Part shown: one piece after another, positions 1 through 64,000 of the stretch
Numbering within the stretch: the stretch's first letter is position 1
Layout: each line of letters begins with the position of its first letter
Assembly (NCBI GenBank): GCA_025617745.1
Contig: CM046873.1
Span: 33,055,101-33,119,100 of the forward strand
DNA length: 64,000 bases
From: Heliocidaris erythrogramma
Lineage: Eukaryota > Echinodermata > Echinoidea > Camarodonta > Echinometridae
Direction of reading: 5' to 3'
Made by a program: the position numbers and the translations under genes
Notes under the pieces: generated by a model
Database searches by the model: none
What the model was told of the DNA's origin: nothing
Seen by the model: only the letters and a program-made list of their open reading frames with translations

Positions 1-340
1 GTAAAAGGGGTTGTACACAACTTGTAGATCATGTCGGGTGTGGCAGTGGGAAGGTGCATTAAGAGTGGACATTATATTAACCTCCTGACATTTACTCTGG
101 GTTGGTAGTGTATATTTGTACAAGAACTGACCCACGGTCTTCTCATCATACCCTGTCATCTATATTTCATAGCGAGGGTCTCCGGAGAGTGCTCTCGATC
201 ATCATCATTCTTATTTTCATTAGATTTCTATTTTTTTCTCCTTGCTTCAGCATCATACTTTTCTTCTGTTGCTTTTTCTACTTTTTGTCATTATTATCAT
301 TTTTATTATTTTTAATGTTCCTACATGTTTAATTCATTAA

Positions 341-360
341 TCATCATCACCACCATCATT

Positions 361-397
<37 letters not shown>

Positions 398-541
398 GCA
401 TCAATAATTCCATCATTAACATTATCATCATCAACAACATCACTATTATCACTATTACCATAACTATCACCATCATCATCACAATCATTATCGTCATCAT
501 CGGCATCATCATCTTCATCATCGTCATCATGATCATCCTCA
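341..541. repeat. (TCA)n / ATC microsatellite
   Basis: About 200 bp of near-pure ATC triplets, purest at 356-400. Produces long false open frames on both strands (Ile/Ser or Asp/Met runs). Confidence 0.95.
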
Positions 542-1390
542 TTCAAAGCCTTTAGTTTAGGTGTACAAATAATCATTTACGTTTACGTCAGACTTAATGG
601 AAATCGATTCATTTATACAAGTGGTTGTACCTTTGAGAACTGACGGTCAAAAACAAATGTTTAAGAAGCAATACTAGTTTTTAAATTAGAATTTGTTGAT
701 TCATCTGGATTATATTGTACATGATTCAGCTGCTTTGTATTAATTCGTTGTAATAATAATAATAGTTTATATAATATAGTGCATAATACTTTTAAAAAGT
801 CTCTATGCGCCTATAACAAAACATATAAGTAAGCTAACAAAACAACTACAATTGTATAATTTCTATAAAATAATTACAATAGTATACATAGCAAAGTGTT
901 AAATGAAATATAATATTATCTTAGTAAGGGTACATAAGAAGCTACATGGTATATAGAAAGGTAAAGCATATAACGAGATTGAATTTAATTTAAGTCAGTA
1001 AAAAATGAAAAGTATCTTATTTTTAACATTGTATAATAGGCTACATAGAAATCATCGTTGTAACAGAAAAAGTTTCTATGATAAGGAAAATACTTTTAAT
1101 ATCTTAACACACTATGTTATTACATTATCATCATTATTATGAAATTAGTTTGATTAAGGTAAGGTAAACTGAAACAGATGTACTAAATTATTTTTCCTCG
1201 TTCTCATAAAAGTAGCCTTATGTTCACATTCACGCAGTAATTTTGGTCCCAGAATATTGACATATTCTTCAAAGCTGACTTCATCCATTGACAGCAGTCT
1301 TTCCTGAAGCCTTGTTCAAATGTGAGGCTCTAAATTGCTGAAAGAAACTGCAGTGCTGAAATGAAAGCTGATAAAGCGCTATGTGCTTCA

Positions 1391-1776
1391 CACTAGCTAC
1401 GTTCATACGGGACTTTTCGTTTTGAAAGTTTAAGTTAAAGATACTACGGCTCACTTCAACTACAAGGGTTCACATGGGCCCAAAACAACGTTGTTCTGAG
1501 ACTACAAGTCAAGCGTTAGTCATTTAACATGAGCAGAGAGGTCATCATTAGCAACGACATTGCTAAACTTAAAGTATGTTCTGTCCACACAGGCCATAAC
1601 TACGAGGAGGACTATCTGCTGCTTGTGGGGTTGGTTCTGTAACTACAAGTAAACTTTACGTTCGAAACTACGAGTCCGTTCATACGGTCTGAAACTATGA
1701 GATTACTACAAGATAAATTAAAGTTTTGAAACTACAAGCGAAACTTAAAGTTTAGCTCCCTTCGTGTGGACCTGAC
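1391..1776. repeat. dispersed repeat, family of 21.9-22.3 kb (empty-site copy)
   Basis: Begins GCTACGTTCATACGGGAC and ends TTTAGCTCCCTTCGTGTGG. Internal blocks (CAAAACAACG, GAGAGGTCATC, GTCCGTTCATACGGTCTGAAA) match 21885-22285 in the same order; a looser relative lies at 11018-11420. The TTAA at 1435-1438 is the uninterrupted equivalent of the MITE insertion at 21933. Confidence 0.75.
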
Positions 1777-2239
1777 TATTATCAGTTTTACACAGTGTCC
1801 ATTTTTACGTACAGGTATTGTTTCTTGACCCTAAAACATTGTCTCTTCCCTTTGCTTGAAAAGCAAAGTTTTGCTGCACTGGTAATTTGAGGTAGTTTAC
1901 CGTGTCAAATCTGAACAAGGCTTTTTGGTTAGGAAACCTTTCAGTTTCATTCTATGTTGCCACGGTAACGAACATGTCAGGCATTTTAATGATGGTGTTC
2001 TTTATTTTTGGACACGGTCATTATTGCTTCATGGCACGAAAGGTTAGCATCAGCAAATTGCATCAAAACCGAATGATATTTGAATTACTGAGCAGCATAC
2101 ATGAGCATTAATGCTTATAAACCTGTGTTCTTTTGTGTAAATTATATGCGTATTCCAGACTTCATATTTCTTTTTTTACACCTAACCTGAGGCTACACAG
2201 TGCAGTCAATGTACATGTTTATATTTAACTCTAAAAGCT

Positions 2240-2293
2240 ACATTAGCTGGACAGTTTTTGTCTTATTTCTATGCTCAACTGTCCAGCTAATGT
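2240..2293. repeat. hairpin, 17-bp arms
   Basis: ACATTAGCTGGACAGTT at 2240-2256 and its exact reverse complement at 2277-2293 enclose a 20-nt loop; a further half-copy GCTAATGTAGG follows at about 2313. Looks like a small foldback element. Confidence 0.7.
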
Positions 2294-2487
2294 CACCAAC
2301 GGTCCCGCTAATGTAGGTGGCGCTATTATGACGGAATAAACCGCATTGTTGTGTGTTCACCTAATGTACCCTTTAGTCATATATATATATATATGCTTGT
2401 ACAAGTCCACTATGTTCTAATGATTTAAAGCAATTGTCATAAATTTCTTTGTGTAACACAGTGATCATTATAATGGTGATAATGAAG

Positions 2488-2700
2488 GAACTTCATCCCT
2501 TTTTCAGACTTACACAGAATCCTGCGAAACTTTGCACAAGTTTAGTTGACATCCTGTAGATAATGCCTATGAATTTTCAAGGTCACAAGTTCTAACTCCT
2601 TTGTAAGAAATGAAAATCTTGGTTTTGTCGCAGAGGGAGTTATTCAAATGTCAATGCAATTATAATTGTAAGCTTTAAGGGCAATAGATACAAAAGACAA
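2488..2700. repeat. dispersed repeat, second copy at 50612-50830
   Basis: CTTCATCCCTTTTTCAGAC, GTAAGAAATGAAAATCTTG and GTCGCAGAGGGAG blocks recur in the same order and orientation in the 50612-50830 intron. No clear ends seen. Confidence 0.7.
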
Positions 2701-3047
2701 AATATGTGATTGTAAAGTGTGTGGAGCCTAAAAATGCAGAGCTTGTACATGATTAGGCTCCTGCTGTGTAGCTCTATTTTTAGCTTATTCATTACATGTG
2801 AGTTGACATAGACAATCAATTTTCTATCTATATCATCATCCCCAAATTTTGTGGATTAAATTTGGGCAATATTTTTACCGTTTATTTGTGTATGACCTGG
2901 TAAAGATGATTTTTTTTTAAAATAAAACCGCTATTGTAGTATGAAATTTATTTGATTTAGATTGAGCAACACTTTATTGGCTGGAATCCAGTCAAAGACA
3001 AATTTTAATTTTGTACTCCCTGTGTGTAGAAGTGTTTCAAACCCCAA

Positions 3048-3087
3048 TGTTACAAACCCCCAATGAAAGCATTGGGGGTTTGTAACA
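3048..3087. repeat. perfect compact hairpin, 18-bp arms, 4-nt loop
   Basis: TGTTACAAACCCCCAATG, loop AAAG, then the exact reverse complement. No mismatch in the stem. Confidence 0.85.
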
Positions 3088-3533
3088 TAGAATAATGGTT
3101 GTGCAACTTCGATGAGGTGTATTGATGGTATATGTATCAAATGACCCCTCATTCATACTAGCAAAATATAGTTTTGCTGTATGAAAACTGTATGGCTAAA
3201 CGATCCTTTTTTGTGTGTGTGAACTTTTTATAAGAATAATATGGATTTAAGCATCAATTTCAAACAAAACCTCTACAGAAAATCAGGTGTTTGCCCAGGT
3301 TGTAAACATCATATCATACGAAAACTATATAAGCGGATGGGGCTAGATATAAGTGCACGCTGATGTGACATCATGGATAGCAGCAGATTTGTATATTCAA
3401 GGAATGCCCATGACTAAAGCTGACACTAAACATGATATTTTTATGTAGCCCGATATTCCCCAAACTAGATTTTTGATGCGATGTTTCTTCATGTCACATT
3501 TTTCTCATGTGTGTACATACTACTTTCATTATC

Positions 3534-3723
3534 CAGTCAAACCTGCTTTAGCGACCATCTGTATAGAAAGACCACCTGTCTACAAAGACCACAATTTTTG
3601 TTTCCCTTGAAAAATCTTTCTCATTGAAATGTGTATTAAATGAGCCTGTACATAAAGACCACCTGCTCATAAAGACCACTTTTCTTGTATCCCTTGAGCG
3701 GTCTTTATATACAGGTTTCACTG
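3534..3723. mobile_element. MITE with CAGT...ACTG ends (pogo/Tigger-like)
   Basis: Starts CAGTCAAACCTGC, ends GCAGGTTT-like CAGGTTTCACTG, flanked by T/A. The inside is repeats of AAAGACCACCTG. Close copies at 36769-36958 and 37696-37786. CAGT termini at TA targets are usual for pogo-like elements; the superfamily is inference. Confidence 0.65.
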
Positions 3724-4140
3724 TACTATGATTCTTTATATGATCGTTGATATGATTTGTATTTGATTACAAATAACAATATATGATACGTTATGATGAT
3801 ACAATTACAAGATGAAAACGTTACACAAAGTGATTATGACGAAAAAACAACAACAAACAAACAAAAAATAGTCAAAATGGAACCAGCAAATAGCGCAAGT
3901 GGTAGTCATGTTATGTTTTTTATAACAGAATACTGTATATAATTCATTCGTGTGAATGTTCTGTTAGAAGAAAGCGACGGAGGGCTCTTGATCTCTGAAG
4001 TGTGTTTGATAAAGAGACGTCCATCTATCTTGGCTGCTTGTACCAACACAGAATTGTCACGCGTTTTAATAAACACGAAAAAGTGAAGGGGTCGTCGTTT
4101 GAAAAGGTTAAAGCCGTCTAGGTTTGTAAACATTAGATAA

Positions 4141-4745
4141 GGGTTGTTGGGATGTGGTAAGGGTAATGCCAAAAGAGACATGTATAGATGTGTTCGACCA
4201 AGAGGATGGTGAGTGATGTGGTAGGAGATGCAGACAAAAGAACAAGGGAGAAAAGTTATATATATATATAGAAAGAAAGAAACTTGAAAGAGAGAGGAGA
4301 GAAAGAAGCGGGGATGGAATGATGTGGTATGTATAATGTGGAAGGAGACATGTATGGATGTCTTGAACGAAGAGGGTGAGTGATATGGTAGAAGATGCAG
4401 AAAAAAGACGCAAGGAAGAGAAGAGAGAGAGAGAGAGAAAAAAAGGAAAGAGAGAGATGTGTGTATGTGATGTGTTAGATCGAGAGGGTGAATGTTAGGA
4501 GATTCAGGAAGAGAGAGAGAGAGAGGTAAAAGATTGAAGAAGAGAAAGAAGTGGGGATGGAAAGATGTGGTATGTATAATGTGGAAGGAGACATGTATGG
4601 ATGTGTTAGACCGAGAGGGTGAGTGATATGGTAGAAGATGCAGAAAAAAAGAGCAAGGAAGAGAAGAGAGAAAGATAAGAGGAAAGAGAGAGAGAGAGAG
4701 AGAGTAGAAGGGAGAGGGGGAGGGAGGGAGCTAGAGAAAGGGAGC
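4141..4745. repeat. GA-rich minisatellite, about three long units
   Basis: A block with GATGTGGTATGTATAATGTG, GAGACATGTATGGATGT and GAGGGTGAGTGATATGGTAG occurs near 4150 (diverged), 4312 and 4555, separated by GAGA runs. Source of several low-complexity open frames on the minus strand. Confidence 0.8.
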
Positions 4746-5033
4746 ATAGGGAGTGAAATTTAGTATAAAAAAAAAGTGCGGCTCTGAGATTTTGCATTTA
4801 GGGTGTTATCGATTTCTTGGTAATTTATGGAATACAGTTCAACTTTGAGTTTGACCATTAAGGATGTGTTATTTTCTTGGGGGAGGGGGGGGGGGGTTCT
4901 TTGAACATTTAAGATGTGGTCAATTTCCACGATGGGGGCTCAGTTGGGACACTGAGTTTGACATGTATCCTTATTCCTCTACCTTTTCTTCCCACGCCCT
5001 GATCCCGTTTTGTTCCCCGCTCTACTGGTGCAG

Positions 5034-5160
5034 GAAATATTTCTGGTGGTTTTCTTCAGCTGCGAGTACGTGGTTCGTCTCTGGTCGGCAGGCTGCAGGC
5101 AGCAATACCAAGGACTCAGAGGGCGCCTTAGATTCGCAAGAAAACCAATTCTTATTATAG
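5034..5160 (+). CDS. KCNQ1: KCNQ1 exon: S2 end and S2-S3 linker
   Basis: 127 bp, acceptor CAG at 5031-5033, donor GTGAGT at 5161, phase 0 in and 1 out. Translates as [20 protein letters not shown] followed by a basic linker ending [10 protein letters not shown] and ILII; the last base completes an Asp codon with the next exon. Typical KCNQ proteins read [20 protein letters not shown] here, so identity is clear. An ATG-started open frame at 4864-5160 overlaps this exon in the wrong frame and should be ignored. The preceding S1-S2 exon (about 91 bp in relatives) could not be found upstream in the window. Confidence 0.95.
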
Positions 5161-8100
5161 GTGAGTCACTTGCTTCTTAACTCATATTTAGTCTTTGTTC
5201 GCATATCGTCTGTTTGGAGCCAGAAGGGCGTTAACTCATATACTTTAACACAGAGTTAATCCCCTACTGGCTCTCAATGGAAGATATGACATAGGAAACA
5301 GACTTAATAAAATAAAAAACAAAAACGGCAATTCAAAATAAATTGATGCAAGCGTAGTATGCTACAGATTTCTGCATCTAATAACACACAAAATAGCTAG
5401 TACATTTGTTAATTTACTCGCAGCTTCTATTTTTCTTCACCCCGTAAAGTGGTCTTATTTTTCCGTAACAGATTTTTAGTCCGTTTTCTGTGTTATTTGT
5501 GAACAAACATTAACCCCTACCATGCCGTGGACGGCAAATCCCGCCCAAAAATTTGAGTGTTGAACATTTCGTTTAGGCTCAGAATGGCTTGAAAATTCTT
5601 CCTCATACAGAAACCTGTGCCTTCAATATAATGTTTATTCCTATGCAACATATCTTTGCCCAGTTTGCTGTAGAAAAAACTCATTTGAAATTTAATATTT
5701 AACTCTTGAAAGTTCATTTTTGGCAATTTCTCAAAAATCTGGTAGCATGGAAGGGGTTAAGGCTTCATACCTGAGTCACACTGCCAATCCGACCGATTCT
5801 TTGCCATTTGGCGTAACGTAACTGTTTGTTTGGCCTGGGCCCCGTTTCATAAAACTTATCAATAACAACAGCCACATATCTATGACAAATTTGCTCTCAG
5901 CCAATCAGATGCAAGCATTTCAGTAGCTTATAACTGTTATTGTAACTTGTTATAGATATCAAGTTTCATGAAACAGGGCCCTGGTTTTCATAAAACTTGT
6001 TGTCAATAACAATTAACAAATTTGCTCTCAGCCAATCAGATACAAGTACTTCAGTAGCTTATATCAGTTATTGCAACTTGTTATTGATAACAAGTTTTGT
6101 GAAACAGGGTTCTGTGATGGAAGAGTATTTCAAGAGAAACTGGTTTATGAAATGTAATTGTGATTTTTTGTTAAAAACTAGGCAGTAGATTTTTTTGATC
6201 TACAAAATGTAACCGTACTAAAATGAAAACTTGCTGGAAATGATATTCAATGAAACCAACTATTCAATTGCTTTAACCATGGATGATTTTCTTTGAATTT
6301 CAAAAGATACTTAATTTTATTATGCAGTTTGAATTTTCTTCAAATCCTTCATTTATTTGCAGTATTGAACATTCTATGTATTAAAGTTTGGGTTCAATAT
6401 AAGACATTTTCCCCCTGTTATTACCAGAACCAAGATTGCCATTATTTTTTTTTTGCAGTAATGTATTTTTTGATAATTTTGGTGTAGGAATATGATACAA
6501 AATAGATTTTAAAACTAGTGTATGAAAAAGATTATGCATATTTTATTTGATCTATTTCCTCTTAATCTTATTAAAGAACCCAAAAAACCATACTATAAAA
6601 TGGCAATTGTGTAATCTTATTAGCGTAACGTGAATGCCAAACATTTTAAATCATGATAGAGGCTATGACACAAAAAATAGCCAAATATAATTTTGCAGCC
6701 AGAAACTTTCGTGAATTGTAATAATATTATGTTGTTTCAATTGTGATTTGATTAATTTGCAGCATGAAATTTTCGCGAATCTGGACCACTCCCGGATTGC
6801 AAAAGTTTCATGCACGTGAAAATTTATGTTTTTACAGTACTCCGAAGGTTCGTAATTCTGAAAAGTTATGTAGGGCTCTATTGCATTTTCAGAATTATGA
6901 ACCCATTTTCGTTTTCGTAATTATAAACCTTATTTCATTTTTGAAATTACAAAGTTTCGGAATAATGAACCTTCAGAGTAATGCATCAAATGTTCAGAAT
7001 TATGAACCCTATTTCATTTTCGCAATTATGAACCCTCTGCTAAGGGGAAATTTGTGTTTCTGAACAACAAACCTTCAGAATCATGAACCTTTGGAAAAAA
7101 CAAACCTTTGGAAAAACGAGTATCCCCATTACATCTCTAGATGCAAACCTATTTTAGTTAATACCCTTCTGGGTTTTAATAGACCTTTCTTTTTGTAGTC
7201 TCGAACATTTGACATAAATTTGGTTAGATATTTTACAAGTGTTGATCCTCATTGCCAGAATTAGAGCCCACAAACTCTTTTAAAAGCTGATGTTGTGTCA
7301 TAGCATTATCCAGGGTAAACGGCTGTCGGGAATCAGGTGAATTAAATTGGAAGGTAGAGTTGGTGGAAAAACGTGAAAATTAGTTCAAGATCCAACGTTA
7401 TTCTCCATTGTTAGGCTACAACAAGATTTGACCTGCTACACTTGTCGGTGAAATTAATTGACAAATTTGATGGCTGAATCATGGAAAGATGACAGTTGTG
7501 AGAGAGATAGAGAGAAATAGAGAGAGAGAGAGAGAGAATCTCCTTTCAGAATAATTACAATAATGGGAGTGATTATCTTGCACAAAAAAAAAATGCCAAG
7601 GTCGTTTCCTCCCTTGATTAATAGTTGATATTTGCCTAATGACGATTGGCTGTCATCCGCCATGCGAATAGATTTTGATATGTCACTTTGCATGGCCAGT
7701 TGAAATTTGTCTTTGGGTACTTTTCATTAATGTAGTCTTATGTTAAAGAGCAGCATTGAAATACCAAATATTTTGGTTCAAGCTTATGTTATGACAGCAG
7801 ACTTATCTCTTTTCTGTCACTTAAAAATAAAGTTGAGTTCTGGTCATGCAGCTACATTCGGAAAGGAACTGTCTGGAAGCATTTGTGAAATGTTGATTAT
7901 GTAGTAGGTAAGAATTGGTGTATGCTGCAAGGTTTTAGATTCACCAAAATGAGAAGAAATTGACGCAATCTTGCTGAGAGTCACATGCACTGCTATACAC
8001 ACACACATGTGACGTGAAAGTTTAGCCCGAACATTTCAGCTGTTTCTCGTCATATTTTGAATATGAGGGCATTAATTAAAGAGCAATATATCCTTTTCAG

Positions 8101-11100
8101 GGGGATATTTCTTCAATGATGCTTTTCCAAACAGACATAAAGAGATTAACAAATATCACTAATTATTTTCACCTTTCCCAGAACTCAACCTTCTCTATAA
8201 TTAAGTCTGTCATGTTTGTTTACATTGTCATGTCATTTGATTTCATTTATTTACTGATCCTGTGTATTAGATTCAACATGGAAAACTGTTTTGCTCATCA
8301 ATGTACAATACCCAGCTCACATAGTTTGTGAAATATATATACCGGTAATAACATCAACATCAATCATTTGGATTAGATAAAATGAAGAGTTCAATTATCA
8401 CATTGTATTAGATATCAGATATGTCACCAGGAAAACTGGTCTTACACTTGTCAGTTTAGTGTAATTAAAAGAGTTGCATTTTATATGGGAATGGTATTTA
8501 AATAAAAATTTTCTACTCCCTTACTGCATACCAAGCAAACTTCTTATTTTATGTAGTGTATTTGTATGGAATGTCACTGTACTTTAGTAGAGCTAAACAA
8601 TTTAAGGCACAACAATGTGCATTATTGGTAAGAATAAACAACTTATGATATTGTATGTCGCATGCTTGATGGTGCTTGCGGAGGGTAAATGAGTGCCTCC
8701 AGGGCCGTATGGCAAAACCCCCCCAAAACACAACAACAAAATAGAACAAAGCAAAGACAAAATAAGACCAACAAAAAAATTCCTTCCCTATAAAAAACAA
8801 ACAAGAAAGAACAAAACAAAACAAAACAAAACAAAAACGAAAAAAAAGTCAAAACAATAATGATTGTAATCACTGTTTTTAATCGATATGTTTTCACTTG
8901 CTGATTTAGATTAATTTTACTATCTTTATTTGAGTCACTGATAAAATGCCCTGACCTTTGTAACCCTCAAAGCTCTTCCCGAAGTTACAGCATTGCTATA
9001 GCAAAGGCTTGAATATACAATATCCAGCATTCTATACCCCAAATTGAAAAGCAGGTTCAATGTTTTTGAACTAATAGTTTCTTGGCATATGCAGGTTGCT
9101 TGTTATAATTTTCTGCCCTACTGCTTGGTTTGCCATTGTGGTATCATTTTGTTGAGAGCTATAAGGACATTAACTCCTATACTTTAACACAGAGTGAACA
9201 CCCTTCTTGCTCTCAACAGACCCTACGGTGTAAGTTAGTGACCCTCCCTATGACACTATTCTGGAATCTGATGGTGTAAAAATTGACGCAGGTGTTACAG
9301 TCCCGACCCTCCCATCTAGCACAATGGCTAGTCTTTATCACCAGGCTGCATCGTTTCAGACTCCAGGGAAGTGTTTCATCAAGCGTTTTGTCAGTGATTT
9401 TTACCGACAATTGTTATAAGCTACTGAAATTCTTGCATCTGATTGGCTGAGAGCAAATTTGTCTGTAAAAATCACTGATAAAACGCTTGATGAAATGCTC
9501 CCCAAGTTGAAGTTCAAATGCTGCTGGATATTTTATGTTAGATTATTTTGAATGACACCAAATGAACTGATGATAGTACAACAGTGGAAGGATTTGCTTG
9601 TTTGCAAGGGAGAATTTGGGAGACTATACAATCATGTACATGTATATGTATATTATGGATATTGCCAAATGTAACATCTGTATGCTATTTCTTTCAATAG
9701 AATAGATACACATACATTTAGGTATATTCATTGCAGTGAAAATCATTCTAAATAACAGGAGAAATGGATTTGGACCAACTCACAAAGTGTCTTAATGCAT
9801 TTAGTGCCATTTGTTTTAATGAATCAAGAGGTATGATAAAACTTCCTGTTCTGTTGAAGTGCAAATCATTGACTTTAACATTATAGTTCCTGAAACATTT
9901 TACCATTCTGTCAAAGTCTTTCCAATGTTGGGGTAATATTTTAGCTCTTGTAATAATAGGAAATTACTTCCAAATGCAAACAAATTTAGAATGAATAATT
10001 CTAACTACAAATAAATGATATCTGCCAAACTATTTGGGCAGAAAAGGTAAAATAACTACATGTAAGTAATAAGCAAAAGAAAAATCAGGAAATTGAGCTA
10101 GTCGTCACTGCCCACATGCCGACTAGTCACATGTGGTCACATACTGAGCTTTAGGCTTTCATTGAACATGATTTTCAGCAAATTCTTGAATTTATTTATA
10201 TCTTGCTGGTCAAAACAACCCATCTACAGCATTATAAACAAGTCGAAATTGATTTAAACCAGTTACTCTAGAAATGCAATTCCATTAGAACTTGAGATTA
10301 GCTTTAATTATTTGGACTGGCATTGGCTGAAGACTATTCCTCGTTTGAGTAGGCGATGTTATAGTGGGTAGGATGGAGGATTGTACTTGCGAAGAAAAAA
10401 GATAAACAGGGTAGGAAAGTGATTTAGCTCCATAGAGTTCCAAAAGAGATCTGGAAAACTCAAAAGAGCAATGGGGAAAAAAATATCATACAAATTTCTT
10501 GTATTCCTTCCTTGCTGTCAGCGCAAAATACTCGTGATATTTAGCAAGACAAGTTTTCAAGTTAAGTGATTTATATATTGCTGATCTTAATACAAACTTT
10601 ATTGTATGATATTAACATGAATTTCTTACAAAATCACACTCGGGGCTTCAAAATTGGATGGTGCAATTCACATCATTGTTTTATCTCATAGGACACCAGC
10701 CAGTTCTTCCTGCGGACACCTGCCTCTTGTCATTTAATAAAAACACCTGAACATGCAATAAAACAACACATGTTACACTTTGTAGTCATCATAACTACAT
10801 TAGTGTCAAATATTACAAATTCTTGTCTCCTAATTGCCCTGTTGTATCAAAATCAATATGATGGGTGTGAGCTTTTCCTCCTTTTTCTCTCAATGTGAGC
10901 ATCTGTCATTTTTTTCCACACGAATATCAAATGTTATTTAATAGCGTGACATAAAGAGTTAACTATCTTTTGGGATAGAGATATCTCCTTTCTGCATACC
11001 TTTGAATTAACAGACACTAGCTAGGTTCGCACGGGACTGTCATAGTTTTAAACTTTACGTCAGCACAACTTCAAACTTTTAAACATCGACCCAGTAAGAA

Positions 11101-14100
11101 CAGTACCGGTTCACACAGCATTGAAACAACAAGTTCTTGAAGTTTTAAATTGTAAGCGGTAGCAAGCAGTTATTGAGGTCATTCGTAACAACAAGCTGGC
11201 GAACCTCCAAGTTAATTGTGTCTGCACAGCACATAACTTCAAGTGAGGAGCTGCCCTCCCCCCCCCCCCCCCACTGCTGCTCATAATTTTTGCGTTAATC
11301 ATTTCATAAGAACACTTGTGGTTTTCAAAACCACCAGTGGTTCCTCATTTTTCTTAACTATACTAGTAATCTCAAAGTTTAAAACCATATGTACTAAACC
11401 TACAGTTTATACAGACTGTCGTGCGAATCCAGGTAATACTTTGTAGTTCAGTGTGTATTCTGGAAAAGTGGTACTCTATTAATTAATCATTCAGCAAATT
11501 AGGTGTCAATTTTCCTGGAAAATATACCAAGCTAGGTGTTTATTATACATGTAATTGTCTACTGATGAGGTGCCATTGTTTTTAATGGCTCGTTATTTTT
11601 ATGGAGGAAACAAAAACCAATTAAGCTTTGGTGATGCAAAATATATAATGTATACTAGAAATTTACTAATTATCAATATCACACACTGTTAAGACTGACA
11701 GCTTGTGTCTTTATGCTTAATAACCCGCGCAATACTATTCTTGGGTTGGGATCTATGGAAAATGTGTATTATTCCAAATTCAAGTTATAACCAATGGGTT
11801 ATGTTTGTTGTTGCAAGGAAATATGTTTATAATGGACTTGTCTCTGAGAGACGAGTAGAAAGAGGGAGAGATAGATTGAAAGAGAGGGAGGGGAGAGAAG
11901 GGGAGGGGAGTGTGTGTGAGAGAGGGGAGGGGGACATATCGAGGAGTAGAGAGATGAGGGAGAGAGAGAGAGGGAGGAGGAGAGAGGGATGGGTGAAGGA
12001 GAGACAGGAAGAGGTGGAGGGGGGGGGGGGGAGAAAATGGGGAGAAATAAAGCAATTGAGAGAAATTGAGAGGGAAAGGGGAGATATAGGGAGAGAGAGA
12101 GAAAGGGAAAGAGCGAGAGAGAGAGAGAGAGGATAGATAGAGAGAGAGATGGAGATGGAGATAGAGAGTGAGATAGATCGAAAGAGAAGGTGAAAAGCAG
12201 AATGATTTAAGAATGAATCATGAAGTTCTTCTAAGGTTCTTAAAGTGTACCTGAATGTCTGAACCACTGTGAGCATACTTGAAAAGTTAATTATTGAACC
12301 AGTTGGAAAGGGGAATTTTTTTAACTCCCCGTTCTAGAAAATGTTCTCAATTGTTGAAATGTTTAACCCCTTCATTGCTGTGGGCGGTGTAGTCTGCTAA
12401 AGAATGTTAATGTTGTTCTTCATGTTTGGACTGAGAACATTTATATCTACAGTTAACTCTGCATGACTCAAAGTTGCCTAAGTCGAACTTTCCCTAAATC
12501 AAATTAATTTTTTGAACAAACTATGAAAAACATGTGTTATTTACATTTCCTAACTCACATTTTGCATAAGTGGAACAATTTTTTGTGGTCCCAACAGATT
12601 CTACTTTAATATGCAAAATTAACTGTAGATATTCTTTCTTGAAAGAGAAGCAAGTACATTCTCAAGGAAGGTGTTTTACACTGTAAAATAATGTTGGATG
12701 GAAAATATCCAACATGAGGGCATATGATTGCCCAGCTTTTGGGCAATTTATTTTGCCAAATTGGTGCACTAATGCTTTCCCGAATACCCATGTCTATTTG
12801 CTCACAATTTGAGCCAAAATTAGCTGAGTTGGGCAAATAGTTGCCCAAACATGTTGGGCAAATTTTTACCATTTCTTTTTTTGTTGTTGCAGTGTATAGG
12901 CCTACATGTATTGCAATGAAACAATAATTTAAACTTAGCATTTAACTCTAGAAATTTATATAATGGGAAAAGGACACAGTCTTAGAGTTGAGATATAACA
13001 CAGGGAAAACGAGGCAAGGAGATTACCTTTAATTTCAAAATTGATGATTCCTTAGATTTTATTACACACTATGACACTGTCGTAGAGCCAGCAATTAGAA
13101 ATCTTATGATGATCTTTCATTAAGCAGGGTTTTCAGATGGTTGATATCTGTATTTGAAAATTTGTTTAAACACAGTGGTGCTGATAAAAACATCACATTT
13201 GCTTATTAACTTCATTTTTAAAAAATTGATTATCCCTACATTTCATTGCATACCATCACTTGTAGTAGTAGGAACAATTACCGATCTTATCTTAGTATTG
13301 TTTTTCAATAAAACTCAGATAAATGTAATCGTTGTCTGTATACATGTATTGCAAGTTATCAATATATCTGTCTATTTTTTAATTAACTTAAAACAATTCT
13401 AGGAAACTTTGTTTCCTAATTAGCTAGATACCAAAAAGATACCAAACAGCAAGTTTCATTCTAATCTTATTGTACAATCTGATATTCTTTGAAAAGTAAT
13501 ATCACTCGAAACCTTCACACCTGCCGGTATATATCTGTCTTCATCCGAGCAGTTTGATAAAGAGAATCAGCTAATTAATTTCAGCTGTTATCACAGGATT
13601 GTTTCAAAGCGTAGACTTTGCTACGTATCTTTATATACAGAGAGATGTGCATTTACAATGTCATAATGTTACAACATGATGTAGGAGATAGAGAAAAAAA
13701 AATCAGCAAATTAATTTGAACTGATAGTCTCTCCTGTGAATGATGGTTGCTTCTGGAAACATCTTCAAGATGCTGAAAGCATGATGAAAGCAAGTTACGA
13801 CAAGCTTAACCCCTACCATGCCGTGGGTGGCAAATCCCGCCCAAAATTTTGAGTGTTGAACAGTTTGTTTAGGCTCAGAATGGCTTGAAAATATGTCCTC
13901 AAACAGAAACTTTTGCTGTCAATATAATGTGTATTCCTATGCAATATATCTTTGCCCAGTTTGCTCAAGACAAGAAAAAAATGCATTTTTAAAAATTCCT
14001 TTCATTACAAAATTACAGTGATTTGTACAGAATATGTATTGAAACTTTGCAACAAATTGGAGGATTATGTTGTTAATATGAGGTCTGGTGTTTTTGAGCT

Positions 14101-17100
14101 GAAGTTTCAGAAATAATCTTTCGAATGTGAACAGGGCCTGTGGGATGATTTTAATTATGGCTGTATGATGACAGGTAGAACTGTCCGGCGTATCACCTCG
14201 CTTTCCCCTAAAGTGCCGTTTTTGCGCCGAGAAACACACACCGTTGTGTTTGAACACCATTGCCGAATCAATAGGACCCACATGGGGTCCAGAGATGAAA
14301 AAAAAAATACCCCAAATTACTCTGACATTTACCTTGTGCCTCACTCTATCAAGCGTCCGTCATGTCTATATCACATGCCAACTTATTTAACTCTTTCAGT
14401 GCCGATGGCACGTAAACGTAACAGATAGACTTGTCATTTTCTTTCACCAATAGACCGCTTCTGTAATGTATACAAATTTATGCACATATATTCTCTGAGC
14501 ACCTAGTGACGAGCTATTCCATGAACCCGATTTTTATAAATGAGCCTCAATGCTTGGAATCCACTTTGCATACATTATTTGTTGCTATGTCCGGCAAGCT
14601 TTCAGGTTGTCAAGAACAACCTTTGTTTGAAAGGTATGTATAAAATTTGCATACATTACCGAAGCGGCCTATTGCTCGACCACAGGAAAGGTATATGGTG
14701 GTCAATGTATATCAAAAATTTTAGCATAAATCAAGTATTGTAAATATATGATTATACTTATATGCTACCGTAGAAATTTCAGAGAAAATTGCAGATTTTT
14801 AAAAAGATACTACCTTATTTCAACATTAAACAATAGTAAACAAATGAGAAACCAGAAAATAATGGACAAAAAAGAAACTCACTAGTAATTTTCAATAATT
14901 CTCGTGCATAAAGTTGGGTAAATTAATAATGTTTGGTATCATAAGAAATGGTAATAAATTTCCTACAAGTTTTGTACACAATATTTTGTGAAATAATAGA
15001 TAGTTAATGAAGTAGAGACAATTGAAAAGTAAGCATTGATTACATTTTGGTAAAATTTTGAAGAGAGCTAAACCCCTTGGCACAGTAAGAGTTAAATGCC
15101 GAGAACGGAAGAATAAGTCTTTTCTCTGCTGTATGTTTGTTAGGAATATGAAAATCTGACTATCTTTGCACTTTCATGTTTATGTATAAATAAATCGTGT
15201 TTAAAAATGCTGAACACACTCAACCAAGTGTGCTCAAGACATTGAAAACGGTTTACAACTTCGATGTTCTCTGTAGGTTTCCATGGTGAGTGAGTATTCA
15301 CAACTTATTGAGTATCGAGAACGGGAGATTAAGTTTTCTCTTCTACAATTGTCTGTTCATTTTAATGAATATGAAAACCTAGCTGACAATCTTTGCTCTT
15401 TTAGGTTTACCTACAATATGTTACTATTACTTTACTTCTACAGTTTTTCCATCTCCCTTTTTACTTTTAAATTTTTGTTTGGCATCTCCTTTATTTTACA
15501 AATTATTTCATCTAAAAGAGAGAGAGAGAGAGAGAGAGAGACTTAGTCCTCAGTTTGTCTCCCTTTTTTTTTCCCTCCTTGTTTTTTATTGCAATAGAGT
15601 AATTCCATGTCAATTTCCTTGACATACCAAAAGTGAGAAAATGGTGTCTCATATCAGTCCCAACACCATTAACTAAAATTGAATTTAGCATATAGCCAAC
15701 TTCATGAATGTTTTAGAAGTTCCTGAGCTTTAACGTGAAGCATAATTATAGACCTGAAGTTCATGAAAGATTACAGAAATGTGATGACCATGTTACTCTG
15801 GTTTGAAAAAATGGTATGAGGCAAAGATTTAACTCTTCCAGTGCCGATGGCACGTATATGTGACAGATAGACCTGTCATTTTCATTCACCACTTGCTCGA
15901 CCACAGGAAAGGTATATATATGGTGGTCAATGTATATCAACATTTTGAGCATAAATCAAGCATTTTAAATATATGATTATATTTATATGCTACCTTAGAA
16001 ATTTTCAGAGAAAACATACTTCAACAATAAACAATATTAACAAATGAGAATAAAAAAATAATGAACAAAAAAGAAACTGAAAAGTAATTTTCAATAATTC
16101 TTATGCATAAAGTTGGTTAAAGTAATAATGTTTGGTATCATAAGAAATGGTAATAAATGTCCTACAACTTGTGTACACAATATTTTGTGAAATGATAGAT
16201 GGTTAAAGAAGTGCAGACATTTGAAAAGTAAGCATTGATCACATTTTGGTAAAATTTTGAAGAGAGCTAAACCCCTTGGCAAAGTAAGAGTTAAAAGAAC
16301 TGAAACAGGAATGATTCTTCTAGAGCAAAACTATAATGTATTATTAACCGTATCAGACATCTGAAGAGGGTAACTTTAACTATTTATCGCCCAATTTTGA
16401 CTGTTATCATTATTGACCGGTCAATTTTTTTCTTGTATTGCCCACTCAGAAAAGTCAATGGCAAAATGTGTGTTAATCCCGTTATTTTGTAATTTTCATC
16501 AACATTTTTGACACACCGAATTCCCGCGGAGCTAGCTCGCGGGATTACCGGTACTACTAGTATTTCGCAATCCCAAAGATGGCTGTCTGCAGCTCGTCAA
16601 CAAAAGCAAAGCGTTTCGCGAGTTTTGACGAAGAAGAATTCTCTAAAATTCTTGGAAATAAAGACGGAGACAACACTAAAAGGTCAACGAAGCAAGCACT
16701 CAACATTTTTAAAGTGAGGATATTCAAAAGCTGTACAGCTACATGTATTTCTCAGGAGACACCCGCAGGACTTAGTGAGAAGGTTTGGTTCGTGTTGAGT
16801 CTCTACTTTTGTTGCAGGGGGAGGGAGAACATAAGAAACTTGAGAAAGGATCATTTCCTAGTAAAAGTAGATGCCAGTCAATGTGAGTATGTTACTCAAA
16901 CTATTGATGAGATAAACTGAAACAACTAGAGAGGATAATCAAAGTTCTAGAGTGGATGGTCCGTGCATGTACGCTATTCCCGGAGATCCAAACTGATTAT
17001 TTCTTTGGCAGCTCTAGATGTCTGATTTGTTTAACCCATTGCCTACGGGAACCGGGTTGCTCCTGTATTAAGCCTATGGGAATGACAGAATTCAGTAGTC

Positions 17101-20100
17101 AACGGGTTAATAATAGCAATATTGACTGGCCTCAGGGCTGACATATATCGCCCTGAAGCCAGTCAATATTGCTTTATTATTACCTATATGGGGTATTTTT
17201 ACAGGGCAATTAAAATTCATATTTTGCGCGGCCCGCGAATGACCTACATGTAGTTCTGAGCGGTCATCATTCCCTGATATTTTCCCTCTTCCGGGTTTCA
17301 CCATTCACTTTGTGTACAAAAAGTGCGGTCAACATTGAGCCCGACTATTTCTTGTCAGTGCGCTTTTATTAAAGTGCATACATGTACGCGCAGTATTATG
17401 TACGTGTTAAAGTGTAGGCTTAAAAAATGTATACGCGTGGTAAAAATTTACGTCACAATTGCTTGGCCCAGATTACATACCTGCATGAATAATCTGAAAT
17501 CAAAGAAACTGACAGGCAAACAGACGTGTCCGTGATTGTACAAGATAATCATACACATGATATACATGATATAGGTAATAATAATAATAATATTGACTGG
17601 CTATACTTTCGGGGAATATTGAAAATGTTGCCCTTAAAAGAACCATATTGCCCTCGTCTTCGACTCGGGGCAGTATGATTCTGTTGTCCCCGTCAAGGCC
17701 AGTCAATATTATATAATTATTTCATTGCATAATTATTCTCAACAGATTATTTACTTTTTCAATATATAATAGAAGATCTCATATTAGAGTTACATGGATT
17801 ATGTCATATTTCTTGTCCCAACATCATTGAATGACCCATTATGTTCTCCATCTCGTTGCATGCATCCCCAAAAGCAGGACAACTCCCCCTATCTTTGATG
17901 ATTCCCCACCTCATCGATTCATTATTACTGGGGTCATTGTTAGAATATCGACCATGTCGACCAAAACGAATGTATCGAACGTGCTGCACAAATAGCAATG
18001 TTTCACAGGCTTCTTATAGCATGCTTCCCCCAAACCCGATTGATTGGCGTGGGATCCATGACAGCATCGCATGGTTGCAAAGTGTCACCCTGGAGAAAAT
18101 AGATACCCTTTTGAGCCGTCGCTCTTGGGAGGAGAAATATTGATTTTGCTTGCCGGTGAAGTAGGTTGTCTGGAATCGAGGATGTGTAGTGACTTCGTTT
18201 AAGTGTCTTTAGCGTTGTTTCAAACCAGAAAGGAACATTCCTAGCTGGTTCGCCAGCGATTGATTTTGCGAAATGAAAAATGGTCTAGAATCGCTCAGGC
18301 AAGCAAGACCAGTATTAATTGATGTTGTTCTGGCATCTGGAAGCGGTCGTTATGGTGACCATTGAATTATTTTTCAAAATATCAACATTTAATGATTGAG
18401 AGTTTTGGTAAACAAGCGACTGGAGAACCATGGGTGAATTCAGAAGTCTTGACGTTTTGTGTCATAAAGGAGAAAGGTGTGTCAGAAAAAATGAATACCA
18501 ATGAAGGGTAACCCTTTTAATACTAAATTTAAGATGATTTAGACCTTAGGCTATGAAAAATGCAAGTTGTACCAAAAACAGACTGTATGCAATAGGTTGA
18601 TTATCTGTTATAACTAGGGCATTGAACTGCATTCTATTTAACTTCTTCAAAACTGATTCTTGGAAAGATTCATCCTGAATGGATGAGACGTATGTAAGCT
18701 AGAGGCAGTTTTCCTGACGTGTTCAAAAGTTCCGTATTCTATGGAAATATAAAGAGTGAAAGGAACATGTAAATGTTTAATCAATAGAGTGGCATAATGG
18801 ACGTTTTCTGTGGCATCCAGTGGAAACGCGCTATAAAGAGCTCCAATACAACAAGATTCCTGGTATAACAAGGTAATATTGCTGGTTCCAGGCCTTTGTT
18901 ATTTTGTTATTTTACCCTGATATAAGGAGAATCCTGATATAACAAGTTGATTTTCATGGTCCCAAGGTCCTCATTATAGTAATATTCCACTGTACTATAT
19001 CTACAAAACCAAAAGTAAACTTTTTGGTGATTCCACATCTACTAAAGATTAACAAGTTTTTGGTAAAATAAGGGTTGTTGTGTAAGGCATACACAGGAAA
19101 GTTAGTTTAACATCTTCGAGATACTTTATAAGAATAAAAGGAGTTCTAGTTGTTACTTTGTTCTGTTATCTAAGATTATGTCTGTTATGACCCGGATGGA
19201 TGTCAGTTGTACGTAAAATGATAAGATTCCATGTCCTTCTGGCAAATGCTCCCCTTATCAGTTAAGGAAATAGATTAACATTTATTTCATTATAGTTTTA
19301 AGAAGTTTGACATGACACATCCATGTTCATATCTTTCACATGAAAGAGTGACTAAAAGTCTGGATGTTTTTCTAACTTATCTTTGTTTATTCTCCTTTGT
19401 CAGTTGGTTTCAGAAATGATATCAAAATGGAATCAGCGGTACTGTGTATGATTCACTGCTTGGAGGCCATACTTCAAGCTATAAGTGAGATAAGGAAAGA
19501 TTTTAAAAAGCTTTGAGTGTTCGGTGATTTATACAAGTACCACATGGTTTTGAGTGCCACATGGTTTTGAGTGCCTGGCAGATAGGCACTAAGGAATGCA
19601 CAGCCAGCAGATGCAGATTTCTAGAAATTAGTTTTTTTTAGTTTTGACTTTTCTTTGAATGCAACCACTCAGCACAGTCTGTATATCATTGACATTAAAG
19701 TGGTTACAGTAATACACTTCAACTTCTCTGTTATCTCTGTCCTTTCAATGGAAAACTGGAAGTAGAGAAAAATTCGTCAAAATTAGACTTTAGCCCTTCT
19801 GCCATGTACATTACAGTATATGGTTTTACGATGAAGATAAGTTGTATGCATGCAGAAAGCTAGAAATGCTTTCACTCGTTTAATAAAAAAAAAGTTAACG
19901 TCCTTGTGACTGTTACCAGAAGATCAGAAGTGTTTGTGTGTTTACAAGCTCGGGGGGCCACTTGGAGCCACAAATTATGCCAGCTCTTAGCCTGGGCTCA
20001 TGACTGTATTCCAACATCCCATTCTGAATGACACATCAAGGTTATGAGGTGAGCACATGAATTGAAAACATGACTTCAAATTTGTTTTCTTAACCCTTCA

Positions 20101-23100
20101 CCTACTAGAGCTATCACTCAACATGCCACCAAAGATATTACAGCAACATTACTGACATATCCTCTGTTTTGAGACAGAAGGTTGTTACTCCTTGCAAAAG
20201 GACCTATCACTCAATGTTCCTTCAAAGACAAATTAACTTTACTCACAAATTGTTTCTAAGAACCAGAAGGGCATTAATACCGTAACTATGCAAAGTGAGC
20301 CATCACTCAATGTGTCACTGAAGACAGTAGGACAACTTCACTGACATATCGACTGCTGACAGCCAGAAAGGCGTTAACGTTACACAAAATTTGAGCTACA
20401 TTTTATCAGTCAAAGTGCCACAGGATACATTAGAACAATATTACTGATATATTAGAGATAGAAGGGCGTTAACTCTATGTAAAATGAGTTAGCAGCCATA
20501 TGCATGCCACCATAGACATTAGGACAACATAGCTGACATATCAGGTGCTGAGAGCCAGATGGGCGTTAACTCTTTTCAGAATTGTACATGTACATGTATT
20601 AATCCCCTTTTGGCTCTCAACAAATGTTATCCTGTCACTTACCTTGTTATTTCAACTTACCTCTTCATTATGTGCCGGAAAGAAGAGGGGAATGCCCAGA
20701 CGGTGGAGGAACATCTCAAGAAAAGCTATTTCATTAAGTTTTGACCATTTTTGACTTGTATCAAACCCATTTTACACTGGATATCTTCTAAACAATGATA
20801 TGCTTTAACTTCTTTGTCCTTTCGTTACTGATGGTAAAATAATTAAGAGATTTGACTTACGATGTATGATTTTGGCATACTTCAGCCAGGCAAACAACAA
20901 TTTGTTCTCGAAACATGAGAATTATGTACCTCAGAAGTGCATAGAAGCTGGCTCACTGAATCAATTTTTTTTTAAAGCATGGCAGTATACAACCTGTATA
21001 AAGAACTAATCTTTCTTATTCCAAACATATACGTGTAGAATAACACATTCTTTCTTGGACAGTACTTCTTTCCACCCACGGCACAGAATGTGTTAAGACT
21101 GCATTAATGTTGCTGTAAGTCTCTTCTTTATCTCATGAACACATAAACATTGGTGATACAATCAAGGCTGCTCTGAAAAACTTGAGGAGCTTGTAGATAT
21201 AACAATTTTTTTCTAGTTAATGACCACTCAAAATAGACACTTAGCATTATCACTATCTTAAGTTTGCTTTATGCCGATATTCTCCGTACCTTTTCATAAC
21301 AAGATTGCAAGGAGTTTTGAGAAATCCACTCCACTTCAATATATTGTGCATTGCCTGTAAAAATCACGTTCAGATTTTAGGTCAGCGTAAGTATGACACA
21401 TTTCAATATTTTGTCTGTTTGGAGGCAGAAGGGCATTAACTCTGTGTTAAAGTATATGAATTAACGCCCTTCTGGCTCTCAACATACGATTTAATGTTTA
21501 GGCCATTTAAATTGCCCAAAGTAGAGGGATTGCCATCGAAATTGCCCAATATAGACTGGATTTTTACAGATCATGCTTCATTCGTAGGTCATGCCCGGCT
21601 GGACTATCTCGTCAAAATCCACTACATATACTGTATGTCTGTTCCATAAATCTTTATAGCAGTAGTGTTGTTTAATCTACATGGCATTAAAACACAACTG
21701 TTTACAGTTTGGTGTATCTAAACAGCTTTATGTGGCAGGATGTATTGTCTCCTAGCTGTTTCAAGATAATCCGAAGGGCTATGATATCGCTATAAATCAT
21801 TAAAAATGAAGAGGATGTGCATTTAGAGTCTGCGCATTGTTTTCTAGCGGGAAGAGAGTTGATACAAGAAGAAACCAGACATTAGCCATGTTCATACAGG
21901 AATTGTAACTTCAAACGTTAGTAAAACTTAAGTTAACCCATTGTCTACTAGAACCGGGTGGGTCCTGTATTAAGCCTATGGGGATAAGAGAATTCAGTAT
22001 TCTACGGGTTAATGAAACAACAACTCGTTAGCAACAATGAGGGTTCGCACTGGCCCGAAACAACGCTCATTCTGAGATTACAAAGCGAGTGATCATTGTT
22101 TAACATGTACAGAGAGGTCATCTTCTTAACAACGGGTTTGCTTGTAGTTTCGGCGTTTAACCACAAGCAAGTAAACTTAAAGTTTGAAACTATGAGTCCG
22201 TTCATATGGTCTGAAACTACAAGATAACTTAAAGTTTAGAAACTACAAGCGATACTTGATGTTTAGCTCCCTTCGTGTGATCCTGATGAGCTCATAGGAT
22301 ATAGACCTACAAAGCTACAGATTCTTGTTTATACAAGCCTGGATATTTTTTAAAGGGCAATCCAACCCTTGTAATATAATTTGATTTGTGTCAAAGCAGA
22401 AAAATCAGAGAAGCAGATTGTTGAAAGTTGGAACAAAATCGGACAATCAGTAAGAAAGTTGTAATCACTATACATATGGGAATTTCAAATAGGCCGAATT
22501 GGTACAGTCACTGTGATGAAGCGGTGGTCAACTTTCCCATTCGCTCCAACACAAAATGACTAAAATATCAATATATCAAAATTTGGTAGGATCTTTTTCT
22601 TTCTGGAGGACCTATAACAATGTGTGCTATCTACAATATATTCTAAGTACTGCCCCAAGGGAAAAGGCGCATAGGAGAATACAGGAATTCTATGATATTT
22701 TGGTGTACAACAAATGGGAGAGTTGACTGTGAATACCATCGATTCCCCAAAGTACCAATTTGAGATTTGCATAGATGTAATGATCTAATTTTTTAAACAT
22801 TCATAACTTTCTCATTTTTTGTATGATTTCTTTCCAACTTTCACCATGCCGTTTCTCTTATTTTTCTGCTTTCACACATATCAGCTTTTTACAAAGGTTG
22901 GATTGCCTTTTAAACTTCAATAATAGGTATATCGTTTCACCCTTTATTGTTGGGATAGTTTAATTACTCCAGTAAAAGTGGAAATTTTCACAGAATTTTC
23001 ACTTCCAGTAGCCAATTTGCTTCCTGTTATTAGCATGTTTGTGAAATTTGTTCTTTAAAATTTAGGTTAGGTTGTCAGTTCAAGGATACACTCTAATGAA

Positions 23101-26100
23101 ATTTAGGAAGATAACTTATGCAAGGGGCTTTATTTTGAAACACACTCCTTATCTGCAGTCTACCATGAACTAACAATAAATTAATTAAATTGATATCACT
23201 TAGCGTTGCATCCCAGCAGAAAACCAGCTCCTACTCGTAATGAATTATCAGTGAAGCAGGTTTGATGCTTCACACACTGCGAGCAATTAAGTTATGTTCA
23301 CTTCAATGGATGAGAATCGATCATCAAGTCCACACTTTAACCCTTTGGATGTTATTTGATTCTGGTATAACATGCATTTTCCTTAGGCACCATCCTGAGT
23401 TATCCCTGTCTTAGCATTCTATGGGTTAAGAGCTGTATTCTGTTTTAGTGGATATTTTGTGGTTTTAAATGTAAGATAGTGTTGGGTAATGGTCATGAGA
23501 TTGCATTACATAAGAAACAGTCTAATTCTCTGTCTAAAAAATTCACTCTATTTTCACTCCCCTGGGAGTTAGGTCAGTGATCAGTTGATGAGGAGTGAAT
23601 ATCAAATGAATATGAAGTACTCTCTAAAAGAAAAGAGTGATCTTGTGCTCTAATTTCACCATATGTTCACATTTCTGGGTAGTCATTTCAGTCATCACTT
23701 AATTTTTTAAACAGAAAGTATTCTGTGTTGGGATATATTTAGTGTTTTAAAATAATTTTTTATTAGTTTTTAGATAAAGTTGAGTCATGGTCATGTAATT
23801 GCATTATAAAGGAAACTGTCTAGGTGTTATTGGGAAAGGTTAGTTATGTAGTACACATAATAACGTGGTTGGGAAAACAGAATATTTTATCATTTAAACT
23901 AAGTCGAGGATATACAGTTCAGCATTTCCACCAGTGATGCTAGATTTTAGCAGCAGCGTCCATTATCGTTGCACCAGGGAAGTGTAACTAAGATTAGTTA
24001 CACTTCCCTACGACATCCATGTACATTCAGTAAAATTAATGATGAACATTAACTGTATCTAGGCTACTAGCTTTATTGAGAAATTTCTTCATGTGATTTG
24101 GAAAGTACCAATTAGTATCATTGCAAAGAAAATACACGGTGGTACACGGGATATGTTTGATTATATATCTACTCGGACGTAATTAGGAGCTCTGCATATT
24201 TTGGCACCTCTCTCTCTCTCTCTGTGTCTCTCTCTCTGTTCTCATTTTCTGTCTTTATGTCATTCTCTCTCTCTAACCTTTCTCTTTCTATTTGTAGAAA
24301 AAGAAATGATGGTTGGCTCGTAAAAAAAAAAGGTGTGCTGATTACTTTCTCTGCTTGGCTAGTTAAGCGACGCATTGGCTTGATTATCTTGCCGTGCCGT
24401 GTGTGTGTATATATATGCACGGCCGGCAAAGCGGGACTGTCGTCCCACGCTCTTGTATTTGAGGAGCATTTCGAGAACAAGGGAAGAAATGTTGGAATTG
24501 GAGCCTGGGAAAGGTTAAGCTTCAAATGGGAGAAGTTCATTAAAGAAAGGCCCAAGATGGGTTGAGGGAGAGAGTGAAATAGTGATAATTCACAGGGAAA
24601 GGCTTGATTCGGCTCATCTATTAAGTGGCTGTGTAATCCAGTCTTGTGGAAGTATATATGAACTACCGGTAATCCTTTTATATTTCTTTTCTCCTAAATG
24701 AATGGAAGGCCTAACTTGGCATGATGTAAATATTAAATCTAGGGGCTTAATGGGTCATTTTTGTTCTCTTCATGATCCTTCCACCATTTTTACTACAACA
24801 ATTTGTTTATAATTTTTTTAATGTTTTTTAAAGTGGAAAATTAACTGGTTGATAAACAAGAGATTCTATGGTGACATCAAGGTTAGGTAGCTTAGGGAAC
24901 AAAAAGATGTGTCCGGAACGCAAAATTCATATTGCTGGAAATCATAATTTTATTGCATTATGGTAGAAACATATACTTAAGCCACACAGAGTGTAAAAAA
25001 TACCTCTACCACCATATATAGGCTTACTATTACGGGTGCTAGTTTTTACGAAGGTTCATAATTCCAAAGGTTCATATTTCCGAAACACAAATTTCCCATA
25101 GAGGGGGTGCATAATTCTGAAAATGAAATAATTGTAATTCCAAAAATTAAATAGGGTTCATAATTCCGAAAGTAAGTAATTCCAAAAATGCAATAGAGCC
25201 CTACATAACTTTTCAGAATTATGAACTTTTCGAAATATGAACCCTTTTTCATTTTTGGAATTATGAACCCTATTTCATTTTCGGAATTACGAACCTTTGG
25301 AAAAAAAGAACCTTCGGAATTATGAACCTTTGGAAAACGACTTGTAACAAGTAATTTGTCGCTGGTTTCGTGAACCGACATATCTCCTGTACTTATAAGC
25401 CTATGCGTGTATGTCGGTTCACACAACCAGTGATGAATTCATGTGTTTCCTTACCTGAGGATCATTATCGGTCTAGCATGGCGGAATTACACACTGTATT
25501 TCTCAAGGGCCAATTTTATCAGTGGATTTCAGCTTAAGGCTGCATGGTCACATTTATCCGATAAAGATGACGATAACCAGATTTTTTATTAAAGGCACAC
25601 CCTAATTAACAGACACGAGCATACTCACATGCACACACCATATACATGTAGTACGGTGTGCCTTTAATTGAAAATCTCGGTTTCGCTATGGTTATCGGAC
25701 AAATGAGGCCGGCCCTTTATTCCAAAATTTCTAGTATAAAACACTACATGCAAACGAAGAGACTGGTATATTATTTGGAGTATATGTACACATACAATGT
25801 ACGTGTGACAAAAGTCGACCATGGCAGCTCGTCTAATGTTTGTTCCTTTCGGCGACCGAAGCTTGAAAAGAGTTAAAGCTAGTCGTTTGTTCTGGTAATG
25901 GAATTCAATTTAAAAAAAAACAACAGGCATAATACAGTGATTATAATTATAAACTCAAAGGTCCCTTTAAGCTTAGATAACATAGCAAAACGCAATGGGG
26001 CATAAAGACGCAGGAAAGACGCATAGAGGAAAATTGCCAATTTTTGTCTGTGCTTCTAAAATTCGAATCATACATATCTGAATAAAAAAATTTCATATTA

Positions 26101-29100
26101 TTTTCCTTAAAAGTGTTCAAAGAGTTAAATACTAGTCATAACTCCTAATATTTTGGTTCTGCCTCTATAAGCTAAAACTTTGATTTTGAATAATTTTGTC
26201 ATATATATGCGTCCTTCCCGCGTTTTTACGTGCCACAGTGTTTTGCTATTAAAGCTACGTGTACCTTACTTGAGGCACATACCTGCTTTTTTGTTCATTA
26301 TGTTAAGAAAACTCTCTACGTAATTTGTTTTTGTGTAGTTTTTATGTGAAGTTGAAATATTTCACCTGAGTAACCTTCATTACTAAAATCACTTATTTAT
26401 TTGAATGCTTGAGGTATTATTGCTGCCCTGTCTTACTTGTTGTCCTCAAATTTGACCATTGCCTTTATAGGGAAATTGGTGGTTCCTATATCAAGCCTGG
26501 AAAAAGACAGGATTTATAATGCTCAATGGGTTAAATGGTACCAAAGTTAGTGATTTATTTTTTCATCAAATCGGTTTTCAAATACTGATATAGTTCAGTT
26601 ATTCATCTTGCACTCTTCGCAGTGAAATTTAACAGCAATCTTAATTTTCATTTTTAAGGGAAACTAATATGGAAACAAAGCACATGACGAAAAAGGATAA
26701 CAAGCTCCGATTGGCTGCTGCAAAAGAGCTGTTATTTTTTTAATGTGTGTTGCTTCTCTTGGGTTCCTATTTACATTGTTTGAATTTGATTCTCTTTTCA
26801 CTCTGGAGTTTCGTCTGTTTGGAGCCAGAAGGGCGTAAACTCTGTGTTAAATTATATGAGTTAGCGCCCTTCTAGCTCCAAACACATGATTTTACTCTGA
26901 TGAGTTCAAGAAAAAAAGCTTTAGTATTTATCTGTATTTATAGCTGTTCTTTGATATTGTAGTTCTAATCACCCACATTATATATCTGTTTTTCTTTATT
27001 TTCATTTTGTAGATCTTATTGTAGTCATATCTTCTACTGCCGTAATGTGCTTTGGATCAGAAGGTCAAGTATTTGCTGCATCAGCAATCAGGTAGGTCAA
27101 AGTTGAAAGGTCAAAATGTGATATATGTGCATGATCTGATGCAGATTGGAATATTGTTCCACGTTTTTGATGCAGCGCCACTGAGAAACGCTATTCAGTT
27201 GTTGAGCGAAGATTGCGAGATGGTGTATATATTTTTAGTGTGTTACTGACAAATTTGCTCTCAGCCAATCAGATGCCAGGATTTCAGTAGCTTATAACTG
27301 TAACAGTTTTAAAATGAAAACTATATGGGAACAAATATGTATTTATTCAGAATTTGCAATTTATCATATAATTTTGATAAAACAAAGCCGCTTTTTTTTC
27401 TGCCATCCTACCAAATGCAACACATGGTTTGAATGTGAATTTCTTTCTTAAAATCAAAATTTGAAAGAAGGATCATCACTGATTTTCCCCTTTACAAAAA
27501 CCTAAATCCTAACCTGCTCTTTAAATATAGAGGCTTTTAAACCAAAGCAAGGGTATCTAATTACACAGCATTGCCCTAAAGCATGTGACCTCTGACAGGT
27601 CTCATATATCATTGAGATTTATGGTCTGAAATGGCAGACTATAACATCCCAATTAAGATGATTGATTGGTTGATTAGCTTCAATGCTGCCTGTGTAGTCT
27701 TTGAATCCTTACATCATGTAGCTTACTCTATGAACATGACGAACAAAGAAGCGGACAATTTATGCTACTCCTCATTGTACCCTTCACAATTGCACTGGTT
27801 AACAAAAGAACATCCATTCATTGCTATCCTGTAAAAATATGTAGAACAGGTGTCACATAATAGCAGTGAAGGGATGTCCTTTTGTCTACTAGAGCTATTG
27901 TGCAGGGTACAATGAAGAGCTGCATAAATTGTCCGCTCTCTTTGTCACCGTGTTCATAGTGTTACTATATCTGGCCTGGACCTCAATTAGACATCATATT
28001 TGGAGAATGGAGTCTATTGGTGTCTATTGAAAAAAAAAAAATAAAAAATACAATGCTAATATTCCCATCTTGGTAAATCATTTGCACTATTTTGACTTCT
28101 GCTATTTCTCCTTCTTCTATTTTCATTTTTTGCTATTATAAAATTCTATTGCCAATTGCGCTATTTCTGCTTCTATTATTTTCACTTCTTCTTCTAATTC
28201 TAGTACTTAAACTTCTGCTTCTTCTATTGCTATTTCTATTATTAACATTTCTGCTATTTTTACTTCTTCTTTTTCTAATTCTACTCCTTCTACTAATACT
28301 TCTCTTCTACTTCAACTATTTCTTATTGTACCTTTTCTACTTTGTTACTTCTACATCTACTCTTTCTATTTTTACTTCATGTATTTTTGCTAGTTCCATT
28401 TCTTATATTTCTCTTATGGTCGTTCTGCTTCTACTATTTCCACTTCTACTATCCCAGTGTCTGCTATTACTACTTCATCTCTTTCTATTTCTTCTCCTTC
28501 TACAATTTCAACTATCTTTGTTTTTACTGTTTTCTACTGTTTCTTTGTTGGATCCATTTTCTATAATTTCTACTTTGTGCTGTTTACAATCTACACTCTC
28601 TGTTGTATTCTCAATCTAATAAGGTCCTGCCATTCCTGTTATTGGCCGTGCTCTTGCATTTCGAGTCTGAAAGGGCAGACTAAGCCTCTATATGTAATTG
28701 AAGTGATAAATTGGACCCTGATTAATCATAGGCTTGTCCAGACACATAGATTCTGTCTGGTTCCACCCCATTATCCATACTCTTTCTGTAAGATAATGAA
28801 AAATGGAGCAATAACTAATAAGGTCAGACTCATCACGAGCCATGCATAATTTCCCCCCATCATACATATTGAAAGCAAGGCATGGATATGCCTTCCACTG
28901 TAGTTAATCATCTCACTATGAATTTTTCTTACTTTTCTGCACATTGTGTTAAAACATGGCCCTCAATTTTACTAAGACAAATATGCATTGTACAATTGTT
29001 GTTTTTCATGAGTTTTGCTGTTGCAATACTTAACCCCTGCCATGCCACCCGATTTTTGAGCAATTTTCAAAAATGAACTTTCAAGAGTTCAATATTTACT

Positions 29101-32100
29101 TTCAATGAGTTTTTTCTTGAGCAAAAAGGCAAAGATATATTGCATAGGAATAAACATTATGTTGAAGGCACAGATTTCTGCATGAGGAAACATTTTCAAG
29201 ACATTCTGAGCCTAAACAAAATATTCAACACTCAAATATTTGGGCGGGATTTGCCGCCCACGGCATGGTAGGGGTTAACTATTATCATTTAACCCATTGA
29301 CTACTGACTTTTCAAATTCCCATAGGGTTAATACAGGGACTACCCGATCCCAGTAGGCAATTGGTTAAGTGAGCCAGAATATATGTATAGTGCATTTTTT
29401 CTAAAAGACACAAGGAGGAAGGTGTAGGAGGTTTTCCTTCTTTCAAAAAGTTAGATATTAAGATTTGTATGGTTTTAAACCAACCATGGCTATTAGGGGG
29501 TTAAAATGTGTAACATTTATATATTGACTGGCCTGCGCGTATGTACTTTAAAGGGAATTAACCCCTGAGTACAAATTTACTTATATTCGAAGGTGTAATA
29601 TATTCCTACTTATTAGCCTAAATCATTTTCTATAAGATATCAGAAAAGGGTATAAATAGAGATATTCCAACACCCGGTATCGTCTCCTACTCATTTACAT
29701 GGGGGCTGCCATTTTCTTGCTGATTTGGAGTTGTACATGAACCATTGAGAAATGTTCCAGTCAGGAAGATATTTTGAATCCAAGACCTAAATTGATTTTC
29801 TTCATTACCTAAAATCCCATATGTGACGAAAAATATAAAGTGGGTGTTTACATATATTATACAAATTAAATCTTTATAATGATCCTTTTAAATTGTCTGG
29901 TTTTTGTTAACAAAAATCTATTTTCTTGGGTTTGCCAAACAGAGCAGAACATAATATATGCAGCATGCATTCTGACTTTTCAAGTCCTATTATCCGAAAG
30001 CAGGTGAATGCATAGTTTGCCGCTATAGATGCTCAGGGAAGAAGCATCCATAAAATTTGAATTAATTTGCTCCGTCCCATATGTCCAGTATAGAGAAAAT
30101 AGATTTCTATTAAGCGAATATCGATTTTCAACAGAAATATATAAGGAAATCTTCAGTTTAAAAATAAATTGACATATCTATTCTATATTTTTAATCTCAA
30201 ATGGGTTTTTTAATTTTGAAAAAGGCAATTGGGCATCTGGATTAAGAAGATCTTCTTGTACACATAAAAAAAATGGCAGCCCCTATGTATTGCTAGCAGA
30301 CGATACATATTGCTAGCAGATGATAAATTTTGCTCAGAAAATCTTGATTCGTATCGATCTCGTATATTTTGACGCGAAGCCATATAGTCTAACAAGTAGG
30401 AATAAATAACACCTTTGAACACTATCGTCTTTATTGTTTGAGGTTAATTCTCCTTTAATAAAAGCGCACTGACAAGAAAAGGTGGATGTTACTCGGGCTC
30501 AATGTTGACCGCACTTTTTGTACACAAAGTGAATGGTGAAACCCGGAAGAGGGAAAATATCAGGGAATGATGACCGCTCATAATTAGGTCATTTGCGGAC
30601 CGCGCAAAATATGAATATTAATTGCCCTGTAAAAATGCCCCATATAGGTAATAATTGTCCTTAATGATGAGTGGATAAGTGAATTATTTTGATTTTACAA
30701 CTATGATGCCCATGACACATTAACATAGCCTCTTCATTAGTATATTTTGTCCAGATTCAAGATTCATTTATTTTTCGTTACCAAGTCATAAATAATATAA
30801 AGTATTTACATTGTAGAAGAAACTCATCATTCAAACATAATGCATATGAACTTTGTGTTACATAATTGTATTCTAAAGTAAATGTTATAACAGAGAGAGG
30901 TATACACACGTTTCAAATATTTCTTGATAATGATAAACGAAAAGGTAACAAAAGGGAACTAGCAGAGAAGCGGAGCTTGTAAAAAGCAAGTTCCCAATTT
31001 AAAATCATTGTAATTATATAAATCATTAAAAAATCTGTTTTTTTTTTTTTACATATATAGAATACTAACTAACTTAATTAATAGATACACAAAAGCTCAC
31101 TTAAATGAAGAAGCAGATGGGGAGGGACAGGTTGATAGAGGAAAAGAGATGGAATGAGAAAAGGGGGAGTAAGAGAGGGGAAATAAATTATTTACTAAAA
31201 CAATAATAATATAATAAATCAGATAACTTACTTCCTTTTCTTAGTACCCTGTGAATGAGAGACTACTTACTGATGAATTCATTGTGTCCCTGGTAGAAGG
31301 GCGTAAATGGATGCACTGCCAGTGAATGTACAGTTCTTGAAATATCCATTTAACCCATCGCCTACCGGAACCGGGTCCTCCCTGTATTAAGTCTATGGGA
31401 AAGAGAGAATTCAGTATTCAGCAGGTTAAATTATTGACTTGTCATTGACTGTATCTACACCTCACATGCCTGTCCTGTAAATTATTTATTTTTCAGCATT
31501 GAGAAGTAATAACTTTCCTCACTGTTTTTTCTCAATAGAGCCTGATCTGTTAAGAGTACACTGTAAAAAATTGCTGTAGGAATTTACAGTAAATTACTGG
31601 CAACCCGCTGCTCAGTAAATTACTGTATTTTTCATGGTATTGTACTGTTTATTCTACAGTTAAACTGTAAAAAGCAGTATATAACTGTAAAAAAAATTAT
31701 TTAACTGTAAATGATACAGTATTTTACTGTGCAGCCGGCTTGCCAGTAATTTACTGTACTTCCTACAGTAATTTTTTACAGTGTAGGCATTTTGTCTGTC
31801 CGTAACATTGAATATTTGATGGATTCTAATTTTAGTAGGCAGCCATGGCACTCAAATTTCCTCAAATCTCAACTCCTTCAGTGATGCCCTTCACAATGAA
31901 ACATAAAATTACTCTCTTCATTTAATTACCTAGTTTCTTCAGGCCTTCAAACTTTCAAAACTTTGTCAAATATCCGTCCGTGACTAACCGATCAGGGTCA
32001 TTACTTTTATACATACTTTTATACATGTTTACAAGACTAGAGAGAATTTTTTTTTAAATGTTTTAATTATGAGCACCTTTCTGCCATGCACCACAATGAT

Positions 32101-32757
32101 GTATCGTCTGTTTAGAGCCAGAAGGATGTTAACTCATATAGTACTACACAGAGTTATTGCCCCTCTGACACTCAACAGACAGTATGTTGATGGAAGAGAG
32201 CCCAATGCTAACACCTCCATGTGCCGCCGTCCATTATGGTGTCTTCACGGTCTTAGGGTATAGGCTGAGAGATGTATTTAATTTCCCCCGTGGTTAACTC
32301 CCGAGGTACGACTTAGAGGAGACGCGCCGAAATAACTCGATGAGCCTACAAAGCGCCGGCTGAATGCAGTATAAACACACACAGATGATTATGATTACTC
32401 TATAAATAATTAGACCAGATTCATCACTGAGAAACTAAAAATGGTAACGGCTCACTGAGGAGGAGATGGAAAATGGGGGAGCATAAAGGAATAATGCAGT
32501 GATGAACGATGCTATGGTTATTTTCTTAAGATGAAAAAGGAAAACTCATTATTATTAGAGGCTAAGAGTAATTATGTGTATGAATTAAAGGGAAGGTTCA
32601 GAAAGTATGGAGCTCTGATAATAGAAACATTTTTATATTGTATCTCATAAAAGAAACATTTTTATATTGTATCTTGTAGTATAAAAATTGCTTTTACAAA
32701 TGCTTCTGTTCTGATTCCTACTAACTAATGCTACTATTACTATTACTACTACTACTA

Positions 32758-32790
<33 letters not shown>

Positions 32791-35700
32791 ATGTGTACTA
32801 CTACTACTACTACACTACTACTTTTACACTTTTATTATTTGTCCAATTGGTCCACTTTCTTTTCGAACTTTGCCCTTTTCCAGCTGCCGGGTTTTATATC
32901 AGAAACATTTTATTTGCATTTTTATATTCAGTGTAAACTATTAGATTTTGTGTGAATTCTGGATCTGTTAAACCAAACTCAAGATTACCATAAAATATCT
33001 CCTTTAATTCCTGTTGTAGGGGTGTGCGTTTTCTTCAAATTCTTCGTATGTTACACATAGACCGACAAGGAGGAACATGGAGGCTTCTTGGGTCAGTAGT
33101 ATTCATTCATCGGCAGGTAAGGATCACCTTCTAAATTGGCAACTAAAATAGTAGTAATTGCATATTCTAAGATGTACAGTATTTCTTAATACTGAAAAAA
33201 AAGTGTTCCCTCAGAACCATTTTAAGCTTAAATTTATGATACAAAGATGCAAGACTATGAATTGGAATCTTGAACATTCTAGGCTAAAAAGGATTAATGA
33301 ACTACTATATGTTTTAATGAAAAATAGCTTTTTGCTTTTCAAGAGAAACTAGTAGTGCAGACATATAACGTCATATTCAAGAGTGAAACAAAGATTTAGG
33401 ACCACAAATTTGATTCTTGAAAATTAATGTCACTAGGATAATTGCGTATGATCCCAGTGACACAAAATGGGATAATATACCTCTAATTATATCTCTCTTC
33501 TTATTCTTTCTGGACATGATAATGTCTTTATTTATCAAATTCTTTATTTTACCAATGTTTTTTTTTTTTCACTTCTCTTTCAGGAGCTGATAACCACATT
33601 ATACATTGGCTTCCTGGGGCTGATTTTTACCTCTTACTTTGTATACCTAGCTGAGAAGGATCATATAGACGCCAAGGGGATCTGCCAGTTTGAAACTTAT
33701 GCTGATGCTTTATGGTGGGGTGTGGTAAGAAAATATTTTACTACTTGAAATGTTTTCAGAGGACAAATTTGCTCTCAGCCAATCAGATGCAAGGATTTCA
33801 GTAGCTTATAACAGTTGTCGGTAAAAATCACGGACAAAACGCTTGATGAAAAGCTCCCAAGGTGGTTCCTGTATTATTCCTATGGGAATGAGATAAGTCG
33901 GTAGTCTACAGGTTAAATCAGTCTGCAGAAACAGCATTTCTTTGAATAACATGCATGATAATATGAACTGAGGCATTATGATCTATATATCATAATACAT
34001 TTTATATAGGCTACTATTATTTAGGCTACTTCATTTCAAGCACATTTTCCTAAGGATTCAGTGTTCTGAATATCATGCTCTTTTTTAAAATCCATCATCC
34101 AGTGTGACCTTTTCTTTTTACCCCTGTCCCATCGACAGACTGACTGACTGACTCACTGACTCACTGGAACATGCCCTGGGAGTAATCACAAGTTGATAAG
34201 GATTCTTGTTTCTCTGTTTACATACATAGAGAAACAGACATCTGATCAAACAGTTTTTTGATACTGATAGATCACTCACCGACATGCCGTGGGGGACTCT
34301 CCATTTCCTTTTTACTATCAAACATTTGTACTGCTGCTGAGTCGTCTCTTGCTATTTCACTCTGTTATATCTTCTTCTCTTCTCTCATTATCTCCTCTCC
34401 TCCCTGTTTTTTTTTCATATTCTGTCTCTCTCTCGCTCTCTCTCTATCTCCCTTGCTGTCTCTCTGACTGTAAATCATTGATCTTTACAGAAGAGTTGTC
34501 TCTTGCTATTTCACTCTGTTAGATCTTCTTCACTTCTCTTGCTATCTTGTCTGCTCCCTGTTTCTTCATATTCTCTCTCTCTCTCACTCTCTCTCTCATT
34601 CTCTCTATCTTTCTCTTTCTCTCTCTCTTTCTCTCTCATACACACTCTAACTCATTTTTAAAAAAAAATGGTGGGTTTTTAAAATAATTTTTCCCTTGAC
34701 TTCTACTTCCCTTTTCACTCTCATTCCATTTCTCTTTCTGTTTATTTTCTTCTCGCGCTGTAACTCATTTCTCTATTCTCCCTTCTTTCCAACCCTAATG
34801 AAACCTGAGATAACTATGACTGGAGTCTATGAAAATTTGCTGCTGTACCAAAATCAAATTGAAGGGGTCGGTGGAATACAGTGCTTATCCACAACTCTGC
34901 CATTTTAAGATAAATGCACTTTAAAGTTTGCAATATAATGCTGTCCATGCAAGAAGGTTGCCTAATACCTCCTTGTTTTTATGGAGATTGTAAGTTGCGG
35001 CTGTTATTTAACTATGGGATTTTTAATTTGGTATGAAATCTATATTGGCTGTAGAGTAGTTAATCAGGATAAGGTTAGTGAATATAACTCATTTTTCATG
35101 ACAGTGAGGGTTCGCACTATTTTACACTGACGCCTTAATAAGCCAGTTGATACGATTTGCGCATGTGCAGACGAAGATCATTTGTACCGAGTACGATTGA
35201 CCTTTATATGATTTCACAGTGCAGACCATGATGCGCGCTCCATTGTGATTGTATGTGTTAAACAAGTAGTGCGTCCACCACCAAAACAGATGCGTGTGCG
35301 CGTGCAAACTGTGGTCATTTCAGGGTCATTTCTACCCTGTATACTAATTACACACTGGCTCATATCTGTTACATGTTCTATATCAGTGAGTCCTCTAGTT
35401 TGAGTCCAAACATTGCATGCATATCCGATGTAAGAGCCCTGTAATAATCCTAATACAACGCCGAGTCACAGTGGAATCTGAACGTTAAACACTTCTCGGA
35501 ATCACTAGATTTTTGTTTGTTTTCAAAACAGGTAACCGTAACAACCATTGGCTATGGGGACAAAGTCCCCAATACTTGGCTGGGCAAGATGATCGCTTCC
35601 TGTTTCTCAATATTTGCAATATCGTTCTTCGCTTTACCAGCGGTAAGTAGAATAAGGTTGGTCCCATTCCCCCCCCCCCCTTCCCCCCCCCCAAAAAAAA

Positions 35701-38700
35701 AAAAAAAAAATATATAAAAGGTAGAATTTTGTGATATTGACTTACTCCTCATAATCTCTGACTAGATCCTTTCCCCCCTCAATATCCGCCCCTGAATACA
35801 TATGTACAATATCTTGATCGATTTTTGAATGGTAAGTAATCAGATCATGCTTGTATCACCCATTAAAATCTATGGGGTAAATCAGAACTTGGTATTCTTA
35901 TAAAGGTAATGGCAGCAGTTTACTACAATAGGCAAGGGGCCATTGGAAGAGGAAGAAGGGAGAAAGTAAAAAGAGAGCGAGAAAGTTAGAGAGAGGGACA
36001 GGGAGAAGAGAGAGATAGAGAGATAGAGAGAGAGACATAAAAGGGAGAGATAGAGAGGGAGGGAGAGGAGAGAGGGCTGTAGAATAAGAGAGAGATGGAC
36101 AGAGAGGGAGAGTGAGATAGGGAGACGGTGAGAAAGAGAGAGGGAGAGGAGAGAGGGTGGAAGAATAAGAGAGAGAGATGGACGGAGAGGGAGAGTGAGC
36201 TAGGGAGACGGTGAGAAAGAGAGGGGGAGAGGAGAGAGGGTGGAAGAATAAGAGAGAGAGATGGACGGAGAGGGAGAGTGAGCTAGGGAGACGGTGAGAA
36301 AGAGAGGGGGAGAGGAGAGAGGGTGGAAGAATAAGAGAGAGAGATGGACGGAGAGGGAGAGTGAGATAGGGAGACGGTGAGAAAGAGAGGGGGAGAGGAG
36401 AGAGGGTGGAAGAATAAGAGAGAGAGATGGACGGAGAGGGAGAGTGAGATAGGGAGACGGTGAGAAAGAGAGGGGGAGAGGAGAGAGGGTGGAAGAATAA
36501 GAGAGAGAAACAAGAAAGGGGACAAGCTGATCAAAATCAGGATTAATCTAAGGTAGATGTGGACATACTCAGACCAATTTGACTGCGGTCAATCCATGTA
36601 TTGCATCTCACTGTTCTTATGATATGGATAGTGTAGCAAAGAATAACACTTTGCAAAAGAATAACATGTAAAGTTTATGTAGTCTCGCATTATAGGGTTA
36701 ACTTACCATTGTGATTTTGACAGTAATCTTTTAAATAAGCTTAAATTAAATAAAATCAAGAAATAATACAGTCAAACCTGCTTTAGGGACCACCTATATA
36801 AAAAGACCACCTGTCTATCAAGACCACAATTTTCATTTCCTTTGAAAAGTGTTTCTCATTGAAACGTGTATTAAAGGAAGCTGTACATAAAGACCACCTG
36901 CTCATAAAGGCCGCTTTTCTTGTTTCCCTTGAGCGGTCTTTATAGACAGGTTTCACTGTACTAAGCAGGACATACATGCAGTATGCAAAATAGTAATTTT
37001 TATTGGCAAACGCTTAGTTTGAAAAAAAATTGCGAAAAGAAAAAAAAAAAAGAAAGTACATCACACATTATGGCAAGTTTACATGCAGGCTATTTTGTCC
37101 CATATGTTGCCAACTACGCGAAAGATTTCACTAATCTTGATTCTTTATTAAAGGGAACCAATCACTAAAATATATTTTGCTCTGTATGTTAGAGGTTCCA
37201 TGTCGTTATACTACATTCAAAATATGATCTTCAAATATTACTCTGAAAGAGAAATTGCAAGTTTAATTACCCTCTCTGTAAGCGTAAAAGCAAATAGTGA
37301 GTAGACTTGCTTGCGCGTTACCCAACTCAGAGTTCTGTTCCGCGCACGCACCTTCATGTTATCCTTTATTTCCATCATACTCCTAAAATGTTGACCTATA
37401 GAATGACAGATAAAGTTGTTTGAGGTTGAGTTTATACTTTCTAGCAATCACCAAAAGATTTTTGCAGGCGATTGGTATACTTAAAGTTGTTAGGCCTGAT
37501 GTAGAATGAATAAGAGCAAATATCAAAGGAAAATGATACTTCCATTGTTAATTAATTTCATTATTCCATGGTACTTTCACTTCTAATACGTAATGCATGG
37601 TACAAAAAATAACCAAAAACCATTGACTTGCCCCTTAGTGGCCACCTGTGGAGAATTCACCTTTAATGTCTTCCTCTTCAAAGATATTATGTGTTGTAAA
37701 ACCTGCCTAAAAAGGCCACCTGTCTAAAGTGGTCAGGTTTTCTGTACCGCCCCCTTGGCGGCCATTATAGACAGGTTACACTACATACAGTAAATGACAT
37801 TTGAAGAGACTTTTCACTGATCCACGTCACACGCTCTAAACCGTGACAACAAATAACGCGTCATATATATTCCGGATAGTGTGCAGCGTGGTACGCCAGA
37901 TTTCATGGAATGATGTAATGAGTTCCCATTTGACCTAATCAGTGCTAATAGGCGATGCTCGGAACTGCGTTAGGAGGTGTGAAACACGTATCCGAAAGGT
38001 ACACAGCTTAATGTGTTTACCCGAAACTCACTTTCTCCGCCAAGTAATTTCCCCTGCTGTCTAATGGGAGTCGTGCATCGTGACATGCTTTTTATGTCCT
38101 TGGGTTCAGCTAATTATAGATGGTATTATTGATTCAAAGAATAGTTAATTCTATTTAATATTTAAAGGAATTATTATTCAATAGCTATCTTTAAAGCCTT
38201 TCCTTGATTGAAACAAGGCCTCTGTTGTAACACGATCGATGACAGGGATTTGGTCTTTATGAGTGATACATCTTCTCATTAGTCGGCTCTTTTTTGCTAA
38301 GGTAGCTCGGTGAAATATAGCGGCATGAAAAGACGCGTGTCTGGAACACTGAATGAATAATAATTGAAAATCGTAAATTTATTACAGGAAGAGGTTGACC
38401 TTTATTGTTAGGACATGAAGCAAACTATCTCTGCTACATCGATAAGGCTTGATATTACCTAACCTATCATTCGGATATGTAAATAACTTTTTTTAACCAG
38501 TTGACTACTGAATTCTATGATTCTCATGGGCTTAATACAGCCATTCCTGACCGGGGCTGATGATGTCAAGTGTCGGTGGCCTATTGCACAAGCGTTGTGC
38601 TAGCTGTCCCTACAAATGTATTACAATTACATTACAAAATAACTAGAATGAGTTCTATTACTTCTGATGTTGTATGTTGTATGCAAGTTGTTCTTTATTT

Positions 38701-41700
38701 CGACCTTGACTGTGCCACCAAATTTGCAAGCACTATCCCATTGCCTATGGGAACGGGTTCATCCCTATATTAAGGCTAAGGGAATTTGAGAATCCAGTCG
38801 TCAATGGGTTAAACGCCCAAAATATATTGGTACAAATTTTTTTAAACGTGCATGGTTCCTCTGTTGTTTAAGATGAAGAAATACATCCTGCATTGATGCC
38901 CAATTTTGCAATTCATCTGTTTTGAGTTTCAAGAAGAAGAATAAAAAAGACACTTTTCTTAATCCCTCTTAATTAGATACAATTTAAAGTTGGGTGGTCA
39001 AAACCCCATACGGCATTGAAAAATTAAAAATATGTTGCTGCATTAAACATTTCAAATTTCATGAGGATTTTCATTAGATACATGATTGTTACTTCACAAT
39101 AACCTCTATCTAATTCTCCTTGAGAAAAATGCAACAAAGAAAAAAAGAAAAGAAAAACAACGTATTCTCCAGCACCAATTGTTCTGTGGTCAATTCCATA
39201 TACTAACTAAAGTTCAACCCTGTAGCATGTACGAGACCTAACCCCAACCCTAATCGGAAACCTAACCCTAATCGGAAACCTAACCCTAATCGGAAACCTA
39301 ACCTGAAACCCAAATGCAACCCCAACCCCAGACCTATATATATCTGTGATGAAATAAAGCCTGGAGGATATGTCACCAGATCAAATAAAATACAGTGTCA
39401 CTGTAACTACTCAAAGTCATCTCAAATTGAACAGGAATCTATTTGGAAGCAATCTGAATGGAATATCCCAAAGGCAATTAGACCTCTGTAGGGTGGACAG
39501 TCCTGATAATGGTCTGTATAATGCTGTGGAAATGAGAGGGATTGGCATGGGACGACCGAAGGCCGAGCTGTGATTGATGGTGCAATCTGCCTAACTAATC
39601 ACGCTACAATGGCCTGCCGCAGGGCCACAGTGTATCACAAGCGCTCATCTTAATCAGTGCTAATGTAACGGACAATGCCAAGGATCTGCCCAAATTGGCA
39701 ACTAAAATGGCTTCCACCCTGACCTGTATTTATATGCTATTACTCTGTGGTGTAGTGTTATACCCAGCAGTTTTTAGTATAAATATTTGTTGTTAACGAT
39801 GTAAAGACATCGTTTGCCGTGGGATGGGGTAATACCTTAGTCACTTGTGCGCATCATGTTGCTCTGTTATTGGTTATTTCTAGAGAAGGCCATTGTTTGG
39901 ATGTAGCAATAGGCAACAGTAAACAAATTCGTGATTACTTTTTTATTGAATCTAAAATGTAATTACATTTTTATTGAATCTAAAATGTAATTACTTTCTA
40001 CACGTATAATTAAGATATTAGAAATATACACATCTTGAAAAATCCACATTTTGTACGAGGGTACCACAGACTTTACATCTATTTTATGTTCCGTATTTTC
40101 TTTCGTTACTGCTATGAGATGAATGAATGAATAACAAGCTTAACCAAGTGGATTGTGAATGCAACATCTAATGATGCATTTCCTGCCTAAATTAGAATCT
40201 AAACTGCTACATTTGTTTTGTACATGATCACATTTTGTAATAGCATACAAGGTATACAAGAAGCCTCAAGGAAGTGGAAAATATTTTTTGGAGCTTTTCT
40301 TTCTTGAAATATATGCAGCAAATAAAGAGTTAAAGTCCGCATTTCCCTTTAAATTTCTGCATATTTACTGTATCTTATAGACATACATGTACAGTGTAGG
40401 GAGAATTTTATCAGAACTGGAAAACAGCGTTGAAGAAAGACATACTGAAGCTTTTCGGCTTTCACTCATCGGTGTATACCGCAAGCATGAACAGAAAGCC
40501 AAAATCAAACAATATACCGGAAACTAAAGGATCAAAATGTGCGAAATATTAAACAGATTTTGATTGGCTGCCTGAACATAATGGGAAATTAGGCTTATTG
40601 CCAGCCGGTTTTGTAATAACGGGAGCTAAAATAATACAAACGTCCTCACAAACTCTTTCTGTCGGCACAGAACAGGGTCAGTGAGCTGAATGTATGTGGC
40701 TTCGAGCATGCGCCGATCAGAACTTTATCAGAACTCAATTTCACCTTTAATGATCCTGATGATGTTGATTACATCTAAAATATTTTTAGTCCTAGACACT
40801 ATTCTACACAAATAGCATCTATAATTGTGAAAAAATGGAATTTAAAATATTCTTTTCATTCACGATTCGTGTTTCCCTTTAAATGTCTGCATGTTTGCTG
40901 TATCATCATCCATGAGAGGATATAGACAAAGAGAGAATACTTAATCGCCATGCTCTACCATTCCATGTGTTGGCAGAAGCTCTCTCGATAATTAATTGCG
41001 GGAAGGTTTTCAATCAGATGATGTCAGATGCGGATTGACGTCATATCTCGCCAGCAGAGGGATGATGTCATGACAAGCCAAGGATGGTGGAGCATTAATA
41101 GCGTTGCTTGCTGCTATATCATTAACCCTTTAATTGCCCACGGGAACCGGGTGATCCCTGTACTAACTAACCCTATGAGAATGAGATAATTCAGTAGGAA
41201 ATGGGATAAGTATAGTAATGCATTTTTTAGCCATCTTAACCCTTTCAGGACAGGAATTATTTTAGGGCTAAATTGATCACATTTTGTTCTTCAAATTGGC
41301 AACAATAATATTTTTCTTTTAATGCTACATGGTTCTAATAAAATGTAATGCCTTTGAAAACAACATACATGGTTAGGAACTTTGTTGGAAAGTTGAAAAA
41401 AGTTGCCAATTTGGATTTTAAAAAATGAATTTGAACCTCTTGATGTGTTGCCAATTTAAGGATTTTAAAGCTTATTCTGGTTTTCGAAATTCTTTGCATC
41501 AAATGCAATATGGTCATGCAACAAAAATGGACACAGTGTGTGCAGAAATTTTTGCTCTTTCTACTGGTATCTGGTATATTTTTAGTGCTTTGAATCAAAA
41601 GTTATTGAGCTAAACCACAAAATGTGATCAGTTGTCTCGAAAGGGTTAAACATGATGTCATAACAAGCGATAGATGGTGGACCATTAGCGGTGCTTGCTT

Positions 41701-44700
41701 TCTTGCTGCAGCTAAAGATGTTATCACACTGATGCAATAACAACCATCTTAAACATTGCCTGCTGATATTATGAAAAGCATATACTTACGCAAATAAAAC
41801 CGTCTTAAACATTGCCAGATATAACATCATGTCGTGTGTTGAGAACCAAAAAGGCATTAACTCGTGTCCTTTTACGCAGATTTACATGTATAACGCCCTT
41901 CTGGCTCTCACCAGACTACATGATGACATAGCAATGCAAGAATGGGAGGCCATTAACATTAAATGCTTGCTGCTGCTATTATCAGGATAAAGTTTAGTGC
42001 TGATTTCGCAGTTCCATTATGGTAAAATAGTCTTGGTGTTGTTGGAAAAGGTTATTATATAGTATGTACAGGTGTATGAATAATTGCCCATTATTGTACA
42101 CTGTGCATTTTGTAGGTTTGACGATCATCAAAATCAAAAAACAATAACAAATTCCACTTAATCTTGCTGAAAAAAAAATCACATACAGTTTAATACAAGC
42201 AATGCACACAGATATGAATACAAGTATGCCTATGGGACCAAAATCAAAATTTATTCCAAAGATTAAAACTATATTTACACTCACATTTGAAACATAAGAC
42301 CATTACAAAAGCAATGTGACACTGCTACTATGATAGCTTTCAGGATTAAAAATAATGAGAATTAGGCTTACAAATTATTTCACACCCATAGTAGAATGCG
42401 GCCTTCTCTTTAAAGGTGTTATCATACTTATGCAAATATAGTCATTTTAGACATGATGTCATATCTGGCCAAGTTTGGTCAGCCACTAGCATCACTTCCT
42501 TGCTGCTATTATTAAAAGATGTTATCATAGTTATGCAAATATAGTCATTTTAGACATGATGTCATATCTGGCCAAGTTTGGTCAGCCACTAAGCATTGCT
42601 TCCTTGCTGCTATTATGAACCCTTTCGAGACAATTGACCACATTTTGCATGAACAAGAAACTAAGTTGTTTTAATTTAATTGTAAGCTTCACAGAGTAGT
42701 TTGGTAACCATATTTTAAAAAAAAATGTATTTTGCATGATACTACATTATCTAGTTACTTTTCTTCATTTATTCATTGAGAAACATTTAGCTAGTGTATA
42801 TAGCCTCACAAGGAAGAAAGAGATACAGATTTTCAAAAAAGAAAAGGAGGGGGAGGGAGAGAGAGAGACGGGGAGGAGAATGACAGGGAAGAAAGAAACC
42901 AACACAGATACAAGAAGAAAAAGAGGGGAAGGGAGAGAGAGAGAGAAAGATGGAAGAGAATGAGAGGGAAGAAAGAGACCAAGACAGACCAGAAGAGAAA
43001 GGGGGAAGGGGAAGAGATAAGGGGAGGAAGACGGGGAAGAAAGCAAAGAGACCAACACAGATGCAAGAAATGAAAGAGGGGAGTGGAGAGAGAGAGAGAG
43101 GGAGACCAGCACAGATGCAAGAAAGAAAAAAAGGAAGGGAGAGAGAGAGAGAGAGGGAGAGGGGGGGGGGGGGGGGGATGGAGAGACAGACCAGAGAGGC
43201 AGACAGATGGAGAGAGAGTGAGAAGGAGATGCCGAAGAGAGACATACATGTACGAGATGTCACTCAGAGTAAGCTAGTACTGTCTAGCAAATAAGCCTGC
43301 AAGATCAGGAGCTTCTGAAGTAGATTTTCATGTCTGATTGCAAGGCCACCGTATCAAGACATTAACCCATTGACTACTGAGTTCTGTCCTTCCCATTGGC
43401 TTAACCCATTCCCTACCGGTACTGGCTGGCTTCTGTATTAAGCCTAGTATGGAAATGAGAGCATTTAGTAGTCATTGACTTAATCCAAGAACTACTCAGT
43501 TCCTGTTGGCAATGAGTTTGAAAGAAATTTTCTTTCTACCAAGTTAATCACAAAAATTCTCTTCAACTTGTTTGTTTGTTGTTGTTTTTTGCTGATATAG
43601 TCAGAACAACTGCAAAACCAGTAATTGATAGAGAAAACATGAAGCACAAGTAAGATAATTACATCAAGAAGTGACTGTATGATGCAGTTAACTGCTCTTC
43701 TTATTAATGTTTCACAAATTCTTATGTCTATGACAATGTCGAGGGGGGCGGAATCTAATCATCTTCGGTACACTGCTCTTCATATGAAGTTGGGGTTTTC
43801 CCTGAAAAAAAAAGAATATATAATGAATTGACATTTGATAAAAAATACTTGATATTTATTAATGAATTACTCTGTTATTTTGAATGTCTTGCCTCAAGTG
43901 TGTAATTAATTTTGACTGGTTTCTTTCATTTGAGTTCTATTTCTGTAGCAAAGCCAAGTGCATGAGTTTAAAATTATTCAGATGTCAAAAAGTACGAGAT
44001 ATGAATAACTTGAAGGGACTATTTCATATTGCCTGACATTTTATATAGTGCATATGAATTAACGTGAGCTGTTGAATATATATATCGTGTTTGTTTTCAC
44101 GAAGTGACGGTTGAACGTGCAATTAACTATTAAAAGGAAAGTTAGTTTTGAATAAATCGCTTTCAAAGTTTTAAAGCATAATCTCATCCTCTTTAGTGTA
44201 TGAAGGTTGAATAAATTTTATATCATGGGGTAGACCACATTTCAATGTTTAGTTCTATGTTTAATTATTTGCATATTTTTTTATATTTGGGGGGAAAGTG
44301 AGCTGTAAACATAACCGTCATTTCATGAAAACACAATTCAAGGACGCGCTTATGATTTGTTTTCACGAAGCGATGGCTCTCAGACCCTGTTTACAGTGAG
44401 AGTAAGCCCGGGCCGAGGCCGGGCTAAATTTCACTGTAAACGCTCAAAAGGCCAAATGCGGTACCAAAAGCGGCCGCGCATTTGGACCACCTCTGGAGGT
44501 AGTCTCGGCCCGGCCTCGGCCCGGCCTTCTTTCACTGTAAACGCACGCGGGGCCAAATGCGGTACCAAATGCGATCCCGGAAGTGCAGCGATCATGACAT
44601 CATTGGATATGATGTCATGATCCCGCGGTTGCTTTGAGCATTGCATGCATTGTACGGCCTGAGCTGCTTTGTTGTCTTTTCTGCTGAGATTTCCAAAGTT

Positions 44701-47700
44701 TGTCCGTGTAAATAAAAGTCGACATACTAGTGTTTTTAATTCATTTATCATCGTTCATCTCTTGTGCTGTTTCGTTCGAAAGAGCAGGCCATTCCTCCTG
44801 CGACGATTCTCCTCACATTGCTCTCTCCTCATCCTCCTGTCACGATTATACCTTTGAATTCTACGAATACGACCTTCCTCATCCATCCTCTTGTCTTCTC
44901 GATCGTACAAAGATATTAAAATTGCGTAGAGAATATGAAATTATCCGAAGTTAAGCGAGCACCTGTGGTGTTCGATCGTTCGCCGTATGCATGCGAGCTA
45001 AAAAAAATATCGGTACAAATAACCCGCGCCACACACGTTTACCCACCAAACTACCCACCAAAATAAACGTTTGTTTACATTCAGAGCGCCACTACGACAA
45101 AATATTGAAAGGTTATAATTTAGGCCGGCCCGAGGCCCGCACTGTAAACGCACAAAATTGAGGGGCCGAGTACCGCAATTAGGGCCGGGCCGAGGCCGGG
45201 CTCGGCCCGGCCCTGCACTGTAAACGGGGTCTCAGCCACGCATGTGCAAAACATATGGGACTTGATGACCGCGCATTTAAGCGTCATTGCGCGTAAACAA
45301 AAATTCAAATCAACGACGCGCTGTTTTTTTTTTTCACGAAGTGACGGGTCTTAGCTGCGCACGTAAAACAAACGGGATGGCTGTAAGCCGTCACTTCGTG
45401 AAAACAGAAAATCCTTTTACTAGGTATTTTCTTGTTGACGTTATCGCCATAGTTACATAATTAGACATTATTATGATCTGAAACTTTGTGAGGTTCAAGA
45501 TGTTAGCGAATGATGTCCAAAAATGCAAAAAACTCAAATTTGAAAAAAAAAAAATGCGATTATCCTCACTCCCGTCACTTCGTGAAAACAGTAACGATTT
45601 AATGTCAAAATAGTGAATTACTCAGGTTGACATCAAGTTGACATTTTATGACATTGCAAATGTAGGTCAGGCCTAGATATTATGCTGTCCTGGTCAGTTC
45701 TCTCCATAATAAAAGGTACTCTAAAGAAACAATTCTACATCTTTTTATTAAATAGCCACAGAAAGAGGAAACAAAGATGTACACTTCAGTATCATTAATT
45801 TATTCACCATGGATGAAAACCCTGGACTGCCATATTGTTTGGAGTATATTATACATGTACACTGTATGTGTGTATGAGTGTATGAGTGTATGTGTGCCAA
45901 AAGTCATCTGTGGCAGGCCCCTGTTTGTTCCATTGATCAACCAAAGCAAGTAAAGAGTTAAATTGGATACAGAGAAGTAGTCATATACTTATACATGTAT
46001 ATGTAATGATAGAGCAAGAGAGAAAAAAATAAAGAAACATATAAGCTTTAATAAAAGAGTACTCTTTGGAGAAAGAGAGAGTTCAAGGGAAGAATTTTAT
46101 GAGTGATGACAATAAAATACCTGAAGACGCAAGTACAATATGATTTTTTCAAATTGATCTGTTTAATTATGTATTTGTCTCTTTTTTCCATTTTTTCCCC
46201 TTCCTACAGGGTATTCTTGGTTCAGGGTTTGCTTTAAAAGTACAACACAAGCAAAGACAAAAACATTTTAGTCGTCAAATTCCTGCAGCTGCTACCCTTA
46301 TTCAGGTATTTATCGCTCTGGCCCAAATTCATGAACTAGGGCCCTGTTTCATAATACTTGTTATCAATAACAAGTTGCAATAACTAAGCTACTGAAATCC
46401 TTGCATCTAATAGGCTGAGAGCAAATTTGTCATAGATTTGTGGAAGTTGTTATTTATATTAATTTTAATGAAATAGGGCCCAGGTTTGAATCGAAAACAT
46501 GGTTTTAATAATACCCTGCCCGAAATAAAATAGCCTAAAAATATGGGGAAAATAGTGGAAATATATTTTTTGACTATTTTTTCAATGGAAAAATAGTTTG
46601 TAAAATAGTGTGAAAATGTGGAAAAATAGTTTTAAAATATATTTTTTTCATATATTATTAAAAAAATTTAAAAGTTCTACTGAAAAAATTAAAAAAAAAT
46701 ATATATAGCATCCCATTTCTACTGAAAAAATAGAAAAAAATATATAGCATAAAATACCCCCCTCAAATGGGTAGAAAATATATTTTTGAACTATCTTTGA
46801 ACTATTTTTTCTTTCTATCAAAAAGAAAAGAAAATAATATAAACATAGCATGAAAATAGGTAAGTAATTTGCAGTCTAAAAAGTATTGGAAGTACAAAAA
46901 ATAGCTTAAAAATAGTACTGTAATTTGCAATATTAGAAGTACAAAAAATAGCATGAAAATAGTTAAGTAATTTGCAGTCTAAAAATCTATAGTAGACAAT
47001 GTTTTAAAAATAGTTTTAAAATAGCCTATCATGTGTGCAGAAGAAAAAAATTAGGTTAAAAATAGTTAAAAGTTGTCGAAGGTTAAAAAATAGTCCCCCA
47101 AAATAGCTTTTAAATAGTTATTAATCAGAAGCTGGCCGGGAAATAGTGAAAAAATAGTCTATTTATTTTCTAGTTTTCAAAAAATAGTATGGACATAGAC
47201 TATTTTTTTTCTATTTTTCAGCGAAAATATGAAAAAAATAGAGCTATTTTTTTTTAAATAGGAGAAAAATAGGGGAAAAGTAAGGAAAAATAGGGACAAA
47301 ATATATTTCTGTTAGCCGGAAAACGGGCAGGGTAATGATACTACTAATACTGTAGTTAGCATTTATAAAGCGCTGGATTACGTATAGCTTCTTTACAAAA
47401 CATGGAATGAATAACACTTTGCTTAATTTAAAAAGTAACTTAAACAATAACTTAAACGATAAAATGATAATGAAAAATACATTGAATAACTTAAAACTGC
47501 AAAGAATTATGAATTTTGAATTATGAATGAATTACAAGCTGATTAGTGCAATATGTTATGAATTTGTTATGAGAATGTAGGATTACTTTGTGTTAAAAAG
47601 GTAGGTCTTTAGTCTGCGTTTAAAGGTATCAACAGTTAGGGATTCACAGACAGAGTTTAGCAGTGCATACAAAAAAATATGACCTATGTTTGGTCAAAAA

Positions 47701-50700
47701 GGCTAAAAGAGAAAGACTTTGATTCTGGAAAATAATTCTTGAATGAAAATGTCTCCATTTAGTCAAATTACAAACTTGATTTTGAACATTTTCTTTCTTT
47801 GTCATTTGAACACCAGTGACTTGAACTGAATTGGCATTTTCAGACTTTTGATATTTTGAACGAAAATGGCAGTGTTTGGACCCATAATAGTAAAATACAT
47901 ATTTTGGGGGCAAATCATTGTTGATTATGTATTGCCTTTTTCATATGTCTGCTTCTACACTGAAGTGAAACGTTAACCAAATCTGGTTAAGGATAAAAGG
48001 AGATTTTTAGATTTAGTCTAAGAGTCTAAAAGTATGTGGAAATTTGTGATTAATGAAATGTTTAGATATTAAAAGATTAGATATAAATTTGCCCCTCCTG
48101 TCTCATTTTATTTAAAGGTATTTTTCTGCTTTTACATGTAACATCATTTTGATGAATGGTTTAGAATGAAATTTTTCAGTCTTGCTCTATGGTGTGGGCA
48201 TGTTTCTTTCTAGCATTGAAAATTTGAAATTATGAAGATGCATTTCGTCGATGTCTTTATTTGTCTTGAATATAGTGTGCCTGGAGATTATATGCCTCAA
48301 ATCAGGAGGGTTTCAAATCTGAAGCAACCTGGAAAATCCACTTAGCGCCCCCTACTCCGAACTTGCAACAATCCGTGCCTAACCAAATATCAGGGGTCGT
48401 GAACTCTGTCAAGCCTCACCTAGCGTTGAAGCGACGGAAAAGCTCCAAACTGAGTCTCAAGGAGGCGCTCTTGCCAACAACACTTCTGGAGCTGTGCGAG
48501 CAACCATCGGCCAATCAGAATGCAAATTCAAATACCTCACCGGGGGCTGGGGAGAAAATATCCCCCCTGATAGCGGGCGGGGTGGCCTGTAATTTAGCTG
48601 GATCTGTAGCAGTGGCTGCGGCTGGAGCCGGAGGTGATATGGTGTGTTACATGGAGGAACCCACCGCAGGTATTCAAACTGAAATTTATAGGACAATGAA
48701 GCACTTATATTTACATTTTAAAATCATTCCATTTCAGCCTCACTTCAATGACTTTATTGAAGTTTGCTTCAATAAAAGCGATGTTTTTAATTAGCTTGAA
48801 CCTACAACCGTCGTATCCACACCCAAATATGCATTCCCCCAAAACCTCTAAAAGTTTATCAGTATCCTGACAGTTTCGAGAACTGCCTCTGCCTAGTCTA
48901 TATGTGTGCCAATGGAAATATGGTGAGGATGTGTCCCTAGGGGATGGATCATGTGAGGACTTCTGCTTTAGAAAATGCATGTGCCTAATACAATTCAATT
49001 CATGGCCCCTACATTTTCCCTCTTATTCAGGGGACTTGATTTAGGCGCCTTACGAAAAGTTTTTACAGCGGCGGGCCCTCGGCGGCGCCGAATCATTCGG
49101 CGCCGCCGAGGGCCCGCCGCTGTAAAAACTTTTCGTAAGGCGCCTTATTCTCACTCATTCTGGATCTTATTGCTTCGAAAAACCAAAACTTAGATTCTGG
49201 TAGTGGAACTCTATTTTGAGAAAAATAGGTTTGAAATGACCCTGCATTGTTTATCTTGCTGTAGTTTGGACTAACAAAATGAAAAACAAACTCTTAAAAC
49301 TTGATGGACATCTCATGCAATGCACTAAAAGCACCTGGTTTAGTCCTTAACCCCTTCCTTGCCGTGGGCGGCAAATCATGCCTAAGAATACGAGTGTTTA
49401 AACAATGTTTTTTGGACTAAGAAAGGCCATGTTTTCTCTTCCTGAAACAGAAACAAATATGATCATACTGAAGTTTATTCCCATGGAGGATATTTTATAC
49501 CCAGTTCAACAATGAACCAAAATACTGAAGTCAAAATTTGACTCTTGATTTATAATCTATGATGAATGTTCAAGACTTTGGTGGCATGGAAGGGGTTAAC
49601 CTATGGTCGAAGCAACTGCATGTCCTGGTAGCCCTTTTTTTGTTGTTGCTAATTAGTCAACTATCATACAATTTCTATCAAATCATTTTTGCTGATTTCA
49701 TGTACATGTATTTGTACTCTTGAATACTCACTCATTGTAAGTTTGGTCTGAATGGGCTTGTTACGTTTACACACGTCACGTTCACGTCACCTTTTGAGCA
49801 GTTTCGTAGAAATACCTGATCTGATCTACGAATTGTAAGGTCTGCGGTTTCGTTGATTAGACCCTGGCTAATCTCCGAATACTCACGTTTTCACGTCGGG
49901 TTACGTGAGTGTTTTAAGGAACCTGCAACGGCTGATATTGAGGGTTAGGGTTAGGGTACCCTAACCCTAACCCTAACGTGACTAATCGAGGTTTACTGAT
50001 AGTATTTCTACGAATTGTTGCGTTTATGTAACCAAACACTTCATAGATTAGATGCCCCTTTTCTACAAAATAGCATGTTACGTGATTACATGACGTGAAC
50101 GTGACGCGAACGTGACGTGTGTAAACGTAACAAGCCGTCTGAATGTATGAAAGTTTATTTTCTGTTTTTACCAGGATTCCAGATTAACTTTAACATTTGT
50201 TGATTCTCCATAGGAAACCCAAACAGGAAGAGAGCAGTGGAGTTGTCGGTATCTGACAGCTCTCAAAGAACGATGAGGATGGGAGATATTATTTGCCTTG
50301 ATCCCCATGATGAGAGTGATAATTATAGCCTTCCCTATGTGCCTGAAACAATAACCACGTAAGTAATCTACATAAGCTTTAAAATCCTTAAATTGGCAAC
50401 AAATTGAGAGGTTCAAAATCATGTTTTTCATCAAAATTGGCAATTTTTTTCAACTAATCGACAAAATATCTAACCATGTATATTGTTCTCAAAGACATTA
50501 CACCTTATTAAAACCATGTAGCACTAAAAGAAAAAAATATTGTTGCCAATTTCAAGAACAAAATGTGATCAATTTAGCCCTTAAATAATTCCTGTCCTAA
50601 AAGGGTTAAAGGTGCTTCATCCTTTTTGCAGACCTACACAAAATTCGACCAAACTTTGCACAGGGTTAGTAGACATCCCGTGGATACTACCTATGAAATT

Positions 50701-53525
50701 TCAAGGTCACAAGTTCTATAACCCCTTTGTAAGAAATGAAAATCTTGCTTTTGTCACAGAGGGAGCTATTTAGAAATCAGTGCAAGTACAGCTAGTAAAG
50801 GTTATAAACTACGCGAAAAAATAATGTGTTTTACCAAATTGTTGTAACAGTTATAACTTTTGTAATCGATCGCATACTCACACAAATTTAAAATTTAGGG
50901 CTGCAAATAGATGAAGTACCTGTAAAACTCGACATTTTTTAACACCATGTACAAGTAAAAGAATCAGATTTATAACTGACTAAGTCAAGTTCACATCGAG
51001 TTGAGTAAATTGAGCCGTCTGGAGCGTAGAGTTGAGTCAGTAGAACAAGCTCGCTGGTGTCAAACTCTAGCTGGCTTCTTTATTACAAAACTGCTTTATT
51101 GTTATCAAGTCCTGAAACACTGATTGCATTGTACATGTAGATCCCAAATATTACCCAAGTATTATTTAACTGCTTTCTTCTTTTACAAGTTCTACGTCGA
51201 TATCTACAATATACAGTTTATTATTAAGTACAAGCTTGAATAAACAAAATACCTTGGAAGGCACTTCATGTGGGGACGTCAAGGAATATAACATCCATTC
51301 CTTTAGCAAGTCCGTCATGAACAGTGTACAACCATTATTTAATCCAAAGTTTGTCCTGAAACATAATTGTTTTCTTCCACTTTCTTTCGCTTCTTTTCCA
51401 GACTCACAGATGCCCATAAAAATGCAATTCGTGCAATAAGAAAAATTAGGTATTATGTTGCAAGGAGAAAATTCCAGGTGAGTCACACTTCTTAATAGCT
51501 CTTTTTTTTTCTGTTCAGTCTTATTTCATTCACCTGCATGTAATCAAATATGCATATAAAATAAAATTTTGTGTAATTCGTAATCTAATGTAACTGCTCC
51601 ATTAAAACAAATGACATGGCTGTAGTTGTTTTTCATAACTGCTGTTTGTGTGGTAATGTTTATGGCACATGTAGTTGACAGTCATCATAAAAAAATATCC
51701 TACATTTTAAAAAATAGATTGATACAGTATACTTAAAACAAACAGAAGGAGGCAGTAAGAAAAGAATGAGGATTGAAAATGCTTAATTTTCTTCACTTAA
51801 TAGATAAGATACATTGTAAGATCTGAATTGTAGAGCTCATTGTTAATGATAAACACTCTTTGTAATGTATAAAAAAAATGATGTCCTGAAAGGGTTAATA
51901 GATATTAAAGATAAATTGTAAGATCTGAATTGTAGAGTTCATTGTTAATGATAAACAATCTTTGTAATGTATCTACATGGGTCTCTGTTACAGGTAGAAA
52001 AAAAAGATCTATTTTTAGTCCAAACATAGAAAATTTATATTCTTGGGAGCGATTCTGTGCCCCGGGGCTCAGAAAAGTATACACAGCAGAAAATGCAATG
52101 GCCATCCTATCATTTCCATTTCATTTTAATAGAAGCTTTTTGTTTTGCTATTGACAGCAAGCAAGGAAACCATACGATGTCCGAGACGTCATTGAACAGT
52201 ACTCACAGGGCCATTTGAACATGATGGTTCGTATTAAAGAGCTTCAAAGAAGAATCGATACTACTTTAGGAAAACCAGGATCTATGCATTTAGGTAAGAA
52301 AATTTGCATTTAATTACAATTTTTCTACCATTGTGTCTAATTTTTTTTCTTTAGATGCTTGCCTTGAATATCCATTTGCTTTTACAGGCTTAGAATAAAA
52401 GTTCAATAGTCATTAAATTTTCATGTTGCTTTCATCTTTTTGCCATGTCTTTTCTCATTTTCTTTGTAATTTTCTGATACATAAAAATTAGGTGATTGAT
52501 ACAATATCTCCAAAACATGAGGTTAAATATGTCACAATTTCATTCTTTATATAATGCAAATGCGTCTGTGATAGACTGAATCAGGGAAAGAATTTTAGCA
52601 TTGTGTGGAGAACAAACAGATTGAAAAAAAAAGTGGTGTTTGAGGTTGTTCACAATTCCTTCACCAAACTAACTACAAACATCACTCTACTTAATACTAA
52701 GATTGGAAATCATTTGCTAGTCCAATTTTCTTTGATTGTGTTATTCAGGAGACAGGAAGAGGCAAACAGTTGTTGCAAGAGTTGCAGTTGTGGAACAAAA
52801 TGTGAGTTTTCACTTTGTACTTTTCTATCTTTCCAGAAATATTCTCATTTCTATTTTCATACCATTTTAATCTCTAACCTATTCTGAATGAGAGGGTGCC
52901 AGACTAACTTTGCCATGATTCTTTTGAAAACAGTCAAGGAGACAGGCTCCTCCAGTTAAATCAGTCGACATGGGGAAGTTATGAGGCATATTAAATGTTC
53001 TAGACTCCAAAGTCTAGCTTATGACTTTGGAATCGCTAATTCATAGAGGTTATAATGATCTATTGTTTGTATTGTTACACTAATTTTTTGTTTTCCCATG
53101 TGCCTGGGAGGGGAAAAAACAAACTTAATTGCTATAGCCCTCAGGCCTCTCCTCCCAATATATCTGATTGGGATAGGCAGGTGAACCACTGCACCATGGT
53201 TTCCCCCTACAATTTGCACTGATAGTGTGGTGAGCTCTTAAAGCACATTGATGTCCTACAAACAGGGTCTCCGGTCCAGTTAACATCCTGTCTGTGGCAC
53301 TAGCTTCTTTGACCCTCTCTCTTATTTGTTTTCCAGATGCAAATGATGGATCGTAAGCTTGACAAGTGCATGCAACTTCTTAACATTCTAGTGGACCGAA
53401 CCACACCCCAACCAATCAGGAGACCAATGCCATCAAGCAAACCCTCATCCTCATCTTCTTCATCTTCTGATGAAGAAGACGAAGAAAGTTCTAAACTGGG
53501 TGCCAGTGGAAGCACCGATACGTAA
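5034..53525 (+). CDS. KCNQ1: KCNQ1-type (Kv7.1) voltage-gated K+ channel, spliced, 5' partial
   Basis: Spliced coding region of twelve exons (each listed separately), 1644 coding bases including the stop, with every phase agreeing across GT-AG introns. The product is a plasma-membrane delayed-rectifier potassium channel subunit. In order it holds the end of S2 and S2-S3 linker, S3, S4 with arginines, S5, pore with selectivity filter TIGYGD, S6 with the PAG bend, helix A with IQxxW, a long linker, helix B, helix C, a coiled-coil helix D and an acidic tail. Segments such as [15 protein letters not shown] and [15 protein letters not shown] fit KCNQ1, whereas KCNQ2-5 have YAHSKELVTAWY-type sequence here. 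Known for the family: tetrameric assembly through helix D, calmodulin on helices A/B, PIP2 dependence. N-terminus, S1 and most of S2 are not visible in the window and are probably upstream. Confidence 0.96.
5211..5281. repeat. ~70-bp foldback repeat (AGCCAGAAGGGCGTTAAC family)
   Basis: Near-palindrome: GGAGCCAGAAGGGCGTTAAC, short loop, then a diverged complement ending CTGGCTCTCAA. Further copies at 9157-9222, 20547-20622, 21413-21484, 26812-26884, 32107-32178 and 41838-41913. Confidence 0.8.
5514..5756. mobile_element. TTAA-flanked MITE, family 2
   Basis: TTAA at 5510-5513 and 5757-5760; ends CCCCTACCATGCC and GGTAGCATGGAAGGGG are inverted copies. Full copy reversed at 29034-29274, diverged copy 49351-49595, truncated copies from 13810 and 12367. 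Confidence 0.75.
5837..6109. mobile_element. two head-to-tail copies of a GGGCCC-GTTTCAT MITE with a CCAAT box
   Basis: Copy one 5837-5981 runs from GGGCCCCGTTTCATAAAACT to AGTTTCATGAAACAGGGCCC; a second copy follows at 5982-6109. Each has TTTGCTCTCAGCCAATCAGA inside. Other copies: 9365-9502 (reverse), 27247-27302 (partial), 33760-33858, 46339-46481 (reverse), 57794-57922, 62285-62420. Confidence 0.8.
6837..7130. repeat. GAATTATGAACC internal-repeat family
   Basis: Irregular runs of a 20-30-bp unit built on TTCAGAATTATGAACC and CATTTTCG. Relatives at 25046-25345 (a foldback of two opposed blocks) and 60708-60950. No ends with target duplication recognised. Confidence 0.75.
7131..9150. other. 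intron DNA, only simple repeats seen
   Basis: Contains a GA run at 7500-7540, a CA run near 8000 and an AAAAC/AACA-rich stretch at 8720-8850. No exon-like segment or recognised element. Confidence 0.5.
9157..9222. repeat. ~70-bp foldback repeat copy
   Basis: TTGAGAGCTATAAGGACATT ... ACCCTTCTTGCTCTCAAC; a diverged member of the AGCCAGAAGGGCGTTAAC family. Confidence 0.6.
9365..9502. mobile_element. GTTTCAT/CCAAT-box MITE, reverse copy
   Basis: TTTCATCAAGCGTTTTGTC at one end and its inverse AAACGCTTGATGAAA at the other, around TCTGATTGGCTGAGAGCAAA. Confidence 0.75.
9503..11010. other. intron DNA, nothing recognised
   Basis: AT-rich unique-looking sequence on both strands; no splice-bounded KCNQ segment, no repeat recognised from elsewhere in the window. 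Confidence 0.4.
11850..12185. repeat. GA-rich low-complexity tract
   Basis: More than 300 bp of purine-only or nearly purine sequence with a G run near 12020. The long open frames here (Arg/Glu/Gly one way, Ser/Leu/Pro the other) are artefacts. Confidence 0.95.
12450..12625. mobile_element. CAGT-ended TA-flanked MITE (pogo/Tigger-like)
   Basis: Starts CAGTTAACTCTGCATGA and ends ATGCAAAATTAACTG, flanked by TA on both sides; inside has the AAGTCGAACTTTCC kind of text common in Tigger-type ends. Superfamily inferred. Confidence 0.6.
13806..13980. mobile_element. TTAA family 2 MITE, truncated
   Basis: TTAACCCCTACCATGCCGTG onward matches 5510-5680; the right end is lost near 13980. Confidence 0.7.
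14387..15095. mobile_element. TTAA MITE family 4, copy with a nested insertion
   Basis: TTAACTCTTTCAGTGCCGAT at the left and GGCACAGTAAGAGTTAA at the right. Homologous to 15829-16294 along its length except for the extra 14448-14674 element. Confidence 0.75.
14448..14674. mobile_element. 227-bp TIR element nested in family 4
   Basis: CAATAGACCGCTTCTGTAAT at the left and its inverse ATTACCGAAGCGGCCTATTG at the right, TIRs continuing to about 34 bp with few mismatches. The sister copy lacks it: at 15890 CACC runs into TTGCTCGACC. Confidence 0.75.
15518..15541. repeat. (GA)n microsatellite
   Basis: About 11 GA units. Confidence 0.95.
15829..16294. mobile_element. TTAA MITE family 4, copy without the nested insertion
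   Basis: TTAACTCTTCCAGTGCCGAT ... CCCCTTGGCAAAGTAAGAGTTAA-type ends; aligns with 14387-15095. Confidence 0.75.
16579..16994 (+). pseudogene. Crypton-like / DUF3504 tyrosine-recombinase remnant
   Basis: The open frame 16579-16920 begins [20 protein letters not shown] and includes [18 protein letters not shown], followed by [20 protein letters not shown] and YVTQTIDEI. This order (an N-terminal NT-R/K-T...F helix and a later GRRGREN motif) is what I associate with the Crypton-derived DUF3504 domain of ZMYM/KIAA1958-type proteins. It breaks near 16915: the similarity resumes in another frame (about 16920-16994, [17 protein letters not shown]) and then hits a stop. The middle of the domain appears deleted and the catalytic C-terminal part is missing. 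No host gene structure is evident; it is probably a dead transposon copy within the KCNQ1 intron. Family assignment is from memory of motifs. Confidence 0.55.
17031..17110. mobile_element. 80-bp TTAA MITE, family 1
   Basis: TTAACCCATTGCCTACGGGA at one end and ATTCAGTAGTCAACGGGTTAA-type inverse at the other; imperfect 16-bp TIRs. Other copies: 21933-22012, 29289-29368 (reverse), 31350-31429, 38730-38812, 41122-41210, 43362-43518 (nested), split copy 55119-55590; related piece 23337-23430. Confidence 0.8.
17107..17182. repeat. palindrome with ATATTGACTGGCC arms
   Basis: GCAATATTGACTGGCCTCAG and the inverse CTGAAGCCAGTCAATATTGC about 20 bp apart. The same TATTGACTGGC text bounds 17589-17712 and starts the repeat at 29519. 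Confidence 0.7.
17183..17395. repeat. dispersed repeat; inverted copy split at 29519-30655
   Basis: Includes ACAGGGCAATTAAAATTCAT, CGGGTTTCACCATTCACTTT and TTGTCAGTGCGCTTTTATTA. The reverse complement occurs at 30459-30655 and continues at 29519-29551, interrupted there by a 903-bp insert. Confidence 0.8.
18818..18992. mobile_element. CAGTGGAA-ended MITE (pogo/Tigger-like)
   Basis: CAGTGGAAACGC at the left, AATATTCCACTG at the right; inside repeated TGATATAACAAG/GGTATAACAAGG text. Superfamily inferred from CAGT ends. Confidence 0.5.
18993..19900. other. intron DNA with an 18-bp tandem duplication
   Basis: CCACATGGTTTTGAGTGC occurs twice in tandem at about 19541-19577. Nothing else recognised. 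Confidence 0.4.
20100..20625. repeat. cluster of half and full foldback-repeat units
   Basis: At roughly 90-120-bp intervals the text GACATATC(AG/GA)-CTG-GAGCCAGAA-GGGCGTTAAC recurs (about 20160, 20260, 20350, 20460, 20545), ending with a complete hairpin copy at 20547-20622. Intervening parts share CACTCAAT-TGCCAC-AAAGACA-AGGACAAC, so this is a degenerate tandem array. Confidence 0.65.
21413..21484. repeat. foldback repeat copy, near-perfect arms
   Basis: GGAGGCAGAAGGGCATTAAC and GTTAACGCCC-like complement ATTAACGCCCTTCTGGCTCTC with a short AT loop. Confidence 0.8.
21885..22290. repeat. dispersed repeat (1.4-kb family), interrupted by a TTAA MITE
   Basis: Parallel to 1391-1776; interrupted by the family 1 MITE at 21933-22012. 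Confidence 0.75.
21933..22012. mobile_element. TTAA family 1 MITE, filled site
   Basis: TTAA at 21933-21936 and 22009-22012 flank a 72-bp core. The related locus near 1435 has one TTAA and no insert. Confidence 0.85.
22350..22923. mobile_element. TTAA MITE family 5
   Basis: TTAAAGGGCAATCCAACC at the left, GGTTGGATTGCCTTTTAAA at the right, and long subterminal inverted blocks (CAGAGAAGCAGATTG / CCGTTTCTCTTATTTTTCTG). A second copy, with a decayed left TTAA, is 59706-60124. Confidence 0.75.
23976..24009. repeat. perfect compact hairpin, 15-bp arms, 4-nt loop
   Basis: AGGGAAGTGTAACTA, loop AGAT, exact complement TAGTTACACTTCCCT. Confidence 0.85.
24207..24290. repeat. CT-rich microsatellite
   Basis: Interrupted (CT)n; gives a spurious Ser/Leu-rich open frame. 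Confidence 0.9.
25046..25345. repeat. GAATTATGAACC family, foldback copy
   Basis: Left half reads GGTTCATAATTCC repeatedly, right half the complement GGAATTATGAACC, with a junction near 25205. Confidence 0.75.
25546..25705. mobile_element. short foldback MITE
   Basis: ATTAAAGGCACACC at 25593-25606 and its inverse GGTGTGCCTTTAATTG at 25655 onward, with outer blocks TTATCCGATAA / TTATCGGACAAATGAGG also opposed. Ends not exact. Confidence 0.55.
25982..26249. mobile_element. 268-bp TIR element
   Basis: ATAGCAAAACGCAATGGGGC ... GACGCAGGAAAGACGCAT at the left, inverse ATGCGTCCTTCCCGCG ... GTTTTGCTAT at the right; about 45-bp imperfect TIRs. Confidence 0.65.
26812..26884. repeat. foldback repeat copy
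   Basis: TTTGGAGCCAGAAGGGCGTA ... TTAGCGCCCTTCTAGCTCCAA; both arms end in GTTTGGAGC. Confidence 0.8.
27013..27091 (+). CDS. KCNQ1: KCNQ1 exon: S3 and start of S4
   Basis: 79 bp after TTGTAG, donor GTAGGT at 27092. With the carried-over base it reads [18 protein letters not shown] then QVFAASAI and the first two bases of an Arg codon. This is S3 plus the extracellular S3-S4 loop and the first S4 arginine. The 79-bp length equals the corresponding human KCNQ1 exon as I recall it; in KCNQ2-5 this and the next exon are fused as 176 bp. Confidence 0.95.
27247..27302. mobile_element. CCAAT-box MITE fragment
   Basis: CAAATTTGCTCTCAGCCAAT and TTTCAGTAGCTTATAACTG only; both ends missing. Confidence 0.65.
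28090..28600. repeat. degenerate pyrimidine minisatellite
   Basis: About 500 bp of TTCTACTATTTCTACTTC-like text. The 175-residue Leu/Phe/Ser-rich frame here is low-complexity, not a gene. Confidence 0.9.
29030..29278. mobile_element. TTAA family 2 MITE, reverse copy
   Basis: TTAACCCCTGCCATGCC ... CGGCATGGTAGGGGTTAA, complete, inverted relative to 5510-5760. Confidence 0.75.
29289..29368. mobile_element. TTAA family 1 MITE, reverse copy
   Basis: TTAACCCATTGACTACTGAC ... CAGTAGGCAATTGGTTAA, 11 bp from the family 2 copy. Confidence 0.75.
29552..30454. mobile_element. 903-bp TTAA element (piggyBac/Kolobok-like), non-coding
   Basis: TTAA at 29548-29551 and 30455-30458. Ends AGGGAATTAACCCC and GAGGTTAATTCTCCT are inverted; internally GGGGGCTGCCATTTTC and its inverse near 30265-30285. 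Interrupts the repeat seen intact at 17183-17395. No open frame of transposase size, so non-autonomous. Confidence 0.75.
31350..31429. mobile_element. TTAA family 1 MITE
   Basis: TTAACCCATCGCCTACCGGA ... TTCAGCAGGTTAA. Confidence 0.75.
31557..31785. mobile_element. CACTGTAAAAAATT foldback MITE, TA-flanked
   Basis: TACACTGTAAAAAATTGCTG at 31557 and the inverse CAGTAATTTTTTACAGTGTA ending 31785. The interior is multiple ACAGTAAATTACTG units in both directions, so almost the whole element can fold back. Confidence 0.8.
32107..32178. repeat. foldback repeat copy
   Basis: CTGTTTAGAGCCAGAAGGAT ... GCCCCTCTGACACTCAACAG; diverged arms. Confidence 0.65.
32728..32822. repeat. (TAC)n microsatellite
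   Basis: About 95 bp of TAC/ACT triplets, interrupted at 32790. Confidence 0.95.
33020..33116 (+). CDS. KCNQ1: KCNQ1 exon: S4 voltage sensor and S4-S5 linker
   Basis: 97 bp, acceptor TTGTAG ending 33019, donor GTAAGG at 33117. It finishes the Arg codon and then encodes 32 residues: [27 protein letters not shown] and FIHRQ. The S4 arginines, the Gln and the His-Ile/Val-Asp-Arg-Gln end follow the KCNQ1 pattern; KCNQ2-5 have RMIRMDRRGGTWKLL instead. The S4-S5 linker contacts the S6 gate and PIP2 in characterised channels. Confidence 0.96.
33584..33724 (+). CDS. KCNQ1: KCNQ1 exon: S5, turret and pore-helix start
   Basis: 141 bp (47 codons, phase 0 both ends), acceptor CAG at 33581-33583 behind a strong T tract, donor GTAAGA at 33725. 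Encodes [26 protein letters not shown], a turret [12 protein letters not shown] and YADALWWGV. The turret is of KCNQ1 length and carries a cysteine; KCNQ2-type turrets are shorter. The only intron separating it from the S4 exon is 467 bp. Confidence 0.96.
33760..33858. mobile_element. CCAAT-box MITE, left-truncated, just after an exon
   Basis: CAAATTTGCTCTCAGCCAAT begins about 36 bp downstream of the S5-exon donor; ends ACGCTTGATGAAAAGCTCCC. Confidence 0.7.
34330..34645. repeat. CT-rich tandem duplication
   Basis: TCTCTTGCTATTTCACTCTG with AGATCTTCTTC occurs at about 34347 and 34500, each followed by (CT)n; about 155 bp apart. Confidence 0.75.
35532..35642 (+). CDS. KCNQ1: KCNQ1 exon: selectivity filter and S6 start
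   Basis: 111 bp (37 codons), acceptor ACAG ending 35531, donor GTAAGT at 35643. Encodes [19 protein letters not shown] then [18 protein letters not shown]. The signature TIGYGD marks a K+-selective pore. The residue after GDK is Val, as in KCNQ1, where KCNQ2 has Tyr (a determinant of external TEA block in characterised channels). The donor is followed closely by a C15-A18-like homopolymer block at about 35670-35710. Confidence 0.97.
36058..36510. repeat. 83-bp minisatellite, about 5 units
   Basis: GACGGTGAGAAAGAG starts at 36124, 36207, 36290, 36373 and 36456: an exact 83-bp period. Units are nearly identical and purine-rich; the first is slightly diverged. Confidence 0.95.
36769..36958. mobile_element. 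CAGT-ended MITE (copy of 3534-3723)
   Basis: CAGTCAAACCTGCTTTAG ... ACAGGTTTCACTG with AAGACCACCTG repeats. Confidence 0.7.
37696..37786. mobile_element. short relative of the CAGT-ended MITE
   Basis: GTAAAACCTGCCTAAAAAGG ... GACAGGTTACAC; internal deletion relative to the longer copies. Confidence 0.5.
37787..38490. other. intron DNA, nothing recognised
   Basis: No exon-like stretch and no repeat matched elsewhere in the window. Confidence 0.4.
38730..38812. mobile_element. TTAA family 1 MITE, decayed left end; fragment also at 38493-38550
   Basis: CCCATTGCCTATGGGAACGG ... CAGTCGTCAATGGGTTAA. The left TTAA is lost. A half copy TTAACCAGTTGACTACTGAA lies about 240 bp upstream. Confidence 0.65.
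39234..39320. repeat. 18-bp tandem repeat with telomere-like core
   Basis: AAACCTAACCCTAATCGG repeated about three times with diverged edges; CCTAACCCTAA resembles the animal telomere repeat. Confidence 0.8.
39331..41000. other. intron DNA with a small tandem duplication
   Basis: TTTTTATTGAATCTAAAATG followed by TAATTAC is duplicated at about 39940-39994. Otherwise nothing recognised. Confidence 0.4.
41122..41210. mobile_element. TTAA family 1 MITE
   Basis: TTAACCCTTTAATTGCCCAC ... CAGTAGGAAATGGGATAA; the right TTAA is decayed. Confidence 0.65.
41238..41648. mobile_element. TTAA MITE family 3
   Basis: TTAACCCTTTCAGGACAGG at the left, GTCTCGAAAGGGTTAA at the right; internal AATATTGTTGCCAATT and GCTTTAAAATCC blocks. 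Other copies: 50390-50608 (left end lost), 55158-55553, 58475-58817; fragments near 42614 and 51880. Confidence 0.75.
41838..41913. repeat. foldback repeat copy
   Basis: TTGAGAACCAAAAAGGCATT ... ATAACGCCCTTCTGGCTCTCA. Confidence 0.7.
42833..43235. repeat. GA-rich minisatellite with a 17-G run
   Basis: GAAAGAGACCAACACAGATG-CAAGAAA recurs about every 65-80 bp; G17 at 43161-43177. Five or more overlapping open frames here are artefacts. Confidence 0.9.
43362..43518. mobile_element. TTAA family 1 MITE inserted into another family 1 copy
   Basis: Outer copy starts TTAACCCATTGACTACTGAG; at its internal TTAA (43401-43404) a second complete copy (43405-43479) begins CCCATTCCCTACCGG and ends at TTAA 43480-43483, after which the outer copy resumes (CCAAGAACTACTCAGTTCCT...GGCAATGAG). 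Confidence 0.8.
44092..45590. mobile_element. composite with five TTTTCACGAAGTGACGG boxes
   Basis: TGTTTTCACGAAGTGACGG at 44092-44110, variants at 44359-44377 and about 45331, and inverse copies at 45388-45407 and 45572-45590. The outermost pair would make a 1.5-kb inverted-repeat element, but nesting makes its true limits uncertain. The interior is GC-rich relative to surroundings. Confidence 0.55.
44382..45232. mobile_element. 851-bp GC-rich TIR element, possible 5-bp flanking repeat
   Basis: AGACCCTGTTTACAGTG at 44382 and the inverse CACTGTAAACGGGGTCT ending 45232. Subterminal GGGCCGAGGCCGGGC blocks occur in both orientations, and CACTGTAAACG occurs four times (about 44428, 44530, 45139, 45216). 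CTCAG appears at both borders. Confidence 0.65.
46210..46305 (+). CDS. KCNQ1: KCNQ1 exon: S6 end and helix A (calmodulin site)
   Basis: 96 bp (32 codons), acceptor TACAG ending 46209, donor GTATTT at 46306. Encodes [20 protein letters not shown], then [12 protein letters not shown]. The Gly completes the PAG bend of S6; the basic S6-proximal stretch is the KCNQ PIP2-interacting region; AAATLIQ begins helix A and its IQ-like calmodulin site. Confidence 0.96.
46339..46481. mobile_element. GGGCCC/CCAAT-box MITE, reverse copy
   Basis: GGGCCCTGTTTCATAATACT ... AATGAAATAGGGCCC, 33 bp after an exon donor. Confidence 0.8.
46512..47334. mobile_element. AAAATAG-rich TIR element
   Basis: TACCCTGCCCG at 46512-46522 and inverse CGGGCAGGGTA at 47324-47334. 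The 800-bp interior is almost wholly AAAATAGT/TATTTTT variants, so it is both an element and a low-complexity repeat. Confidence 0.65.
47345..47660. repeat. possible retrotransposon 3'-tail fragment
   Basis: Contains AGCATTTATAAAGCGCTG and AAAAAGGTAGGTCTTTAGTC, phrases reminiscent of LINE/SINE tails in animals. Weak: no coding part or poly(A) seen. Confidence 0.3.
48276..48669 (+). CDS. KCNQ1: KCNQ1 exon: helix A end and variable A-B linker
   Basis: 394 bp, acceptor ATATAG ending 48275, donor GTATTC at 48670, exits in phase 1. Begins CAWRLYAS and ATWKIHL, which complete helix A and match CAWRCYA...STWKIYI of relatives. The rest is not conserved: Gln/Asn/Ser-rich, a basic patch ([16 protein letters not shown]), then a Gly/Ala-rich run ([20 protein letters not shown]). 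This is much longer than the roughly 123-bp human exon. An in-frame ATG is absent at the start, so open-frame finders begin too late (48363) and run past the donor. Confidence 0.9.
49044..49144. mobile_element. perfect 101-bp palindromic MITE, TTA-flanked (PIF/Harbinger-like)
   Basis: 50-bp arms are exact complements around one C at 49094. Starts GGCGCCTTACG, ends CGTAAGGCGCC, with TTA at 49041-49043 and 49145-49147. A 3-bp TTA/TAA duplication is the PIF/Harbinger habit. GC-rich in an AT-rich intron. Confidence 0.8.
49347..49599. mobile_element. TTAA family 2 MITE, diverged
   Basis: TTAACCCCTTCCTTGCCGTG ... GGTGGCATGGAAGGGGTTAA. Confidence 0.75.
49755..50136. mobile_element. 382-bp MITE with exact 9-bp target duplication
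   Basis: Starts GGCTTGTTACGTTTACACAC; the right end is the inverse, with a 36-bp TIR and one mismatch. GTCTGAATG lies on both sides (49746-49754, 50137-50145). 9-bp duplications occur with Mutator-like and sometimes Merlin-like elements. The centre holds a perfect telomere-like palindrome (49941-49974). Confidence 0.85.
50214..50358 (+). CDS. KCNQ1: KCNQ1 exon: distal A-B linker
   Basis: 145 bp, acceptor CATAG ending 50213, donor GTAAGT at 50359. Completes a Gly codon, then reads [38 protein letters not shown] and LPYVPETIT. No strong family motif of its own; supported by open frame, good borders and phases that fit both neighbours. Ser-rich and acidic, as expected of a cytoplasmic linker. 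Confidence 0.85.
50612..50830. repeat. dispersed repeat (copy of 2488-2700)
   Basis: GACATCCCGTGGATACTACC, TTTCAAGGTCACAAGTTCTA and GTCACAGAGGGAGC blocks in the same order. Confidence 0.7.
51402..51477 (+). CDS. KCNQ1: KCNQ1 exon: helix B
   Basis: 76 bp, acceptor TTCCAG ending 51401, donor GTGAGT at 51478. Encodes [20 protein letters not shown] then RRKFQ, equivalent to the family's [24 protein letters not shown]. This is the second calmodulin-binding helix. 76 bp is also the length I recall for the human KCNQ1 exon here. Confidence 0.94.
52158..52293 (+). CDS. KCNQ1: KCNQ1 exon: helix C
   Basis: 136 bp, acceptor GACAG ending 52157, donor GTAAGA at 52294. Encodes [45 protein letters not shown] and one base of a Gly codon. 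The stretch through KELQRR is nearly invariant across KCNQ1 proteins and forms part of the assembly region. Confidence 0.96.
52749..52801 (+). CDS. KCNQ1: KCNQ1 exon: start of coiled-coil helix D
   Basis: 53 bp, acceptor TTCAG ending 52748, donor GTGAGT at 52802. Completes Gly and encodes [17 protein letters not shown]. Together with the next exon this makes a heptad-like helix that aligns with the family's ARLNRVEDKVTQLDQRL tetramerisation helix. Short, but phases and splice sites are exact. Confidence 0.88.
53099..53220 (-). repeat. possible tRNA-derived SINE, reverse
   Basis: On the minus strand GGGGAAACCATGGTGCAGTG resembles a pol III A-box region (TGGTGCAGTGGTT). No clear B box, so this is tentative. 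It lies in the last intron. Confidence 0.35.
53337..53525 (+). CDS. KCNQ1: KCNQ1 last exon: helix D end, acidic tail, stop
   Basis: Coding part of the last exon: acceptor TTCCAG ending 53336, phase 0, 62 codons then TAA at 53523-53525. [19 protein letters not shown] finishes the coiled coil. It is followed by a Pro-rich spacer, a run of eight serines, an acidic DEEDEE patch (good casein-kinase-2-like context, inferred) and the end GASGSTDT. There is no hydrophobic C-terminal PDZ ligand. Exon presumably continues into the 3' UTR. Confidence 0.92.
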   Translation: MQMMDRKLDKCMQLLNILVDRTTPQPIRRPMPSSKPSSSSSSSSDEEDEESSKLGASGSTDT

Positions 53526-53880
53526 AGAACGATGCCCTTTGGGCAGAGGCAGTGATTCGTAGAACGGCACTTGTTATCGGCTGCCAAGTGCCAGGTGAAG
53601 ATAGGTAGGATCTTATGCCACCAGCGAAAGCACAAATGGGTAAAGAACCTTGCCTTTGGGAACACCAGGAGGGGCCGAGGTCTTGTAGAAAGGCACTTAA
53701 TATTGGCTGCCAGTTTAAGATCAGGTATGTGGCCAAGCCTAGTTTGTTGCCATCATAGATTTATAGAGAACCATGCCCTATTGACCAAAAGCAAAGCCAC
53801 ATCCTTATACTGCTCTTTGTTGGAATATGAAGAAGAAGAATAGAGCTCTGTACAGGCAGTTAGTGGAACCATAGATACAC
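53500..53880 (+). repeat. degenerate tandem repeat crossing the KCNQ1 stop codon
   Basis: A unit starting with the last codons and stop (GCCAGTGGAAGCACC, TAAAGAACGATGCCCTTTGG) recurs at about 53617 (GCCACCAGCGAAAGCAC, TAAAGAACCTTGCCTTTGG) and more weakly at about 53748 and 53850. Spacing is roughly 100-130 bp. It lies at the start of the presumed 3' UTR. Confidence 0.6.
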
Positions 53881-54352
53881 TTTTGCCCAAGAGCTGAAGC
53901 ATAGACACTTGGCCATGCCATTTTGCAGCAGCTTTCATACATAGATATGGGAGGAACATCTGCAGGGCGATCAGGCATTTACTCTTTTAGGGGTAAAGAC
54001 TCGGGTCCCAGTTTTATTTTCCATGTATGTTAGGCAAAGCTTGAGGGATTGCTATGGTGTGAGATCCAGGATTGAAGTTCAGAATTGTGAGCAGAGTACA
54101 CGTATCTGTCGTACAATCATAAGTGGATAGCCACGCCTTGAGTATGGGTGTTGAGAGAGCGATGCCTTATCGATAAGAATATTGATATCATATTTATGGT
54201 ACTAAGTGTTGAGTATTCAGCCTAAGTGTTCTAAGAAGAAAGACTACCAAAGCAGAGTTATAGAAAGATCCAAACCCTATAGGACCAAGGTTATCACACT
54301 TATGATTATGCATAGGATTGCACAATGGGTTGATATTAATACGTCACTTTCA

Positions 54353-54358
54353 AATAAA
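54353..54358 (+). promoter_or_regulatory. candidate polyadenylation signal
   Basis: First AATAAA downstream of the KCNQ1 stop (about 830 bp away). Others lie at 56353-56358 and 57647-57652, so the true 3' end is undecided. Confidence 0.35.
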
Positions 54359-54797
54359 ATTCTAGTTGAATAGAAGTTGGGTAGATTATCCAAGAAACGT
54401 GATGCTGGAATGTGTATGATTATATAATCAGAAATACAATATATAGATATAAAGCAAGCATATATACAATGTATGTTTCAATATATGGGACTGCATTACT
54501 AAAACATAGCAGTTTTTTCTGCAGTATTCTTGTCTACTGGTAGTTAAGGCATAGTTCGAGCTGCAAATGAAATCCTGCTTGATTCACTCAAAGCAATGTT
54601 GTATTTCTCGGTTCATTTGAAGTTTTTATTCAAGTATGATAATGTTAAGTATTGAGTAGGTTGCCATCTAAGGAAGAAAGCTCATTGTCAGTTCATACGT
54701 GGCAGCAAGCTGGAAAATGAAATTATCAGTACTGAAGCCACAGTACATAATTATATTCCCTAGTCGTGAACCCATACAGGACAAATCTCCACATATT

Positions 54798-55110
54798 GGC
54801 CCGTATTCTGAACTCCGGTTTAACTTAAACCATGGTCTAAATGTGTGGTTTAATTATGGGCAGCCAAATGTGACACAAATCTCTAACAGTGGATATTCAA
54901 TTTATCAGCATATTTGGTACTCAAAATGTTAAAAACTGTCTGGGAATGATAAGTACAATAGTTTTCTTGACCATTAAAGCATGAGAACCAGAATCCAGTA
55001 AACATAAGGAACATACAGTGTTAACAAAGTTTTGACATTTTTGGCTACCCATAATTAAACCACAGATTTAAACTATGGTTTAAGTTAAACCGGAGTTCAG
55101 AATATGGGCC
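54798..55110. mobile_element. 313-bp TIR element, ATT-flanked
   Basis: GGCCCGTATTCTGAACTCCG ... with about 70-bp inverted arms ending CGGAGTTCAGAATATGGGCC; ATT on both sides. GGCC ends and a 3-bp repeat suggest a PIF/Harbinger relative (inference). Confidence 0.75.
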
Positions 55111-55118
55111 ATTGTGTA

Positions 55119-55590
55119 TTAACCCGTTGATTACTGAATTCTGCCATTCCCATAGGCTTAACCCTTTTGAGACAATTGACCACATTTTGTGGTTTGGCTC
55201 AATAACTTTTGATTTAGAGCTCTAAAAAATATACTAGATGCATGAGTAGAAAGAGCAAAAATTTCTACACACATTATGTCCATTTTTGTTGCATGACCAG
55301 CTTGTGTTTAAAAATGAGATTAAGCTTTAAAATCCTTAAATTAGCAACACATTGAGAGGCTCAAAATCATGTTTTTTATCAAAATTGGCAATTTTTAAAC
55401 TTTTCAACAAATTTTGTTACCATATATATTGTTTTCAAAGACATTACACCTTATTAGAACCCCGTAGCACTAAAAGAAAAATATTGTTGCCAATTTCAAG
55501 AACAAAATGTGATGAATTTTGGCTGTAAATAATTCCTGTCCTGAAGGGCTTAATACAGGAACCACCCGGTTCCCGTAGGCAATGGGATAA
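55119..55590. mobile_element. family 1 MITE split by a family 3 MITE
   Basis: Family 1 left half 55119-55161 (TTAACCCGTTGATTACTGAA ... CATAGGCTTAA), then family 3 insert 55162-55549, then TTAA 55550-55553 and family 1 right half TACAGGAACCACCCGGTTCC ... GGCAATGGGATAA. The two halves join exactly into a normal family 1 sequence with one TTAA. Confidence 0.85.
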
Positions 55591-55671
55591 ACTTTGATCC
55601 AGAGGCCTTTATAAGAAGAAAATCAAATCAAATTCTAGAACCCCTTTGCTACTGTTGGTCGTGTTACCATA

Positions 55672-56320
55672 TGTGACCCTCCACCACAAAACGACCAATA
55701 AGTCGGAAATTTGGGTTTTTAAAATTTCAACACAGTTTGAAAGCTTAGATTCTAAGCTTTAAAATGATATATAACTTGTCTTGTATGGACTAAGCAAACG
55801 AGAATGTCAACGTGTCAGACAGGCTAATGACCAAAACAATAGAGAAAACGGGCTCTAAAGAAGAGTGACCATTTAAGAGCGCCTAATCTGTGTCCTATTG
55901 TTTGTCGCACAAAAGGTTGGGTCAAAACTCCCTAGCTTAAGCTGTGAAGTACTAATTGGATTGGGTTGAAACTTTCCATGCCTTCAGAATAGATATATTT
56001 CTATGTTTCTTTAGATTTTGAATATCAAACAGTGCATAGTTTTTAAGCTATACCAGAAAAGCGATGTGAAGTACAATCCCAGCAAGTTGACATACAGAGT
56101 TTGAATGTCCAGGAAAATATGGTTATTTTGAATGAGTGTAAAAACTTATTTCTACAAGGTATTATAACCTGAAATTTTGTCAGATGGTAGATTAATAAAT
56201 GAACTTTCAGAAAATACAAAAGAATTGAAATAAAAATTTCCACCCCAAACCACCTTTTTCAGCTGTTTACTCTAAAACTCCCATTGCGACTTATTGGTCG
56301 TTTTGTGGTGGAGGGTCACA
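55672..56320. mobile_element. 649-bp TIR element, TA-flanked (Tc1/mariner-like)
   Basis: TGTGACCCTCCACCACAAAA ... inverse TTTTGTGGTGGAGGGTCACA, about 34-bp TIRs including CGACCAATAAGTCG; TA on both sides. No transposase frame. Confidence 0.75.
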
Positions 56321-56490
56321 TACATGTATGTAGTTTGATTTATGGAAAACACAATAAAATCCTTAAAATGTCAATATATTGCAAGGTTCATAGTCCCTTT
56401 CCTTCTGCACAAGTTGGAATGTAAAAGTTCACTTGTGAGTAATGAAATGTATTTGATTTGTATTGAGCAGTAGGACAGTTGTGGACATAT

Positions 56491-56530
56491 TATTAATAAT
56501 GATAATAATAATAATAATAATAATAATGAT
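56491..56530. repeat. (AAT)n microsatellite
   Basis: About ten TAA/AAT triplets. Confidence 0.9.
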
Positions 56531-57793
56531 TTATATTATTATTGGTGAATATTTGTTTAAGAAAATGAAAGAAAAAAGAGGGAGGTTAGGATGGTAAATG
56601 AAAGTTGTATTTTGCAATGGATGTTGAACTATTTTGGATCATCTTTGCCAGTGTGCATGAACCCAGATTTTCCAATGTTGTCTTTCAGACTCAACTAGAT
56701 GATATGATTATACAAGATTGAAAATGGAATGTTGCCGAGCAGTTTATTTTGACGGCTAGAGTGTGCGCCAAGAGTGGCTTTTGAAGGCTGAAAAATTTGC
56801 AAGATTTACGGCAGAGGCTGTAGTTATTGATAGAGACCAATAGAGACATTCTATTACATTGAGCAAAGATTTTTTAAAGACACTATTAAGTGCATTCGAC
56901 TGAAGAGTGGGAAGGTATATAATATTCAACACCACTAAGTTTACATTTAAAGTGGCAGTAAACTGGTAGAACTTGAACAGCGCCATCTTACAGTGATTGC
57001 TAAATTGAGATAATAATTTGAAAATTAATTGCATTTTATTTTGAATGTTGACAAACAGCTTGTTTTGATAATAGGCACAGTTATATTTCAAACTATTATT
57101 TTTGGACTTGGCAAATGTAGAAAATTGATGGGAAAATGAGAGGCACAGACACTTTTCAAATCTTGGTAAAAGATGGCGCTATTTAGGAGCTTCAGTTTAC
57201 TGTCACTTTAAGTTAAAATGTGAGCAGAATGTACTCCTTACTGCATCCTTAAAATATGGTGTCTTTAAAAGCAACATGGCTGTTATAGTAGAGAAGCTCT
57301 TTGTAGCTTTATGAAACTCTGAGGACTACCAATTGATGGTTTTAAATACATGTATGAACTTATTATGTACATGTTAGTTATCATGTAATTATCATGTAAT
57401 TGTTCCAGCATTAATGTTGTCAAACAGCTACATACAATGTATAAAATACACACAGCCTACTATTTATATTTATATACAGTCTTTTGTCAAATATGCAAGA
57501 ACATAGTATTCTATACCAATAGCCATACGGTTAATGTTATTATTTTGTTAGCAAGAACAAATATTTGCAATTCATCATCTTTTATACTGTACATCAATAT
57601 CATTCTCACACTCAAAGTGTGGAAGAATTATAGTCACTTAATGAAGAATAAATGTTTATATGAAGAAGCTCAATATCACAAGTGATTTTTTTTTCGAATG
57701 TTTTTTTTGTTGTAATGTTTAGGTTTCTCTGTCATCCATACGTTTATTTTAGTCTCTGATTGTCAGTTATATTATTTAGGTAATTACTCAGCA

Positions 57794-57922
57794 GGGCCCC
57801 GTTTCCTAAAACTCGTTATCAATAACAACTGCCCCATTTATATGACAAAATTGCTCTCAGCCAATCAGATTCAAAGATTTCAGTAGCTTATAACAATTGT
57901 ATTGTTTTATGAAACAGTGCAC
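57794..57922. mobile_element. GGGCCC/CCAAT-box MITE
   Basis: GGGCCCCGTTTCCTAAAACT ... TTTTATGAAACAGTGCAC, with GCTCTCAGCCAATCAGAT inside. Confidence 0.75.
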
Positions 57923-58474
57923 AGGTTTTCCCAAGGCACTGATGTCAACAGGTAATATATTCCACTTTCTGAGACATTCTGTATTCTCATGCAATCATTT
58001 TGTTTTGATCAAAACACTGAATATTTTGAAGTGAAATGGCGTTTTTAAGTTTGAAACACTGTCATGAAACTCTACTTTGACAACGAAATCCAATCACGAT
58101 TTTTAATTTTTTTATTTGTTGTTTTGCACATAGAGTTGTACATGCCAATTAAACTGTTATAGGAAATCTCTACCAAATACCTAATCATTTTTTGGTGTTG
58201 GTATACATGTACATACAGCTTGCAGAAAATGGCATTTTGTAAATGTGTTTTTAATAAAATACAAATTTATTTTTGAAAATATAATAATTGTGGGAAGAGT
58301 CTTCTCAACAAAAAATCATGGCTCAGTTCTATAACTGACAAAGTGGGGCTCTCTGACAGTATTTGTTTAGTTTACATGATCATTGTTGAGTCCTTTTACA
58401 ACTAACATAATATGACTTCATGCAATTGGTATTGATTGTCATGGGTGAAGGATATCATCTGTCTTCGGTTGTTT

Positions 58475-58817
58475 AACCCTTTTGAGACAATTGACATTTT
58501 GTGGTTTGGCTCAATAACTTTTGATTCAGAGCTCTAAAAAATATACCAGATGCGTGAGTAGAAAGATTTCTGCACACACTATGTCCATTTTTATAAGCTT
58601 TAAAATCCTTAAATTGGCAACACATTGAGAGGTTCAAAATCCTTTTTTCAACTTTTCACCAAAATTTCTAACCATGTATGTTGTATTCAAAGACATTACT
58701 CCTTTAATATTAGAACCATGAAGAACTATAACAAAAATATTATTGTTGCCAATTTAAAAAAAGAACAAAATGTGATCCGAATTTAACCCTAAAATAAATG
58801 CTGTCCTGAAAGGGTTA
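58475..58817. mobile_element. TTAA MITE family 3
   Basis: TTAACCCTTTTGAGACAATT ... GCTGTCCTGAAAGGGTTAA; slightly deleted inside. Confidence 0.75.
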
Positions 58818-58964
58818 AACAAACATTTTCAATGTCTTCATGTCTTGTACTTTTATAGATGATTTTCTAACTATTTTTGTATAGAATGTGGTTTTGTGCA
58901 ATTGCAACTTCCAAAAGATGTAGCTCCTAAATGCATTGATTATATGAAACTCATTGAAGAGGTT

Positions 58965-59195
58965 CATGTTGGGATGGTAATGAGGTATATTGGTGAAGGA
59001 TCTTGACTCTCATGCAAGAGGTCCAGGGTTCAATCCTCGCCAGGTGCTTACATCCTTGGACAGCGTGTTTTGCCCATGTTTGTCCCTCTCCACCCAGGTG
59101 TAAATGGGTCCATATAACTTTCAATACTGGGGTAATAATAATTGCAGGGCCCGCAGGAAGAGCAGTTTTATTATTTTTAAATGGCTACCTTGGGT
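58965..59195 (+). repeat. tRNA-derived SINE candidate
   Basis: ATTGGTGAAGGATCTTGACT followed by CATGCAAGAGGTCCAGG and GGTTCAATCCTCGCC looks like the A-box, anticodon-arm and B-box part of a tRNA. A non-tRNA body and a TAATAATAATT-rich region follow. The same stretch gives a false 64-residue frame. Confidence 0.55.
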
Positions 59196-59705
59196 AAAAA
59201 TAGCACAAATTGTTAATTATTAATATTTTATGTGATTTCCTATGTAACGGTGAGAACTTGTTCTTTTTTACAGTCAGCAAGACATTTACCTGAGCTCGGT
59301 CTTCAGTGTTGTTGAGATGCATCAGCAACAGTGCAAAAACATTGTGTTAGTCAGGGGTTTCAGCGTAGCAATTAAAGATGTTAATGAAACAGATCATAAA
59401 CAATCTTTAGTAAATGTATAGAAATTAATAGGACAAATTAAGGAAGAAGACTTTGATGTCCTCAATGTGGATAAAAGTAGTGATTTAAGAGGATTGTGGT
59501 TAGAGAAAAGCATACAGGTCTTTATATCACTATAAAAATTTGTTTTCTTTATTATTAAAGTTCTCTTTTATGAACCAAACAGAAGGATTTTTTTCCCCAT
59601 TTTCTTGAAAATCCAAAGAAGGAATGAGGAAACCATTACCCGATACTTTCATGTTATTAAATGTCATCCAATCTGCAACAAACAATGTCTTCTTGTGGAG
59701 AAAAA

Positions 59706-60124
59706 CTAAAGGGCAATTCGACCCTGATATCAATGGGAGAAACAGATTTGTAAAAGTTTGAGCGAAATCTGATAAGAAATAAGAAAGTTATGAATTTATG
59801 AAATTGTAATCAATCCAACTCTGTGATGTATTTGTTTTTTCCCATGTGCCCCGTTCTTAAAAATTAGTAAATTTCTATTTTCTCAAAAGAAAATATTTAA
59901 TCATACTTGCACTGTAGATATAATCTTTGCATAAACGTTTTTCACACAAAACCCGGACGAAGCAAATCTACATGTATTCCTTCATCAACAACCAAGAAAA
60001 TAAAAATTCATGAAATTTTCATAACTTTCTTACTTCTTATCAAACTTTCACCAATCTGTTTCTCTCATTTTCCTGCTTTTATTCAAATCAATCAAATATT
60101 TATTTGGGTGGACTTCCCCTTTAA
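59706..60124. mobile_element. TTAA MITE family 5, second copy
   Basis: AAAGGGCAATTCGACCCTGA ... GTGGACTTCCCCTTTAA with internal AAGAAAGTTATGAA / TTCATAACTTTCTT-type inversion. The 133-residue frame 59907-60308 is inside it and downstream of it, not a gene. Confidence 0.65.
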
Positions 60125-60707
60125 TAAATATGAAATAATAATATCACTATTAGTAAATGGAGGAATAACTTTGATTCGTCTTGAGTTTGTAACAGCCTCA
60201 AATTTTATTCTTTTATTTTTTCTTCTTCTAATTTTGGGGGCGTGGGGTGGTCTTGTAACAATCACACTGACTATTTTCATTCTTCCATGTTTTGTTATCT
60301 TATATTAAGTTTTGGCACTTTTTCTTGATAAATACAGTCCACTGTGATATATTTATTATTCCCTTGATTAAGATTTCAAATATTTTAAAGGTTGTGACTT
60401 TAAATGTAAGTATGACTTGAGTGACGACCTACACGATTTGTAAGATTTTTTTTTTCGTTCCAGAGTGAAGTATATTTGGAAGCTTTATGGAAGGGAATTT
60501 TAAGGACATACTTTTTTCTCCTGCTATTTCCCTCTGCAGGAATATTAACCCCCAAAGAAACTCCACTGACCAGTTTTTCGTTAATGATTCGCAGATAAGA
60601 TTATATATATATGCAAGAAAAATAGATGTAGAATCTCTTTGATTCTGATTAAAATTGTCATGTAACTAACATTGAAATTGCAGCATATTTCACTTTTCCC
60701 CATTATT

Positions 60708-60950
60708 CCAAAGGTTTTGTAATTCCAAATTTTGAAATTGTGTATGAACCTTCAGAATTATGAGCTCATTTTCAGAATTAAAAACCCTATTTCAATTTTG
60801 GATTCATGAAACCTATTTCATTTTCAGAATTATGAAGCTTCGGAATAATGAACCTTCATAGTAACAAACCTTTTGAATTACAAACCTTCAAAGTAATTAC
60901 ACTCAGAATTACAAACATTTAGAAGAACAAAAATTTTGAAATACCTTTAA
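60708..60950. repeat. GAATTATGAACC family copy
   Basis: AACCTTCAGAATTATGAG, CAGAATTATGAAGCTTCGG and AACCTTCAAAGTAATTACA units. Confidence 0.7.
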
Positions 60951-62220
60951 AAAAAACGACATGTTATCATTTGTCCGTTGGTCAGGGAAAAGGCCTTAGG
61001 CCTATCAGCTACACTAGATGACATTTTAGTGAGTTGTAATTGCCAATTTGGTCATGCCATGTCTTTGACCGGAATATTTACACTATCCCATGATTTCGAT
61101 GTTACTGTTACTGACTTTTCGAACCTTAGTCATAAAAGATATCAATCTAACTCTAAATGTTAATTCTTTTATTTGATTTTATAGTGTGTGTTGGGTTTTT
61201 CAAACATTTTTGGTAGCTGTGCAACATTTCACAAAACCGTTATCAGTACACTGGTGTCCAACATCGTATTGAAACGTGTGTATTAATATTGGCACGCATT
61301 TCAGTGGGATGTTGCCGAACTTCAGTGGTTTCGTAAAACAGTGGCCTGATTAATACTCGGACTGACTCAAAAGAAGGTTCCTTCAGTTTTATGATTTGCA
61401 TAGGGCAGCTTATAACTGCAAACCATAAAGGAATGTTGCATTTTAATTGTACTCTGGTGGCAATTCTTGATTTCAGTGTCGTAAAAAACATTCCACATTA
61501 TGCAGTGAGTCAAACATCAAATGAAAAATGATATTAATTTCTGTGAATGTTTTGATTGAATTTTATTTAGGTTTAGATACACCAAAGATTTCACATTTTA
61601 TCCCATTTTAACCAATTTATTTTGCTTGGGGAAGAAAGGTGGAACAAAACAGTGTTCAAATATTTATTTGATTATATAACATGGTATTATATATATATAT
61701 TTAGATAGGAAGCAATGTGATTTTTTATAAAGATATAGCTGCGTGGTACTCGGTATTCTGATTTACCTACTTTTTTAATGATATGATATGACTGTCATAA
61801 TAATGTGTTATGATATATGATATAATAAAATTACTCTTTCTGAAACTGAAAGTGACTGAATTTCATTCATGTCTATTTTCGTTGATTATCCCTGTATGGC
61901 TTGTTGCCCCATGACTGTGAAGCTGCATGTAACTGCATGTAAATTGAATGAATTTGCTGACATACATTTTGTAAGGCGTAATTGCTTTCTTTGTAATGTC
62001 AAAATGGCAGCATTTTTTTTTTCTTGTAAAAATAGCATTTTTCTTGCTCAAATTTTGATACTAGAATAGTAAAAAAAAATTACTGTTATAAATTTTATGC
62101 AAGTCTTCATATAATAAGGTTGCAAAGATGGGTGCCCAACTGTAATTGTATTTTTGTTTTAATTATTTCTTTTTCCATTTTAAATACATGTACTAAAGTG
62201 ATTAGTTGATTGAATGAGCG
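60951..62220. other. downstream DNA, nothing recognised
   Basis: AT-rich, with an AATAAA at about 61822. No exon or named element supported. Confidence 0.4.
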
Positions 62221-62284
62221 TTCCATGATAATTGTCATCATGAATAGATTGAATGAATATGATGTCACAGATTCCATGATCAGG

Positions 62285-62420
62285 AGGGCGTTTCATCAAG
62301 TGTCTTGTCAGTGATTTTTACCGACAAATTTGCTCTCAGCCAATCAGATGCAAGGATTTCAGTAGCTTATAACAGTTATTGTAAATTGTCAGTGAAAGCA
62401 AGTTTCATGAAACGGGCCCC
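62285..62420. mobile_element. GTTTCAT/CCAAT-box MITE
   Basis: GGGCGTTTCATCAAGTGTCT ... GTTTCATGAAACGGGCCC with TTGCTCTCAGCCAATCAGAT. Confidence 0.8.
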
Positions 62421-63670
62421 AGGTGATTGGATGAACGAGACAGCAGTGATTCAAAGACATCAGTCATGTAGCATCACTGATTTCATGATTTCAGTCACGA
62501 GTGGAATGGATGATTGTGACATCATTGCAGTCATGAGTGAATTGAGTCGATGTGACATCAGTCATTTCATGATTTCATTCTTGAGTGGATTGAGTAACTG
62601 GTTGTTTGATTATCAATGCGAGTGGGTGAGTGGATTAAAAGTGATGAAATCGCTGATTCCATGAATTTAGTCACTATTGGTTTGAATGAATCTGACACCA
62701 TTGCATGGGCCTGCTTTGATTCATAAGTTTATCACCAGTGAAAGAGGGATTGATTCAATGATTGCAGTAATGAATGTATTGAGTGAATATATGACATCAA
62801 TAATTTATTGATTGCAGTCATGAGCGGACGGGATGAATATGACATCAATGATTCCATGATTTCCTTCACAGTTGGATTAAATGAGTACGAATTCATCGAT
62901 TACTTTTTTCAGTCGTGAGTGGATCGGATGGCGTCTTAATTTTATTTTTCTAATAGGAATCTATTATTGATTGAGCGATGGCTTGTCGATTAGATGTAAC
63001 ATGTGACATCAAATGATGATTTCAGTCATGAGCAGTGGATTGTAAAGGTGTATCGACATCATTTCATCCTTGATTGATGTCATGAGTGGATTGAAGGAAT
63101 GTGAAATCAATTGTCCCATGAATTCAATCACCATTGGAATGAGTGATTGTGGTATAACTGATTCATTGATTTCGGTTCATGATTCACTTGAGTGAACGTG
63201 ACAACACTGATTCCGTGATGTCATTCACGAGTGAATTGAAATTTGAAATCAACAATTCCATGATTTTAATCACAAATTGGAATGAATGATTGTGACATAA
63301 GTAATCCCATAAATTCAATCAAAATTGGATTGAATGACTGTGAAATCAATAATTCCATGATTTCATTCGTGAGAGAATTGAGTAAGAGTGGTATCAACGA
63401 TTCCTACTTTCGGGTGACTTCTCTGACCACCTCCTCCTTTATTTCTTTCTCTTTGTAATAGGAAGCTATGATTTCATACATGAGTGAAGTGATTGAGTGA
63501 TTGCTTAGTTGTGAATAACATTCACATATTATCATATTATGATAATTATATTGATTGCATGATTATTACATCAATAATTCCATGATTGCATTCCTCAGTG
63601 GATTGAATGAATGTGACATTAAAATGCGGTGATTGCGCTAATGGGAGGACTGAGTGATTGGGTGCTTGGT
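62421..63670. repeat. degenerate ~50-65-bp minisatellite
   Basis: More than a dozen loose repeats of GATTCCATGATTTCAGTCA and GAGTGGATTGAATGAATGTG followed by ACATCA. It produces a 119-residue false frame (62305-62664). Confidence 0.75.
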
Positions 63671-63819
63671 TGTTATTGGCATAAAGGAATATTAATAGGG
63701 TGCATGTTAGCAGAATTAAGATTTCATAATTATTTCGTCAAGGATTATGAGAAAGTTGTTGATTTCATAAAACCATGAACATTTTGTGGCAGAAGAATAT
63801 CAAATATAAGAGCAAATAA

Positions 63820-63905
63820 CCTTCCCCTCTCTCATAAATTATTCTCTCTCCCTCTCACACTCCCCTCCCCCTCTCTCTCTTTCTCCATCTACCTATCTAT
63901 CTGTC
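63820..63905. repeat. CT-rich tract
   Basis: Pyrimidine microsatellite ending in CTATCTAT. Confidence 0.85.
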
Positions 63906-64000
63906 TCATCTTAATTATCCTTCTCTGCTCTCTGATTATATAATTTGACACTTATTATATATTCTATAGCATTTACCAGCATTTTAGACATCTACGTAGG

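Follow-up and report, generated by a model that had tools for sequence, protein, structure and literature searches.

Telomeric repeats at internal-deletion junctions in a MITE family of the sea urchin Heliocidaris erythrogramma

Merlin (IS1016-like) transposons have GG...CC ends, 8–9 bp target-site duplications and an IS1016-type transposase, hAT elements make a uniform 8-bp duplication, and TTAGGG is the common animal telomere hexamer. Both the origin of miniature inverted-repeat transposable elements (MITEs) from full-length transposons and the scattering of short telomeric repeats inside chromosomes are debated. The accessible part of one review lists transposition by mobile elements among the possible sources of interstitial telomeric blocks (PMC6410037), and head-to-head telomeric stretches have been described at break sites, a second telomerase being proposed to act on the other side (PMC8537989, excerpted text). 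Among transposons, Mutator-like elements (MULEs) have duplications of 8–11 bp and terminal inverted repeats (TIRs) of 14–500 bp according to excerpts of PMC6446971, and Tm1 of Meloidogyne and Tetris of Drosophila virilis have duplications of 8–10 bp (excerpts of PMC3169594 and PMC4079207). The element described here, with duplications of 8 or 9 bp and TIRs of 36–39 bp, fits the MULE ranges, which are not specific, and it resembles all three in having ends that are built of or hold tandem repeats and in the existence of non-coding, MITE-like members (same excerpts: PMC3169594, PMC4079207, PMC6446971).

The window, that is, the whole stretch of H. erythrogramma DNA that was analysed, is 64,000 nucleotides long. 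At 49755–50136 it holds a 382-bp element which a preliminary description had called a MITE flanked by an exact 9-bp duplication. Extent and flanks are both borne out, GTCTGAATG standing letter for letter to the left (49746–49754) and to the right (50137–50145). The TIRs (left, 49755–49790, + strand; right, 50101–50136, − strand) have the 36-bp length ascribed to them, with an identity of 35/36, or 95% over 39 bp. Between a left module (49755–49940, + strand) and a right module (49977–50136, + strand), which are common to short and long copies of the family and about 96% identical on average among 16 head-to-head copies, lies the telomeric core AGGGTTAGGGTTAGGGT|ACCCTAACCCTAACCCTAA (49941–49976), a head-to-head array at an internal-deletion junction. 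Its 17-bp arms are 100% complementary with zero spacer, as had been claimed, and it folds as a strong hairpin. The head-to-head junction at GGTACC is likewise real, although it does not mark the centre of the element, being at position 203 of 382, 12 bp from the midpoint at 191. Shuffling the window 100 times with dinucleotides preserved gave 0 comparable arm pairs and 0 telomeric 12-mers, and with 0/100 a chance origin of core and arms is rejected. The subterminal repeats had been taken for palindromes, wrongly: ACGTGACG is not palindromic, and the two ends are instead inverted copies of each other. By eye, the right end is made of 11-base direct repeats (TGACGTGAACG, TGACGCGAACG and TGACGTG; 50091–50119, + strand), one more than are present at the left end; compared with itself, it matches at 19 of 32 positions at a shift of 11 and at 20 of 38 at a shift of 5. 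The CpG observed/expected ratio of the element is 1.44 versus 0.52 for the window, and 7 of 1273 sliding windows are as high; this would fit a recent insertion, but the ends of the family are themselves CpG-rich. The single open frame of at least 75 aa overlapping the element had no Pfam match, and positions 48000–51000 of the window had no match in Rfam.

On the + strand, the open frames at 33476–33745 (best E 2.7e-21) and 46144–46380 (best E 8.8e-14) match KCNQ1-type potassium channels, a frame at 35454 matches the ion-channel family, and exons of a KCNQ1-type channel are spread over 33476–50358 on that strand. A probable host exon was recognized by eye at 50214–50358 (+ strand; AG before, GTAAGT after, open frame); its frame had no Pfam match. 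The element would accordingly be intronic, about 70 bp upstream of this exon. Inverted repeats are common in the window, which contains five other pairs, but the one at 49755–50136 alone has an exact 9-bp duplication at its outer edge. The pairs at 9374–9495, 27750–27937, 54804–55104 and 55670–56322, in which 32–36 of 36 end bases match, are likely to be other MITEs. Some 600 bp from the element lies a very GC-rich, near-perfect hairpin of 113 bp (49038–49150; 56-nt arms 96% complementary, 1-nt loop), and a degenerate telomere-like tandem array with the unit AACCCTAATCGGAAACCT occupies 39232–39322.

The genome searched comprised 1,064,227,859 bases in 26 contigs, and the best 40 of 111 candidates (30 loci and 10 stretches) were scored; copy counts are lower bounds, and the best 40 of 111 lean towards window-like, thus array-bearing, copies. 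With 40 scored places, many of them carrying arrays, the reading of the window copy as a one-off freak was rejected. Both ends were placed in 34 of the 40, while L041, L050, L051, L055, L057 and L061 have no usable second end in the stretch read; two-ended copies with arrays measure 370–502 bp. Six pairs of copies represent the same insertion (L024/25, L028/29, L030/31, L037/40, L052/53 and L058/59). Their aligned flanks are 95–100% identical (with an alignment of only 111 bases for the left flank of L030/31 and one in two parts for the right flank of L058/59), and the two members of each pair share a contig, separated by about 8 to 360 kb, as would be expected of segmental (local) duplicates or unmerged haplotypes. 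When these pairs are merged there are 28 two-ended insertion sites, and 24 of them, of all kinds, carry a duplication of 8 or 9 bp that is exact or has a single mismatch. Seventeen sites fit 8 bp (13 exactly, 4 with one mismatch), seven fit 9 bp (5 exactly, including the window copy, and 2 with one mismatch), and four (L038, L046, L056 and L060) fit neither. The family therefore makes mostly 8-bp duplications and sometimes 9-bp ones, the window copy being of the minority kind, and a strict 9-bp family is rejected; the 9-bp duplications that the preliminary description looked for in other copies are largely lacking, yet they do occur at the seven sites. Short, with TIRs and a target-site duplication, present at 40 places and with no Pfam match in the overlapping frame, the element is, as first proposed, a MITE: a multi-copy, non-autonomous derivative of a DNA transposon.

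As to its superfamily, the mixture of 8- and 9-bp duplications fits both Mutator and Merlin. The likeness to Merlin lies in duplication size and in the ends, and we know of no Merlin element with a telomeric core; hAT was rejected on the sites that fit 9 bp (7/28, 5 exactly, the window copy among them). Five open frames were searched against Pfam, two from 1.9-kb copies and three from the stretch L063, and the sole match was a THAP domain (E 4.7e-09) in an L063 frame about 5.7 kb inward of the left module; no transposase was found in the copies read. The right module was not found in the 10-kb L063 stretch holding this frame, which is possibly a P-type transposase, and so a lead towards the P superfamily, or possibly a host gene. 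In the copy at L064:1079-9954 the left and right modules are separated by 8.9 kb, and the long open frames in this interval resemble, by eye, a LINE-type retrotransposon.

The preliminary description had allowed that the core might be unique to the window copy. For telomeric repeats this is false: 31 of the 40 copies pass a strict test, an internal run of at least two exact hexamers, and outside elements the same test picked out two places in 247,041 unique bases (elements and window included), one beside L049 and one in L050/L065. A separate telomere-like array of three close blocks adjoins L049 (G000:C6:50998004-50998059). Five copies (L054, L056, L058, L059 and L060) are 513–1932 bp long and have no telomeric array, and L055, L057 and L061 also run on into non-telomeric sequence. 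The interior common to the long copies continues across the breakpoints of the short ones; in the array-free long copies this ancestral interior reads GAGGCTAGTATGACGTCATTATCGTTTATCG on the left and ...CATTGAAGTGAG...ATTACTTAGTCTC...CCTAGAGTAATTTTCTTAATGAAACGTGAC on the right. Because these longer copies (0.5–1.9 kb) show the ancestral interior without an array, the arrays can be placed at internal-deletion junctions: the short copies derive from longer relatives by internal deletion and have telomeric hexamers at the junction.

Five junction structures (E1 to E5), differing in breakpoints and orientation, were found in 32 of the 40 copies. Seventeen copies are head-to-head (E1: L022–L036, L043 and L051). 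Eight (E2: L037–L040, L045–L047 and L050) have a one-way TTAGGG array after TCA(A/T)TA and rejoin at (T)AGAGTAATTTTC, and four (E3: L041, L042, L044 and L049) a one-way CCCTAA array after ATCGTT, rejoining at AATTTTC. One-way CCCTAA arrays after GGCTA characterize E4 (L048) and E5 (L052 and L053, one site), which have a common left point and different right points, that of E5 being located within the interior of L056. The other eight copies have no array; with pairs merged, the 34 sites divide into 14 of E1, 7 of E2, 4 of E3, 1 each of E4 and E5, and 7 without an array. The shortest array is little more than one unit (L041) and the longest has ten; arrays share 0–3 bases with the flanks at their junctions. 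The E2 array begins GGGTTA directly after TA (TTA in L046), and the arrays of E3, E4 and E5 begin, on the other strand, with GGG after ATT, TAA and ATA respectively.

In each of the 17 head-to-head cores the polarity is TTAGGG->|<-CCCTAA, and no tail-to-tail core was found among the 40 copies. At their deletion junctions these 17 of 40 thus show the head-to-head TTAGGG|CCCTAA arrangement that marks interstitial telomeric repeats of telomere fusions or break sites. The centre of the core is GGGCTAACCC in 9 of the 17, with variants in L034 and L043; its inverse, GGGTTAGCCC, in two (L028 and L051), with a variant in L035; and GGGTTAACCC in two (L027 and L029). The centre GGGTACCC belongs to the window copy alone, which is the one copy in 17 with an exact GGTACC, so that for this palindrome uniqueness does hold. 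L028 and L029 share the same GGTACTACA site and flanks 95–98% identical, and have arrays of 44 versus 56 nt with the centres GGGTTAGCCC versus GGGTTAACCC; in L024 versus L025 both arm lengths differ. The arrays of L030/L031 and of L052/L053 are identical, and those of L037/L040 are one letter apart. Since two of the six same-insertion pairs differ beyond a single letter, the arrays change in place, and the exact GGTACC palindrome was most likely acquired late, in this copy only, by a core that is prone to change.

Our working hypothesis, which we hold to have about an even chance of being correct, is that telomeric repeats, probably added by telomerase, mended broken copies, which were then amplified as MITEs. 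A break inside an element, or the gap left by excision, would be repaired incompletely and so become an internal deletion. TTAGGG repeats would be added to the broken 3' ends, telomerase being the simplest agent, and the ends would then be joined, extension on one side giving a one-way array and extension on both sides a head-to-head array. Both element ends would be kept in the products, which the transposase could then spread as MITEs, and array length and central junction would change in place later, the GGTACC of the window copy representing one such late state. Under telomerase patching the polarity of the head-to-head cores is the expected one, because both 3' ends are extended; it counts for little as evidence, because it was probably one event, inherited by 17 copies. 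A one-way array alone fits either orientation and so does not discriminate. The broader proposal, that telomerase repeatedly caps broken transposon ends and thereby keeps generating both MITEs and dispersed interstitial telomeric repeats, is offered more tentatively, as somewhat doubtful.

Repetition is what a history with a single capture would dispense with: one element would have gained a short array once, and deletions, inversions and slippage in the array, together with copying between elements, would have made the other structures. We judge this a serious possibility that falls short of even. The modules differ very little (pairwise identity averages 0.963 for 16 E1 rows and 0.961 for 4 E3 rows), and the core classes are mixed on the module tree. 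The alignment behind these values covers 35 of the 40 copies (L051, L055, L057, L060 and L061 left out), and the tree 28 rows, from which L050, whose right side was wrong because its right end is lost, and one member per same-insertion pair had been removed. The core classes require 15 changes against a shuffle mean of 14.0, with 2000 of 2000 shuffles as low or lower, and E1 versus the rest requires 7 against 9.5 (135 of 2000 as low). The tree is star-like, too much so for independent events to be counted on it, and this mixed, star-like form may reflect copying between elements. In-place change in L024/L025 and L028/L029 speaks the same way, as do the two inverse centres GGGCTAACCC (9/17) and GGGTTAGCCC (2/17), which look as if cores invert; E4 and E5 start GAGGCTAACCC, and E1 can be written as GAGGCTAACCC with a TTAGGG block inserted. 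There is a precedent in MITEs with hitchhiking microsatellites, cited in the accessible text of PMC6947457. A single gain would, however, need several separate flank deletions, each ending at the edge of the array, on both sides and with 0–3 shared bases, and among the 40 copies none combined an array with both long interiors.

The shortness of the arrays (about 1 to 10 units) and their position between non-homologous breakpoints would also suit ready-made telomeric fragments captured as end-joining filler, with no telomerase at the break, but such capture does not account for the telomeric nature of the inserts, arrays occurring at only 2 outside places in 247 kb, and we think it improbable. 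Selection on the core, for instance because it recruits telomere-binding proteins or stabilizes the hairpin, could be read from the majority of array-bearing copies (31/40) and from the strong fold of the window core. That proportion is biased by the query, however, array length (little more than one unit to ten) and orientation are variable, and the array-free L054 and L058/L059 have also transposed, with exact 9-bp duplications; we regard selection as very improbable. Patching by telomerase would mean that the telomere machinery helps to mend broken transposons, as the junctions hint, and the occurrence in one genome of long and short copies, telomeric deletion points and same-insertion duplicates makes the origin of MITEs and the scattering of telomeric repeats testable together.

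Outside this genome, viral contigs held 0 matches to the 18-base TIR, 0 to the telomeric core and 0 to the subterminal repeat. A looser TIR pattern (16 fixed bases) occurred at 21 places in them, near the estimated chance expectation, and BLAST (E up to 1) gave rows for 16 of the 21, each matching 16–20 bases only. Prokaryote contigs gave 0 matches and phage records none. No MITE with a telomeric core was described in the titles and abstract starts of the open-licence literature among the matches listed, and a text search for end and junction strings returned unrelated matches only, from one string. Nor was such an element found in the accessible parts of a paper on coral MITEs (PMC2872659), of two telomere reviews (PMC6410037 and PMC9498494) or of PMC4522978 and PMC12628747.

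The closest described systems each share one side of this family. Break-site interstitial telomeric sequences, including TERC-ITSs, likewise consist of telomeric units where a break was repaired, in some cases head-to-head, but in the excerpted text they are single loci with no sign of transposon spread (PMC8537989), whereas here the repeats lie inside a mobile element and have multiplied with it. The microsatellite-bearing MITEs cited in the excerpt of PMC6947457 likewise hold a simple repeat; in this family it is the common animal telomere hexamer that is carried, at several different deletion breakpoints and in either orientation. Penelope-like elements are also mobile elements with TTAGGG hexamers, but those treated in the accessible part of PMC4522978 are retroelements near telomeres with hexamers at one end, while this is a DNA transposon with hexamers in mid-element. 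From the Mutator and foldback elements the family differs in the predominance of 8-bp duplications and in its telomeric arrays, which do not figure in the excerpts of their descriptions (PMC3169594, PMC4079207, PMC6446971). As a MITE the element is ordinary; it is the telomeric junctions that set this family apart from those we met in the literature.
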